From Eutreptiella sp. 'Long Island Sound 2002' (taxonomy: Eukaryota > Euglenozoa > Euglenophyceae > Eutreptiales > Eutreptiaceae): a stretch of 64,000 nt of DNA. Positions 1 to 64,000 of the stretch are shown one piece after another. The position numbers and the translations under genes are program-made. How positions within the stretch are numbered: position 1 is the first letter of the stretch; each line of letters starts with the position of its first letter. The notes beneath the pieces are model-generated. The model had not been told where the DNA came from. It saw nothing but the letters and a program-made list of their open reading frames with translations, and ran no database searches. The DNA lies in the NCBI GenBank assembly GCA_964036045.1, contig OZ038383.1, positions 38,938,294-39,002,293 on the forward strand, read 5' to 3'.

Positions 1-3000
1 TGGCGGTAGGCGGCAGGTACTCCTCTGCTACCATAATGAAGGTCTGTAGGACCAGCCCCTGCCATAGTGTGAGCTCTACCGCCTATACCCGATTTCTCCA
101 CCCTCTTTCCCGTGACTCCCATCGTCCTTGACTCCACCATGGCTTCCATGTTTCACCAAGTCCAAAGTCCAAAATTCCTGCAAGTACCCTTGGTAACCCC
201 TGGCCACAAAATCCAAACAAATACCGTAGGTACACCCTTGGTAACCCTTGCAGTAAAAACCAAATACCTGATGAGTAGAATCGAGTGAACTAGACGACTG
301 CAGTCCAAAAAATCAATCATCAAATCGAGTTGAGTGTTGCCTCATCAATACATGGACATGCTCATGGAGAAAGGTACGAATGAGTCAATGTGGGGCAAAG
401 GGAGAGGAAGAAACAGAAGTATAAGTGAAGCCCTGGAATAGAGTATGCAATTATCGAAGACGATGTTGCATCCCTACTCCAAGAATCGATTTTATATACC
501 CTGCACATTCGAACTACGAACATATGACGACATGCGGACACAACCTCGGGTCAACACATTAAGGAAAATGAGATTGATTCACGCGGGTCATGCGCTACAA
601 AATGACATCAATGAGGTCCATATGGCACATGGCGGAACACAAAAAAATGATACACGACACCATAGCATCATCGGATTCAACATAAGCGTGGCCCACATGG
701 CCCATCCTCACCCTTGCCTGCAAGACGCCGAAAAATGGAGTTGAGAAACATGAGCTCCAAATATGAGGAATGTCCCACCGTGGATCAAGTGTGACATCAT
801 GGCCTCCATGAACACAAAGTACGGCATGGCCACAAACATGACTTGTAAACACTCATGAATCACCAATGATCAAAAGTAAAGAGCTTGCAATGAGGATCAC
901 CAAATATGAGTCAGGAGAGTGACCTCATGGCAATACCTGACATCTGGCATGTGTGACACAGTCCATATATCATCATGCTGGCAATGTCTCGGTACTTCAC
1001 ACCGGATGCCGGGTGCCTATCACTTAGCAATAACATACACAATGGCCAGTAAGTGAATAGACTTGGCGGGTTTACTTGCCGCTCGCAAACAAGACATCAA
1101 GAAGGGCCAGCCCACCAAACTCCACCTGTTTGATGTATGATGCATACCAATTGCTGGGCTCCTGAGGTTAGAGTATGGCGAACCGAAGGCACGGACACAA
1201 TATAAAGCCAACACATGACATATGTCTCATGCCCTCACACCCTTGGATATGCCACTCGGCCCCATCACTTGGTACCTAATTGCTTGGGACCCGATGGCGC
1301 TGGCAAATACAATCGTCATGTGCATTAGAAACCATCCACACATGGACATGTGACACCAATATTGCCTAAATGTGTGTTCGTGTGACACCGAACCAATTCA
1401 ATGCATGCTACTTGGAGAGAGATTGGGCAAGAGTGCTCAGGTAAGAAGATGCCCCGGGTCACATGAAGAGACCTAGACCCGGCCCACAGAGAGAGTGCAC
1501 AGTGAGAGATATCCCGGGTTCAATGAGGGCACATCTGACACATGTTGAGATTGTCCTGTCCCAAAGAGAGATTGTCCCGCCTCCAAGAGAGATAGTCCCG
1601 CCCCGATCCAGGTCTTGAGAGAGATGGTTTCACCCCAGTCAATGCCCTGAGAGAAAGACCCTCACCAATCCATGCCCAGGAGAGAGAGCCTAACCAATCC
1701 ATGGCCCAGGAGAGATAACCTAACCAATCCATGGCCCAGGAGGGAGAAGCTGACCTCACCAAAACCCAATCCAGAGTGCATAGCCTAACCATGACCCATG
1801 GGAGCGTGCATATGGACAGAGACTTTCGCCTAGCCATGACCCATGAAAGCAAGCATGCACTTGAAGTGAGAATCACCGACATAGATTGAGGATTATCCCT
1901 ACACGAAATTTGCCAAATGGAATGAGCTATCCTCATGCCATACTGCAAATTGACAACGGAGGGATAGTGGATCACCAACCGTGTTCGACCGATGAATTCA
2001 CCGAAGGTCACCGGAGTAAGACAGCAAATGAGAGGTTAACAACCAGGGCATAGGTTCAATTCTCCACCTTTAGCATGTTCATCCATTGCACGTGCACACC
2101 ACCTGTGTAACACACACAATCACTAAAGATTGACCCTCTTTGATTCCATGGGAGATCAAGTTGTCATGACACATGCAAAGCGAACAAGTGATAAGTCAAG
2201 AAATTAGAAATTGGTTCGCATTGGGAAGCAACGACCGACGTACTTTCTTCTCTTCGGGTGCTCCTACCTCAAGCACATCCACTTCCACTTCACTTCCACT
2301 AGGACTCCTCCACCTTCCAGGGACTCGTGATCCCCCATACACGTAGGCTTGGCAGTGCCGAAGCAGATGCCCCCATTAACATGTACCATTCTCCTCTCAA
2401 GTGCAGTGATGCACCCAAGGGCCACAGCCGGTATTGTGGGCGGAGGCACAGCACCAGGGTTTAGCCAGATCCTCAGCTTGGGCCTTCTTTCCTCCACTGG
2501 AGTCGCCCTAGCTTCCGATTTGCTTCCGTTTCCGTAACAGGATAGAACTAACACTATTAGCACCCGTTGGGAAGAATTTTCAGACGATCAGCACGCATCG
2601 AGGAACACAGAGCACGCGCACGCCAACAGCAACACGAGAAGGGCGCCTGCACACACAGCAGGCCTGGTCCAAACAATAAATGTTAAATCCTCCATCCTGT
2701 GGTTTAAAAATTATATAATTTCGGAATTCTCCTGAAAGTATATCCAAAATCGCTGAAATTGCGGAAATCGCTCAAAAATAGAACACTGCAGTCAATTGGG
2801 ATCCGAACTTGCTTCAATATAAAGGGTACAATAAGCGTTCAAAATTGGATGCAGCTGTGCTAAACATACAAAATGAAATAGTCAAGTTTGGAGCAAAGTC
2901 CGTGGGTGCTACGTTTAAGGTATTTTTCAACTTGGGCAAATTTGCCTTGCACTGAAATTTTGACATACATTTTCACATTGAGGGGGAAAACGAGCTCAGG

Positions 3001-3880
3001 GAAGGAAGTTTTTCCTTGATGCTAGGCGTGTGCTTTTACTTTCATCTCTACACTGGCCCTTGGCCCTCTACAGCAATTACATATTCAGGTTACCTGTCAG
3101 ACTGCAAGAGATGGTGCCCTGAGAACCTGTTGACTCACCGACCTTTGCGCTAACCTACTGGTTAGCCCCTCTCGGGTTGATTGATAGAGAAATACAGTGC
3201 TTAGTTTTGGATCAACAGATTGTCAGAAAGGGGAGGGGGGTAAACCCCCACCTGGTATGAAAGACTGCTTCTCTGATGTGGAGGGGCAGCCACACCTGCA
3301 GTGTTGCTTTCTCAGTCCCACCTGCTCAGGTTCCCGTCAGTGGATTGGTGCTACTGCAATGTGAAGGGGGGAGGTCTACAGAAGTAACCCCAGCCCCTGA
3401 GTTTGTGATGGAGGATATTATGCAGTAGGCCCCCCCTAAGACGCTCGCACCTCTGATGCGAGGTCTGGGGGAGAGTTAGAAAAATCAGGGGCGCCTACAG
3501 ACTTGTATGGTCCGACGTCAGTGACAGTCTGTACCAGTCAGAGCGATTTGAATCACGATGCTTGATTCTGGGCTGCAGCCGCAGTTCACCGCAAGTTACC
3601 GCAATCTGCCGAAATATGAGATATTGTCGTCATCTGGGAATTATTGAATTATGAGTAGACAGGCTCAGGAATTCACATCTTAGTTGCGAATGAAGCGTTG
3701 CAAGCGAGAGTAGAATAAATATTTTTGTAGCTGCCTTGCATGGTTGTCACATGCTTGTCATTGGTGTTTCAATATCTTCACATCCTCTTCCTCTCCTTGC
3801 AGCGCCATGGGTTGAGTATTGGTGCACGGGAATTGGGATTAGGACTAGACTAGGATATAGTACTAGTTGTACGATGCAAG
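1..3880. other. unassigned DNA, no supported gene
   Basis: Moderate-GC sequence with no reading frame that reads like a conserved protein on either strand. The few open frames (for example 1520-2011 minus, 2264-2563 minus) are short and of low complexity. A short tandem repeat sits near 1664-1753. A 7-bp inverted repeat (ACAGACT / AGTCTGT) lies around 3495-3530. The stretch could be old retroelement or host intergenic DNA; nothing in it decides the matter. Confidence 0.5.
1664..1753. repeat. three-copy ~30-bp tandem repeat
   Basis: Three copies of a unit containing ACCAATCCATG(G)CCCAGGAG start at 1664, 1693 and 1723, a spacing of 29 and 30 bp. Degenerate relatives flank them. This is a minor minisatellite in otherwise unassigned DNA. 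Confidence 0.7.
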
Positions 3881-3989
3881 GTGTGTAGGAGACTAGCATG
3901 GTTGTGTGCTAGTGCTGCATGAAATGTTATGCATTGTGGACTAGAAGACTCTCCTTGTACATAAGAGACCTTTGATGCACGCACACGAG

Positions 3990-5720
3990 GGTTTACAGGC
4001 ACGGTGATCCAATTGAATTATGCTTGTGCCTTTGTTGTTTTGAGCAAGGGACTCTTTAATATTTTTTGGTCCTTTGATTTTCCATTTTTGTTCAAAAAAT
4101 ATCCAATACCAAAACACGCCCGAAAAAGGAGCCCAAGGGTGTTTCTCTTTCTCGACCAGAACCCCCTCAACCTCGACCGCTTCTTGAAGAAGCTGCACCA
4201 TTGGCAGATCACCGTCAGCGAAGACAGGCATCCTGCTGCGGCAGACAAATATGTCTTCAAACAGTTCTGATGGCGCCTGCCGGAGGTGCTTCAGGAGCTG
4301 TACTTCGTGGCAGCCAAGGAGGGAAAGATTATGACCCTCAAAGAGGCCAAGAAGTGGCTCAATGAGCAGGAGCGGGTGGATGCCCCGCAGGTTCCGCAAA
4401 GGTGCGGAGGGCCATCAAGCTACAGCATGATTGCAGGGAGATCCGCCCGCGGGGCTGGCGGGAGTTCCGAGGACAATACGTTCTGTTCCGCCGGAATATG
4501 GACTGGAACGAGGGAGATGATCAGTCCTGCCTGGTCAAACTCTTCCCGGATGCCTTGGTGAAGCGGGTCACGAAGGTGAAAGCGAAGAGGGGCCAGAATA
4601 ACCACACCGTCAAGATGATGCTCAACAAGGAGCATCATAAGAAGGCGGTGAACTGGACGAAAAACAACATGGCCCTGGACTTCAAGAGGCAGTGGCTGCG
4701 AAACTCCCTCCGCATCACCGCCTCAGGAGATTGCGAGAAGGCAGCGATCTGGCGCCTGAGCGAGTGTGAGGTGGGCAGCCAGATGATCCATCTGCAGGCC
4801 ATCCCGGCGCAGATGTGCTGCGACGACGTGCTGGAGTGGGTTGGAGAGGAAGTGGTCAAGGAGTACAAGAACCCTGCCCACAAGCGCAGACTGCAAGGAG
4901 GCAACTTCGGCGTCCACCATGTGGGCGCAGGATCTGACAGGGAAAGCTGTCATAGACCCAGCGGGAGCCGAAGTCCGCGAAGATCTCGACAATGATGACG
5001 ACGAGGACGAACCAGCGGAGACCGCCGTCTGTGCCTTTCTGGCCAGCAATCTGCACAATGGAGGTAGCCGGGGAGGCTGGAAGCCCCTTCAGCAGGGTTG
5101 GAAGAAGAGGAAAAGAAGGAGCCCCGCCGAGTTGGCAATCCGCCTCTGTCGTTTGGGGAGTTCATCCGAGCTCACCCTCCGGGCTGCTTAGTCTGCTACG
5201 GGCAGGACTCCCCGTTCTAACAGGAGCACTGGACGTGCCCGACCCTCGAGGCCGACGCAGAGGCGTACAAGAAGGCGCACGGGTCCAAGAAGCGTGCGTC
5301 AGCCCACATCCAAGAAGCCAAGGTGGAAGTACATGTCCAAGGATGAGCTCACCAAGCTGATGATGTTTGAAACCGGACTCGGGAAGGGAATCGAGGATAT
5401 CAAGAGGGCTTGGGGTCCTAAGCCGCACAAGGACAAGGACAAGGGCAACGACAAGGAGGGCAAGGGCCGGTGGAGGAAGAAAGGAGACACCGTGAACGAG
5501 CTTGCCGCGGAGGAGGCCACCCTGACCACCAACGCCCCTTGGCTGAGCCCCTGCAGCCAAGGGTCCCAGCTAGGGCAGTCGCAGGATGGTGGTATGGTTA
5601 ATGCTGCGCCATTCTTGTCGGGATTCGTCGATTCCCCCGGACATCTACCGAGCGGAAGGCCAGGAATAACAGCGGAGAGGAGAAATAGTCGCAATGGCTC
5701 GGTGAGTGCAGGTGCCTGAG
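3990..5720 (+). pseudogene. E0 gag-like remnant
   Basis: Degenerate coding remnant spread over several frames: about 4004-4270, 4286-4400, 4402-4900 and 5290-5719. The readable parts are basic and hydrophilic (about 4402-4880 gives a run rich in K, R, W and N). They are followed by a Cys/His segment near 5180-5240 (CLVC, then H-W-T-C, broken by a stop) that could be a decayed zinc knuckle, and by a Lys-rich tail (KDKDKGNDKEGKGRWRKK). It lies directly upstream of an aspartic-protease fragment and an RT fragment on the same strand, which is what suggests gag. Several frameshifts and stops show that it is dead. No family was recognised from the sequence itself, so the gag call rests on position and composition. 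Confidence 0.45.
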
Positions 5721-5944
5721 GGATGACCGCCCTGGGCGGACCCACGTGTCTGACCAAGGTCACTGGTGAAGGCACCAACCCTTGCACCGGGTCATTCTTC
5801 GCGACAAAGAAGATATTAGACGTACTACAAGATCTGTCCGAGAGTATTGGATGATCCCCCAGACGGCAGTTGGACGCTGCAAATGGGCCGTCAGAGCCAA
5901 CTACCCACAATCTGCGGTAGTCGCTGAGGCCAGAGATTCTCAGC

Positions 5945-6439
5945 TTGCACGCTGTGGGCCGGATTGACCGCGAGCGGCAGCTTCACCTGAACATCCAAGC
6001 CCTATGCAGTGCAGTGGAAAGGGTCAACGTGTTGGTTGACACAGGCGCCCAGGTCAGTCGGGTCAAGACTGGCCTACTTCCGCCAGAGGGCCTCACCACA
6101 AGTCGGAGACCCGTCAGGCTGAAGGTAGCCAATGGCCAGTGGATGATGGGAGGCACCGAAAGGCCCGAAATCGCGCGGCAGTTCGTCAACCATCATGAAC
6201 TGAGCCGCCCCGACCTCAGCAAGGGACTCCTCCTCAAGCGAAAGTTCTACGAGGCCCAGATGGACTGGAACATGATCGTTGGGTACGACTTTATGATGGA
6301 GACGGACTATGGCATTCTCCCGGCTCAAGCCTCTATGACCCTGTACAAGGACGGCAAACTCTCGTGGCTCTTGTCACCTGTACATCAGGTGAAGTGCCAA
6401 TGGATCAAACCTGAGCGCCATCAGCTGGCAGTAGGCTAA
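5945..6439 (+). pseudogene. E0 retropepsin-like protease fragment
   Basis: A 164-residue open segment with the aspartic-protease active-site pattern VLVDTGAQVS near residues 30-40. A second block, MIVGYDFMMETDYGILPAQ, near residues 115-135 resembles the ILGxDFL flap-proximal motif of retroviral-type proteases. In gypsy-type elements this enzyme cleaves the Gag and Gag-Pol precursors. It is placed between the gag-like remnant and the RT fragment, as expected. The segment has no credible start of its own and would have been part of a larger Pol frame. About 1.1 kb of degenerate sequence (6440-7600) separates it from RT. Confidence 0.65.
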
Positions 6440-7610
6440 CTGGGGACCGATCCCGCAGGGCTGACATACCAGTACGGCCTTAGGCGGAAAGTGGCTAACC
6501 GAGTGGCCGCCGATCCAGGAGCATCGGATCTGGCTTTGGATGGGTTCACCTCATGAGCCCCCGCCCATCTTCGGGTGTGTGAGAAGTACTGGAGCACCCA
6601 GGGCTCTGCATTAAAGAAGCACTGGGTTCCGCATCAAGGTCTGATGTGGATCCATTGTCCAAGAGTGGAAATACGAAGGGCGGTTGCGAAGATCAGCAAA
6701 GACCTTTCGGAAGCACTGCTTGTTGTCCCCATTCGCTGTACCGAGGGGGAAAGTACCCGGTATTGGGTGGCCTCGCTGTCCAACGTGACCTTGAACAAGG
6801 TCGTCCTACCGACTGGAGACAGTGTCTATCGGGACGCTAAGGGACAACTAATGCCAGCCCCAGAGATGGCCAACGGAATTCCACTTTGTGGATGCGGGCC
6901 TGGATCAGGCCGACGCCAACGACTTCGTGTGTCATCGTCCGCGTGATAGCAGAGCCCTGGCGGCAATGCTTCGCAGTCTCCCCCGTTCACATTGCCGAAT
7001 CGGAGGACACCCTCTGTGATGAGGGGTTGAACCTGGTTCAGGGGTATATGGATCAATCCTTTCATGACCGGGTAACCCACCGAGACGGAAAAGGCCAGGA
7101 CAAAAACTGGTGGGATGTGCACGCCATCGTCTCCTGTTCCTATTACAAGAATACCTTTGTAGGAGGGTACTGGACCACATGTCCAGCCAGGACGAGCCGA
7201 TTGTGCGTACGGTGATCTGTTCCGAGGCAGGTCCTAACATGGGCCGATGAGCCACATGGTAGGATGCTCGGAGTAGAAGCCGAGTGGGAGCGATACCCCT
7301 CAAGTAAGCTCAATGGTCCAAGTGCCCGGCAAAGCCAAGGCAGAGTCCGATGATCCGGGCATTGAGGGCCAGGCTGAAGCAGAAGTATGGGGACACCTTA
7401 GGGGCTTGAAAAACTAATACCAGTTGCACAATATTCAGGATTCCACGGGTTGCCAGGGTAGAAACAAGTCGTAGGTGCGCAACGCAGAGGTGGCTCCCTA
7501 TTTAAAACCCGGGGAAAATTCAAATGCACCATATGATTGGAATAAGGTGGGAGGGTGCTTGAACCGCTTTGGGGGGGGGGGGGGTTGAGTAGGGTTCAAC
7601 TAGGTGTGGT
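6440..7610 (+). other. E0 degenerate pro-RT spacer
   Basis: Open fragments in shifting frames (6575-6946, 6886-7215) continue the coding-like composition between protease and RT, but I recognise no domain. A 14-G homopolymer lies at 7571-7584, just before the RT segment. Confidence 0.4.
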
Positions 7611-8779
7611 GTGCAGATTCCGGTCCGTAGGGTTCTCCAGTTGAAGGCCTGTGTTCCCACTGCCGGTGCGGGGACCGTACGGCGAGGCCAAGGTACGACT
7701 GAAGCCAGACCTTGTGTGTACCGGCACCAGGATTTCGCCCTCGGGAACGAGGAGACAGAGGCCATGGAGAAGATCCTCAGGGATTTCATCGACAGGAGCT
7801 GGTTAGAGCCCTGACACTCCGAGCGGGCCTCCCTCTGCTTTGTTGTTCCCGAAAAGGTGGCCGGGGCGTGGGGGCTCGTGGTTGACTACCGCCGCCTAAA
7901 CGCTGAAACGCAGAATGACAGCTACACGCTGCCCCTCATCGAGGACATGCTGCAAAAGCGATTCTGGCGGAGGATCTTCAAAATGATTGAGATGAAACCT
8001 GGTTATCACCAGATGCTCCTCGCCGAGGAGTCCCGTGCATGCACAGCTATGAGCACCCCACTTGCACCCCTCCAGTGGAAGATGATGCCCGTGGGCGTTT
8101 TCAGAGGATGCTGGAGAACCTGCTTGAGCCCGCGCGTCACTGTGCGGACCCCTTCGTTGACAACATGATCATTCTGTCAGGGGACCCCAGCATGAGCAAC
8201 GACGAGCTGCTGGAAGCACATGAAAGCGACGTCACCAGAGTGCTCGACCTGCTGGTCGGGCACAAACCTGCGGGCAGCAGTGACAAGGCTACCATCGCGG
8301 TAAGCGAAGTGGTCTTCGCCGGTCACGTATTTGGCAATGGGCAGCGGAAGCCCATACCTGAAACGGTAGCGGCGATCGAGCACTGGGAGAAGCCCAAGAT
8401 GGTGTCCAAATTGCGGGCATACCTCGGGTTCTGCAATTACTACTCTAGGTATATCAAGATGTATGCCGAGTATGCAGCCATGCTCAAGGGCAATATCGAG
8501 GAAACCAAGAAGGCTCTGGTCCCAAATGAGCAGTCCCACCGTGCCTTTGAGGCAATGAAGCAGGCGCTGCTATCAGCAGTGGGTCTGCACCTCGTGGATC
8601 CGGACCGAGAGTTCGTCCTCCGCACAGACGCCGCCGAGTACGAAATGGGCGCGGTGTTGGAGCAAGTGCTGGATGATGGGAGGCATGTGCCAGTGGCCTT
8701 CTGCAGCCGAGTCCTGGCGGAAGGCCAGAGGCGGACGTGGACGCCCCGTGACAAGGAGGGGTATGCCATTGACTGGTAA
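7611..8779 (+). pseudogene. E0 reverse transcriptase / RNase H pseudogene
   Basis: Ty3/gypsy-type polymerase. 7611-7814 gives the RT N-terminal region and ends at an in-frame TGA. The same frame resumes with VVDYRRLNAET, LPLIEDML and MKPGYHQM (fingers and palm motif A area) to about 8095, where a frameshift moves the protein to the frame of 8039-8779. That frame carries the palm motif C as FVDNMII (FVDD-like with N for the second Asp), the connection segment LRAYLGFCNYYSRYI, and RNase H motifs LRTDAAEYEMGAVLEQ and WTPRDKEGYAIDW. The protein is cut inside RNase H at the border of an LTR-like sequence, and no integrase follows. The frameshift, the stop and the altered catalytic residue mark it as inactive. 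Confidence 0.85.
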
Positions 8780-9141
8780 GCGACTAGGGTCCTACACAGG
8801 ACCGATGCTGCAAAACACGTGAGTTTTGTTTCCAATCCCAGAACACACTGCACCTTTGCCCTCAACGCAATACACTGCTCCAGCGCGTCGTAATTGTTGA
8901 GCTTGTCCGTAAATACACAGTCAACATGGTCACAAAGACCCTGTGCAACACACAGAGGTCCAGTCTCAGACTACTCCACAGAGCACATGCATGCCGGATG
9001 GGTGAAATCCAACCATTATACTATCTAAAGATCACTGGTTAGTCTGACGTAATTCTGCCTGTACTCTGTGATATTGATGTCCTCCGTCTTTACGTTTCAG
9101 GCCTATCACTCGCGAGCGACCTCGCACATAAGTCGCGATCT
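8774..9141. repeat. LTR-like segment (390-bp family, lone copy)
   Basis: About 368 bp closely matching 60011-60400 and the start of the copy at 63860. It shares the run from TAAGC...CTAGG through ACACTGCACCT, CAACATGGTCA and TTTACGTTTCAGGCC to the end at AAGTCGCGATC. The 60011-60400 copy has TG...CA ends and a PBS-like sequence beside it, which makes LTR the best reading. Here the terminal bases are TG and CT, no clear target duplication is visible, and the E0 RNase H frame stops within its first bases. It may be a solo or truncated LTR, or one side of a rearrangement. Confidence 0.65.
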
Positions 9142-9635
9142 CCGGAGTCTTTACTCTGCTGCCTACTGCTAACAAACCCCTCCTAAGGCAGCGCCCTGGC
9201 GTGAAGACAGACCCACAAAAAGGGCCCGCCTGGTAGATCTATTTAGAAGGAGGCAGCGGACGTCTTTGACAGGACTTACTGCAAAAGAAAAAGGCCTGCA
9301 GCGCACTCTGGCTTGGAAATGTCAGCAGCGAAGGGGGGTAGTGGTATTCCTTCAGCCCAGCGCCAGCAGCGAGGATTAGCACTGAAGGGGGGGGGGGGCA
9401 ACAGCTACAGGCGTCCAATTTGTTTTTCTTGACGGAACCGCAGACTGCAGACTGCAGACTGCAGAACTGCAGAGGAGGTAGGAACAAGGGACGAGGAGCA
9501 ACATGTGGGCCGCAAGCAGAGCGACTGGGTATGGGCTCAGGACCCTGGTCCGTATAAGGACGGCCACACGCCCCATTCAAAGCACTGGACATCTCCACTG
9601 CCCACTGGCAGGAACCGTCGGGATAGGGGAAGGGA
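9142..9635. other. intergenic, no gene seen
   Basis: No supported coding region. Contains a 12-G run at 9387-9398 and a short array of ACTGCAG units at about 9441-9467. Confidence 0.5.
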
Positions 9636-10056
9636 CTGCAGAGGGCAGAGAATCGTGGCGCTCGAAACATCAGCACCACTGACCCCGACACTCAATTTAT
9701 ACTATTCAAAGTTGCAGACTTGCTCAGTGCCATCGTCGTCATCGTCGTCGAATGTCAGCTTGTGTCAATCTCAAAATTCGCAAAAAAAAAAAACCTTAGA
9801 AATGCAACCCACGCTCTCCACTGACCACACAAATTAAGGACCAACCTCGAAAGTGAGCAGGTAGAGGTCTAGGGACGGAGAGTTTTAGGCTGAGGGCGCC
9901 CCCTGCGCCGTCGGTGCCAAGAAGGCGAGCCAGCCTGATATCGCGCGGTCCGTGGACATCGACGCGTTGCTGAAAATTCTTAGAGAGAGAGGCGTGAGGT
10001 TGGGGGCCGGGAAAAGCACGCGGGAAGGAGAATGGAGTTGGCAGGGAAGTAGAGGG
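9636..10056 (+). repeat. duplicated 5' flank of E1 (paired with 35618-36036)
   Basis: About 420 bp is clearly paralogous to 35618-36036, and both copies end in GAGGG immediately before an LTR. Within it, a segment after TTTTAG at about 9889 stays open in the same frame in both copies, reading (A)EGxPCAVxAxKAS..DIARxVDIDALLK. This could be a remnant of a host exon preceded by a splice acceptor. That is inference; the conserved frame is the only support. Confidence 0.6.
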
Positions 10057-10838
10057 AGTAAGAAAAAGTGTATTTCCCCGCCAAAAGGTTAGCTTCAGTT
10101 GTTATAAAGAGGCCTACAGGCATAATACATTGTTACCTTAGTATTGGCCTATGCACAAAGGGGTGACAGGACATTTTGACGTATAAAACCAAGCATTGAT
10201 CTATGGATGTTGTGTGGACCCCTGACCCCCCAGCTGATTGATCTTATACACCATATCCTGGACTGACTGAGGTGCTGAAATTGATCTAGAGCCTATACAT
10301 TTTTCTATATTTTCTCATGAAAGCTTAGATATCCTAGTGGACTCCACCCTAGGGGGCTCTGGCACCTCTTTTTGAGACAGTGAGAATTCCTGGGTTCAAT
10401 TCCCAGTCAGCCTAGCTAAGTAGGAATATCCCATGTGACATGGCAGTGACCTCAGTGCCACACGCCATGCCACCTCAGCACCAATGGGACCCAAACCAAA
10501 GATTGCACATCACTAGATGGCACTATAAAAGAGAGGATGCCCATGTGGGAAGTTTTTCCATGTTTGTAGGATATTCTCTAACTATCTTTCCTAAATCTGT
10601 AGTTATTGTGAGTTTCCTGTGTTTTATTGCTATCTCCTTTGACTGCAGCCCTTCACGTTGTGGATTTGATCCTGTGGTCCTTTGCCTTGCAACTGTGGGT
10701 ACTTTTTTTGGTTGCTTTCATCAATACGTATTTGTTTGGAAAGCCTGAACTACATCAAGAAGCAGCAGGAGCAAGCAGGGGCATCAACAAAACAATATCA
10801 TCAAAGCAATCAGCAGTGAAACCCTGTTTTAACTTTCT
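10057..10838 (+). repeat. E1 5' LTR (782 bp)
   Basis: Begins AGTAAGAAAAAGTG and ends ...AACTTTCT at the primer-binding site. It aligns along its length with 36037-36810 and 48822-49585, and more distantly with the E2 LTRs. TATAAAA at 10524-10530 is a plausible promoter TATA box. A tRNA-like block (about 10323-10420, with GGTTCAATTCC at 10393-10403) is interrupted here by extra bases relative to the other LTRs. Confidence 0.85.
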
Positions 10839-10853
10839 GGTAGCAGAGGATTT
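10838..10853 (+). promoter_or_regulatory. E1 primer-binding site, initiator tRNA-Met type
   Basis: TGGTAGCAGAGGATTT directly follows the LTR, its first T overlapping the LTR's last base. The first 14 bases are complementary to the 3' end of vertebrate-type initiator tRNA-Met (...ATCCTCTGCTACCA). This is the usual minus-strand primer of many LTR retrotransposons. Confidence 0.85.
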
Positions 10854-10936
10854 CAGTCTTTGCGTACCTGCAACCCCGTGCAGTACAACGAGTACGTCGA
10901 GACTGACTCCACCGAAGGGCGAAGGAATACAATATT

Positions 10937-13459
10937 GACACCAAGGACACTGCCGAGACAACAGCGCCCTCTGTGGCACCAGCCAGGCCAGCGCCAGCGC
11001 CCAAACCTGCTGGTGAACCTGAACCTGAGGAACCTGTACCTTCATTGCCCTTAAGTGGGCTGAGGGATGAATCTCTGGAAGGCTTGAGAGCTGCGTTCAG
11101 TGGTCTATCCGAGCGAGGAGCTGAAGGCAAAGAGAAGGAGAAGGAGAAGCAAGCAGTGGACATGAAAGCCGAAGAGGTACACCCTGGAGAAGGATATGGA
11201 CCATCCGACGAGGCGCCCTTCGAGGACACACCTGATGAGAGCGCTCCGAGCGCCTCTGATTTCCCTGCAGTAGCCTCTCCAACAACCACTACCTTCCCAG
11301 CCATACATCGAGCTACATCCTCACCCAAAACCACTCCACCTATGGCTGAGGGTCTAGGCTCTACTGGAATGGCTTACCCCGACTATTCTGTGACTCCAGC
11401 CGCGACTGTGCCACATATGGCAACTGCAGTTAGCGAACCAGTGGCATCCAGCTCCACCCACAGCGTTGCGCCTGAGCCTATGCTGCGCCGATATGAGGAT
11501 GGCTATCATAGATCTGCGGCAGGTGTGTACATGCCTGGAATACCTGGCTTTGCGGCACCCGAACCTGGCTACACTATGCCTCCAACCGGTTTCACTTCCC
11601 TGAGTGGCCTACATGGCCCTGAGTCTCTTGGAGGGAGGAGTAGAGGGTCTGGAAGATCCTCCAACAGGCTCTGACGCGGTCCGAGATAAGAGAGGCTCTC
11701 CGTGAAGCCACCTCTGAACTTGTTGGTGATCTCACTCAAGAGATTCGGGCTAAACTGGAGCCCCCGATTCCTCCCCAAGCGTCGCCTACCATCGTGGGAG
11801 TTTCACCTCACCGAGTACAAGCCAATCACCTGGTGGCGGGGCTGACGAGCACCCTGGGAGGCCTGAGGAGCCGACCGATGCCGACTGCCGCTGTGATGCC
11901 GAGAAGCCCATTTATACCAAGAACGGCCCAGCCCCCCTACAGCCACGTGGAGAATTCCACGAGAGCCGAGCTGGACTGGTTGGGGCTGACAGCCCTAAGA
12001 GCAATGGTCGACGTGGAGCGCTACGGCTCTAGTGACATAGGCGGAGACCCCTCTGACGATGAGCCGCCGTCCATGACTTCTGCTTCGCCCGCGCAGGACA
12101 ACGACCCTGAGGACCCTGTGAAACCGAGCGGGCGGAAGAAGAAGAAGAAGAGGAAGATCAAGCGCCCTGAGGGACGCAGGTCTCAGGAGGGTAAGTTGAA
12201 ATTGTGTTGAACTTGCCTGAGTTCACAGGCAAGGATCTCAGCAAGTTCGCTGAGAACTTTGGCCGGTTCCTCATGATGACCGGCCAAACCCGTGCTAGTG
12301 GGCGAGTCAAGTGCGATCTGCTCCTTCAGTGCTGCAAGACCGAGTACCTGGAGAAGCAGGTCAAGCAGATGGTGACAAAGTCCGCCACCTTCGCCGACCT
12401 GTTGGTTGCCTTGGACAGTTGGAGAGGCACTACACGACCTACGAAACCGACCTCTCGATCAGGGCGGAGATCCAGAACCTGGCCGTGCTGCCCAACAACC
12501 CCAAACAAGCCAGGATCTCCGAGCTACTGGCCGACCTGGACCACTGGGTGGGGCGACTGACGCCCGGTTCCTACGGCAGCGACAAGCTGCTCTTCTGGTT
12601 GGTGGCTGGGCTCCCTTGCGAGTGCAAATCAACGGCAGAGCACGAGGCAAGAGCCCTCATCTACGAAGATTTGTCTGTGCTACTTTTGGAGCTGGCGCTG
12701 GGGGAAGAAAGCGACCAGCACCTGAACGCCTACCGTCCTGGAGGGGAAGGCTCCCGGACCCAAGGCCGTGGGTATCAAGGACACCGACCCGGACAGGGGA
12801 CTACCCCCCTGAATGCTCGTATCATGAGCGATGTTCAAGATGTCCTCTGGTCTGATGCCAGGGACGAGCAGGGTTCCGTGCTTCATGCCCCTGACTGCGA
12901 TCAGCGTGACTGCTTCGTGGTCCAGGGGAAGAAGCAGGAGACCAACACCGGCGGCAAGGCAAAGCTGCCGGACCACTACAGGTGTACCATCACCTGTGCG
13001 TTCTGCTGGAAGAGGAAGCGCTACCAGGATGAGTGCTACCATAAGCAACGCCTATTGGCAAAGCTTAAGACCGAGAACGCTAGTGGCAAGGGCGGTGGCA
13101 AGGGCAACGCCAACAAGGACAATGGCCAAGGCAAGTCCAAGGGGAATGGCAAAGGCCAAGGTGGCAAAGGTAAAGGTCGACAAGGAGGCGGCGACCGCAA
13201 GCGTGACAAGGACAAGAACGCGACCCCGTCCGGAGGGAACCCGAATCCTACGCCAGGGGGAAACCCTGAGCGCTCTGCTGGGCAACCCAACACGCGACCT
13301 ACGACCCGTTCCGGGACGCAAGGCGAACAAGAACAAACGACCAAGCGTGCTAACGAAGATGGGGACCAGTCCAATGCCCGCAAGCGCTCCCGCTTCATGC
13401 GCATGGCGCAGAAACTCCAGAAGAAGGGGTTCGAAGTGACCTGCCCTGTGGAGTTCTGA
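10937..13459 (+). pseudogene. E1 gag pseudogene
   Basis: Structural protein remnant collinear with the E2 gag. The start codon is lost: the site reads ATTG where E3 has ATG. The protein runs in one frame to a stop at 11674, shifts to the frame of 11794-12210, loses about 20 bases near 12190, continues in 12204-12415, and shifts again to end at 13459. The C-terminal part keeps the capsid-like region, but the zinc knuckle reads CAFCWKRKRYQDEC, with Arg in place of the metal-binding His. A Gly/Lys-rich tail follows. It ends in TGA-C, in frame with the protease region. Confidence 0.85.
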
Positions 13460-14416
13460 CAGGGACGCTCCGGGGGGCCTACAGACCTGCTGTTCTGGGT
13501 ACGTATCCGTCTTGGGGGACGTGAATACCTGGGGGTACTGGATACTGGGGCCACCATATCTATTGTGGCCAAGAAAATGTTACCTTGTGGGGACCTGAAG
13601 AACATCTTGCCTACCGCAGCCATCCGCATGGGAGATCGGCATGTGTTGCACAGTTGTGGGGACTGTGAGGTCGAAGTGCCTTTGGGTTCTAGAAGCATTG
13701 CCTGTCGGTTCTACATGATGGACAACGAAGCCTTCGACTTTGTACTGGGTACTGACTTCTTTGTCGAGCACTCCCAGATTCTATCCCTCACCCTGCAAGC
13801 ACCCTACGACCTCCAAGTGGACCATGGTGACGTCCTGAAATCGGTACCTCTGGAGCAGTCTTAGCATACGTCTAGCTACTTGAGCGTATGCAAGAGGGAG
13901 CCCTCAACCATGATGGTCGCCTCCAAAACAGAGGACTATCAGCTCCTGGGTGATGTCCTAGACCAAGGTCTGAGGGAGTTGAGATACTCCTGGGAAGACC
14001 TGGAAGTGGAGCTATTTGCCAGCGACAAGCAACATGTCTTCGACCTCTACTGCAGCAAGGGGAAAAATTGCTGCTATGAATTTTACTGGCCCTCATTCCG
14101 GATGGCCTACGAGAACCCAAGATTCAGTGAACTGGGGAAGGTCCTGACCAAGGTGGCCCTGGAACGTTCCCGTATGGTCCTGTGCTCTCCCGATTGGGGG
14201 GGCCATGGGGGAACTGAGTACTGGCGTACTCTATTGGACAAGCTGACGCTCACCTCCATCCAGCTGCCGGATGACGCCATCTACGTGCCTCTGGGCCGCA
14301 AGACGCCCATCGGCAAACCTGGATGGGGTAGTATGCTAAGCGTGGTGGACGGGGGGTCTAGCCCCAGTGCCCTGGGAGGATCCGCACTCTACTATAGTCC
14401 AGGAAATTCAACGTGA
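13460..14416 (+). pseudogene. E1 protease and Dam-like domain, broken
   Basis: Directly continues the gag frame after the TGA. It shows LLFWVRIRLGG, then the protease active site LDTGATISIVA and FDFVLGTDFFVEH. A TAG at 13862-13864 (a sense codon in E2) ends this part; the frame then resumes at about 13880. The second part has the DIRS-type methyltransferase-like block, with ELFASDKQ, YENPRFSELGKVLTKV, ERSRMVLCSPD and AIYVPLGRKT, and stops at 14416 after a frameshift. Roles in other elements: protease matures Gag-Pol; the Dam-like domain has no established role. Confidence 0.8.
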
Positions 14417-14794
14417 GAGCAGCGGCTTCACCCTGGACGTCCTGAAAAATCAACTACGACCTCTAGACGCCGTGGAGACTACTCCTCGGGGAGACTAGTA
14501 CGTCGTGTCTGACACTGTTGCCCCCAACTCACCCTGCCGTGTATCAAATCCTGATGTAGTCTCAGATTGTGGGCTATCCGAGCTACCCAGCTCTATACAC
14601 TCTGATGACGGGACTGAGCATGACCCCTTCTTCGTGGAGACGTGCGTGGTGGAAGTGGAGAACGCCGAGTACGCTGCCCCACTGAAGCCCCTACTCTCTA
14701 TGAGGGGAGAGGAGCCCCTGGAGGGGGAGTTGGACCCCCGATCCAGGCTAAGAGAGTACGTGGACTCCAAGACGAGATTGGTGGCAAAGAAGCT
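14417..14794 (+). pseudogene. E1 pol inter-domain remnant
   Basis: Continues the E2-like acidic region between the Dam-like domain and RT (SDTVAPNSPCRV, CGLSELPSSIHSDDGTEHDPFF, LDPRSRLREYVDSK). It breaks off at about 14794 where homology to E2 and E3 stops. Confidence 0.75.
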
Positions 14795-15300
14795 CCCCTG
14801 TTGTGTCGCGCGCGCTGATCCCCAGCGCCAGTAAAAAAGAAAAGGATAAGCAAAACACCACGAAAAAAGTTTCTAACTAGCCGAAAATAAAGCTAAATAG
14901 CATAAGAAACGCTTGGGGTAAAAATCGCGCTGCGAAACGCGTAGAAACGCGATGAAACGTTTTTCCACCTTAGATACGTGAATAGTTAACGCCGTAAGCA
15001 CCGTAAAAAACGTACGAGCATAACTACGTGCCCTTCTTTGCTGTGCGTGCCGAAGAGTCAAAGAAAACGACGTCGCGAGCAGCGCATAAAACTCGAAAAA
15101 AAAACTTTCTAACACGTTCTGCTCCTGCACTCGCCAGCTCTCGCCCCTTTTTTTACTATTCTCGATGTACCCTCATCTCCCGCTACTGCCCCATCCCCGT
15201 CGCGTCTGCCCCCCCTTTTTGCTGCAGGTGCGCCGTCTCAAACAAGAACAAGACCTTCGGTGCACGCCAGCCGAAGTCCAGGAATTAAATAAATAAAGCA
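14795..15300. other. junction DNA, no gene
   Basis: About 500 bp unlike both neighbours. It is A-rich with repeated GAAACGCG-type words (14930-14960) and shows no coding signal. It lies between the truncation point of E1 and the T-poor tract. Confidence 0.45.
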
Positions 15301-18282
15301 AGCTGGTGTTTTCAGTGTGTGGTATTGTTGCAGGCAGGGAGGACAGGGTGCACAAGGCAAGACACCAGCGGGAAACAGACAGCACACACCACAACGCAAC
15401 GGCAAAACACACACAACACAGCGCACACAGCACAGGGCAACACGGCAAAACGCCGCACCTAACAGCGAAGCACCTCAAAGCACGGCACAACACCCGAGGA
15501 CAGGGCACAGCACGCAACAGCACCAAAGAGCGGGGGCAAAAACAGTACAGCCCCACGCAAACAGCACAGTGCGCAACAGCACTGCACCGCACGTGACAAC
15601 ACGACGCAACGCAGCGCAGCACAGCACGAAGAGACACAGCACAACGCGCAGGAACACAGACCCCGACCAGAGACCACCCCAAGGCACAGCGCAAAACACA
15701 GCAGCACAGCACAGCACAGCACAGCACGCAGCAAAGCACACAGCACCCAAGGCACCGCACATCGCCCGAAGGGAGGGCACAGCACGAAGCCGCAACACAC
15801 ACCGCGAGACAACGCAGAGCAGCACCACCCCCACAGCACAGTGCACAGCAGCACTGCACCACACAGCACAACACGACGCGACACGGCCCAGCACAGCACC
15901 AGGAGGCACAGCCCAGCACACAGCCAACTGCACAACGCCAAAAGACACCAGACGGCACAAAGCAACCCAAAACAGCACACAGCAGGACAGCACATCACAG
16001 AGCACCAAGACGCAGCACTCCAGCGAAAGGCGAAACGCACGACAACACAGCACAGCGCCACCAGAGACCGCAGAGCACGCAGCAATGCGCAGCCGCAGGA
16101 AGAAACCCAGCGCAGCACCACACTAACCGCGAAGCACAACAGGACACCGCACACAACGACACGGCACGCCGCACCCCGAATACCACCACACAGCAAGCAG
16201 CAACACAGCACCACAAAGCACGGAGCAAGCCAGCACAGCACAGCAACACAAACCGGCAGTAGGCATGACACACAAACAAGGGGGGCGGGCAGCACCAGGC
16301 GGCGCAAACCCGCAAGTGCGCAGAACAGGGAAGGCAGAGAGAGAACACGGCCATAACCACGACACCACACAGCAACACAGAAAACACCACAGGACACGAC
16401 AACGGACGGCGGCTCCAAAAACGATGAAACACCGCACAAAACAGCAGGGCGGAGCGGCACCAACAGAAACAGCGCGGCCAGGGCCAACGGGGGACGGCCA
16501 ACAACAAAGCCAACAACACAGCAGAACACCACACCACACAGCAAGGCACGCGCAGAACAGCACAGCACGGCACAGCAAAACAGAGCGCGCCGCACAAAAC
16601 AGCCCACACCCAAACGTGGCACCGCACAACAAGACGCGGGACACCGACACCACCAGGAGCAACCGCCGGGGGGGGGGGGGCACGGCACCAGCACGCAACG
16701 CACAGAGAGACGAACGGCCGGGAGCCGAGGGGGGAAAAAGAAACCCAACCAAACAGGTACCAGGGCCAAAGGCACGGGGAAAAACAAGTCAGCAGAACCA
16801 GGACACAGGAAAATGGGTTGCAGGGCGACGACACCCAGGAAACACGGACCGGGGGGATGAGGGGGGGAACAAACGGCCAAGCGGCGCAAACCCGGGGGAA
16901 GGCAGAGGGGGAACGGAGGAGGACGTGCGGCAGAACAACAACACCCGTGAAACACAAACCTGCGGGGGGGGGGGGGCGGGAGAACAGGAGGTGCCGACAA
17001 ACGGGACAGCGGCGCAGACCAACCACAAGGCACGGGAACAACAAGGGTAAACGCGGAGCAGGACCCCACCGGCCGCGAAACGCAAATCCCCCGGGGGGCA
17101 CAACCGCCGGCGGGCACGGGACACCAAGAAGCAAACGGGGGGGCAGAAGACAACAAGCGGAGGGGTGGGGTGGGGTGGGGTAGGGTGGGGCGGGCCAGCA
17201 GCAGGCGGCGAAAAACACCAGCGCACAGCCGGGAGCCGTGCAGACAAGAGAAAGTGGAGGGCGAGCAAGGGAAAACGAGCGGCAGGGCGACGACACCCGC
17301 AAAACAAAAACACGGGCTGGCGCAGCACACGCGCTCGGGAAGCCAGCCCGTCCGTCCCGGCCAGGCAAACACTACAGACAACCAACACCCAACAACGCCG
17401 GGCGTACGGCGGCGGGGACAACAACGAACCAACAAAACAAGCCGAGCATCGAGCCGGCTACAACACCACGAACCGAAACCCAAACACGCCGACACAACAC
17501 ACCCTACCAAGGGGGGGACTCCGCACAAACACGGCACGCCCCAACAGGGGGCAGGCACGCACCAGCACAGCACCAAGCCCGGCCAAGCAAAAAACACAAC
17601 CGCAACCGGTACCGACCCTACAGACGACCCTAACCCAAGCCAACCACCACCACCGCGGCGGGCAGGCACCAACACAGCACGCCCGACCAAGAGGGGGGCC
17701 CCGCACCAGCACACCACGCCCCACCATGAGGGAGGCCACAAACCAACACCGCACGCCCCACCATGGGGGGTTCACACACCAACACAGCACGCCCCACCAT
17801 GGGGGGGTCCACGCACAAACACAGCACGCCGCAACAGGGGGCGGGCACGCACCAGCACAGCAGCAAACCCGGCCAAGCAAACACCACAGACAACCGACAA
17901 AGGACAACGCCGGCCGTACAACACCACGAACTGAAACCCAAACACGACGACACCGCACGCCCCACCAAGGGGAGGGCCACGCACAGACACGGCACGCCCC
18001 AGCAGGGGGGGGGCACTCACCAGCACAGCACCAACCCCGGCCAAGCAAAGCAATACAACCACCACCGCAACCCACCCAACAGAAGAGGACAACCCAGGCC
18101 AAACACCACGAGACAAAACCATGCACCACCACTGCGGCAGGCAGGCACCAACACAGCACGCAACACCATGGGGGGGGGCACGCACAAACACAGCACAGAA
18201 CCAACAGGGGGGGGGGGGGGGACCCACCAGCACAGCACGAAACCCGGCTGGGCAGGCACCACAGACAACCAACAATGGACAA
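15300..18282. repeat. T-poor repeat tract, left part
   Basis: The + strand is made almost entirely of A, C and G; whole 60-base lines (for example 15661-15720 and 16501-16560) contain no T. 15300-16260 is dominated by CACAGCA/CAACACA words. 16260-17240 adds G runs (13 G at 16668-16680 and again at 16964-16976). 17380-18282 holds degenerate units of about 40 bp with CACGCCCCACCATGGGG and ACGCACCAACACAGC. Because the minus strand lacks A, stop codons are rare there and very long open frames appear; they are composition artefacts. The tract continues at 29686 on the far side of E2. Confidence 0.85.
18278..18282. repeat. E2 target-site duplication, left copy
   Basis: GACAA, repeated at 29681-29685. 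Removing E2 and one copy gives a sequence matching other units of the same tract (for example around 17890-17920, GGACAACGCCGGCCGTAC), which confirms the 5-bp duplication and the LTR ends. Confidence 0.9.
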
Positions 18283-19080
18283 AGTAAGAAAAAGTGCTTT
18301 TCCATTGCTTTGGGACATACTCTAGTTGTATTAGAGATGCACTGAGCATCCATGCATTTTTATCTTAGTATTGGTCCAGCCAAAAGTGGTGAGAACACAT
18401 TTTGACCTATGGAACCAAACACCCAATCAGGATATGGAGTGGACCCCTTAATCCCCTTTCAATCAGAAGTAAAACATCTTTTCCTGAGTTGACTGAGCAC
18501 TGACATACCTAAGGTAGAGCCTATGAATTTATCTATGTTTTTCCATGAATACTTATCTGCCCTAGTGGTATGCACCATAGGGGGTTAGGCACCTCTTTTT
18601 GAGAGGTCCTGGGTTCAATTCCTGGTCAGCCTAACTAAGTAGGAAGATCCCATGTGACATGGCAGTGACCTCATCGCCACATACCATGCCACCTCAGCAC
18701 ATATGGGACCCAAAACAAAGAGTGCACATCTCCTAAGATGGCACTATGGAGAGAGAGTGATCCTGTGGCAGTTTTCTAACTCTTTTCCCAAAACATTTCA
18801 GCTATCTCTGTGAATATGCATTCATTTGTATCCTGAGTTGCAGTTTCTGTGAATATCTAATCATCTTTCACTGTTTACACTGCAGCCCTTCATGCTTTGA
18901 TCCTGAATTACCTTCTCCTTGCATACTATTGGCTTGGGCTATCCTGTATTGAGTTGGCTTTACTGTATTTCAACAAACAAAAGCTTTTCATCATCCAAAA
19001 CCAGCAGCAGGACACCCTACAGCAACAACAAGCAGCAGGAGAAGCAAAAACACAGTGCTGAAAACACTATAAACTTTTCT
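18283..19080 (+). repeat. E2 5' LTR (798 bp)
   Basis: Starts AGTAAGAAAAAGTGC and ends ...AAACTTTTCT. The ends are AG...CT, not the usual TG...CA, as fixed by the target duplication on both sides. It contains the tRNA-like arm with GGTTCAATTCC at 18612-18622 and an anticodon-arm-like hairpin just before it. No convincing TATA box is present at the place where the E1 and E3 LTRs have one (here ACTATGGAG). Confidence 0.92.
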
Positions 19081-19093
19081 GGTAGCAAGAGGC
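19080..19093 (+). promoter_or_regulatory. E2 primer-binding site
   Basis: TGGTAGCAAGAGGC follows the LTR. It matches the initiator tRNA-Met complement (TGGTAGCAGAGG) except for one inserted A, so priming may be weakened or use a variant tRNA. Confidence 0.75.
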
Positions 19094-19178
19094 AGCCTGT
19101 CTCTGTGCACCGGCAGCGACCCCGCGCCGTACAACCAGTGCTCCGAGCAGGCAAACATAAGCAGAAGGGTGGATTAAG

Positions 19179-21680
19179 ATGGATCCAGGAAGAGTGGACG
19201 CCGATGTGAACACAGCGCCAGCGCCTGAGGCACCAGCAAGGCCGGCGCCTGACGCTGTACCTTCGGTGGAGCCCTTACATGGGCCAATGGATACGGCGGA
19301 GGACTCCCTGGATGGCCTCCAGACGGCCTTCGGGGCCCTGTCGGTGAAGGAAATGGTCTCTCAGCCTCAGCCTGTGAAGAGGAAGAGAGGAAACGAGAGC
19401 GAGAAGGATGCTGGAGAAGGAGCAGACGAAGGAGAGGAGCAAGGGCAAGACCCGACGGATGTCCCTACCTTCGAAGGCGCACCAAGCGCTTCTGGCCTCC
19501 ATGCATCACCCTCTCCCATAACCACCACACTCCCAGCCGCCGCTACATCCACTTCCACAACCAACCAGCCTATGGCAGAGGGCACAGGCTTTACTGGCAT
19601 GCCTCACTACCCCGCCTATGGCATGGGCCCACCTACCACTGCGCTCCTTGAGGCAACTACTGCCAGTGAGCCGGTGGCTTCCAGCTCTGCGCCGCGTTGG
19701 TATGCGGCTGACCATCCCCATCCACTCCACGCCACTGGAACCTACATGGAAGTTCCTGGGTATGCTCCTGGGTGTGCACCTGGATATGCACCCCTGAGTG
19801 GGTTGAGGAGAGGACCAGAGTCTCTGGGAGGCAGGAGTAGAGGATCGGGAAGATCCTCCAACAGGTCCCTGACGCGGTCGGAGATCAATGAGGTGCTCCG
19901 AGGAGCCACTTCGGAAATCGTGAGCGACCTCACGCAAGAGATCAGGGAGAAACTGCAGCCCCTGATGATCCCGTCCCATGCGTCACCTACGACAGTGGGA
20001 ATGTCACCCCACCGAGTACAGGCTAACCACCTGGCGGCAGGGTTGACGAATACTCTGGGGAGCCTGAGGAGCCGACCGATGCCGACTCCTGCAGCAGTAC
20101 CGAGAAGTCCATTCGTCCCGAGGACAGCCCAGCCGCCCTACAGTCACGTGACGAACTCGACGAGGGCCGAGCTGGACCAGCTGGGGCTGACAGCCCTAAG
20201 GGCTATGGTGGACGTGGAGCCTTATGGCTCCAGTGATCTAGGCGGAGACCCCTCCGATGATGGGCCGCCTTCGATGACTTCTTCTTCGCCATCGGACGAC
20301 GAAGACCCTGAGGACCCCGAGGACCCCAAGGGTAAGAAGAAGAAGAAGAAGAAGAATAAGACCCGACGCCCTGAAGGACGCCGAGCTCAGGAGGCGAAGG
20401 CTATTGCCACCTCCAAGATAGTGGTGAACCTGCCTGAATTCACAGGCAAGGACCTCAGCGAGTTCGCTGAGAACTTTGGCCGGTTCCTACGACTGACCGG
20501 CCAAACCCACGCGAGTGGGCGAGTGAAGTGCGACCTGCTCCTGCAGTGCTGCAAGACGAAGTACCTGGAGAAGCAGGTCAGGCAGATCGTCACCAACTCC
20601 GCCACCTTTGCCGACGTGTTGGTTGCCCTGGAGAGGCAGTACCCAACCTACGAGACCGACCTCTCCATCAGGGCCGAGATCCAGAACTTGCCCGTGCTGC
20701 CGAACAACCCCAAACCCGGCAGGGTCTCCGAGCTGTTGGCGGACCTGGACCACTGGGCTGGACGACTGACGCCCGGTTCCTACAGCAGCGACGACCTGCT
20801 GTTTTGGTTGTGCTCCAAGCTCCCCCGTGAGCTATGGGACGAGTGCCGTCTGACGGCTGAGCGCAAGGCTAGATCCCTCCGCTACGAGGATCTATGCGTG
20901 CTGCTCCTGGAGATGGCGCTGGAGAAGGAGAGCGACCAACACCTGAACCACTACCGTCCTGGTGGTGGAGGTTCTGGAGGCAAAGGGTATCAAGGGTCCC
21001 GACCTGGGCAGGGGACTACCCCCAAACACGCCCACGCCCGCCTAATGGAGAACGTGAAGGAGCTATTCTGGTGTGATGCCAGAGATGAACAGGGCCACCT
21101 GCAGCATGCCTCCGACTGCGAGCAGCGAGACTGCTTTGTAGTCCAGGGGAAGCAGCAGGAAAAGATCACCGGCGCCAAGGTGAAGCTGCCGGATCATTAC
21201 CGCTGCACCATCACGTGTGCATTCTGCGGTAAGCGGAAGCACTATGAGGACGAGTGCTACCATAAGCAACGCCTATCGGCGAAGCTTAGGGGGGAAGATC
21301 CTGGCAAAAGCTCAGGCAAAGGTGGAGGCAAGGCCAAAGGCAACGACTCCGGCAAGGGCAAGTCGAAAGGACGTGGTCAAGGTGGTCAAGACAAGGGTCA
21401 AGGCGGACGAGGAGGAGGCGCTAATCGCCAGAACGACAACAAGAACAAGGACAAGAACGGAGGTAACCCCAACCCTAATCCAGGGGGGAACTCCGAGCCC
21501 TCTGGAGGGCAGTCTGGACCTAACACACGCTCACAGACGCAGGCCCAGCAAGAACAAGGAGCCAAGCGTGAACATGAAGGTGGTGACGACGGCAACGCCA
21601 AGAAGAGAAGCCGTTTCATGAGGATGGCCCGCAAATTGCGGAACAAGGGGTTCGAGGTGACCTGTCCCGCGGAAGTCTGA
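19179..21680 (+). CDS. gag: E2 Gag polyprotein
   Basis: An 833-residue structural protein of the virus-like particle. The start is the first ATG after the PBS (MDPGRVDADVN) and aligns with the E3 start. Residues 1-250 are Pro/Ala/Ser-rich and probably disordered. Residues 225-260 hold a Ser/Arg stretch (SLGGRSRGSGRSSNRS). A basic KKKKKKNKTRRPEGRR run sits near residue 395. A capsid-like helical region follows (about 410-620: FTGKDLSEFAENFGRFL, LLADLDHWAGRLTPGSY, ELWDECRLTAERKARSL). A CCHC zinc knuckle CAFCGKRKHYEDEC is at residues 680-693 and is expected to bind genomic RNA. A Gly/Lys/Asn-rich tail follows. The ORF ends at TGA-CGG, and the same frame stays open beyond it into protease. Confidence 0.93.
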   Translation: MDPGRVDADVNTAPAPEAPARPAPDAVPSVEPLHGPMDTAEDSLDGLQTAFGALSVKEMVSQPQPVKRKRGNESEKDAGEGADEGEEQGQDPTDVPTFEGAPSASGLHASPSPITTTLPAAATSTSTTNQPMAEGTGFTGMPHYPAYGMGPPTTALLEATTASEPVASSSAPRWYAADHPHPLHATGTYMEVPGYAPGCAPGYAPLSGLRRGPESLGGRSRGSGRSSNRSLTRSEINEVLRGATSEIVSDLTQEIREKLQPLMIPSHASPTTVGMSPHRVQANHLAAGLTNTLGSLRSRPMPTPAAVPRSPFVPRTAQPPYSHVTNSTRAELDQLGLTALRAMVDVEPYGSSDLGGDPSDDGPPSMTSSSPSDDEDPEDPEDPKGKKKKKKKNKTRRPEGRRAQEAKAIATSKIVVNLPEFTGKDLSEFAENFGRFLRLTGQTHASGRVKCDLLLQCCKTKYLEKQVRQIVTNSATFADVLVALERQYPTYETDLSIRAEIQNLPVLPNNPKPGRVSELLADLDHWAGRLTPGSYSSDDLLFWLCSKLPRELWDECRLTAERKARSLRYEDLCVLLLEMALEKESDQHLNHYRPGGGGSGGKGYQGSRPGQGTTPKHAHARLMENVKELFWCDARDEQGHLQHASDCEQRDCFVVQGKQQEKITGAKVKLPDHYRCTITCAFCGKRKHYEDECYHKQRLSAKLRGEDPGKSSGKGGGKAKGNDSGKGKSKGRGQGGQDKGQGGRGGGANRQNDNKNKDKNGGNPNPNPGGNSEPSGGQSGPNTRSQTQAQQEQGAKREHEGGDDGNAKKRSRFMRMARKLRNKGFEVTCPAEV

Positions 21681-23558
21681 CGGGGACGCTCTGGTGGCAC
21701 CCAAGACCTGGTGTTTTGGGTACGTATCCGACTAGGGGGACGTGAATACCTGGGGGTACTGGATACTGGAGCCACAATATCGATAGTGGCCAAGAAAATT
21801 TTACCTTGTGGGAGCCTGAAGAACACCATGACCACCGCCGCTATACGGATGGGGGATGGACATGTGGTGCACAGCTGCGGGGACTGCGAAGTGGAGGTAC
21901 CTTTGGGCTCCAGGACTATCGCCCATCGGTTCTATGTGATGGACACTGATGCCTTCGACTTTGTACTGGGTACTGACTTCTTCGTGCAGCACTCCCAGAT
22001 ACAATCCCTGACGCTGCAAGCGCCCTACCTCCTGTACGTGGACCACGGCAGTGGCAGAGAGTCTGTGCCACTGGAGCAGTCGGAACATACCTCGAGTTAC
22101 CTGAGACTATCGGAGGAGGAGCCGTCGAACATGATGGCGGCCTCCAAAACTGAGGACTATCAACTATTGGGGGAAGTTCTAGACCAAGGTCTGAAGGAGT
22201 TGGGTTACTCTCGGGAAGACCTAAGTGTGGAGCTGTTCGCCAGCGACAAGCAGCATGTACTGGACCTATACTGCAGCAAGGGGAAGAACTGCAGCTACAA
22301 ATTTTACTGGCCCTCTTTCGGGATTGCCTACGGGAACCCCAGATTCAGTGAACTGGGGAAGGTGCTGACCAAGGTGGCCTTGGAACGTTCCCGTATGGTC
22401 CTGTGTTCCCCCGATAGGGGAGCCCATGGGGGCAACGAGTACTGGCGAACCCTCCTTGACAAGCTGACTATCAGCTCTGTGCGGTTACCTGATGAGGCCA
22501 TCTACGTGCCTCTGGGACGCAAGACGCCCATCGGGAAGCCCGGATGGGGGAGTATGCTCAGCGTGGTGGACGGAAGTCTTACCACCATCCCCTGGGAAGA
22601 CCTGGACCCTACTCTGGTCCAGGCTATACAACGAGAAAGCGATGGACTCGCCTTGGGTGACTTGAAGGATCGCCTACGACCTCAAGATGCTGTTGAAACT
22701 ACACCCGGAGGGGATGAGTACGTCGTGACTGACACCAACGCCCCCAACTCTCCCTGTCATGTACCTGTTCCTGATGGAGTCTCTGAGTGTGGACTATCTG
22801 AGCTACCTAGCTCTATCCGGTCAGACGACGAAACTGAGCACGACGCCTTCTTCGTGCAGACTGCGGTGGAAGAAGTGGAGAACGCAGAGTACGTCGCCCC
22901 ACTAAAACCCCTACTCTCCATGAGGGTGGAAGACCCCGTGGATGAAGAGCTGGACCCTCGATCCAGGCTCAGGGAGTATGTGGATTCCAAGAGAAAGTTG
23001 GTGGCGAAAAAGCTATGCTATGCGAAGCCTACCCGCAGCTCCTGGCCACTGAAGCAAGGACGTATGGGAGACCTATCCCAACTGAAGGAGGACCTCGAAC
23101 AGAAGATCACCACCTGGCAAAGGGAGGTAGATCTCAAGCTCATGAAGAGCGTATGGGGTGCCCATGTGAGGACCCCAGAGGAGGACGACCTCTCGGAGGA
23201 ATGTGTATGTGAACCCCCTAAAGCGTGCCTATGTTGCCATCGTCCACCGGAGATGGTTGAGCAAGACCTTCTGTATGCCTACCAAGGGCTGAAGGATGCT
23301 ACCGCGGGCGAAGAGTCGTTGGAGGACCACCTCCCGACGTCTATTCAAGGGGGCAAGCAACTTACACTCCGACGAGGACATGGAGGACAAGATCAAGGTA
23401 CTGGACCCGCGGGTACAAAAGCTGACAAGGACCTATCTGGAGGTGTTCGGAGAACTACCCCCTCCAGCCTCATGCGACAAGCTGGTACAGATGGACCTCA
23501 AGCTGAAACCCGAGTTCGTGGGTCACAAGATCCGGAGGAGACCCTATCCAGCTCCTAA
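21681..23558 (+). CDS. pol: E2 Pol N-terminal part: protease and Dam-like domain
   Basis: The open frame continues directly from gag after TGA and has no ATG near its start, which fits readthrough expression. Counting from the GTG at 21711, residues 1-110 are a retropepsin, with VLDTGATISIVA as active site and FDFVLGTDFFVQH as the second motif. Residues about 165-290 form a block resembling the Dam/N6-adenine methyltransferase-like domain of DIRS elements: VELFASDKQ at 173, YGNPRFSELGKVLTKVALERSRMVLCSPD, then AIYVPLGRKTPIGKPGW. Residues 290-520 are acidic and include a Cys cluster, CVCEPPKACLCCH. The genuine frame is left at a 5-G run (23349-23353); E3 has 4 G there and continues into RT. The residues after that point (about 68) are out-of-frame translation. 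Confidence 0.88.
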   Translation, partial: RGRSGGTQDLVFWVRIRLGGREYLGVLDTGATISIVAKKILPCGSLKNTMTTAAIRMGDGHVVHSCGDCEVEVPLGSRTIAHRFYVMDTDAFDFVLGTDFFVQHSQIQSLTLQAPYLLYVDHGSGRESVPLEQSEHTSSYLRLSEEEPSNMMAASKTEDYQLLGEVLDQGLKELGYSREDLSVELFASDKQHVLDLYCSKGKNCSYKFYWPSFGIAYGNPRFSELGKVLTKVALERSRMVLCSPDRGAHGGNEYWRTLLDKLTISSVRLPDEAIYVPLGRKTPIGKPGWGSMLSVVDGSLTTIPWEDLDPTLVQAIQRESDGLALGDLKDRLRPQDAVETTPGGDEYVVTDTNAPNSPCHVPVPDGVSECGLSELPSSIRSDDETEHDAFFVQTAVEEVENAEYVAPLKPLLSMRVEDPVDEELDPRSRLREYVDSKRKLVAKKLCYAKPTRSSWPLKQGRMGDLSQLKEDLEQKITTWQREVDLKLMKSVWGAHVRTPEEDDLSEECVCEPPKACLCCHRPPEMVEQDLLYAYQGLKDATAGEESLEDHLPTSIQGGKQLTLRRGHGGQDQGTGPAGTKADKDLSGGVRRTTPSSLMRQAGTDGPQAETRVRGSQDPEETLSSS

Positions 23559-26016
23559 AGAGCAGGCCGACGAGGTTGAGCGACAGATACAAGAATGTAT
23601 CGACGCTGGCCTAGTCCTGGAGTACAAGGATGGGGACTACCCCCTACACTGCAGCCCCTGTTTCCTGGTGGCTAAACCTGGGTCTACAGCCAAACGGCTG
23701 GTAGTGGCCTATGGAGAGCTGAACAAGAAGACGCTGAACTTCTCAGGGTCCATTCCCAATATGGAGTCTACCCTGGAGAAGATAGCCTCCTGTCGCTACA
23801 AGACCAAGATGGACAAGCGAAGTGGATTCTGGCAAGTGGACCTGACGCCCAACGCGCAGGAACTACTGGCCTTCATCACCCCTCAGGGGAGGGTATTCAA
23901 GTGGAAGGTCATCCCATTCGGCGTGGCTAACGCACCCGCTCTGTTCCAAGAGCTGATGAACAAGATCTTGTCCATCCTACGAAGGAGACCTAAGGTGCAG
24001 GAGCTCATATCCCGTGGGGCCCAGATGGAGGCGCACATCCACGATGTATGCCTCGGAACCAATACCCAGGAGGATCACCTAATCCTCTTGGGTGAGTTCT
24101 TTGCGGTCTGCCAGGAGAACCACACACGACTCAAGCTGGAGAAGTGTGAGTTCATGCAGGAGACCATGCAGTACTTGGGGTTTGACGTTGGCTATGGGTG
24201 GTGGACCCCAGCGGCCACTAAGGCCAAACCCCTGATGGATGCCAAGGTACGACACGAAGACCCCAAGAAAGGACTGCATGATGTACGCAGTTTCATTGGG
24301 GCGTGCAACTTCTATCGCCGCCACATCAACAACTTCACCTATACCAGCGCCGTTCTGACGGACTTGATCAAGAAGAGTACTACTTGGCGCTGGGGCCCAC
24401 AAGAGCAACAAGCGTTTGACGAGCTCAAAGACAAGGTAGCCAACGCTAAGTGCTTGGGCGTGCCTAGGGCACAAGGGGAGATTATCCTGGTGACCGACGC
24501 CAGCAATGTGGGCGGTGGTGGAACGTTGTTCCAATGGCAAGCACTAGAGAAGGAGGAGTTCGACTCGGCCATTTCCCAATGGGGGACGGAAGGTCTCAAC
24601 CGAGATGGAACCCTCAAGCACAGCTACCCTAACGACAAGTGGGTCCTAGTACCTCTGGGCCACTGGAACTGGAAGTGGAACCAGGCCAGGGGGAACTACT
24701 CCACATATGAGCAGGAATTGCTCGCGGGTATGCTGGTGCTATCCTCGCAAGCACGACTATTCGGGAGTAACCCTGTGGTCTGGCTGTGCGACCAAGAACC
24801 AGTCCGCAGTTTCCAGAAGGGCCCCCCACCTGAGAAGGCCAAGCTACGTCGCTGGTGGACCTACCTCAGTCAACTACGGCTGACGGTACACCATATCCAG
24901 GGAGTGAAGAACGAGTGCGCCGACTACATCAGCCGCAACAACTTCGACGCCCTGATTGGTGCCCGGTCTGAAGCGCTGGCTAAGGAGGCGTTCAGCCGTA
25001 TGGACGTACACCTGGACCTGAACATGACCATGATACGCCCCCTGGATGGACTCCAACAATCGGAGTACCTACAGGAGTTTGGGGATATCTACCGGCGCCT
25101 GGAGAAACGCCTTGAACCCCTCCTGGTCAACCAAGACCAGTGGAAGCGGGACAAGAGCGACCTCTGGCACGAGGACCGCATCGTGGTGCCTAGTGACCGA
25201 GTCCCAGCGCTGCTGAAGTGGACCCATGAGTCCAGTGGTCATGTGGGTGCTGACCGTACCCTGAGGCTGTTCAAGCAGTGGTTCCACACTACGTGGACTG
25301 ACGACCAGCTGCGGAAGACGCTCCTGCCTATCGTGGACAAGTGCCCGTGCAGGTCCTGTAAACCAGCAGATATCAGGGACAGAGGTCTCTACTCGACCCT
25401 GCCCATCTCTCACTGTGCTAACAGTGTTCTATACGTGGACTACACGGAGATGCCGAAGTTCGGGGGCTATGACTTCGCCCTCCTGGTAACCTGTGGGTTG
25501 ACCAGGTTCACCAGGGTGTTCCCATGTACCAAGCACATTACCGGAGAGGAGGCTATCAAGATACTCCTGGAGGAGTGGTTTTGTGTCTATGGGGCGCCCA
25601 AGGAGATGAACTCCGATGAGGACGTACGAGTACGCTCAGATACTGGCTGGTACAAGAGGGTCCTGAGGTCCCTCAATGTCCAGGTGTCTACGGGGATTCC
25701 CTACTCTCACACGAGCAACCCCCTATGTGAGCGACAGATTCGTGTCCTGAAGGAGAACGTCAGGATATGGTGCAAAACTGAACGCACCAGAGACTGGGTG
25801 AGACTACTCCCCGTCATATCCTTGATGATGAACTCCCAAGAGAGTTCAGCTACTGGCTACTCGCCACATGAGCTATTCATGGGGCGCCCGGCGTGGTTCC
25901 TACATGCCCCCTATCCAGAGGACACCCATTCTTCTGTGGGTGAGTGGGTCCAAGAGCAACAAGCGAAGGTTGACAAGGCCAAGGCTATGCTCCAGAGAGT
26001 GAGGGAGCGTCAGTGA
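23354..26016 (+). CDS. pol: E2 Pol: reverse transcriptase, RNase H, integrase
   Basis: The frame is open from 23296; genuine homology to E3 begins just after the G run (SNLHSDEDMEDK). Residues counted from 23296. RT: fingers SPCFLVAKPGSTAKRLVVAYGELN, motif A KMDKRSGFWQVDL (Asp 173), PFGVANAPALFQELMNK, and motif C at 246-250 reading AHIHDV where an Asp pair is expected. RNase H: VTDASNVGGGGTL (Asp 401), YSTYEQELLAGM, HHIQGVKNECADYISRN. Integrase: HHCC zinc domain with H644, H649, C685 and C688, then the catalytic triad Asp 715 (VDYTEMP), Asp 774 (NSDEDV) and Glu 812 (NPLCERQIR). It copies element RNA and inserts the DNA. It ends at a TGA where E3 has TGG, so the stop is a nonsense mutation and the C-terminal module lies beyond it. 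Confidence 0.93.
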
Positions 26017-26610
26017 AACAAGAAGAACAAGCACCGAGTACCGGCCACCTACCAAGAGGGGGACTGGGTGCTGGTGCACCACAGTCGACTACCCGCCTGG
26101 CCTCGCTCTACCAGCGATGACCCATACTTCGGGCCGTACAAGATTCTATCTGTGGATGGTCACCGTATCACGGTGCGGTGTTCTCCCCGTCCAGGGGGGA
26201 CCCTGGTGTGCGCCGCTCAACACCTGAAGCGCTACCATGATCCTGAAGACCTCTGTGGGGAGGAGTGGGAGCTGAACGACGAGGAAATCGCCGCTCTGGA
26301 CCTACAAGGGGCTGCCAGCCCTATGGAAGTTGAAGGTGAACTCCCCGACATGGACGCCGAGGAGATGGCTAAGGAGGGCTTCTACCTGGTGAAGTCTGTC
26401 CTACGCCACCGCTATCGCCAGGGTTGGCGCTTCCTCACCCTCTGGGAAGGGTTTGGAGTCGAAGAGGCCACCTGGGAGCCCTTCTCTGCATTTGTTCTAC
26501 CTGAGGGACGCCTAAACTCAGTTCTGGTTGACTACTTGTCCCAGAACAACCTTGGTGAGTTGTTGAGGCTCGCTGAGACGCTTGCCTCCAAGAATAAAGC
26601 TAGGGACTGA
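26017..26610 (+). pseudogene. pol: E2 integrase C-terminus: GPY/F module and chromodomain
   Basis: Same frame as the integrase but cut off by the TGA at 26014-26016. It contains DPYFGPYKILSVDGHRITVRC, a GPY/F module (about 26120-26180), and, at about 26375-26490, GFYLVKSVLRHRYRQG.., FLTLWEGF and ATWEPFSAF, matching the chromodomain pattern (YxVEKIL..., YLVKWxGY, TWEP). In chromoviruses this domain directs integration by binding modified histones. It ends with an Asn/Leu-rich tail and TGA at 26608-26610. Expression would need readthrough of a TGA followed by A, or it is simply lost. Confidence 0.85.
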
Positions 26611-27200
26611 ACCTTACCCTTACCTGCCAAAGCGTATGTGTGAGTGTGCTAGTCCTAAGGTCCTGAGAGCAAGCCGCAGAAGTGGTGTCCTAATTATACC
26701 CAAGTCTGCGCCCTTGCTGAACCTGGAGGGTTGGCTTATTGATGCCACGGGGTACGCCCCGGGTCTCCCCTCCCCTATGCGCCCAATTTCTGTGCTGGCG
26801 CAAAACCTTGGGGGAATACCCAGAGTGTTAATCCAGGTATTGTTTTCCCTACCTACCTGTCTACTAAAGGGAGGGGTGGCCAAAAGCTATGAAGGCATGC
26901 AAAACGCCTGTTTGCTATGTGGCCAAAACACTGACCTAACCACTGTCACTGCCCACCAACCCAGCTAAAATTGCAGGAAAAGGGTGGGACAGTGACACGC
27001 CCCCTACAGGTCCTACACACCCTACAGTGGCACCATCCTGGTGGGCGAGCACTGGGCAACTGGCTCTAGCCCCCACTCAGGACTACCACTCCTACACGCA
27101 CACTCTACTTGGCGTTGCGAAGAGGAAGGTCTCGAGGGTCCTAGCGACCCACCTGTGAAATGACAAGAGAACACAGCGCTGCTAAGCAACTGTGGCCTCA

Positions 27201-27228
27201 CAGGGGACGCCACAACGCGTTTCCCCTG
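27201..27228 (+). promoter_or_regulatory. conserved hairpin in E2 3' region
   Basis: CAGGGGACGC pairs with GCGTTTCCCCTG across a 6-base loop with a 2-base bulge. The E3 counterpart (44898-44923) has one G fewer on the left and one C fewer on the right, so pairing is kept. Role unknown. Confidence 0.6.
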
Positions 27229-27423
27229 CAAGGGCTTGGAGGGAAGGAGTGCTGTCGTGTGCAAAGCGCAGATGTCGATGAAGTCGGACTCCCTGCTCTG
27301 CCACAGGCAGAGCGGAGTTACTTGTTTGTGTGATCTGCGCCCCTGTTTAGCAGGGCATAAAAAAATGCTGCTGCACCACTCACCCCACCTGCCCACCTGT
27401 AAAACAAAGGCAAAAGAAAGGGG

Positions 27424-27501
27424 GTTTGCGGCGGAGGAACCAAGGCACACTCCAGGTATTATACCCTTCTCAGTGTGCCCTATAATACGCTGTCCGCAAA
27501 C
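27424..27501 (+). promoter_or_regulatory. stem-enclosed interleaved RNA structure (E2 copy)
   Basis: Outer stem GTTTGCGG (27424-27431) / CCGCAAAC (27494-27501). Inside are two interleaved helices: GGCACACT (27444-27451) with AGTGTGCC (27472-27479), and GTATTATA (27456-27463) with TATAATAC (27481-27488). They form either a pseudoknot or two mutually exclusive hairpins; the single base between the last two strands makes simultaneous full pairing difficult. The E3 copy keeps all three helices with different bases in two of them. Confidence 0.72.
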
Positions 27502-28874
27502 ACGCTGCATGGAGCAGCTACCCTTGTCAAGCAAGCAAGCGTTAAGGGACTCCTCAGGTTCTCTTAAAGAACGTACGGAGGAGCCCCTGGGTAGCCTAAG
27601 CAAGGTTTACCGTGCGCACTTCGCGTGGCCTACCCTTTAATGCGTGTGTGCATGCACGAGTATGCGACAAGTTCGTGGGCAAACCTGCCCATCTACGCGT
27701 AAATCTTGACTCCACCAGGGGGTGGCCCCGCCTGGGCGTACCTACCTTACCTACCGCTGGGAAGTGAAGCAAGGTGAGAGAACAAAAGGGGCGCACGCGA
27801 GGAACGTTGCTATGCACTTGTGTGTATGACTAATCACCCTGATCTGACCGCTAATCATCTGCAATCTTTCTAATCAATCCCTCTACCGCGTCCTATCGTG
27901 GTTATCGTTGTTAACGCTGCTACACGACTCGTTCACGGAGACACGAGACGAGCAATGTGTATGCGGCATGCAAGACGAGCATACCTGTAGTTTATACCTG
28001 ATTCATTGAAGTCTTTTCAATTGATTTTCGAATTCTTGAATTATTGAAGCTTCTATTAGTATGGGTGGAATCTGTATGTTTGTTTATTAATGTGTGTCTC
28101 GTCATTTTCAAGACTACGTGATACATACGTTTATAATTCCATTATTTTTCCATTTTCCGGCGCTTCGCTAGGAGCCGCTCCTGCGCGCCGCCAATTTATG
28201 CGTATGAATTTCTAGATTTCAAAAATCCAGAGATGACTATAATTACTATAAAAATGTGCCTTTGATGCACAATTGGATTCTACTCAGGTGTGTCGTTTCA
28301 GAAAAATTCTACGCCGTCATTTGACGGATTTTGGTGTCGTCGCTTCGTTTTTGCGTGGATTCGTCCATAATTCTCCCATTCCTGCCTCTGCAGATAACCA
28401 CGCGCAGCCTCGCTGAGTAGGCCGTGTTCGGGCCGAAACGCAGGTGCCTGGAGAGACTGAGCAGAACCAAGACCCCACCAAGGGGCAAATTAACTTCTTT
28501 TTCGACTCCCTTCGCCCTAAGACAGGTCACAGGTCGCCAGCAGGTTTACGAGAACCCATGCGAGTGTGTATAATGTGTCTTGCGTTTGGGTTATGTCGAC
28601 GCTGCGTCTTGGAGGGAGGGATGCATATGCACATGTTTGGCATGCTCCCAATCTAACCCAACCAAGCCACAGGAGCCCCGGCAGCGCCAAGAGCGCTGAG
28701 TCTTCTGTAGGAAACTGTACAATCAGAGCAGCAAAAGGACGCCAGCCATGGTGAGCGCCCATTTTTCAGTGTGAGGGAGACTGTAGGTATTTTAAAGTAG
28801 ATGTGGAAACCAAGGAAAGGCCAAGAAAAATTCCCTTTTTTCCTAAAATGCGACAGTGGTGGCCACCACAGCAC

Positions 28875-28882
28875 AAGGGGGG
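28875..28882 (+). promoter_or_regulatory. E2 polypurine tract
   Basis: AAGGGGGG immediately before the 3' LTR is the expected plus-strand primer. It is preceded by CAGTGGTGGCCACCACAGCAC, shared with E3. Confidence 0.85.
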
Positions 28883-29680
28883 AGTAAGAAAAAGTGCTTT
28901 TCCATTGCTTTGGGACATACTCTAGTTGTATTAGAGATGCACTGAGCATCCATGCATTTTTCTCTTAGTATTGGTCCAGCCAAAAGTGGTGAGAACACAT
29001 TTTGACCTATGGAACCAAACACCGAATCAGGATATGGAGTGGACCCCTTAATCCCCTTTCAATCAGAAGTAAAACATCTTTTCCTGAGTTGACTGAGCAC
29101 TGACATACCTAAGGTAGAGCCTATGAATTTATCTATGTTTTTCCATGAATACTTATCTGCCCTAGTGGTATGCACCATAGGGGGTTAGGCACCTCTTTTT
29201 GAGAGGTCCTGGGTTCAATTCCTGGTCAGCCTAACTAAGTAGGAAGATCCCATGTGACATGGCAGTGACCTCATCGCCACATACCATGCCACCTCAGCAC
29301 ATATGGGACCCAAAACAAAGAGTGCACATCTCCTAAGATTGCACTATGGAGAGAGAGTGATCCTGTGGCAGTTTTCTAACTCTTTTCCCAAAACATTTCA
29401 GCTATCTCTGTGAATATGCATTCATTTGTATCCTGAGTTGCAGTTTCTGTGAATATCTAATCATCTCTCACTGTTTACACTGCAGCCCTTCATGCTTTGA
29501 TCCTGAATTACCTTCTCCTTGCATACTATTGGCTTGGGCTATCCTGTATTCAGTTGGCTTTACTGTATTTCAACAAACAAAATCTTTTCATCATCCAAAA
29601 CCAGCAGCAGGACACCCTACAGCAACAACAAGCAGCAGGAGAAGCAAAAACACAGTGCTGAAAACACTATAAACCTTTCT
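28883..29680 (+). repeat. E2 3' LTR (798 bp)
   Basis: Same length as 18283-19080 and about 99% identical by eye. GGTTCAATTCC lies at 29212-29222. It is followed by the GACAA target duplication at 29681-29685, then the T-poor tract resumes. Confidence 0.92.
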
Positions 29681-29685
29681 GACAA
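29681..29685. repeat. E2 target-site duplication, right copy
   Basis: GACAA, identical to 18278-18282. Confidence 0.9.
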
Positions 29686-31560
29686 CGCCAGCCGTACGGT
29701 GGCGGAGACAACAGCGAACCAACAAAACAAGCCGAGCATTGAGCCGGCTACAACACCACGAACAGAAACCCGAACACGCCCACACAGCACGCCCCATCAA
29801 GGGGGGGGGCACGCACCAACAAGGCAAGCCCCAAACAGGGGGGGGGGCACGCACCAGCACAGCACCTACCCCGGCGAGGCAAACAACACAACCGCAACCG
29901 CAACCCAACAGACGACGACAACCCAAGCCAAACACCACCACACCACGCACCACGACCGCAGCCGACGGACACCAACACAGCACGCCCCACCATGAGGGGG
30001 GCCACGCACCAAGATAGCACGCCCGGCCATTACGGGGGGCCACAAACCAACGCAGCACACCCCACAATGGGTGGGGCCACACACCAACACAGCACGCCCC
30101 ACCATGGGGGCGGGCACGCACCAACACATCACAGAACCAACCCCGGCCAGGCGATCAACACAACCACAACCGCAACACAACTGCCGACCACAGCCACCCG
30201 AACACCCCGACCATAAGGCGGTGAAGACAACACCAAACAAACAAAACAAGCCGCGCATGAGGCCACCTAAAACACCACCACGAGCACCACCATCCCGAGC
30301 CCAGCGACGCCGGCTGCCAGGCGGCAAACACGACTAGAACCTAAGCCAAGCACCACCACACCACGCACAACGACCCCGGCGGACAGGCAGCAGCAAAGTA
30401 CGCGCAAACAACACAAATGCAACGGCAACCCGACCGCCGACTGAAGCCACCCTAACACGCCGACCGAAAGGAGGCAAAGACGATGCCAAACCAACATAAC
30501 AAGCCGCGCTTGGCGCTGGCCAATACACCACCAGCCCGAACCAAACCATGCCCGCCGGCGGGCAGCCCAGACGATGACAACCCAAGCCAAGCACCACCCG
30601 GCTAAGACGATGGCAAACGAACACAATGCGCCGGGCACACCCTGATCACAGCACAACGAAACACACACCCGACAGGCCGCCCTCAACAAGACCCAAACAA
30701 CAGCGACTTAACGCAACCAGCCGTGCACGTGCGGGCCTTCCCACGGTGCACCTAACTCAGCACACGGCGTCTACAGGGCGCCAGACAACAACGAGCAAGG
30801 TAACACGACGCGTCGTACAAAGGCCGACCCGGGCACAACCAACCATCACCGAAACAGGCATGACAACTACACGAACAACGTCCAACTGCGCAGGCGACTG
30901 CTGCAGCGCCAAGGAACCAACGCCGAACAAGCCGACCATCAGGTGGCTAAGACAGCCGTGCACCAACAAAACTGCTGCAGCAGCCACAACATGACCATAA
31001 ACAGACCACACGCAAGCCGGCCAACACCAAACTAGCCAGGCATGCATGGGTCGAAACGGGAACGGCGTCCAAAGGGTTGGCGACACCGTGGTGAGCCACG
31101 CCCGCCGACCACCATATCCGCGAACACAACAGAACATCGCAACTCTACCGTTACGAACTTGACAAACCAACATTAACCAACTACACTACACTACACTGGG
31201 ACATACCAAGACGCAAGTAACCGCCAACGAAACGGACGTGCCGGCTACACAAACAACATTCAACTATACGACCACCGGCAGCAGCGCGACAGAACCCACG
31301 CAAACCAAGCCGACCATGAGGCGGCCAAGACAACCGCGCACCAACCACACCGCAGCTGCAGCCGCAACCTGACAGTGGACAGACCACACGCAAGCCGGCC
31401 AACATCAAACCAGCCAGGCGTGCACGGGTCGAAACGGGAACGGCGTCCAATGGGTTGGCCACACCATGGTGCGCCACGCCCGCCGACGACCATACCCACG
31501 ACCAAAAAAGAACATCGTGACTCTACCATCACGCAGCCGGCCAACCAACTTTAACAAACT
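29686..31560. repeat. T-poor repeat tract, right part (40-bp and 380-bp units)
   Basis: Continues the tract interrupted by E2. The first 90 bases match 17395-17480 closely (GAACCAACAAAACAAGCCGAGC). 29780-30130 has the same ~40-bp CACGCCCCACCATGGGG units. 30900-31560 contains a direct duplication with a period near 380 bp: GACCACACGCAAGCCGGCCA occurs at about 31003 and 31383. No coding evidence; the long minus-strand frames are artefacts of missing T. Confidence 0.8.
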
Positions 31561-32120
31561 ATGTCGGCGTCCACACGAAACAGCCCCGGTGCACCGGCTG
31601 AGTCCCCCGTCGAGAGACGGACGGTACGGGAAAACGGACGCGTCAGTGACCGGGTCCACACACGCCAACCACCGCAGCGCACGCAGCCCAAGACCGACGC
31701 CGGAGGGACCCGCCAGGGACAACCCCGTTGCGGGGCCCCGAACGGGTACGACGCGGAGCAAGCCCAGAGTCCCTGCCTCGGCGGGGGCCAGCGGCAGGCA
31801 CAATGAGTTCGGTTCTCGGCCGGCCTCCGTGTGCCCCGCGCAGCCACCCAGTAAAGCCGGCGGCGCAAGCCCCTGGGGTGGGGAAAGGCACCACGGCGTC
31901 AGGAAAGCCGACCGGAGCACCGAGAGCCACCGGACCGGACGAGGCACGGCGCACCACGCCGGGGCCACGAGGCACGCCAGAGAGGCACGCCGCCGGCCAC
32001 AACCAAGGCACACGGACAGGTGCCAAGCAGCAACGGCCGCCGGGTGCCGCAGACCCGGAAAGCGCGCACAAAACGCACCAAACCACGGCACAGGAACAGG
32101 TGCCAAGCAACACCAGCCGC

Positions 32121-32325
32121 CGTCCGGATGGACGAGTGCGCGCTCGGAGGGTACCCAGCCCCTACCGGCTACGAACAGCCGCCGTCCGGATGGACGAGTG
32201 CGCGCCCGGAGGGTACCCAACCCCTACCGGCTACGATCAGCCGCCGTCCGGATGGACGAGTGCGCGCCCGGAGGGTACCCAGCCCCTACCGGCTACGAAC
32301 AGCCGCCGTCCGGATGGACCAGTGA
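32121..32325. repeat. 62-bp tandem repeat, about four copies
   Basis: CGTCCGGATGGAC recurs at 32121, 32183, 32245 and 32307, exactly 62 bp apart. Units share GAGGGTACCCA and CCCCTACCGGCTACGA. 31561-32120 between the two repeat families shows no gene. Confidence 0.9.
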
Positions 32326-32379
32326 GCGCCCCGCAGCGACGCCCCACACACGCAACACCGCACACGCAACCCACAGCAC

Positions 32380-34540
32380 ATCACACCGAGGGAGCACACC
32401 GGTGAACAAGAGCCAAGCGGCCCAGGACACCGTACGCGCAACGCAACCCACCGAGCGGGCACACCGGTGAACAGGAGCCAAGGGGCCCAGGACACCGCCC
32501 GCGCAACACAACCCACCGATCTGGCGCACCGGTGAACAGGAGCCAAGTGGCCCAGGACACCGCCCATGCAAAGCAACACACCGAGCGGGCGCACCGGTGA
32601 ACAGGGTCCAAGTGGCCCAGGACACCGCACACGCAAAACAACCCACCGAGCGGGCAAACTGGTGAACAGGAGCCAGGTGGCCCAGGACACCGCACACGCA
32701 AAACAACACACCGAGCGGGCACATCGCTGAACAGGAGCCAAGTGGCCCAGGAGAGCGCACACGCAAAGCAACGCACCGAGCGGGCACACCGGTTAACAGG
32801 AGCCAAGTGGCCCAGGACGCCGCACGAGCAAAGGACAGGACGGAGCGGGCGCACCGGTGAACATGAGCCAAGTGGCCCAGGACACCGCACAGGTAAAACA
32901 AGACACACCGAGCGGGATGGACGAATGAGCGCCCCGCAGCGACTCCCCACACATGCAACACCCCACGCGCAACCCACAGCACAGCACACCGAGGGAGCAC
33001 ACCGGTCAACAAGAGCCAAGCGGCCCAGGACACCGTGCCCGCAACGGAACCCACCGAGCGGGCACACCGGTGAACAGGAGCCACGAGGCCCAGGACACCG
33101 CACACGCAACACAACACACCGAGCGAGCACACCGGTGATCAGGAGCCACGAGGCCCAGGGCAACGCACACGCAACACAACACATCGAGCGGGCGCACCGG
33201 TGAACAGGAGCCAAGTGGCCTAGGACACCACACACGCAACACAACGCACCGAGTGGACACACCGGTGAACAGGAGCCACGAGGCCCAGGACACCGCACAC
33301 GCAACAAAACACACCGAGCGGGCGCACCGGTGAACGGGAGCCAAGTGCCCCAGGACACCGCACACGCAACACAACACACCGAGCGAGCACACAGGTGAAC
33401 AGGAGCCAAGAGGCCCAGGACACCGCACACGCAAAGCAACACACCGAGCGGGCGCACCGGTGAACAGGAGCCAAGTGGCGCAGGACACCGCCCACGCAAC
33501 ACAACACACCAGGCCGGGCACCGGTGAACGGGACCCAAGTGGCCCAGGAGACCGCACACGCAACACAACACACCGAGCGGGGACAGCGGTGAACAGGAGC
33601 CAGGAGGCCCAGGACACCGCACATGCAACGCAACACACCGAGCGGGCGCATGGGTGAACAGGAGCCAAGTGGCCCAGGACACCCAACACGCAACACAACA
33701 CACTGGGCGGGCGCACCGGTGAACAGGAGCAAAGTGGCCCATGATACCGCACACGCAACACAACACACCGAGCGAGCACACCGGTGAACAGGAGCCAAGA
33801 GGCCCAGGACACCGCACACGCAAAGCAACGGACCGAGCGGGCGCACCGGTGAACAGGAGCCAAGTGGCCCAGGACGCCGCCCGCGCAACACAACACATCC
33901 AGCGGGCGCACCGGTGAACAGGAGCCAAGTGGCCCAGGACACCGCCCAGGCAACACAACACACCGAGCGGGCACACCGGTGAACAGAATCCAGGAGGCCC
34001 AGGACACCGCACACGCAACACAACACACCGAGCGGGCGCACCGGTGAACAGGAGCCAAGTGGCCCAGGACACCGCACACGCAACACAACGCACCGAGTGG
34101 TCACACCGGTGAACAGGAGCCACGAGGCCCAGGACACCGCACACGCAACACAACACACCGAGCGGGCGCACCGGTGAACAGGAGCCAAGTGACCCAGGAC
34201 ACCGCACACGCAACACAACACACCGAGCGAGCACACCGGTGAACAGGAGCCAAGAGGCCCAGGACACCACACACGCAAAGCAACACACCGAGCGGACGCA
34301 CCGGTGAACAGGAGCCAAGTGGCCCAGGACACCGCACACGCAACACAACACACCCAGCGGGGGCACCGGTGAACGGGAGCCAAGTGGCCCAGGACACCGC
34401 ACACGCAACACAGCACACCGAGCGAGCACACCGGTGAACAAGAGCCAAGTGGCCCAGGACAGCGCAGACGCAACACAACAAACCACGCGGGCACACCGGT
34501 GAACAGGAGCCAAGTGGCCCAGGACACTGCACACACGTAG
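32380..34540. repeat. 65-bp satellite-like array, about 30 copies
   Basis: The unit contains CACCGGTGAACAGGAGCCAAG, TGGCCCAGGACACCGC and CACGCAACACAACACACC. Measured spacing is 65 bp (33195, 33260, 33325). The array is interrupted near 32915-33000 by a segment also found at about 32325-32400 (GCGCCCCGCAGCGAC). Copies alternate between AAGTGGCC and ACGAGGCC or AAGAGGCC versions, hinting at a higher-order pattern. The 790-residue minus-strand frame across it is repetitive translation, not a gene. Confidence 0.9.
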
Positions 34541-35617
34541 GGCGGCCGAGGGACAGGAAAGAACCAACACCCCATGGGTCGGACACACGGACCAAGCCGA
34601 CCCACCGGGCCAGTGGCAGGAGCGGTACTCCAAGGCCAGTGGCCCGAGCCCGACCAGGCTGCATCGGGGACCATGACAAACGTCACCCGGAGCCATGGAA
34701 GCAACCGTTGACAGGCGAGCCGGTACACAGTCCAGGAGGGGGTCGCCTGCCAAGCAGAGTGGCCCCGCAACTCAAGCAAAAAAGCGTGAGGCGGTCGTAC
34801 CGTAGACTAGCGGGAGCAATACCCCTTGTGGTGAGAGATACTTCACACGGCTGAGCAGCCCCCAAGGCTGCCGCCCAAAGGAGGGGGCATGTGGCCCTAC
34901 CCATGGACACATGTGGGGACACTCTCCAATCTGGGACACATGGACCAGGTGGCCGCGACAATGCCTTCCCAAGCACATTCGGGAGCGGCTCAAGAGGCAC
35001 CTGACAAAGGGCAGTGGGAGGGACAGGACGTCCCCTTGGTAAGACCTTCTTCCTGCATCGTCAAGGGACGCATCCCGAGCTCCCGAAGATACCTACCTAC
35101 CTACCTTTAACAAACTACACCGAACCATTAAACGACCGACCAACCAACCAGATTAACCTACTTCGAACCCCCGGCCCCCCAGGAGAGCGCAAGCTGGACC
35201 GAGTCAGGAGGCGTGACTGTGCGCCACGGCATGCGATTCCCGTAGCACGTGCTTCTTTAGGTCGCCTCACGCCTTCTGAAAACCAACCCAGGTGGGGGTG
35301 CCTGCAGGACAGGGCCTTTGGCCTGGCTCCGGGCCCCTGGGCCCCGGAATCCGGAGGCGGATGAGGATGTGCGATGGGATCCTCCCCCACGTATCACCCG
35401 CTCGAAGGAGAGGAATATGAGACTCCGGTCAAACATGGGTTACCTCGTTGGGCAGAACCCGCTGTAGGGTACTGCTCGCAGCGACCGCGCACTTCCCCCA
35501 TGTAGGGAAGGCGCTTTGTCGGGGCACCTGCAGTAGGACCGTGGGTGGGTGAGCAAAAGCCCCTTGGTAAGACCCCCTCCGGGGGCCACCCCAGTCCCAA
35601 GATACCTACCTACCTAC
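34541..35617. other. unassigned DNA with CTAC tetranucleotide blocks
   Basis: No supported gene. GATACCTACCTACCTACCT occurs near 35088 and 35601, each preceded by CCCCTTGGTAAGACC about 40-60 bases earlier (about 35032 and 35561). This suggests a diverged direct duplication of about 520 bp. Confidence 0.5.
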
Positions 35618-36036
35618 CTGCAGAGAGCAGAGAATCGTGACGCCCAAAACCTTAGCACCACTGACCCCGACACTCAATTTATACTATTGAAAATTGCAGA
35701 CATGCTCAGCGCGGTCGTTGTCAGCGTCCTCGAATCTCAGCCTGTGTCCATCTCAAAATTCGCAAAACAAAAACCTTAGAAATGCAACCCATGCTCTCGA
35801 CTGACCACACAAATTCAGGACCAACCTCGGAAGTGAGCAGGTACAGGGCTGGGGACGGAGAGTTATAGGCTGAGGGCGTCCCCTGCGCCGTATATGCCGA
35901 GAAGGCTAGCCCGCCAGATATTGCGCGGTTCGTGGACATCGACGCCTTGCTGAAATTTCCTGGAGAGAGAGTTGTGAGGTTGGGGACCGGGAGAAGCAAA
36001 CGGGAAGGAAAATGGCGTGGGAAGGGAAACAGAGGG
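35618..36036 (+). repeat. duplicated 5' flank of E3 (paired with 9636-10056)
   Basis: Paralogue of the E1 flank. From about 35871, after TTATAG, a frame common to both copies reads AEGVPCAVYAEKASPPDIARFVDIDALLKFPGERVV (in parts). It ends with GAGGG (36032-36036), which is also the E3 target duplication. Confidence 0.65.
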
Positions 36037-36810
36037 AGTAGGAAAAAGTGTATTTCCCTGCCAAATGGTTAGCGTTAGTTGTTATAAAGAGGCCTAGAGG
36101 CATAACACATTGTTATCTTAGTATTGGCCTATCCAAAAAGGGGTGACAACACATTTTGACATATAAAGCCAAGCATTGATCTATGGATGTTGGTCGGGCC
36201 CCTGACCCCCCAGCTGATTGATCTTATACACCATATCCTGGACTGACTGAGGCGCTGATATTGATCTAGATCCTATACCTTTTTCTATATTTTCTCATGA
36301 AAGCTTAGATATCCTAGTGGTCTGCACCCTAGGGGGCTGTGGCACCCCTTTTTGAGAGGTCCTGGGTTCCATTCCCAGTCAGCCTAGCTGGGTAGGAATA
36401 TCCCATGTGACATGGCAGTGACCTCAGTGCCACAAGCCATGCCGACTCAGCACCAATGGGACCCAAAACAAAGAGTGCACATCTCTAGATGGCACTATAA
36501 AAGGGAGGATGCCCATGTGGGCAGTTTTTCCATGTTTGTAGGATATTCTCTAACTATCTTTCCTAAATCTGTAGTTATTGTGGGTTTCCTGTGTTTTATT
36601 ACTATCTCCTTTGACTGCAGCCCTTCATGTTGTGGATTTGATCCTGTGGTCCTTTGCCCTGCAACCGTGGTTACTTATTTGGGTTGATTTCATCAAAGCG
36701 TATGTGTTTGGAAAACCTGAACTACATCAAGAAGCAGCAGGAGCAAGCAGGGGCATCAACAAAACAATATCATCAAAGCAATCAACAGTGAAAGCCTGTT
36801 TGGACTTTCT
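36037..36810 (+). repeat. E3 5' LTR
   Basis: Begins AGTAGGAAAAAGTG and ends ...GGACTTTCT. TATAAAAG at 36496-36503 is a likely core promoter element. The tRNA-like B-box position reads GGTTCCATTCC (36364-36374), one change from the other LTRs. Confidence 0.9.
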
Positions 36811-36825
36811 GGTAGCAGAGGATTT
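36810..36825 (+). promoter_or_regulatory. E3 primer-binding site, initiator tRNA-Met type
   Basis: TGGTAGCAGAGGATTT, identical to E1, 14 bases complementary to the initiator tRNA-Met 3' end. Confidence 0.85.
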
Positions 36826-36905
36826 CAGTCTTTGCGTACCTGCAATCCGATGCAGTACAACCAGTACGTCGAGACTGACTCCACTGAAGGGCGAAGGAAT
36901 ACAAT

Positions 36906-39450
36906 ATGGACACCAAGGACACTGCCGGGACGACAGCGCCCTCAGTGGCACCAGCAAAGCCAGCGCCAACGCCAAAACCTGCTGGTGAACCTGAACCTGA
37001 GAAGCCTGTACCTTCAGTGCCCTTAAGTGGGCTGAGGGATGATTCTCTGGAAGGCTTGAGAGCTGCCCTCAGTGGTCTATCCGTGCGAGGACCTGAAGGC
37101 AGAGTGAAGGAGAAGGAGAAGCAAGCAGTGGACATGAAAGCCGAAGAGGTACACCCTGAAGATGGATATGGACCATCCGACGAGGCGCCCTTCGAGGCAC
37201 ACCTGAGGAGAGCGCTCCGATGGCGTCGAGCGCCTCTGATTTCCCTGCAGTACCCTCTCCAACAACCACTGCACTCCCCGCCACACATCCAGCTACATCC
37301 TAAGCCACAACCACTCCACCTATGGCTGAAGATCTGGGCTTTACTGGAATGCCTTACCCCACCTATGGTGTGACTCCAGCTGCGACTGTGCGGCCTATGG
37401 CACCTGCAGTCAGCGAACCAGTGGCATCCAGCTCCACCCACACCGTTGCGCCTGAGCCTATGCCGCGCCGATATGAGGATGGCTATCATACACCTGCATC
37501 GGGTGTGTACATGACTGGGATACCTGGCAATGCGGCACCCGAACCTGGCTACACTATGCCTGCACCTGGTTTCACTTCCCTGAGTGGCCTATGTGGCCCT
37601 GAGTCTCTTGAAGGAACGAGTAGACGGTCTGGAAGATCCTCCAACAGGTCCCTGACGCCGTCCGAGATAAGAGAGGCTCTCAGAAGAGCCACCTCTGAAC
37701 TTGTTGGTGATCTCACTCAAGAGATTCGGGCCAAACTGGAGCCCCTGATTCCTCCCAAAGCATCACCTACCATCGTGGGAGTTTTACCTCACCGAGTACA
37801 AGCCAATCACCTGGTGGCGAGGCTGACAAACACTCTGGGAAGCCTGAGGAGCCGACCGATGCCGACCCCCGCTGTGATGCCGAGAAGCGCATTTATTCCA
37901 AGAACGGCCCAGCCCCCCTACAGCCACGTGGAGAATTCCACGAGAGCCGAGCTGGACCGGTTGGGGCTGACAGCCCTAAGAGCAATGGTCGACATGGAGC
38001 CCTACGGCTCTAGTGACCTAGGCGGAGACTCCTCTGACGATGAGCCGCCGTCCATGAATTCTGCTTCGCCCTCGGAGGACGACGACCCTGAGGACCATGA
38101 GAACCCAAGCGGGCGGATGATGAAGAAGAAGAGAAAGACCAAGCGACCTGAGGGACGCAGGTCTCAGGAGGCTAAGGCAATCGCCACCTCCACAATTGTG
38201 GTGAACTTGCCTGAGTTCACACGCAAGGATCTCAGGGAGTTCGCTGAGAACTTTGGCCGGTTCCTCAGGATGACGGGCCAAACCCGTTGCTTCTGGGCGA
38301 GTAAAGTGCGATCTGCTCCTTCAGTGCTGCAAGACTGAGTACCTGGAGAAGCAGGTCAAGCAGATGGTGACAAAGTCCGCCACCTTCGCCGACGTGTTGG
38401 TTGCCTTGGAGAGGCAGTACCCGACCTAGCAAACCGACCTCTCCATCAGGGCCGAGATCCAGAACCTGGCCGTGCTGCCCAACAACCCCAAACCAGCCAG
38501 GATCTCCAAGCTACTGGCCGACCTGGACCACTGGGTGGGGCGACTGACGCCCGGTTCCTACGGCAGCCACGAGCTGCTCTTCTGGTTGGTGGCTAAGCTC
38601 CCTCGGGAGCTGTGGAACGAGTGCCGGTCAACAGCAGAGCGCAAGGCAAGAGCCCTCAACTACGAGGATTTGTCTGTACTACTTTTGGAGCTGGCGCTAG
38701 AGAAAGAAAGCAACCAGCACCTGAAGGCCTACCATCCTGGAGAGGGAGGCTCTGGGAGCCAAGGCCGTGGGTATCAGGGACACCGACCCGGACAGGGGAC
38801 TACCCCCAAGAATGCTCGTATCATGAGCAATGTTCAAGATTTTTATCTGGTGTGATGCCAGGGACGAGCAGGGTTCCTTGCTTCATGCCCCTGACTGCGA
38901 TCAGCATGACTGCTTCGTGGTCGAGGGGAAGAAGCAGGAGACCAACAACAGCGGCAAGGCAAAGCTGCGGGACCACTACGTGTACCATCAGCTGTGCGTT
39001 CTGCGGGAAGAAAAAGCACTACCAGGATGAGTGCTACCATAAGCAACGCCTATCGGCGAAGCTTAAGACTGAGAACGCTGGGGGCAAGGGCGGTGGTAAG
39101 GGCAACGCCAACGAGGACAATGGCCAAGGCAAGTCGTAGGGGAATGGCAAAGGCCAAGGTGGCAAAGGTAAAGGTTGTCGAGGAGGCGGCGACCGCAAGC
39201 CTGACAGGGCCAAGAACGCAAGGGAGGGAACCCGAATCCTACGCCAGGGAGGAACCCTGAGCCCTCTGGTAGGCAACCCAACATGGGACCCACGACCAGT
39301 TCCCAGACGCAAGGCCAACAGGAACAAGGGACCACGCGTGCTAACGGAGATGGGGACCAGTCCAATGCCCGCAAGCGCTCCCGCTTCATGCGCATGGCGC
39401 GTAAACTCCAGAAGAAGGGGTTCGAAGTGACCTGCCCCGCGGAGTTCTGA
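36906..39450 (+). pseudogene. gag: E3 gag pseudogene
   Basis: Retains the ATG (MDTKDTAGTTAPS). A one-base loss near 37195 shifts the frame to 37322-38338. An extra base near 38290 shifts it again, and a TAG follows near 38430. Further lesions break the zinc-knuckle region (38980-39030) and the Gly/Lys tail (TAG near 39137). It ends at TGA-CAG (39448-39450), in frame with protease, with a second TGA two codons later. Confidence 0.85.
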
Positions 39451-41129
39451 CAGTGACGCTCCGGGGGGCCTACAGACCTCCTGTTCTGGGTACGTATCCG
39501 TCTTGGGGGACGTGAATACCTGGGGGTACTTGATACTGGGGCCACCATATCTATTGTGGCCAAGAAAATGTTACCTTGTGGGGACCTGAAGAACATCTTG
39601 CCTACCGCAGCCATCCGCATCAGAGATGGGCATGTGGTGCACAGTTGTTGGCACTGTGAGGTCGAAATGCTTATGGGTTCTAGAAGCATTGCCCATCGGT
39701 TCTACGTGATGGACAGCGAAGCCTTTGACTTTTTACTGGGTACTGACTTCTTCGTCGAGCACTCCCAGATTCTACCCCTCACCCTGCAAGCACCCTACGT
39801 CCTCCAGGTGGACCATGGTGACGGCTGGGAATCTGTACCTCTGGAGCAGTCTGAGCACACGTCTAGCTACTTGAGCGTATGCAAGAGGGAGCCCTCAACC
39901 ATGATGGTCGCCCCGAAAGCAGAGGACTATCAGCTCCTGGGTGATGTCCTAGACCAAGGTCTGAGGGAGTTGGGATACTCCCAGGAAGACCTGAACGTGG
40001 AGCTATTCGCCAGCGACAAGCAACATGTCTTGGACCTCTACTGCAGCAAGGGGAAAAATCGCTGCTATAAATTTTACTGGCCCTCTTTCCGGATGGCCTA
40101 CGGGAAGCAAAGATTCAGTGAACTGGGGAGGGTCCTGACCAAGGTGGCCCTGGAACGTTCCCGTATGGTCCTGTGCTCTCCCGATTGGGGAGCCCATGGG
40201 GGAAATGAGTACTGGCGTACTCTATTGGACAAGCTGACGCTCACCTCCATCTAGCTGCCGGATGACGCCATCTACGTGCCTCTGGGCCGCAAAATGCCCA
40301 TCGGGAAACCTGGATTGGGTAGTACGCTAAGCATGGTGGACAGAGGTCTAGCCCCAGTGCCCTGGGAGGATCCAAACTCTGCTATATTCCAGGAAGTTCA
40401 ACACGAGAGCAGCGGCCTCACCCTGGACGTCCTGAAAAATCAACTACGACCTCGAGACGCCGATGAGACCACTCTTGGGAGAGATGAGTACGTCGTGTCT
40501 GACACTGTTGCCCCCCACTGCCCCTGCCGTGTATCTAATCCTGATGTAGTCTCAGAGTGTGGGCTATCAAAGCTACCCAGCTCTATACACTCTGATGACG
40601 CGACTGAGTATGACGCCTTCTTCCTGCAGACGTGCGTGGAGGAAGTGGAGAACGCCGAGTACGCTGCCTCACTGAAGCCCCTACTCTCCATGAGGGGAGA
40701 GCAGTCCCTGGAGGGGGAGCTGGACCCAGGCTAAGAGAGTACGTTGACTCGAAGAGGAGATTGGTGGCAAAGAAGCTATGCTACGCTCGGCCTACGGCCT
40801 GCTCATGGCCGTTGAAGCAAGGGTCTATGGGGGAAATCTCCTTACTGAAGGAGGACCTAGAACAGAATATTATCACCTGGCAACGAGAGGTGGACCTGAA
40901 GCTCATGAAGAGTGTATGGTGTGCCCATGTGAGGACCCCTGAGGAGGACGAACTCTCAGAGGAATGTGTATGTGAACCCCCTCGAGTGTGCCTATGTTGT
41001 CACCGACCACCTGAGACTGTGGAACGAGACCTTCTCTACGCCTATCAAGGACTGAAGGGTACGACCAAGGACGCAGAGCCGGTTGACGATTACCTCCCTG
41101 CTTTTATACACCAAGGGGCAAGCAATTGA
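39451..41129 (+). pseudogene. pol: E3 protease and Dam-like domain, broken
   Basis: Protease with LDTGATISIVA and FDFLLGTDFFVEH. The Dam-like block (about 39975-40345) has ELFASDKQHVLDLYCSKGK and ERSRMVLCSPDWG but AYGKQRF in place of NPRF. A TAG at about 40252 interrupts it. The acidic region follows through 40734 and, after a frameshift, 40735-41129. It ends with QGASN and TGA-C at 41127-41129, where E2 has a Leu codon; RT continues in the same frame afterwards. Confidence 0.82.
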
Positions 41130-42717
41130 CACTCTGACGAGGACATGGAAGACAAGATCAAACTCTTGGCCCCTAGAGTACAGAAGCTGATCAGGACCTA
41201 CCTGGAGGTATTCGGAGAACTACCCCCTCCAGCATCTTGTGACAAGCTGGTAGAGATGGACCTCAAGCTGAAGCCCGAGTTCGTGGGTAAGTAAGATAAG
41301 AAGGACACCCTACCCGGCTCCTAAACCGCAGGCCCATGAGATAGAGCAACAGATACAAGAGTGTATCGACGCTGCCCAGGTCCTGGAGTACGGAGATGGG
41401 GACTACCTCCGGCACTGCAGCCCCTGATTCCTGGTGGCTAAGCCTGGGTCAACAGCCAAACGGCTGGTAGTGGACTATGGAGAGCTGAACAAGAAGACGT
41501 TGAACCACTCAGGGTCCATTCCTAATATGGAGTCAGCCCTCGAGAACATAGCCTCCTGACGCTACAAGACGAAGATGGACAAGCGAAGTGGATTCTGGCA
41601 GGTGGACCTGACGCCCAACGCCCAGAAACTCCTTGCCTTCATTGGCCCTCAGCGGAGGGAGTTCAAGTGGAAGATCATGCCCCTTGGCGTGGCCAACGCA
41701 CCCGCTCTTTTCCAAGAGTTGATGAACAAGATCCTGTCCATCCTACGTCGAAGACCCGTGGTGCAAGAACTCCTATCCCGGGGCGCCCAGAGGGAAGCAC
41801 ACATCGACAATGTATGCCTGAGAACAAATACTTAAGAGGACCACCTAATCCTCTTGGGCGAGTTCTTTGCGGTCTGCCAGGAGAACCACACTACACTCAA
41901 GCTGGAGAAGTGTGAGTTCATGCAGGAGACTATGCAGTACCTGGGGATCGACATTGGCTATGGGCGGTGGACCCCAGCGGCCTCTAAGGCTAAACCCCTG
42001 ATGGATGCTAAGGTACGACATGAAGACCCCAAGAAAGGACTCCATGATGTACGCAGCTTCGTTGGCGCTTGCAACTGCTACCGCCGCCACATCACGAATT
42101 TCACCTGCACGTGCGCCATTGTGACTGACCTCATCAAGAAGACTACTACCTGGCGCTGGGGCCCTCAAGAACAACAAGCGTTTGATGAGCTCAAGGACAA
42201 GGTGGGCAACGCTAAGTGCCTGGGTGTGCCTAGAGCACAAGGGGAGATAATCCTGGTGACTGAGGCCAGCAATGTGGGCGGAGGTGGAACGTTGTTCCGG
42301 TGGCAAGCACTAGAGAAGGAGAAGTTCGACTCGGCCATTTCGCAATGGGGTACTGATGGACTCAACCGAGATAGTACTCTCAAGCACAGCTACCCTGAGG
42401 ACAAATGGGTCCTGGTTGCCCTGGGTCATTGGAACTGGAAATGGAACCAGGCCTGGGGTAACTACTCCACGTATGAGCAGGAATTACTCGCGGGTATGCT
42501 GGTGCTATCCTCTCAGTCCCGACTGTTGGGGAGGAACCCAGTGGTTTGCCTGTGCGACCAAAAACCGGTCTACACCTTCCAGAAGAGATCCCCACCTGAG
42601 AAGGCTAATCTCTGACGCTGGTGGACCTACCTGAGCCAGCTACGGCTCTCAGTACATCATATCTAGGGCGTCAAGAACGAGTGTGCGGACTACATCAGCC
42701 GCAACATCTTCGACGAC
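41130..42717 (+). pseudogene. pol: E3 reverse transcriptase / RNase H pseudogene
   Basis: Homologous to E2 RT along its length but with stops (for example near 41290, 41427, 41559, 41833, 42613 and 42664). Motif C reads AHIDNV, so one catalytic Asp is Asn, at a different position from the E2 change. RNase H reads VTEASNVGGGGTL, with Glu for the first catalytic Asp. These substitutions, together with the stops, indicate no selection on this copy. Confidence 0.85.
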
Positions 42718-44301
42718 ATGATTGGTGCCAGGTCTGAGGAGCTAGCCAAGGAGGCGTTCAGCCGCATGGATGTACACCTGGACTTGAACATGACCATAAT
42801 CAGACCTCTAGATGGCCTCCGACAAGTGGAGTACCTCAGAGAGTTTGGTGATATTTCCAAACGCCTGCAGAAGCGTCTGGAACCCGTCCTGGTCAACCAG
42901 GAACAGTGGAAACGGGACAGGACTTACCTCTGGCATGAGGACCAGATAGTTGTGTCTAGCGACAGAATCCCGGCGCCCCTCAAGTGGGCCCATGAGTCCA
43001 GTGGTCATCTGGGGGCCAACCGTACGCTGAGGTTTTTCAAGCAGTGGTTCCACTCTACGTGGACAGATGACCAGCTGCGGAGAACCCTCCAGCCTATCGT
43101 GGTCAAGTGCCCGTGTCGGTCCTGTAAACCTGGGGATATCAGGGATAGAGGTCTCTTCTCAACTCTCCCTATCCCCCACTGTGCCAACAGTGTTCTCTAC
43201 GAGGACTACACAGAGATGCCTAAGTTCGGGGGCTCTGACGTTGCCCTAGTGGTAACCTGTGGGCTGACCAGGCTCACCAGGGTGTTCCCATGTACTAAAC
43301 ACATCACCGGCGAGGAGACCATCAAGATACTCCTGGAGGAGTGGTTCTGTGTCTCTGGGGCACCCAAAGAGATCAACTCAGACGAGGACGTCCAAGTGCG
43401 CTCTGACACTGGCTGGTACAACAGGGTCCTGAGTTCTCTCAATGTCCAGGTGTCAACGGGGATTCCCTATACCCATACTAGTAACCCCCTATGTGAGCGA
43501 CAGATTCGTATTCTCAAGGAGAACGTAAGGATATGGTACAAAACCGAGCGCACCAAAGACTGGGTGAGACTACTCCCCGTCATATCCTTGATGATGAACT
43601 CCCAAGAGAGTTCCGCAACTGGCTATACGCCCCATGAGCTGTTCATGGGACGCCTGGCGTGGTTCCTACACGCTCCCTATCCTGAGGATTCCTACTCCGC
43701 TGTGGGTAAGTGCGTGAAGGAGCAACAAGACAAGGTGGACAAGGCCAAGGCTATGCTGCAGAGAGTGTGGAAGCGCCAGTGGAACAAGAAGAACAAGCGC
43801 AGGGTGCCTGCCACCTACCAAGAGGGAGACCGGGTGCTGGTGCACCACAGTCGGCTACTCACCTGGCCACGCTCCACCAGCGAAGATCCCTACTTTTGGC
43901 CCTACAAGATCCTATCTGTGGATGGTCACCGTATCACCGTGCGGTGTTCTCTCTGACTAGAGGGGACCCTGGTGTGCGCTGCTCAACAGCTCAAGCGCTA
44001 CTACGACCCAGAGGACCTCTGTGGGGAAGAATGGGAACTAAACAACGAGGAGGTCGCCGCTCTGGACCTACAGGGCGCTGCCAGCCCAATGGAACTAGAA
44101 GGAGAACTCCCCGTAATGAATGCCGTGGAGATGGCTAAGGAAGGCTTCTACCTGGTGAAGTTGATCATCCGACACCGCTATCGCCAAGGGTGGCCTTCCC
44201 TCACCCTCTGGGAAGGGTTCCGAGTTGAAGAAGCTACCTGGGAACCCTTCTCTGCCTTTGTTCTTCCTGAGGGACGCCTGAATTCTGTTCTGGTAGACTA
44301 A
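42718..44301 (+). pseudogene. pol: E3 integrase, GPY/F and chromodomain
   Basis: Integrase is open for 412 residues (42718-43956): HESSGH and CPCRSC zinc ligands, Asp in EDYTEMP, Asp in NSDEDV and Glu in NPLCERQIR are all present. The tail has W-N-K-K-N-K where E2 has a stop. DPYFWPYKILSVDGHRITV is the GPY/F module (Gly replaced by Trp). A TGA at 43954-43956 interrupts it, and the same frame continues at 43972 with GFYLVKLIIRHRYRQG, LWEGF and TWEPFSAF (chromodomain), stopping at 44299-44301. Confidence 0.85.
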
Positions 44302-44897
44302 CTGTCCCAGAACAACCTAGGAGAGCTGCTGAGGCTCGCTGAAACGCTTGCCTCACATAAGCAACCTGGGGACTGAACCCTTCCTATACCTTCCTATCCG
44401 TGTGTGTGAGTGTGCTGATCCTGAGGCCCTATGAGCAAGGTGCAGAAATGGTGTCCTAATTATACCCACGTCTGCACCCTTGCTGAGCCCGGCGGATGTC
44501 TTACCGGTGCCACCTGCTACGCCCCGGGTCTCTCTGCCCCTAGGTGCCCAATTTCTGTGCTGGCACCAAAAATGCTTGGGGGAATACCCAGCGATAACGC
44601 CAAGATATTGGTTTTTGCTACCTGCCTGCCTACTACAGGGGAGGGGTGGCCAAAGGCTATGAGGCATGAAAGCACCTGTTTGCTATGTGGCCAAAACCTA
44701 GAGTACCACTGCCACTGCCGACCAAAACCCTGATAAAATTTCAGGAAACAGGCGGGACAGTGACACGCACACTACAGATCCTACACTCACCATAGTGGCA
44801 CCAGCCATCAAAGGATGAGCGGGCTCAGAGGCCCAAGCCCTCACCCTGGCTGGCCACTCCTACACCCACACAGCGCTACTAAGCGACTGTGGCCTAA

Positions 44898-44923
44898 CAG
44901 GGACGCCACTACGTGTTTCCCTG
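44898..44923 (+). promoter_or_regulatory. conserved hairpin in E3 3' region
   Basis: CAGGGACGC pairs with GTGTTTCCCTG. The stem is one G-C pair shorter than in E2, and one pair is G-T in place of G-C; the loop ACTA/ACAA type is retained. Confidence 0.58.
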
Positions 44924-45138
44924 ATAGGGCTTGGAGGGAAGGAGTGCTCAGGTTGCGTGCACAGCGTGGATGTTGAAGAGGTCGGACTGCCCTCGCCACT
45001 CCTGGCTGAGGTGCAGTTTGTTGATTGTGTGATCAGCGCCCGTTTTAGCTTGGGCGAAAAATCCAAAAGTCGCCGAAGGCAACTACAGCTGCACCGATTC
45101 ACCCTGACCTGCCCACCCGTAAAGCGGAGGCAAATGAT

Positions 45139-45224
45139 TTGGGTTCAGGACTGAGGAACCAAGACAGCCTCCACGTATTATACCCTTTTCAGGCTGCCCT
45201 ATAATACACTGTTCCTGAACCCAA
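45139..45224 (+). promoter_or_regulatory. stem-enclosed interleaved RNA structure (E3 copy)
   Basis: Outer stem TTGGGTTCAGGA (45139-45150) / TCCTGAACCCAA (45213-45224), 12 perfect pairs. Inner helices are CAGCCT (45165-45170) with AGGCTG (45191-45196), and GTATTATA (45175-45182) with TATAATAC (45200-45207). The outer stem and first inner helix differ in sequence from E2 but still pair; the second helix and the linker GAGGAACCAAG are unchanged. Confidence 0.75.
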
Positions 45225-45724
45225 GTACAAGCAAGCAAGCTTAAGGAACTCCACTCCTCAAGAACGTAGGGTGGAGCCCCTGGGTAACCTAAACAAGAGG
45301 TTTACCGTGCGCAACACGCGTGGGCTACCCTTTAATGCGTCATATGCATGCACGGTTATGCACGAGGTTGCAAATCATCCTTACCAATGTCCTTTTTCCT
45401 ACCAATCCACACCTCAACCACCAACTCCACCAAGGGGGGGGGCCTCCTCGGCTTACCTACCTTACCTACCGCTGGAGAGCAAAGCAAGGGAAGGATAAAA
45501 CGGAACACAAGCAGAGCAGGCGTTTATGCACGCATGTGTATGTTCTAATCACCCGATCTCACCTCCAGTCATCTTGCAATCTTGTCATCTGTCCCTGCAT
45601 TGTATGTTTGCGTTGCTACACTGCACGTTCAGGATAACACGAGACAAGCATCTGCATGCTGCATACGAGGCAAACAAGACCTGTATGTTTATACCTTGTT
45701 CTTTGAATTCATCTTGAGCTTGTT

Positions 45725-47965
45725 CCCTAGTGACCCCTTTTGCACACCATGGTGCCATGTCCTATGTTCAACCGGTGTTCAACTGACTTCACCTGGGCCC
45801 TTGAACCACCCCTGAACAGCGGTTGAACACCCCCACCGCGCGTAGTGCAATTTTACCAAAAATTAAACTTTTGACGTATCACCATGCCATTCCAAACCAT
45901 CCATGACGATGTACCATGCTTTTGACAACATACTAATGCCCAATGCACTATTCTATGCCATACCCCTCACATTGCCACTCCCTTTCTATCATGTCCAAGA
46001 GTAGCGTCAACGCCGCCTTGGTGTTCAACCATGCGGTTGAACACCCCACTTGACACATTCCCCTAAGCTTTGACCTTCATTGTGGTCCTTTGGCTTCCAT
46101 TCTATCGTGGATGGTGTTCAGAGGTTTTTGCAGTGTGCACCTGCCTTATCCTAATCAATTATAACCACAAAACCATGGATTTTCTGCTACTTTCATATTG
46201 CCGCCCATACGCGTTCGGCCATGTTCAACTGCGTGTTCAACCGCGCGGTTGAACACGGTTGAACACGGTTGAACACGGTTGAACACACACTGGAGCGCGT
46301 TAGGAGAAATGCCGCACGTAATCGCAATCACACAACAATGGCACCAACAATTCACGTCAAATTGGATGAACAATCCCAGTGCCTGTCACCATGGGAACCC
46401 CAGGTCCAGGAGTTCAGTGCGCATCGGAGCGGGAAGGCGGTGCCACGCGATAGATGTATACGCCACGATGGCATACCTTTCACCCTCCCATCGCTCCGGC
46501 CCATGCGTACGCCACGCATTGAAAATCACCCCCTTTCGTGCATCCACAACAACCCCTTGCACAATTTGACGCCCACATTGCATCCATGCTTGACGCTGCG
46601 CCCCCCCCTCCCCCCCACCACCCATCCACGCTGTAGTAAAGAAACCACCACCACGGAAATCACCCACCGCCACCACCCCACTCAACGCGGAGTCATCCCT
46701 TGGATGTCTGTGTACATCCATGGGTGCACATCCGTTGCCCCACACGATGGAAATTGCGGTGTAACTGAGGGATTATTATTAGATTCTTGTACCTAAATTT
46801 GAGGCATGTTAATTCGAACAAAGTGACGCGCACAACGTGAACGTTGGTGCACAACGTGAGCGTTGGTTGAAATCGTTCAACTTGTTCAACCGGGCAGTTG
46901 AACATGACTTTAACAAATGTTCAATTTGTTGTTTTCATGCAAAAACACTTGATGGTAGCATGTAAATGGGGCCACAATTGCATGTGGAAGAAGACATATA
47001 CATGATAGTTCGATGAAACCTAGGTAGGCACTCTATGTTGCACAAACATGAGTCGCATTTGTTTCATATGTGTTCAACCGCACACTTGAACGCATCTCGC
47101 ATACGGTTGAACACTCCTTGCATACATGCAACGCACCATGGTATGCATGTAGGCCATGTAGAGCACCTATTTTTCCGGCATTTCCAAGTCAAGGATCAAC
47201 CGGACGGCATCCTTGGGTGTAAACACCCTTTCCATGACCTTCCGGTCATTGCGTCGACTACGCCGCCCACTACCCATTCTAGTCTTGAGGCGTTCCCATA
47301 GTGTACGACCACCCTTGGATGCGGTGAACAAGTTGACCAAATCACTCATCAATTCATCCGATTGTAATCCAGTGTAGTGATCTGCAATACATTGCTTCAA
47401 GTTTGACGTTGGCATTTTTGATTGTAAAATGAGAGGGATCCTTGCATACAAGTAGGAAACCACAATGGGGAATCTCTTGGTGCTCTAATTTGTTGTTATT
47501 GTTACGTTATTTTTGGTGACACTACCATATTGCACAAAGGTGAAATTAAATATTCTTCAATTCAATGCGTCATGTATATAGTAAAAAGCGAGCAGGTGGC
47601 AAGTACTACACACCATGTGCATTCCCTTTACCGCCACGTGTTGGCCACCACGTGCCGGCTCCAGTTTTCATGTATGTGGTCACCACACCGCCACCTGCCC
47701 ATTGGTAGTAGGTTCCAGGTTTTCACTGGGTTTTAGGGAACAGCTCAAAACCAAAATTGTGGGACAGGCTACATTTACCAATTAACCACTGTTGAACGCG
47801 TGATCGCGCGAGCACGCGCCACCGATTGGCGCGATAGGCCAGTTGAACTGTTCAACCGCGTTCAACCGAGTTCAACTGGGGGGTTGAACAGCAACATGCT
47901 GTTCAACTGGGTTCAACCGCTGTTCAACCGCTACGCTCAAAGGTGTGCAAAAGGGGTCACTAGGG
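45725..47965. mobile_element. nested TIR DNA element rich in GTTCAAC motifs (2.24 kb)
   Basis: Perfect 24-bp terminal inverted repeats at 45725-45748 and 47942-47965, starting CCCTAGTGACCCC. It interrupts the E3 3' region at a point where E2 (near 28010-28070) has no insert. The interior holds about 25 exact copies of GTTCAAC or its complement, clustered near the ends and at 46219-46285. Flanking bases are TT on both sides, so any target duplication is short or ambiguous. No transposase is recognisable, so it is probably non-autonomous. CCCTAG resembles piggyBac-type termini, but there is no TTAA duplication, so I do not assign a superfamily. Confidence 0.85.
47167..47463 (-). CDS. hypothetical 98-residue ORF inside the TIR element
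   Basis: Starts MVSYLYARIPLILQSK and continues with KQCIADHYTGLQSDELMSDLVNLF (in part), a basic SGRRSRRNDRK stretch and TPKDAVRLILDLEMPEK. The composition looks protein-like, with alternating hydrophobic and basic residues, and it is the only such frame in the element. I do not recognise the family. It may be a remnant of an autonomous element's protein or a chance frame. Confidence 0.3.
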   Translation of the reverse strand: MVSYLYARIPLILQSKMPTSNLKQCIADHYTGLQSDELMSDLVNLFTASKGGRTLWERLKTRMGSGRRSRRNDRKVMERVFTPKDAVRLILDLEMPEK

Positions 47966-48814
47966 TTGGATTCATTCTTCTCTATTGCTCCTAGAAGCAA
48001 ACGTGGAATTCCTACGTTTATTATTTATTGTGTGTCTCGTTATTTTCTTCTTATTACGTGACATACTGTTGTAATCTTATTTTTTTTGTCTTTTCCAGCG
48101 CCCAATTAGGATGCGGTTCGGCGCGCCGCTTTTCTCTGCGTGTAAATCCAGGAATTCAAAATTTCCTGTGATGAAAACAAATTGCGTAAAAATGTGCATC
48201 TAATGCGCATGAAGATTCTGAACAGGTGTGTGCCGTCTGAAAAATTCCAGGCCGTCATTTGACGGATTTCTGTGGTTGCGTCGATCGTTGCATGTTTGTC
48301 AGTCCCTCAACCCTTGGTCTTTTCTCTACAGATATCCTGGAGCGCAAACAGTGGAGTAGACCGCGTTCAGGCCGAAAAACTGACTCCTGGACCATTGTCC
48401 TGAATCCCAAAGCCCCATGAGGGTAAATTAATTTTCAGCGTGCTAAGCACAGATCAGGTCTTACAGCAGATTCATCAAGACCCCCGACAGCTTGTTCTGA
48501 TCATATCCAGCGTTGGGTTTTGCGTATTGCACTGCGTTTTGCCATTTGGAGGGAGAGGGTTGTGCACACATGAATTGGCATGCCCATTCTAACCCCCTAC
48601 CAAGCCACAGCTGCCCCAGCGACGCCAATGAGCGCAGTGCGAGCTGTAGTAGTCTTTTATGAATCAGCCGAACCTGGCAACTCCCCTGATGCAGTGCCTT
48701 CTTTCCAATGTTAGGGATGCTGTAGGAAATTTTAATTAAATGTTGAAGCCATCGGGAGGCAGAGAAAAATTCCCATTTTCCTGTAAAATGCGACAGTGGT
48801 GGCCACCACAGCAC
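47966..48814 (+). other. E3 3' noncoding region, distal part
   Basis: Resumes homology to E2 28060-28870 (TGTGTGTCTCGTTATTTTC, CGTCATTTGACGGATT, AAATGCGACAGTGGTGGCC). It ends at the polypurine tract. No ORF is conserved with E2. Confidence 0.75.
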
Positions 48815-48821
48815 AGGGGGG
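48815..48821 (+). promoter_or_regulatory. E3 polypurine tract
   Basis: AGGGGGG immediately before the 3' LTR, preceded by the shared GGTGGCCACCACAGCAC. Confidence 0.8.
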
Positions 48822-49585
48822 GGTAAGAAAAAGTGTATTTCCCTGCGAAAAGGTTAGCTTTAGTTGTTATAAAGAGGCCTAGAGGCATAACACATTGTTA
48901 TCTTAGTATTGGCCTATTCAAACAGGGGTTTTGACCTATAAAACCAAGCATTGATCTATGGATGTTGGGTGGACCCCTGACCCCCCAGCTGATTGACGTT
49001 ATACACCATATCCTGGACTGACTGAGGCGCTGCCATTGATCTAGAGCCTATACATTTTTCTATATTTTGTCCTGAAGGCTTAGCTATCCTAGTGGTCTGC
49101 ACCCTAGCGGGCTGTGGCACCTCTTTTTCAGAGGTCCTGGGTTCAATTCCCAGTCAGCCTAGCTAAGTCAGAATATCCCATGTGACATGGCAGTGACCTC
49201 AGTGCCACAAGCCATGCCACCTCAGCACCAATGGGACCCAAAACAAAGAGTGCACATCTCTAGATGGCACTGTAAAAGAGAGGATGCCCATGTGGGCAGT
49301 TGTTCCATGTTTGTAGGATATCTTCTAACTATCTTTCCTAAATCTGTAGTTATTGTAAGTTTCCTGTGTTGTATTATTGTCTCCCTTGACTGCAGCCCTT
49401 CGTGTTGTGGATTTGATCCTGTGGCCCTTTGCCTTGCAATAGTGGGTACTTATTTGGGTTGATTTCATCAAAACTTATTCGTTTGGAAAACCTGAACTAC
49501 ATCAGGAAGCAGCGGGAGCGAGCAGGGGCATCAACAAGACAATATCATCAAAGCAATCAACAGTGAAAGCCTGTTCTAACATTCC
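48822..49585 (+). repeat. E3 3' LTR
   Basis: Starts GGTAAGAAAAAGTG (A to G at the first base) and ends ...AACATTCC. It contains the best-preserved tRNA-like block: CTTAGCTA...TAGCTAAG flanks and GGTTCAATTCC at 49140-49150. GAGGG follows at 49586-49590. Confidence 0.9.
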
Positions 49586-49590
49586 GAGGG

Positions 49591-49888
49591 GAAGAATGGA
49601 AGGACTGTTGGGCGTGACTTCCCAGTGGGACCACCGACCCATCGAGGGGGGGTCTAACCGCTCGTCCTCCTCCGAATACAAGGCCACATACCCTTGTGGG
49701 TGGGCCTCGCCTTTTTCATTCCCTCACCACTTGCTTAACTTTTTATGACGCGGCGATAGGGCACACAACCCATTAGGAGGGGCCTGATGTGTTGTCAACC
49801 CCATATGCTGTAAGGCCATGTACCACCAAGGGAGGGCCTAAAAGCACCTGCGTTTCTCAAATGTGGTACTGTCTGAGATGGATAGCGG
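49591..49888. other. flank between E3 and minus-strand element
   Basis: No supported gene. It may be the 3' untranslated region of the minus-strand element that starts at 49889, or host DNA. Confidence 0.4.
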
Positions 49889-52800
49889 CTATGCTAGGCC
49901 CAACATAGTGCTAAGGCCAACGACCCAGAAGGGGCCTAAGTACACCTCTACCCTGCACGTTAGGGCCGCAAACCCCCTGAGCGGGCCCAAATGCGTCATG
50001 GGTGCCAGCATGCATTTCAGATTCTTGTGTTTCCCACATGTAGTCAATGTAGGGGACTTGTAGTCAAAGTATGCGACATGTAGTGAATGTACCGACCTAA
50101 TGGTGGCAAAGGGGGACAAGAGGTCACAATGGAATCTCAATGCCATGGTTGGCATTGTCGCTGCGCCAGGGGTCACACACATGGTGCACAAATTGGCTCT
50201 GGTCTCCCATGTCCACTCCTGGTGACCTTCCCACTTGACAAGCAAGTTCTGGACCTTGCCTTTACCCCAACTGGAACCACAACCCACGTGTCATCGTGCT
50301 CAGCAGAGGGACGGAGCGTGTGGTGATCGCATTTCAGCTTAACACCCGACACCAGCGGCAGGGCCAGCTTGAGACGGCTTGTCCCAAATATTTGAGGTCC
50401 CTGGGAGGTCACCACACTGTATCAACCCCCGGCCATAATTTCGAAGATTTCATATGGCCCGGACCAAATGCGGGCCAATTGGTAAAAATGACGGTCCTCG
50501 TGCTTTTGCAAATTTCGGACCCAGACGCCATCACCCACTTCCCACAGTGTGTCGGTGTGCGTCTTGCGAAACTCTTATTCTTGCTTTTCATGGAATGCCG
50601 CCAGCTTTTACTCATCCTCCTGACGCTCAAGGGCGTCTTCACACCTGTTTTCGTCCATAATGGGAGGCATGTCTCCGAGCCCAATGGGGTCCCTCCCGAA
50701 CAAGAGACCGTGGGGGAGTAGAGCACTATGCACCTGGGAGATCGTTGAGACCCCATAATGCCATAGGCAGCTTCTAGTACCACTGAGTGGTTGGCATATT
50801 GGTCTCTTGCAGTTATACCCTAAGTGTTTCAACGACGCCTTTCACCGCCCTTTCGGCTCCCCCGTGAGTCTTGTGATCATAGACTCATGTTTGGGAAAGC
50901 CTACCAAACTGCAAAGGGTATTTACAAATTTGTTATTAAAATATTTGGCGTCATCCCGCAGGTTTTCACTGGGAACACCTGTGAGAAAGACACACTTTTT
51001 CAGAAGCCGGTCCGCCAATTTGCGGGCGTCTCAACCCTTGAGGGTAGCGGATATGGCTATAACATAGCCAGTCGCCCCGTCGACAATGGCAAAGCAACAG
51101 TCCACGGTGTAACCTTTGCGCACCTCGAACGCAGGGAGATGCACAATATTCATTGCCACTGAGGTAAACGGATAGTAGTGGCGCGTTCCGGGAGGCCAGC
51201 CACATCGCGGCTGACAGCGCCCGACCACGTTCTCCACGAGCTCAGCTCCCGTAGCTTCGTGGGAGTGTATCCATGAGATTTGTAGCGTCCGTGCAACAGG
51301 TCCAGCGTTTAATCAACCCCTGGGTGACTGTATGAATGTACCCCTTGTATGACCTTAGAGGCCACCGCATTGTCTACGATCACCTAAAAGTGCTCAATGA
51401 GCTGCCCGCAACTGCCAATGTGACGGTGCGCGCGCCGGTGCTCCGCAATGCCAGTCCTAGCGGCTGTGTACTCCCCTTTCAGGGCAGGTTTAGCCTCATA
51501 GAGTGGGGCTGAATTTTGGAATTGAAATTCCGTAGGAGGATGCATCATAACGGTGCCTTTATCAGGCATATCCGCTTTCCTCTTGCGCCAAGCTCTACAC
51601 GATGCCTGCATGGCCTGGTAGCATTGTACACTCGGGGGAGGCTCACATTGTGGGCTCGCATTCTCATAGTAAGCAGTAAGCGTACGCGACATAGCTGCAC
51701 CGGGTCTGTCCAAACAATCAGCCCGAAGAATGTGGTGCATAGAGGCGGCCGCGCCCTGATACCAGTACTGCGCGTCCATGTATGCCCTGGCCTGGCGGCG
51801 CTTGGCCCTCCAGTGCAGCCCATGGGTGTCTGGGGCATTTTGTGCGTATTTGCATGTATCATGGCGCACACTGACAGCCTCAGCAGATACCGAGTGTGCC
51901 AGTTGGCGTACTGTGGAACGCTGGGGCCCTGCTGGTAGAGCATTCACAAAAGCTTGCTGTCTGTGGGCCCTTTCGGCCTGCCCTGTGAGCTCCCTGTCCA
52001 TACAGAATTCTGAGGCCCCAAAACTGCAACTAACAGGCCTCCAGTCCGCATGCCACTGCTGTATTGCATCCGCCAAGCTCTGTCCTGTGCTCAGTAATGT
52101 TCAGTTCACCTCCACCCCATGGACCTGTACTTGGGCGGCAGCAAGGTCCCCATCCGGATCGTTCCATGTGCGAGGTGGTAAGGGGTTATGGCGGGGCTCA
52201 TGGTCTGCTAACTGTGCGCGTTCTGCGTCAACCCAACCCGCAGTTTCCTGCTCCGATTCGCCCCAACCCGCTTGGTGGGCAGCGCTCGCATGCAGGTTGG
52301 CGTCAGGGTTGGCCAGATAAGCGGGATGTGCCCGGCTAGAAAGCACATCTGCCGCCCCTTTGTCTCATCCCTGGATGTAGACAACCTCCAGGGGGAACCT
52401 TGCGAGAAACTGCTGCCAACGGGACCGCCTGCCTACAGGGCCGCCCATGCGGTAAAAGTCTTCTTTGACCCAGGACTCCAAACTTTTATGGTCTGTGCGG
52501 CACTTGATTTTCACTCCCGTCTGCAGCCAGCTTCCAAATTCGTACAAGGTGGCAACAATGCCATATTCTTCCTGATCCGAGATTTGCGAGTTCAACTGGC
52601 CAGTTTTGTGGTAGGCCCAGTCAGGCCTTTTGGTCCTGGTGCCCTGTAACGTTTTGCAGAAAAATGCCACTGGGCGGAGGTTGCCGTTGTCCTCCTCCTG
52701 CTCCAGTGTACCCCCCAATGCATAGGTACTGTAATCAACAGTGATCCACGGGTCCTTGCTGAGATCAGGAAATTGGAGTATCATCGCCCTTTGGAAGCGA

Positions 52801-53742
52801 GGTTTCAACTCCTCAAACGACCCTTTCATTTCGGGGGTCCAGTAAAATTTCCCCTGGATTTTGTAATGTTGTATCAGTTCCTCCTGGCTCATTTTGGATA
52901 ACTTGGCCCTGTGGCGGGTACCAGTACCTGGCAGCAAATCAGTTTCCCGCACGTACATTTGGGCCTTCTTTTGGGCCTTCTTTTGGGCCTCTTTGAAGCA
53001 CATACCCTGCAGTGCCATTTGCAGGGGGGCGGCCATGAGCGCATAGTCACCGATATACACGCTGTATCACTGCGTAAAACCAAAGAATCTTTGAAGGTGG
53101 GTGGGAGTGGTAATATCCTCCGGACGCCACCGTTCAATGGCGGTCACCTTCTGGGGGTCCCTGTGTCGCCCCCCCGGTGTGAGTATGTGCCCGCAAAAGT
53201 TAACCCCAGTGACAAACACTTTGCACCTTTCGGGCTTCGGGGAAGCCGACTAAGTTTCTGCCTCCTCCCGGAATTGTCCCGGTCAGGGGTGCTATGCAGC
53301 AGGTCATCGATGTACAGCTTGGTACCAAACTGTTTTGTGAAACTTTTCTTTCCCCGGAAGCCGGTATCCAGGTAGGCCGTCACCATGCGCTGGGATGCTG
53401 TTGGTGCCGTTTTCAGGCACATGGCAAGCACTAGCCGTTCGTACACCCCAACGGTGTCACGAAGGCCGTATACTGCCTGCTTTCAGGCGCCAAATGCATT
53501 TGGTGGAACCCGTCTTCAAGATCAAAGACGGACCAAAGTGCATTTTAACACTGCGAGAGGATCATATCCTCTATAAGCGGGGAAGGGAAGGGGTCGTCGC
53601 TGACTTGTGAGCTCAGGTGGCGGCCATCAATTACCATCCTCCATTTCTTCCTGGGCTTGGGGACCACAAAGGCCCGCGCGCCCCTCACCGAGGCAGACTG
53701 TTGCAAAACATTGGTACCGCAGATAATTTTTGAGGATTTCAT
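49889..53742 (-). pseudogene. pol: minus-strand chromovirus-like pol, copy A
   Basis: Read on the minus strand. RT N-terminal part at 53742-53545 (FVVPKPRKKWRMVIDGRHLS, PLIEDM). RT palm at 53446-53144 with LYIDDLL, catalytic Asp pair intact. Thumb and RNase H at 53060-52350 (FYWTPEMKGSFEELK, ITVDYSTYALGGTLEQE, RTDHKSLESW). A long linker (ADVLSSRAHP, then a block with QVQVHGVEV and ADAIQQW) at 52346-51384. Integrase at about 51370-50760 (AMNIVHLP, with Asn for the first catalytic Asp; DDAKYF; AERAVKGVVETL). GPY-type C-terminus near 50440. A chromodomain-like NLLVKWEGHQEWTWETRANL at about 50255-50195. Many frameshifts separate the parts, so it is not functional. It is a different family from E1-E3. 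Confidence 0.82.
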
Positions 53743-55085
53743 ATGGCCCCGACCAAATGCGGGCCAATTTGTAAAAAAGACGGTGCTCGTGCTTGGGCAA
53801 ATTTCGGACCCAGACGCAGTCGCCCACTTCCCTCAGTTCTTCTGTGTGCGTCTTGCAAAATCCTTTTTTGTTCTTTTCACAGATGGCCACCACCTTTTGC
53901 TGGACCTCCTCAGGCTCACGTCCGAGACGCGGGAAGAAAGCAAGGGCGTCTTCGCACCTATTTTCGTCCACAATGGGAGGCATGTCTCCGCATTCGATGG
54001 GGTCCCTCCCGTACAAGAGACGGTGGGGGGAGTAGGGCGGTATGGCACCTGGGAGATCATTGAGACCCCGTAATGCCATAGGCAGCTTCTAGTACCACTG
54101 ATTGGTTGGCGTATTGGTCTCCTGCAGGTATACCCTAAGGGTTTTGACGACGCTTTTCATCGCCCTTTCGGCTCCTCCGTGAGTCTTGTGATCGTAGATC
54201 ACTGACTCATGTGTGGAAATGCCGGCCAAATTGCAAAGGGTGGATATACATTTGTTTTTAAAATATTTGGCGTTATCCCCCGGAATTTCACCGTATTTCA
54301 CCAAAAAAGGGTCCGCCAATTTGCGGGTGTCTAAACCCTTCAGGGTAGCGGGTATGGCTATATCATAGCCAGTTGCTCTGTCAACAATGACGAAGCAATA
54401 GTCCACGGTGTAACCTTTGCGCACCTCGTACGCAGGGAGATGGACAATGTCTATTGCCACTGAGGAAAACGGATTTTGGGGACGGGCTAGTAGTGGCGTG
54501 TTGCGGGATGCCGACCACATCGCGGCTTACAGGTCTGACATGTATCACAGCGCTGAACCTCGTTCTCCACGAGCTCCCGTAGCTTCGTTGGGGTGTATCC
54601 ATGAAATTCGTAGCGTCTGTGCAAGAGCTCCAGCGTTTTCTCCATCCCTGGATAACTGTATGAATGTACCCCTTGTGTGACCTTAGAGGCCACCGCCATG
54701 GGTACAATCACATAATGGTGCTCAGTAAGCTGCCCGCAGCTGCCAATGTGACGGTCCGCGCGCTGGTGCTCCGCAATGCCAGTCCTAGCGGCTGCGTACT
54801 CGGGTTTCAGGGCAGGGTCAGCCTCGTAGTGTGGGGCCCAATATTAAAATTGAAATTCCGTTGGAGGAGGAATCATAACGGTGCCTCTATCAGGCATATC
54901 CGCTTTCCTCTTGCGCCCAGCTCTACGACATGCCTCCATGGCCTGGTAGCATTGTACACTCGGGGGGGGGCTCACATTGTGGGCTCTCATTCTCATAGTA
55001 AGCAGTAAGCGTCCGCAACATAGCTGCACCAGGTCCGTCCTAAAAATCATCAGAGAGGGTGTGGTGCATCAGGGCGGCCGCGCCC
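53716..55085 (-). pseudogene. minus-strand integrase, copy B, fused to copy A RT
   Basis: Linker C-terminal part at 55050-54720 (CYQAMEACRRAGRKRKADMPDRGTV in part). HHCC domain at 54711-54487 (HSYSYPGMEKTLELLHRRYEFH ... CDTCQTC). Catalytic core at 54520-54089 with Asp (AIDIVHLPAYE), Asp (PGDNAKYF) and Glu (GGAERAMKSVV), a complete triad. C-terminal region at 54079-53720 ends WSGPYEILKN. At about 53716 the integrase runs straight into the RT N-terminal segment of copy A, the reverse of the normal RT-then-integrase order. This marks a recombination or tandem junction. Confidence 0.82.
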
Positions 55086-57566
55086 CGGTGTGTGGTGAAC
55101 TTTGAAACGTGCATCCAATCTCTGATGGCTCAGGTGCAGGACCTGCGAAATCAAAATGTAGAGTTGCAGCGATCCCAGCAGGAGCTTTCTCAGGCAGTAG
55201 CCTCTACCGCTGGCATCAGTCAGTCCTACGGGGACCAGATGACCCTAATCTTGTTAACGTTGGCTAAGTTTGACGCGGTGGTTCAGGGCTACCAGCGGGA
55301 TTCTAAGGCGGTGGAGGCTGGTGTGTCGGATCATCTTAAAATGTCCAACAGCAACACGGCTAAATGCTTTAGCGCAGTGGAAACGCTCGCTACGCGTTAC
55401 GCCGCCGTTGCATCTAAGATCGATGCTTGGGACCACTGGTACTCCAAACCTGCAGAACCCGATACGGTGGTCCCACCCCCGCATTCGGCGCCTCCACCCG
55501 TTCCTGATCCTGAGCCGGCGGCGCCTACGGGGCACATGGGCGCGCCATCCGGTCGATCTGGTGGTGGTTGTGTCATTTCTTTCTTCGTCCACCCATCCCA
55601 CCATTGCATGTACCATCCGAACGCTTTTCCGGATTCGGGATGGCCGGGGGGGGGGGGGGGGGGAACACCACGAACCATCACCAAGAACCTACTTTGCGGA
55701 GGGGAACCGCCGAAAAGCAGAAGGAACCTGCTATCCCCGAGTGGAGGGCGGCGCCTAAGCGGGAACAACACCCTACGGATCCTACGGCCCCGTGGACCAG
55801 TGCAGAGGAGAACACCCCTTCGTTGGGGAACATCCATCCCCTGACGAAAAATGTTTTCACTTCCCCCGAGAAACCTTCGTACACGCCCACTCATCCTACG
55901 GACACGTGTACAGTTTCTCGAGTGAAGGTTTCACCAAGTGCAAGTGGAGGTGCACCCCCAACCATGGCTCCCCCCGCTTACCACCCGTACCAAATGCCTA
56001 TGGTGCAAAATAGTTACACCAAAGCAGTGGAGGATAGTGGCAGGCCTCAACCGCAATTTAATGGGCAGTTAGACAGCTCCGACGAGTGGGTGGAAAAGCT
56101 TCAACAATGGTTGGGGGGGTGTGATCCCATATACCGAAAGGCCAACGAGGCAAAAATGATTTTGAGTACCTTGCCCCCATGGCTAAAAGGGATCATCAAC
56201 GCACGAGTTGCCGAGGCCACCCACCACACACAAACGACCCCCACCCTCAAAGAATTGTGGGACTTTTTGGAACCATGTATCCAGGAGTATGACCCCTCAA
56301 GGGCCGATGACAGGTGGCGAGCCCTCACTCCCAGGGTGGTTAAAGGGCAAGTGACCCTCATCGACCCCGAAGATTTCTATGCTCGTGGGCAACAGTTGTT
56401 GCCTTTGAGCAACGAGACTCGCCCCCACGTGATCCGGGAGCAGCTCCTAACTAAGCTCCCGTGGATCAAAGAGGAGGTGGTCAAGCAAGAGGCCACGAAT
56501 AGCCCGGACAGTGGTGTGGTGGCTTTTAGTGGCCTTGACCCTTCGCCCGGTCGCGCCCCATTCGAAAAAGAACTCAGGAAATATACCGCTCAACGTTGCA
56601 CCACGGTTCCTGAGATTGTTTCCTATTCGGGGCCGGGGGTGATAGTTGATTTCAAAGACCTGTATCTACAGGAGTTGATCTTGCAACTCAACAACACACC
56701 TCACACACGCGGCTACACCATGAAAGCGGAGCAACGTAGGCCTCGTTTGAAGCTTGAGGAGATCTACGCCCTTGCCCATAGAAGCGTATCAGAGAGCGAA
56801 GCTCTCGAACACCTCAAAAAGAGAGACAAGACGACGGTGACATACACCCGTCGCTCTTCTCACAATAAAACCGCGGTGAATGCGGTTAATGCGGATGCTA
56901 CGGCAGACCCTAACACCTCCGAACCCGCTGAAACCTTCGTCAACGCCGTGGGTCACCCTAAACCTCCGCCGAAGAAAACCGTCGACCCCAGGCCTAAACC
57001 GCCACCTACATTTTGGGTTCCGTGTTCCAAACATTGGAAAACACGTAATCCAACGGGGATGGAGATGTCTTGGATTGGTTGGGGTGCCACCCATTCCCAT
57101 TTTGGACGTGTAAGCCTAATTCTCCGTGCAATGACACTCATTGGAGCGTTGCCGGTACGTCTAAGGGTCGTAAGCCCAAGGGGGTTGGTGGCGTTAAGGG
57201 TGGCGGTGGTGGTAAGGGTTGTGGTGGTGGTAAGGGTGGCGGCGGCAAGGGCGATAAGGGAGGAAAGGGATCGCTGTACGGGCGCGGACGTTTGTAGGAG
57301 TGCCCAGAGGCGCCCCCTTCGAAAGAAGAAACCCTCGGGCACCCGTGTCACACTACGGTGGCTCTTGTTCCATCGAGAGTCATGAAGGGGCATATAGTGA
57401 CTAGTGAGATCCAAACCGGACTTTCCGTTCAGGTTGTTTTGCCCAATGGAGAATTTAACGCTCTCCGTGTTTTGGTGGATTTTGGGTGCCAAGCGGTCGC
57501 TTTGGCCAACCCCAATGTTTTTGGAGACCAAATCTCCGAAAAATATGAATCCCCCCAACAGAGGCG
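55086..57566 (+). pseudogene. gag: E5 gag-pro (plus strand)
   Basis: Gag-like polyprotein. The N-terminal part (from about 55124, MAQVQDLRNQNVELQRSQQELSQ) is a predicted coiled coil. At about 55570 a frameshift moves to the frame of 55568-57385, near an 18-G run (55646-55663). The capsid-like core includes FNGQLDSSDEWVEKLQQWL and LWDFLEPCIQEYDPSRADDRW. Near 57055 a second frameshift (at GGGG) leads to CHPFPFWTCKPNSPCNDTHW and a Gly/Lys tail (KGGGGGKGCGGGKGGGGKG), which ends at TAG near 57297. Further on (57358-57566), LSVQVVLPNGEFNALRVLVDFGCQAVALANPNVF looks like a retropepsin core with Asp-Phe-Gly at the active site. It is cut at 57566 by the minus-strand gag. The gag call rests on composition, order and the protease-like end. 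Confidence 0.65.
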
Positions 57567-60000
57567 CCTGCTCCGTGAGCTCCCAGTCCAGACAGAAATC
57601 TGAGGCCCCAGAACTCCAACTAACAGGCCTCAAGGCCGCACGCCACTGCTGTACTGCATCCGCCACGCTCTGTCCTGTGCTCGGCAGTGTGCAGTCCACC
57701 GCCACCCCATGGACCTGTACTTGATCGGTACTAAGGTCCAACTGTGTCAGCCGGTCCGCATCCAGGGTGTTCAATGTGCGAGGTGCAGGGACAGAAAAGG
57801 ACCCTAGGTTTGTTGTGCCGGGGGCCATCCCCGTCTCCCCTAACGAAGACAAGCTACCCATGGCTGCGAGGGGGTCACTTTTGAAAACCTGCTGCACGTT
57901 GGAGAAACTCATATGCTTCTCCCCGCTTCGTGTAGCAATGTAGCGGCGCCTGCCTCTGACCTAGGGGTTGGGCGAGCGGTGTGCACCCTCCGGATGTACC
58001 CCAACGCCGAAAACTGTGTATCAACCCGGCGTTCAGGCTTAGTGTCCCCATATGGGCAATGGGCAAGGGGAATGCCCTCTGCGGCCAAAAATGTAGGCGG
58101 AGCTCCAGGCTGTGCCTTGACAGGCTGGCTAGGGTTGAAGGGGTTGGCGTCGGGGGTCGTGCCATGGCAATGGGTAGGGTTTTCTGGTCCCTCTTCCCCT
58201 TCAGCTGCGCACTCGTCCTCCCACTCCTGTATCTTCACACCTAGGCGTTCCACGACACCCGCGAGGGTTTCCATGCCGCTCAGGATATCCGGGACCTGTG
58301 TATTCAGGGACCGGAGGAAGGCGTTGTGTTCTGCCACTCGAGTTTCCACTGCTGTCAGATCAAAATTCAGGCATGTCGACATGTCCGGAGCGCGTGGAGA
58401 CGCGGGGCCAGGCATTTGCTGCCCCTCTTCACCAGCGCCAGGTCCTGGCTGTTGTGTTGGACCTGTCGTTTCAAAGATGCACACTGCCTACACCCTCCCG
58501 GCTAATGGATCCACAACCTCAACTTTCAGGCAATCTGATTTGGATTCCGCCAGTATGAGGCGGTGGTGACAGTCTCTGATCTCCTCCGGGTGTTGGCGTC
58601 AGATACCCTCCAGGCTCTCCCTCATCTCACTCATGACTTCAGCTTTCCAGGATGTATTGTCCTCACTCTGATTCAACACTCGGCCCCGGATGTCAACCAC
58701 CTGTTTGTTCAGTCGGGCCACCTTGTGCTCCAGGGATTTATTGCCCTGCCCCAACGAAGACATCTTCGATGCACACCAAGGGCAGCAGCCTTCGCTGCCG
58801 GAGCAGGAGTGTGAAGCAGGAGGGTCGCGTTCCCAAGCCTGAGGATGCGTCAGTCCCCTTTTCCAGTATGGTGATTCTGTTGAGCGCTGTTTGTAAGGTT
58901 TGTTCACAGTATGTCAGGCGAGACGTCGTCGCTCGGATCGTGATGGTGCGCTCATCTAACAAACCTGCTGTCCTGTCTACCTGTTCTATCACTGCCGCTT
59001 GCCGGATTTTTAAGTGCTGGTACTGACCCTCCAGAGATCCTACTTTCGGCTCCAAACCAGTGACCACACATTGGAGAGTGGTGACGTGCTCAGGAGGGGC
59101 CGTAACCCTCCGAATGTCCGCCATCTCCTGCGCAATGCGCTCGCAGGCCTTCGTGATGGTGGCCCCTTGACGCGCCACTGCGCCCACGCGCTGCCCGAGG
59201 TGCTCAAGGGAGGAGGACACGTTGTGGATGTAGCCGCCAAGCCGCAGCCTGTTGGCGTCCACAGAGGCCCGCACGTCATTGATGGCCGCGTGGCAGCCCT
59301 CGATGCTCACGTGCTCACGCGTTGAGGACTCTTCCAGCCGCCGTAGGCGCGCTGCCGCTGACACTTGCAGCAGCTCGTTGACGCTGCGCTCCAGGATGGA
59401 CACGCGGGCGTTGTGAGCTTCTTGCAGACTGCGATGATCGCGCCACAGGTCACCCATGTCCTGCTGCACAGCCATGACGGCGCTGCCTAGCTCCTCCGTG
59501 TCTCCTCTGATTGCCTCAAGATGGACGGCGATGCCTGCAAAATTGGTGATCGTGAGTTCTCAGCAGATCAAACACCTGTTGATCCCCGTTCAGCCCCGAT
59601 CGCAGCGCGTCCGTGACAACTGCAATAGTTTCATGGAGCTCCGTCAGGCCGCCCTCTACTTGATGCACGCCCTCCAGGTGGTCACGAGTATGACCGATGC
59701 CTCGCCAGTTGTAGGGACACCCATGCGGATCAACCCAGCCATGCCTCTCCAGGCTGACTAGCATGCGAGTCGCAGGCAAGCTCGGCGGCACTGATTCCTG
59801 TAGATCAACAGCTGCTGCCTTCACAGGGCTGGTGAGGATCATGGGCTCCGCCGGAGCCTGTTGCCGAGCCGTAGGCTCATACAGCTGCAGCCGCAGCAGT
59901 TCAGGTTCATCGATGTTAACCATGGATTCACGAGAGGATGCACTCAGCAACAGGTTGCAGTCTTAGACAAGACTCAATTCACGCTGCAAGCACCTGATGA
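57566..60000 (-). pseudogene. gag: minus-strand coiled-coil gag-like region, copy 1
   Basis: On the minus strand, after the LTR and PBS, the frame starts at 59950 or the next Met (VNIDEPELLRLQLYEP) and runs to 59516. A one-base shift (AATTTTGCAGG) leads to the coiled-coil part (59475-58738: DMGDLWRDHRSLQEAHNA, LRRLEESS, ITKACERIAQEMADI). This copy has a 26-base deletion relative to copy 2 that shifts the frame near 58815. The tail then reaches a TGA-C at about 58599. The same frame resumes past TGA and a TAG to 58484-57909 (CIFETTGPTQQPG, WEDECAAEGEEG). A last ORF starts within an ATGA overlap at 57912 (MSFSNVQQVFKSDPLAAMG) and leads to QVQVHGVAVDCTLPSTGQSVADA. The heptad-rich composition and position suggest Gag; the function is inferred. 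Confidence 0.6.
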
Positions 60001-60008
60001 TGCTACCA
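60001..60008 (-). promoter_or_regulatory. PBS-like site of the 390-bp LTR family
   Basis: On the minus strand TGGTAGCA begins two bases after the LTR's CA end and continues TCATCAGG. The first eight bases match the initiator tRNA-Met complement, fewer than in E1 and E3. Confidence 0.5.
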
Positions 60009-60010
60009 AC

Positions 60011-60400
60011 TGATAAGCCTCTAGGCTCCTGCACAGGACCGATGCTGCAAAAGATGTGAGTTTCGTTTCATAATGCAGACCACACTGCACCTCTGCCCTC
60101 AATGCAATACACTGCTCCAGCACATCGTAGTTGTTGAGTATGTCTGTGAATCCACAGTCAACATGGTCAAAAAGACCCTGTGCAACACACAGAGGTTCAG
60201 TCTCAGACTACTCTACAGAGCACATGCATGGCGGATGCGTGAAATGCCACGATTATACTATTTAGTAATCTCTGGTTACTCTGTTGTTATTCTGTCTGTG
60301 CTCTGACGTAATTCTGCCTGTACTCTGTGATATTCATGTCGTCTGTCTTTACGTTTCAGGCCTATCACTCGCGAGCGACCTCGCAGATAAGTCGCGATCA
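60011..60400 (-). repeat. 390-bp LTR (TG...CA) of the minus-strand gag element
   Basis: Minus-strand ends are TGATCGCGACTTATC and ...GGCTTATCA. Copies occur at 8774-9141 and from 63860. Its position directly upstream of the minus-strand gag, with a PBS-like sequence between, supports a 5' LTR. No matching 3' LTR is seen in the window. Confidence 0.7.
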
Positions 60401-60402
60401 CC

Positions 60403-61389
60403 ACTCAGGAAATATACCGCTCAACGTTGCACCACGGTTCCTGAGTTTGTCGCCTATTCGGGGCCGGGGGTGATAGTTGATTTCAAAGACCCGTATCTAC
60501 AGGAGTGGATCTTGCAACTCAACAACACACCTCACACACGCGGCTACACCATGAAAGCGGAGCAACGTAGGCCTCGTTTGAAGCCTGAGGAGATCTACGC
60601 CCTTGCCCATAGAAGCGTATCAGAGAGGGAAGCTCTCGAACACCTCAAAAAGAGAGACAAGACGACGGTGACATACACCCGTCGCTCTTCTCACAATAAA
60701 ACCGCGGTGAATGCGGTTAATGCGGATGCTACGGCAGACCCTCCGAATCGCTGAAACCTCCGTCAACGCCGTGGGTCACCCTAAACCTCCGCCGAAGAAA
60801 ACCGTCGACCCCAGGCCTAAACCGCCACCTACATTTTGGGTACCGTGTTCCAAACATTGGAAAACACGTAATCCAACGGGGATGGAGATGTCTTGGATTG
60901 TTTGGGGTGCCACGATTTCCCATTTTGGACGTGTAAGCCTAATTCTCCGTGCAATGACACTCATTGGAGCGTTGCCGGTACGTCTAAGGGTCGTAAGCCC
61001 AAGGGGGCTGGTGGCGATAAGGGTGGCGGTGGTGGTAAGGGTTGCGGTGGTGGTAAGGGTGGCGGCGGCAAGGGCGATAAGGGAGGAAAGGGAGCGCTGT
61101 ACGGGTGCGGACGTTGGTAGGAGTGCCCAGAGGCGCCCCCTTCGAAAGAAGAAACCCTCGGGCACCCCTGTCACACTACGGTGGCTGTTGTTCCATCGAG
61201 AGTCATGAAGGGGCATATAGTGACTAGTGAGATCCAAACCGGACTTTCCGTTCAGGTTGTTTTGCCCAATGGAGAATTTAAGGCTCTCCATGTTTTGGTG
61301 GGATTTGGGTGCCAAGCGGTCGCTTTGGCAAACCCTAATGTTTTTGGAGACCAAATCTCCGAAAAATATGAATCCCCCCAACAGAGGCG
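60403..61389 (+). pseudogene. E5 gag-pro 3' fragment, tandem copy
   Basis: Duplicate of 56572-57566, beginning in the middle of the gag core (RKYTAQRCTTVPE), with the same Gly/Lys tail and protease-like LSVQVVLPNGEFKALHVLVGFGCQAV, where the active-site Asp is Gly. It lacks a 5' end and carries an 8-base deletion that shifts the frame, so it cannot make a normal Gag. Confidence 0.75.
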
Positions 61390-63850
61390 CCTGCTCCGTG
61401 AGCTCCCAGTCCATACAGAAATCTGAGGCCCCAGAACTCCAACTAACAGGCCTCAAGGCCGCACGCCACTGCTGTACTGCATCCGCCACGCCCTGTCCTG
61501 TGCTCGGCAGTGTGCAGTCCACCGCCACCCCATGGACCTGTACTTGATCGGTACTAAGGTCCAACTGTGTCAGCCGGTCCGCATGCAGGGTGTTCAATGT
61601 GTGAGGTGCAGGGACAGAAAAGGACCCTAGGTTGGGTGTGCCGGGGGCCATCCCCGTCTCCCCTAACGAAGACAAGCTACCCATGGCTGCGAGGGGGTCA
61701 CTTTTGAAAACCTGCTGCACGTTGGAGAAACTCATATGCTTCTCCCCGCTTCGTGTAGCAATGTAGCGGCGCCTGCCTCTGACCTAGGGGTTGGGCGAGC
61801 GGTGTGCACCCTCCGGATGTACCCCAACGCCGAAAACTGTGTATCAACCCGGCGTTCAGGCTTAGTGTCCCCATATGGGCAATGGGCAAGGGGAATGCCC
61901 TCTGCGGCCAAAAATGTAGGCGGAGCTCCAGGCTGTGCCTTGACAGGCTGGCTAGGGTTGAAGGGGTTGGCGTCGGGGGTCGTGCCATGGCAATGGGTAG
62001 GGTTTTCTGGTCCCTCTTCCCCTTCAGCTGCGCACTCGTCCTCCCACTCCTGTATCTTCACACCTAGGCGTTCCACGACACCCGCGAGGGTTTCCATGCC
62101 GCTCATGATATCCGGGACCTGTGTATTCAAGGACCGGAGGAAGGCGTTGTGTTCTGCCACTCCAGTTTCCACTGCTGTCAGATCAAAATTCAGGCATGTC
62201 GACATGTCCGGAGCGCGTGGCGACGCGGGGCCAGGCATTTGCTGCCGCTCTTGACCAGCGCCAGCTCCTGGCTGTTGTGTTGGACCTGTCGTTTCAAAGA
62301 CGCACACTGCCTACACCCTCCTGGCTAATGGATCCACAACCTCAACTTTCAGGCAATCCGATTTGGATTCCGCCAGTATGAGGCGGTGGTGACAGTCGCT
62401 GATCTTCTCCGGGTGTTGGCGTCAGATACCCTCCAGGCTCTCCCTCATCTCACTCATGACTTCAGCTTTCCAGGATGTATTGTCCTCACTCTGATTCAAC
62501 ACTCGGCCCCGGATGTCAACCACCTTTTTGTTCAGTCGGGCCACCTTGTGCTCCAGGGATTTATTGACCTGCTCCAACGAAGACATCTTCGATGCACACC
62601 AAGGGCAGCAGCCTTCGCTGCCGGAGCAGGAGTGTGAAGCAGGAGGGTCACTGGTGGGCTCACCGGGAGGAGATCGCGTTCCCAAGCCTGAGGATGCGTC
62701 AGTCCCCTTTTCCAGTATGGTGATTCTGTTGAGCGCTGTTTGTAAGGTTTGTTCACAGTATGTCAGGCGACACGTCGTCGCTCGGATCGTGATGGTGCGC
62801 TCATCTAACAAACCTGCTGTCCTGTCTACCTGTTCTATCACTGCCGCTTGCCGGATTTTAAAGTGCTGGTACTGACCCTCCAGAGGTCCTACTTTCGGCT
62901 CCAAACCAGTGACCACACGTTGGAGAGTGGTGACGTGCTCAGGAGGGGCCGTAACCCTCCGGATGTCCGCCATCTTCTGCGCAATGCGCTCGCAGGCCTT
63001 CGTGATGGTGGCCCCTTGACGCGCCACTGCGCCCACGCGCTGCCCCAGGTGGTCAAGGGAGGAGGACACGTTGTGGATGTAGCCGCCAAGCCGCAGCCTG
63101 TTGGCGTCCACAGAGCCCCGCACGTCATTGATGGCCGCGTGGCAGCCCTCGATGCTCACGTGCACACGCGTTGAGGACTCTTGCAGCCGCCGTAGGCGCG
63201 CTGCCGCTGACACCTGCAGCAGCTCGTTGACGCTGCGCTCCACGATGGACACGGCGGCGTTGTGAGCTTCTTGCAGACTGCGATGATCGCGCCACAGGTC
63301 ACCCATGTCCTGCTGCACAGCCATGACGGCGCTGCCTAGCTCCTCCGCGTCTCCTCTGATTGCCTCAAGATGGACGGCGATGCCTGCAAAATTGTTGATC
63401 GTGAGTTCTCAGCAGATCAAACACCTGTTGATCCCCGTTCAGCCCCGATCGCAGCGCGTCCCTGACAACTGCAATAGTTTCATGGAGCTCCGTCAGGCCG
63501 CCCTCTACTTGATGCACGCCCTCCAGGTGGTCACGAGTATGACTGATGCCTCGCCAGTCGTAGGGACACCCATGCGGATCAACCCAGCCATGTCTCTCCA
63601 GGCTGACTAGCATGCGAGTCGCAGGCAAGCTCGGCGGCACTGATTCCTGTAGATCAACAGCTGCTGCCTTCACAGGGCTGGTGAGGATCATGGGCTCCGC
63701 CGGAGCCTGTTGCCGAGCCGTAGGCTCATACAGCTGCAGCCGCAGCAGTTCAGGTTCATCGATGTTAACCATGGATTCACGAGAGGATGCACTCAGCAAC
63801 AGGTTGCAGTCTTAGACAAGACTCAATTCACGCTGCAAGCACCTGATGAT
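61389..63850 (-). pseudogene. gag: minus-strand coiled-coil gag-like region, copy 2
   Basis: Duplicate of 57566-60000. Here the coiled-coil frame is uninterrupted for 300 residues (63324-62422), with DMGDLWRDHRSLQEAHNAAV, ITKACERIAQKMADI, a Cys-rich CCPWCASK patch and KSLEHKVARLNKKV. It stops at TGA-C. The same frame continues through a TAG to 62307-61732. The ATGA overlap at 61732-61735 opens the final segment. The N-terminal ORF is 63799-63365, separated by the same one-base shift as in copy 1. Confidence 0.62.
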
Positions 63851-63859
63851 GCTACCAAC

Positions 63860-64000
63860 TGATAAGCCACTAGGCTCCTGCACAGGACCGATGCTGCAAA
63901 AGATGTGAGTTTCGTTTCATAATGCAGACCACACTGCACCTCTGCCCTCAATGCAATACATGCTCCAGCACATCGTAGTTGTTGGGTATGTCTTCGAATC
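63860..64000 (-). repeat. 390-bp LTR, second tandem copy (cut by window end)
   Basis: Begins TGATAAGCCACTAGGCTCC on the + strand, matching 60011 onward, and runs off the window. The PBS-like complement GCTACCA lies just before it at 63851-63857. Confidence 0.75.

Follow-up and report, generated by a model that had tools for sequence, protein, structure and literature searches.

Three helices can be drawn at positions 27424-27501 of a stretch of Eutreptiella DNA, in the 3' part of an LTR retrotransposon, and they raise the question of whether the RNA of this element is held to a fold by selection and, if so, what that fold would do. The whole stretch that was analysed (64,000 nucleotides, positions 38,938,294-39,002,293 of contig OZ038383.1, hereafter the window) comes from a genome of 2.28 Gb in 2,205 contigs. 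A sequence-only reading of two elements in it, E2 and E3, had proposed an outer stem enclosing two interleaved helices, here named a and b, with the strand order a, b, a', b'.

The host element and its noncoding 3' region

E2 (about 18284-29679) is a Ty3/gypsy-type LTR retrotransposon, with two LTRs, a PBS-like sequence, a polypurine tract and the gene order of this type. Its main features are:

18284..19079, + strand: 5' LTR, ends approximate (LTR matches at about 18280-19080 and 28880-29680)
from 19080, + strand: PBS-like sequence TGGTAGCA, directly after the 5' LTR, assigned by resemblance
23344..26607, + strand: part of pol with RT, RNase H and integrase (Pfam domain matches)
28884..29679, + strand: 3' LTR, ends approximate, with a GGGGGG polypurine tract just before it

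Protease, RT, RNase H and integrase follow one another in the order of Ty3/gypsy elements. RT and RNase H exceed the Pfam cut-offs, the protease matches lie at or just under them, and the integrase matches are below them (E 6.6e-6 and 7e-4). The PBS is iMet-like, an identity of the primer that we presume, and no tRNA genes were found within the window. PF00385, the chromodomain at the integrase C-terminus that serves as the test for chromoviruses, has entries for relatives, P0036, P0058 and P0065 among them, and none for the E2-like P0001. The match between E1 and E3 stops at 14794, inside pol, so that E1 does not include the RNA region studied here.

Pol ends at 26607 in E2 and at 44373 in E3. 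In the five aligned blocks that follow it, 27 of 34 gaps are not multiples of three, and the third-position excess of differences seen in pol appears in none. The block 27506-27660 has one quiet phase (mismatch 0.18, 0.18 and 0.05), unlike pol, and 4 of its 6 gaps are not multiples of three. A coding 3' region was accordingly rejected on gap lengths and codon-phase pattern, and the earlier placement of the structure in a noncoding stretch between pol and the 3' LTR stands. The overlapping reading frames that mark a -1 frameshift signal are likewise missing, the region being noncoding.

The window has further features. In both elements the polypurine tract is closely preceded by a perfect 14-bp palindrome, GTGGTGGCCACCAC (28856-28869 in E2, 48796-48809 in E3), and the LTR of E3 (36034-36800) contains GGTTCCATTCC, which resembles what we take to be the tRNA B box motif. 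Direct repeats of 65 bp form an array at 32247-34578. The + strand is rich in A over T at 16-18 kb and 30-34 kb, where the AT skew reaches 0.86. A tandem duplication of about 3.8 kb (56572-60702 and 58825-62973) is 97-98% identical in the pieces compared, and each duplicate holds ORFs of 319 and 191 aa.

Pairing and covariation in the a/b module

The module was laid out on E2 and followed in E3 and in two further DNA copies from the genome, L013 and L028:

27424..27431, + strand: outer stem, 5' strand; 8-bp core with 27494-27501, four double compensatory changes between E2 and E3
27494..27501, + strand: outer stem, 3' strand; one C.U mismatch in L028
27419..27423, + strand: lower outer stem of E2, 5' strand; pairs with 27521-27525 in the minimum-energy fold
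27521..27525, + strand: lower outer stem of E2, 3' strand; from the minimum-energy fold and the four-copy alignment
27504..27518, + strand: extra hairpin of E2 on the 3' side of the outer stem; the stretch is in L013 and missing from E3 and L028
27434..27444, + strand: invariant linker GAGGAACCAAG, the same in E2, E3, L013 and L028
27446..27451, + strand: helix a, 5' strand; 6 bp with 27472-27477, double changes at 3 of 6 pairs among the four copies
27472..27477, + strand: helix a, 3' strand, from the four-copy alignment
27445 with 27478, + strand: variable seventh pair of a, found as G-C, A.C or C.A
27456..27463, + strand: helix b, 5' strand, in the loop of a; 8 bp with 27481-27488, invariant in the four copies
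27481..27488, + strand: helix b, 3' strand, directly 3' of a'
45137..45226, + strand: copy of the structure in E3, the same columns as in E2 at +17719

All three helices pair perfectly in E2, as had been read from the sequence. E2 27424-27501 aligns with E3 45143-45220 without any indel. As had also been noted, the outer stem of E3 has different bases and pairs over 12 bp (45139-45150/45213-45224). Its pair changes from E2 to E3 are T-A to C-G, G-C to A-T, C-G to G-C and G-C to A-T. Helix a shows the two compensatory changes already noticed, C-G to G-C and A-T to C-G (CACACT/AGTGTG to CAGCCT/AGGCTG); helix b shows none, and it and the linker are unchanged, as claimed, here and also in L013 and L028. 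Six of the 22 core pairs thus differ on both sides between E2 and E3, with no one-sided change and no broken pair. The minimum-energy fold of E2 continues the outer stem as 27419-27423/27521-27525 beneath the hairpin 27504-27518, and 27419-27422/27522-27525 are paired in all four aligned DNA copies, with three double changes.

Helix a reaches 8 bp in E2 when 27444-27445/27478-27479 are added. Since 27445-27478 fails to pair outside E2 (G-C in E2, A.C in E3 and L028, C.A in L013), the shared helix a has 6 bp and the linker between a' and b' has 3 nt. The single base described between a' and b' is therefore right for the 8-bp helix of E2 and wrong for the shared 6-bp form, whose loops are 4, 8 and 3 nt long. 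In the DNA copies 27445/27478 is a purine opposite a pyrimidine, as if an A+.C wobble were tolerated or the antisense strand were relevant; the protein row P0150, of a set described below, has A.A there.

Chance was assessed by scanning an alignment of E2 and E3 (8,672 columns, E2 19485-28013) for helices of at least 6 bp with a span of at most 150. Five helices had at least two double changes: the outer stem ranked first as the sole helix with four, and helix a, nested inside it, was one of the four that had two. When the columns of the 897-column noncoding block were shuffled 40 times, the mean was 0.025 and the maximum 1 such helices, against 2 observed. No other interleaved pair of the a/b size class exists in E2 27171-28013 or in the corresponding part of E3, and a pseudoknot of this class was found in 0 of 60 dinucleotide shuffles of each region. 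The fold z-score of E2 was -3.3, with none of 200 shuffles equally good; that of E3 was a modest -1.8 (10 of 200).

To extend the comparison, genome stretches totalling 300 kb were sampled for more copies. A single copy, the E2-like element L013, was found in L001-L022 (220 kb). L028, a distant relative in a large inverted duplicate, is not a random draw, because L023-L030 were picked adjacent to L013. Its inverted arms, 3200-4104 (-) and 9133-10000 (+), hold pol and the 3' domain and differ at 3 of 868 compared positions. Another stretch, L007, encodes a distant Gag relative at 4867-6162 (34% identity), and the 10 kb around it gave no match to the RNA model.

Among the four DNA copies, 98.9% of the 88 core cells are paired, compared with 28-48% when the alignment is slid, and 7 of 22 core pairs show double changes; the helices are thus kept in the added copies. 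Adding the variable end pairs gives 91.7% of 120 cells. Helix a of L028 reads CUACCU/GGGUAG, with three double changes relative to E2 plus a change from U-A to U.G, and its outer stem, like that of E3, continues beneath the 8-bp core. On four of five measures, among them pairing, double changes and the covariation score, none of 500 shuffles came up to the observed value; on the fifth, the number of pair types, 6 of 500 were as high. When a model of the outer stem and a was searched against 364 kb, it found five places, namely the four training copies and the second arm of L028.

Genome-wide, the linker GAGGAACCAAG and the downstream CAAGCAAGCAAGC, which lie outside the three core helices, are found 60-90 nt apart at 8,778 places, and a reversed control gave 0. 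Across these, the helix-a pair 27449-27474 is C-G in 1512, C-T in 33 and A-G in 30, with A-T bounded only, at 7203 or fewer; under independence, each mismatch would be expected about 620 to 1270 times for 1000 to 7203 A-T. Pair states track subfamilies, because all 100 C-G places listed of the 1512 belong to the short class (88-89 nt). The counts therefore mean that mismatched intermediates never grew into large subfamilies and, the copies being related, do not represent thousands of independent events.

A further source of variation was the protein database, where 52 proteins from chance ORFs cross the element (8 antisense, 44 sense) and their codons fix many bases. Forty-four of the 52 were usable as rows beside E2 and E3, and eight with an alignment score below 50 were dropped; 28-34 rows, E2 and E3 included, span both sides of a given pair. 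Cells that could not pair under any codon choice numbered 5 of 228 in the outer stem, 6 of 191 in a and 2 of 241 in b, versus 65-93, 25-99 and 71-139, respectively, after sliding by 1-3 columns, while codons left 118, 100 and 121 cells ambiguous. With 27445-27478 excluded, all 13 double changes of determined state pair (7 outer, 6 in a), six of them being E3 itself, and two more are ambiguous. The pair 27448-27475 appears as C-G, G-C and A-T, 27449-27474 as A-T and C-G, and the outer pair 27431-27494 as G-C, A-T and G-T.

Exceptions occur in each helix. A pair of a is broken in P0139, P0140, P0150, P0153, P0163 and P0168, where the break in P0140 may be an alignment artefact of an insertion in a'; at the two pairs that end helix a (27444-27445), pairing is impossible in 10 of 56 cells. 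Outer pairs are broken in P0138, P0165 and P0168. A pair of b is broken in P0133, which stands for a cluster of 22 members and has C.A at 27459-27485, and in P0165. P0163, P0165, P0168 and P0172 are biased against b, because an intact b' is a stop codon in their frame. The initial M of a protein row may stand for GTG or TTG. Apart from pairing, P0171 and P0159 appear to be deletion derivatives, in which the protease frame or the integrase C-terminus runs straight into the 3' UTR; by inspection, the break in P0159 falls within the a/b structure.

Taken as a whole, the outer stem and a are kept through compensatory change, and the linker, b and much of the loops are kept by sequence. The proposal of selection on RNA structure is borne out by the E2/E3 covariation, by the shuffles and by the two further DNA copies that keep the fold. 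That the helices reflect nothing but chance complementarity and common descent is scarcely credible to us: few independent lineages stand behind the comparison, which speaks for such a reading, but the E2/E3 helix scan, the pseudoknot shuffles and the four-copy shuffles are all contrary to it, and the two mismatched states are rare among thousands of copies.

The same pairs bear on which strand is structured. On an antisense transcript, the A.C and C.A at 27445-27478 and the C.A at 27459-27485 of P0133 turn into wobble pairs. However, one-sided G.U changes pair on the sense strand only, namely U.G at 27451-27472 in L028 and G.U in the protein rows P0138, P0162 and P0164, and perhaps in a fourth row. 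The genomic RNA is also sense, and we regard an antisense structure as very improbable.

Pseudoknot order and the larger domain

The sequence-only reading had left a choice between a pseudoknot and a bistable switch and had leaned towards alternative hairpins. Helices a and b have no bases in common and so are not mutually exclusive by pairing. A rigid A-form helix model with loop-span limits allowed clash-free placement of both, with a 6-bp a or with an 8-bp a and its 1-nt linker. This model is crude and lenient and ignores loop volume: three control cases with very short loops failed (residual 134-314), and one with 8/8 bp and loops of 4, 1 and 1 nearly passed (2.3). In terms of energy, the state with a is favoured over that with b by 10 kcal/mol in E2 and 2 in L013, and b is favoured by 1 in E3. 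The best fold of L013 contains neither helix, and standard folding sometimes passes over a (mean probability 0.16 in L013 and 0.59 in E3). Two other foldings were rejected by inspection: the alternative helix 27471-27477/27487-27493 of the L013 fold is impossible in E3, and a local hairpin GGUA-UUA-UACC in place of b lacks its outer pair in E3 and leaves b' unexplained.

A switch between outer stem plus a and outer stem plus b would fit the near-equal states of E3, only 1 kcal/mol apart, but not the gaps in E2 and L013, nor the separate bases of two helices that fit together in the model, and we hold it to be quite improbable. Because both helices fit in space and the a/b energies are not kept balanced, the pseudoknot is preferred, and the lean towards alternative hairpins finds no support. 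On this modelling, a and b probably form a pseudoknot; of the covariation required in both stems of an H-type pseudoknot, a has its share and b, being invariant, has none of its own.

The 78-nt structure holds as described, and the conserved unit is larger than it. The additional features are:

27099..27665, + strand: RNA domain of about 570 nt common to E2 and the distant L028 element, with the bounds of the E2/L028 blastn match
27192..27228, + strand: second pseudoknot, canonical H-type, kept in homologues; S1 27192-27196/27209-27213, S2 27201-27207/27222-27228
27550..27583, + strand: hairpin 27550-27554/27579-27583, with a U-A to A-U double change
27610..27628, + strand: hairpin 27610-27616/27622-27628, invariant

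The blastn match of E2 to L028 is confined to 27099-27665. Identity in the domain is 81.6% over 446 aligned columns of 27166-27670, compared with 56.5% (nt) and 49.9% (aa) in the 533 shared codons of Pol. This disparity, 82% against 50%, points either to far stronger constraint on the domain than on Pol or to exchange between families; the high identity of L028 could thus reflect module exchange instead of slow evolution. Between E2 and E3 the domain is not better conserved than Pol (78.7% versus 83.9% nt).

The upstream module at 27192-27228 is of the H-type, with interleaved S1 and S2, short loops and conservation in homologues. A pseudoknot of its class has a unique place in E2 and in E3, and 2 of 60 shuffles of each have one. 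Its S2 drops one base on both sides together in E3 and L028. The hairpin 27610-27628 has no covariation support, as it does not vary.

About 570 nt in the 3' UTR of this Ty3/gypsy-type element thus make up a structured RNA domain. The module that stands out most clearly in it has an invariant linker and a closing stem, which encloses a and b in the strand order of a pseudoknot. The sequence-only reading knew of no such element in Ty3/gypsy families, and in agreement with this the window has no Rfam match at the gathering score; the E2, E3 and L028 stretches give only weak sub-threshold matches. With the queries used, no relatives were found in phages, viral contigs or bacterial and archaeal genomes. 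A consensus for the spliced leader had no match in the window, and nothing supports a dinoflagellate as host. No description of the element was found in open-licence PMC full text, and the available parts of PMC5890265, on algal retrotransposons, contain nothing on it. These results describe the domain as a structure; its role has to be weighed against known systems.

Candidate roles of the domain

To our knowledge, cis-acting RNA of LTR retroelements is well known mainly from yeast Ty elements and vertebrate retroviruses. One comparison is with the CTE and RTE export elements of simple retroviruses and IAPs, which, like the present domain between the coding region and the 3' LTR, are noncoding structured RNA upstream of the 3' LTR. 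The CTE forms a long hairpin whose two internal loops resemble each other, in contrast to the pseudoknot order inside a stem found in E2 and E3.

We tentatively favour a cis-acting signal of the genomic RNA that is read by a host factor, for export or translation, although we would put this short of even. The structured strand would be the sense strand, and a and b would form simultaneously, with b folding back alongside a and exposing the invariant linker. Acting in cis, the module would offer a slowly evolving host factor a place to dock on the full-length genomic RNA, and this factor would determine what becomes of the RNA. The step concerned would most likely be nuclear export or translation, in a role akin to that of the retroviral CTE/RTE with a different fold. 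Two elements with 50% identity in Pol (533 codons) have the linker, b and most of the core unchanged between them. Against this proposal, b has no double change in any copy, the P0133 cluster has C.A at 27459-27485, and the A.C and C.A at 27445-27478 are wobble pairs on the antisense strand.

An unlikely competitor is a signal for packaging or dimerisation that is read by Gag of the same element. In such a case two genomic RNAs may join as a strand-swapped dimer, b of one molecule pairing with b' of the other, an arrangement to which the strand order a, b, a', b' would be suited. The loop of a also holds GUAUUAUAC, self-complementary except for the central U, although 27464, the last base of this loop sequence, varies in some protein rows. 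There is precedent in Ty1: the portions of PMC5454406 available propose that a pseudoknot and kissing loops mediate dimerisation and packaging of its genomic RNA; the pseudoknot, with stems of 7 and 8 bp, is required for retrotransposition, and S2 and the hairpins also for RNA stability. Both cases place a pseudoknot in LTR-retrotransposon genomic RNA, but that of Ty1 lies in the first 326 nt and has two long loops, whereas the E2/E3 module is local, at the 3' end and inside a closing stem (PMC5454406, same portions).

Ty3 offers a second parallel. As far as the parts of PMC11381356 and PMC4974528 at hand describe it, Ty3 has a cis-acting 3' UTR region and a bipartite PBS with a 3' part, and localisation and packaging require both UTRs and POL (PMC11381356). 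E2 shares with it the Ty3/gypsy gene order, a putative cis-acting 3' UTR sequence and an iMet-like PBS, the primer being our presumption; it differs in that the Ty3 3' UTR has 214 nt and the predicted Ty3 pseudoknots lie in GAG and POL (PMC11381356, PMC4974528, same parts). Unlike in Ty3, 8 nt of the PBS were not found a second time in the 3' UTR of E2. A Gag-read signal would be expected to track Gag, yet the core is fixed while Pol, the protein compared here in place of Gag, drops to 50%. The host-read signal is favoured over Gag-read packaging because a sense orientation is likely, the module is located in the genomic RNA, and a near-invariant core lies beside diverged proteins.

Helices free to vary around a near-invariant core would also suit a mechanical or catalytic RNA, either a block to 5'-3' exonuclease or a ribozyme or aptamer with the linker, loops and b as its core. 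In some exonuclease-resistant RNAs of RNA viruses, a hairpin loop pairs with sequence 3' of the hairpin. The module resembles these in its loop-to-3'-flank pairing and its position in the 3' UTR, and it differs in its closing outer stem, its 11-nt invariant linker and the lack of an Rfam match at the gathering score. Self-cleavage in the genomic RNA would presumably damage the element, and we consider this class of explanation improbable.

Beyond the host-read signal, a broader and doubtful proposal is that the 570-nt domain is a portable module, a new double-pseudoknot class of RNA, exchanged between or held nearly unchanged in families whose Pol is at 50%; the cause would be a host machine that does not change and reads it (or a catalytic or exonuclease-blocking activity of the domain itself).

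Comparative support for the structured 3' domain is strong, one genome supplies thousands of its natural variants, and its core is sometimes more conserved than Pol. With these properties, structure and function can be tested by reporter RNAs, and a functional element is not needed. The domain could reveal how such elements attain high copy number in a large genome; if the 570-nt module is indeed portable, it may have helped them to reach thousands of copies in this one of 2.28 Gb.
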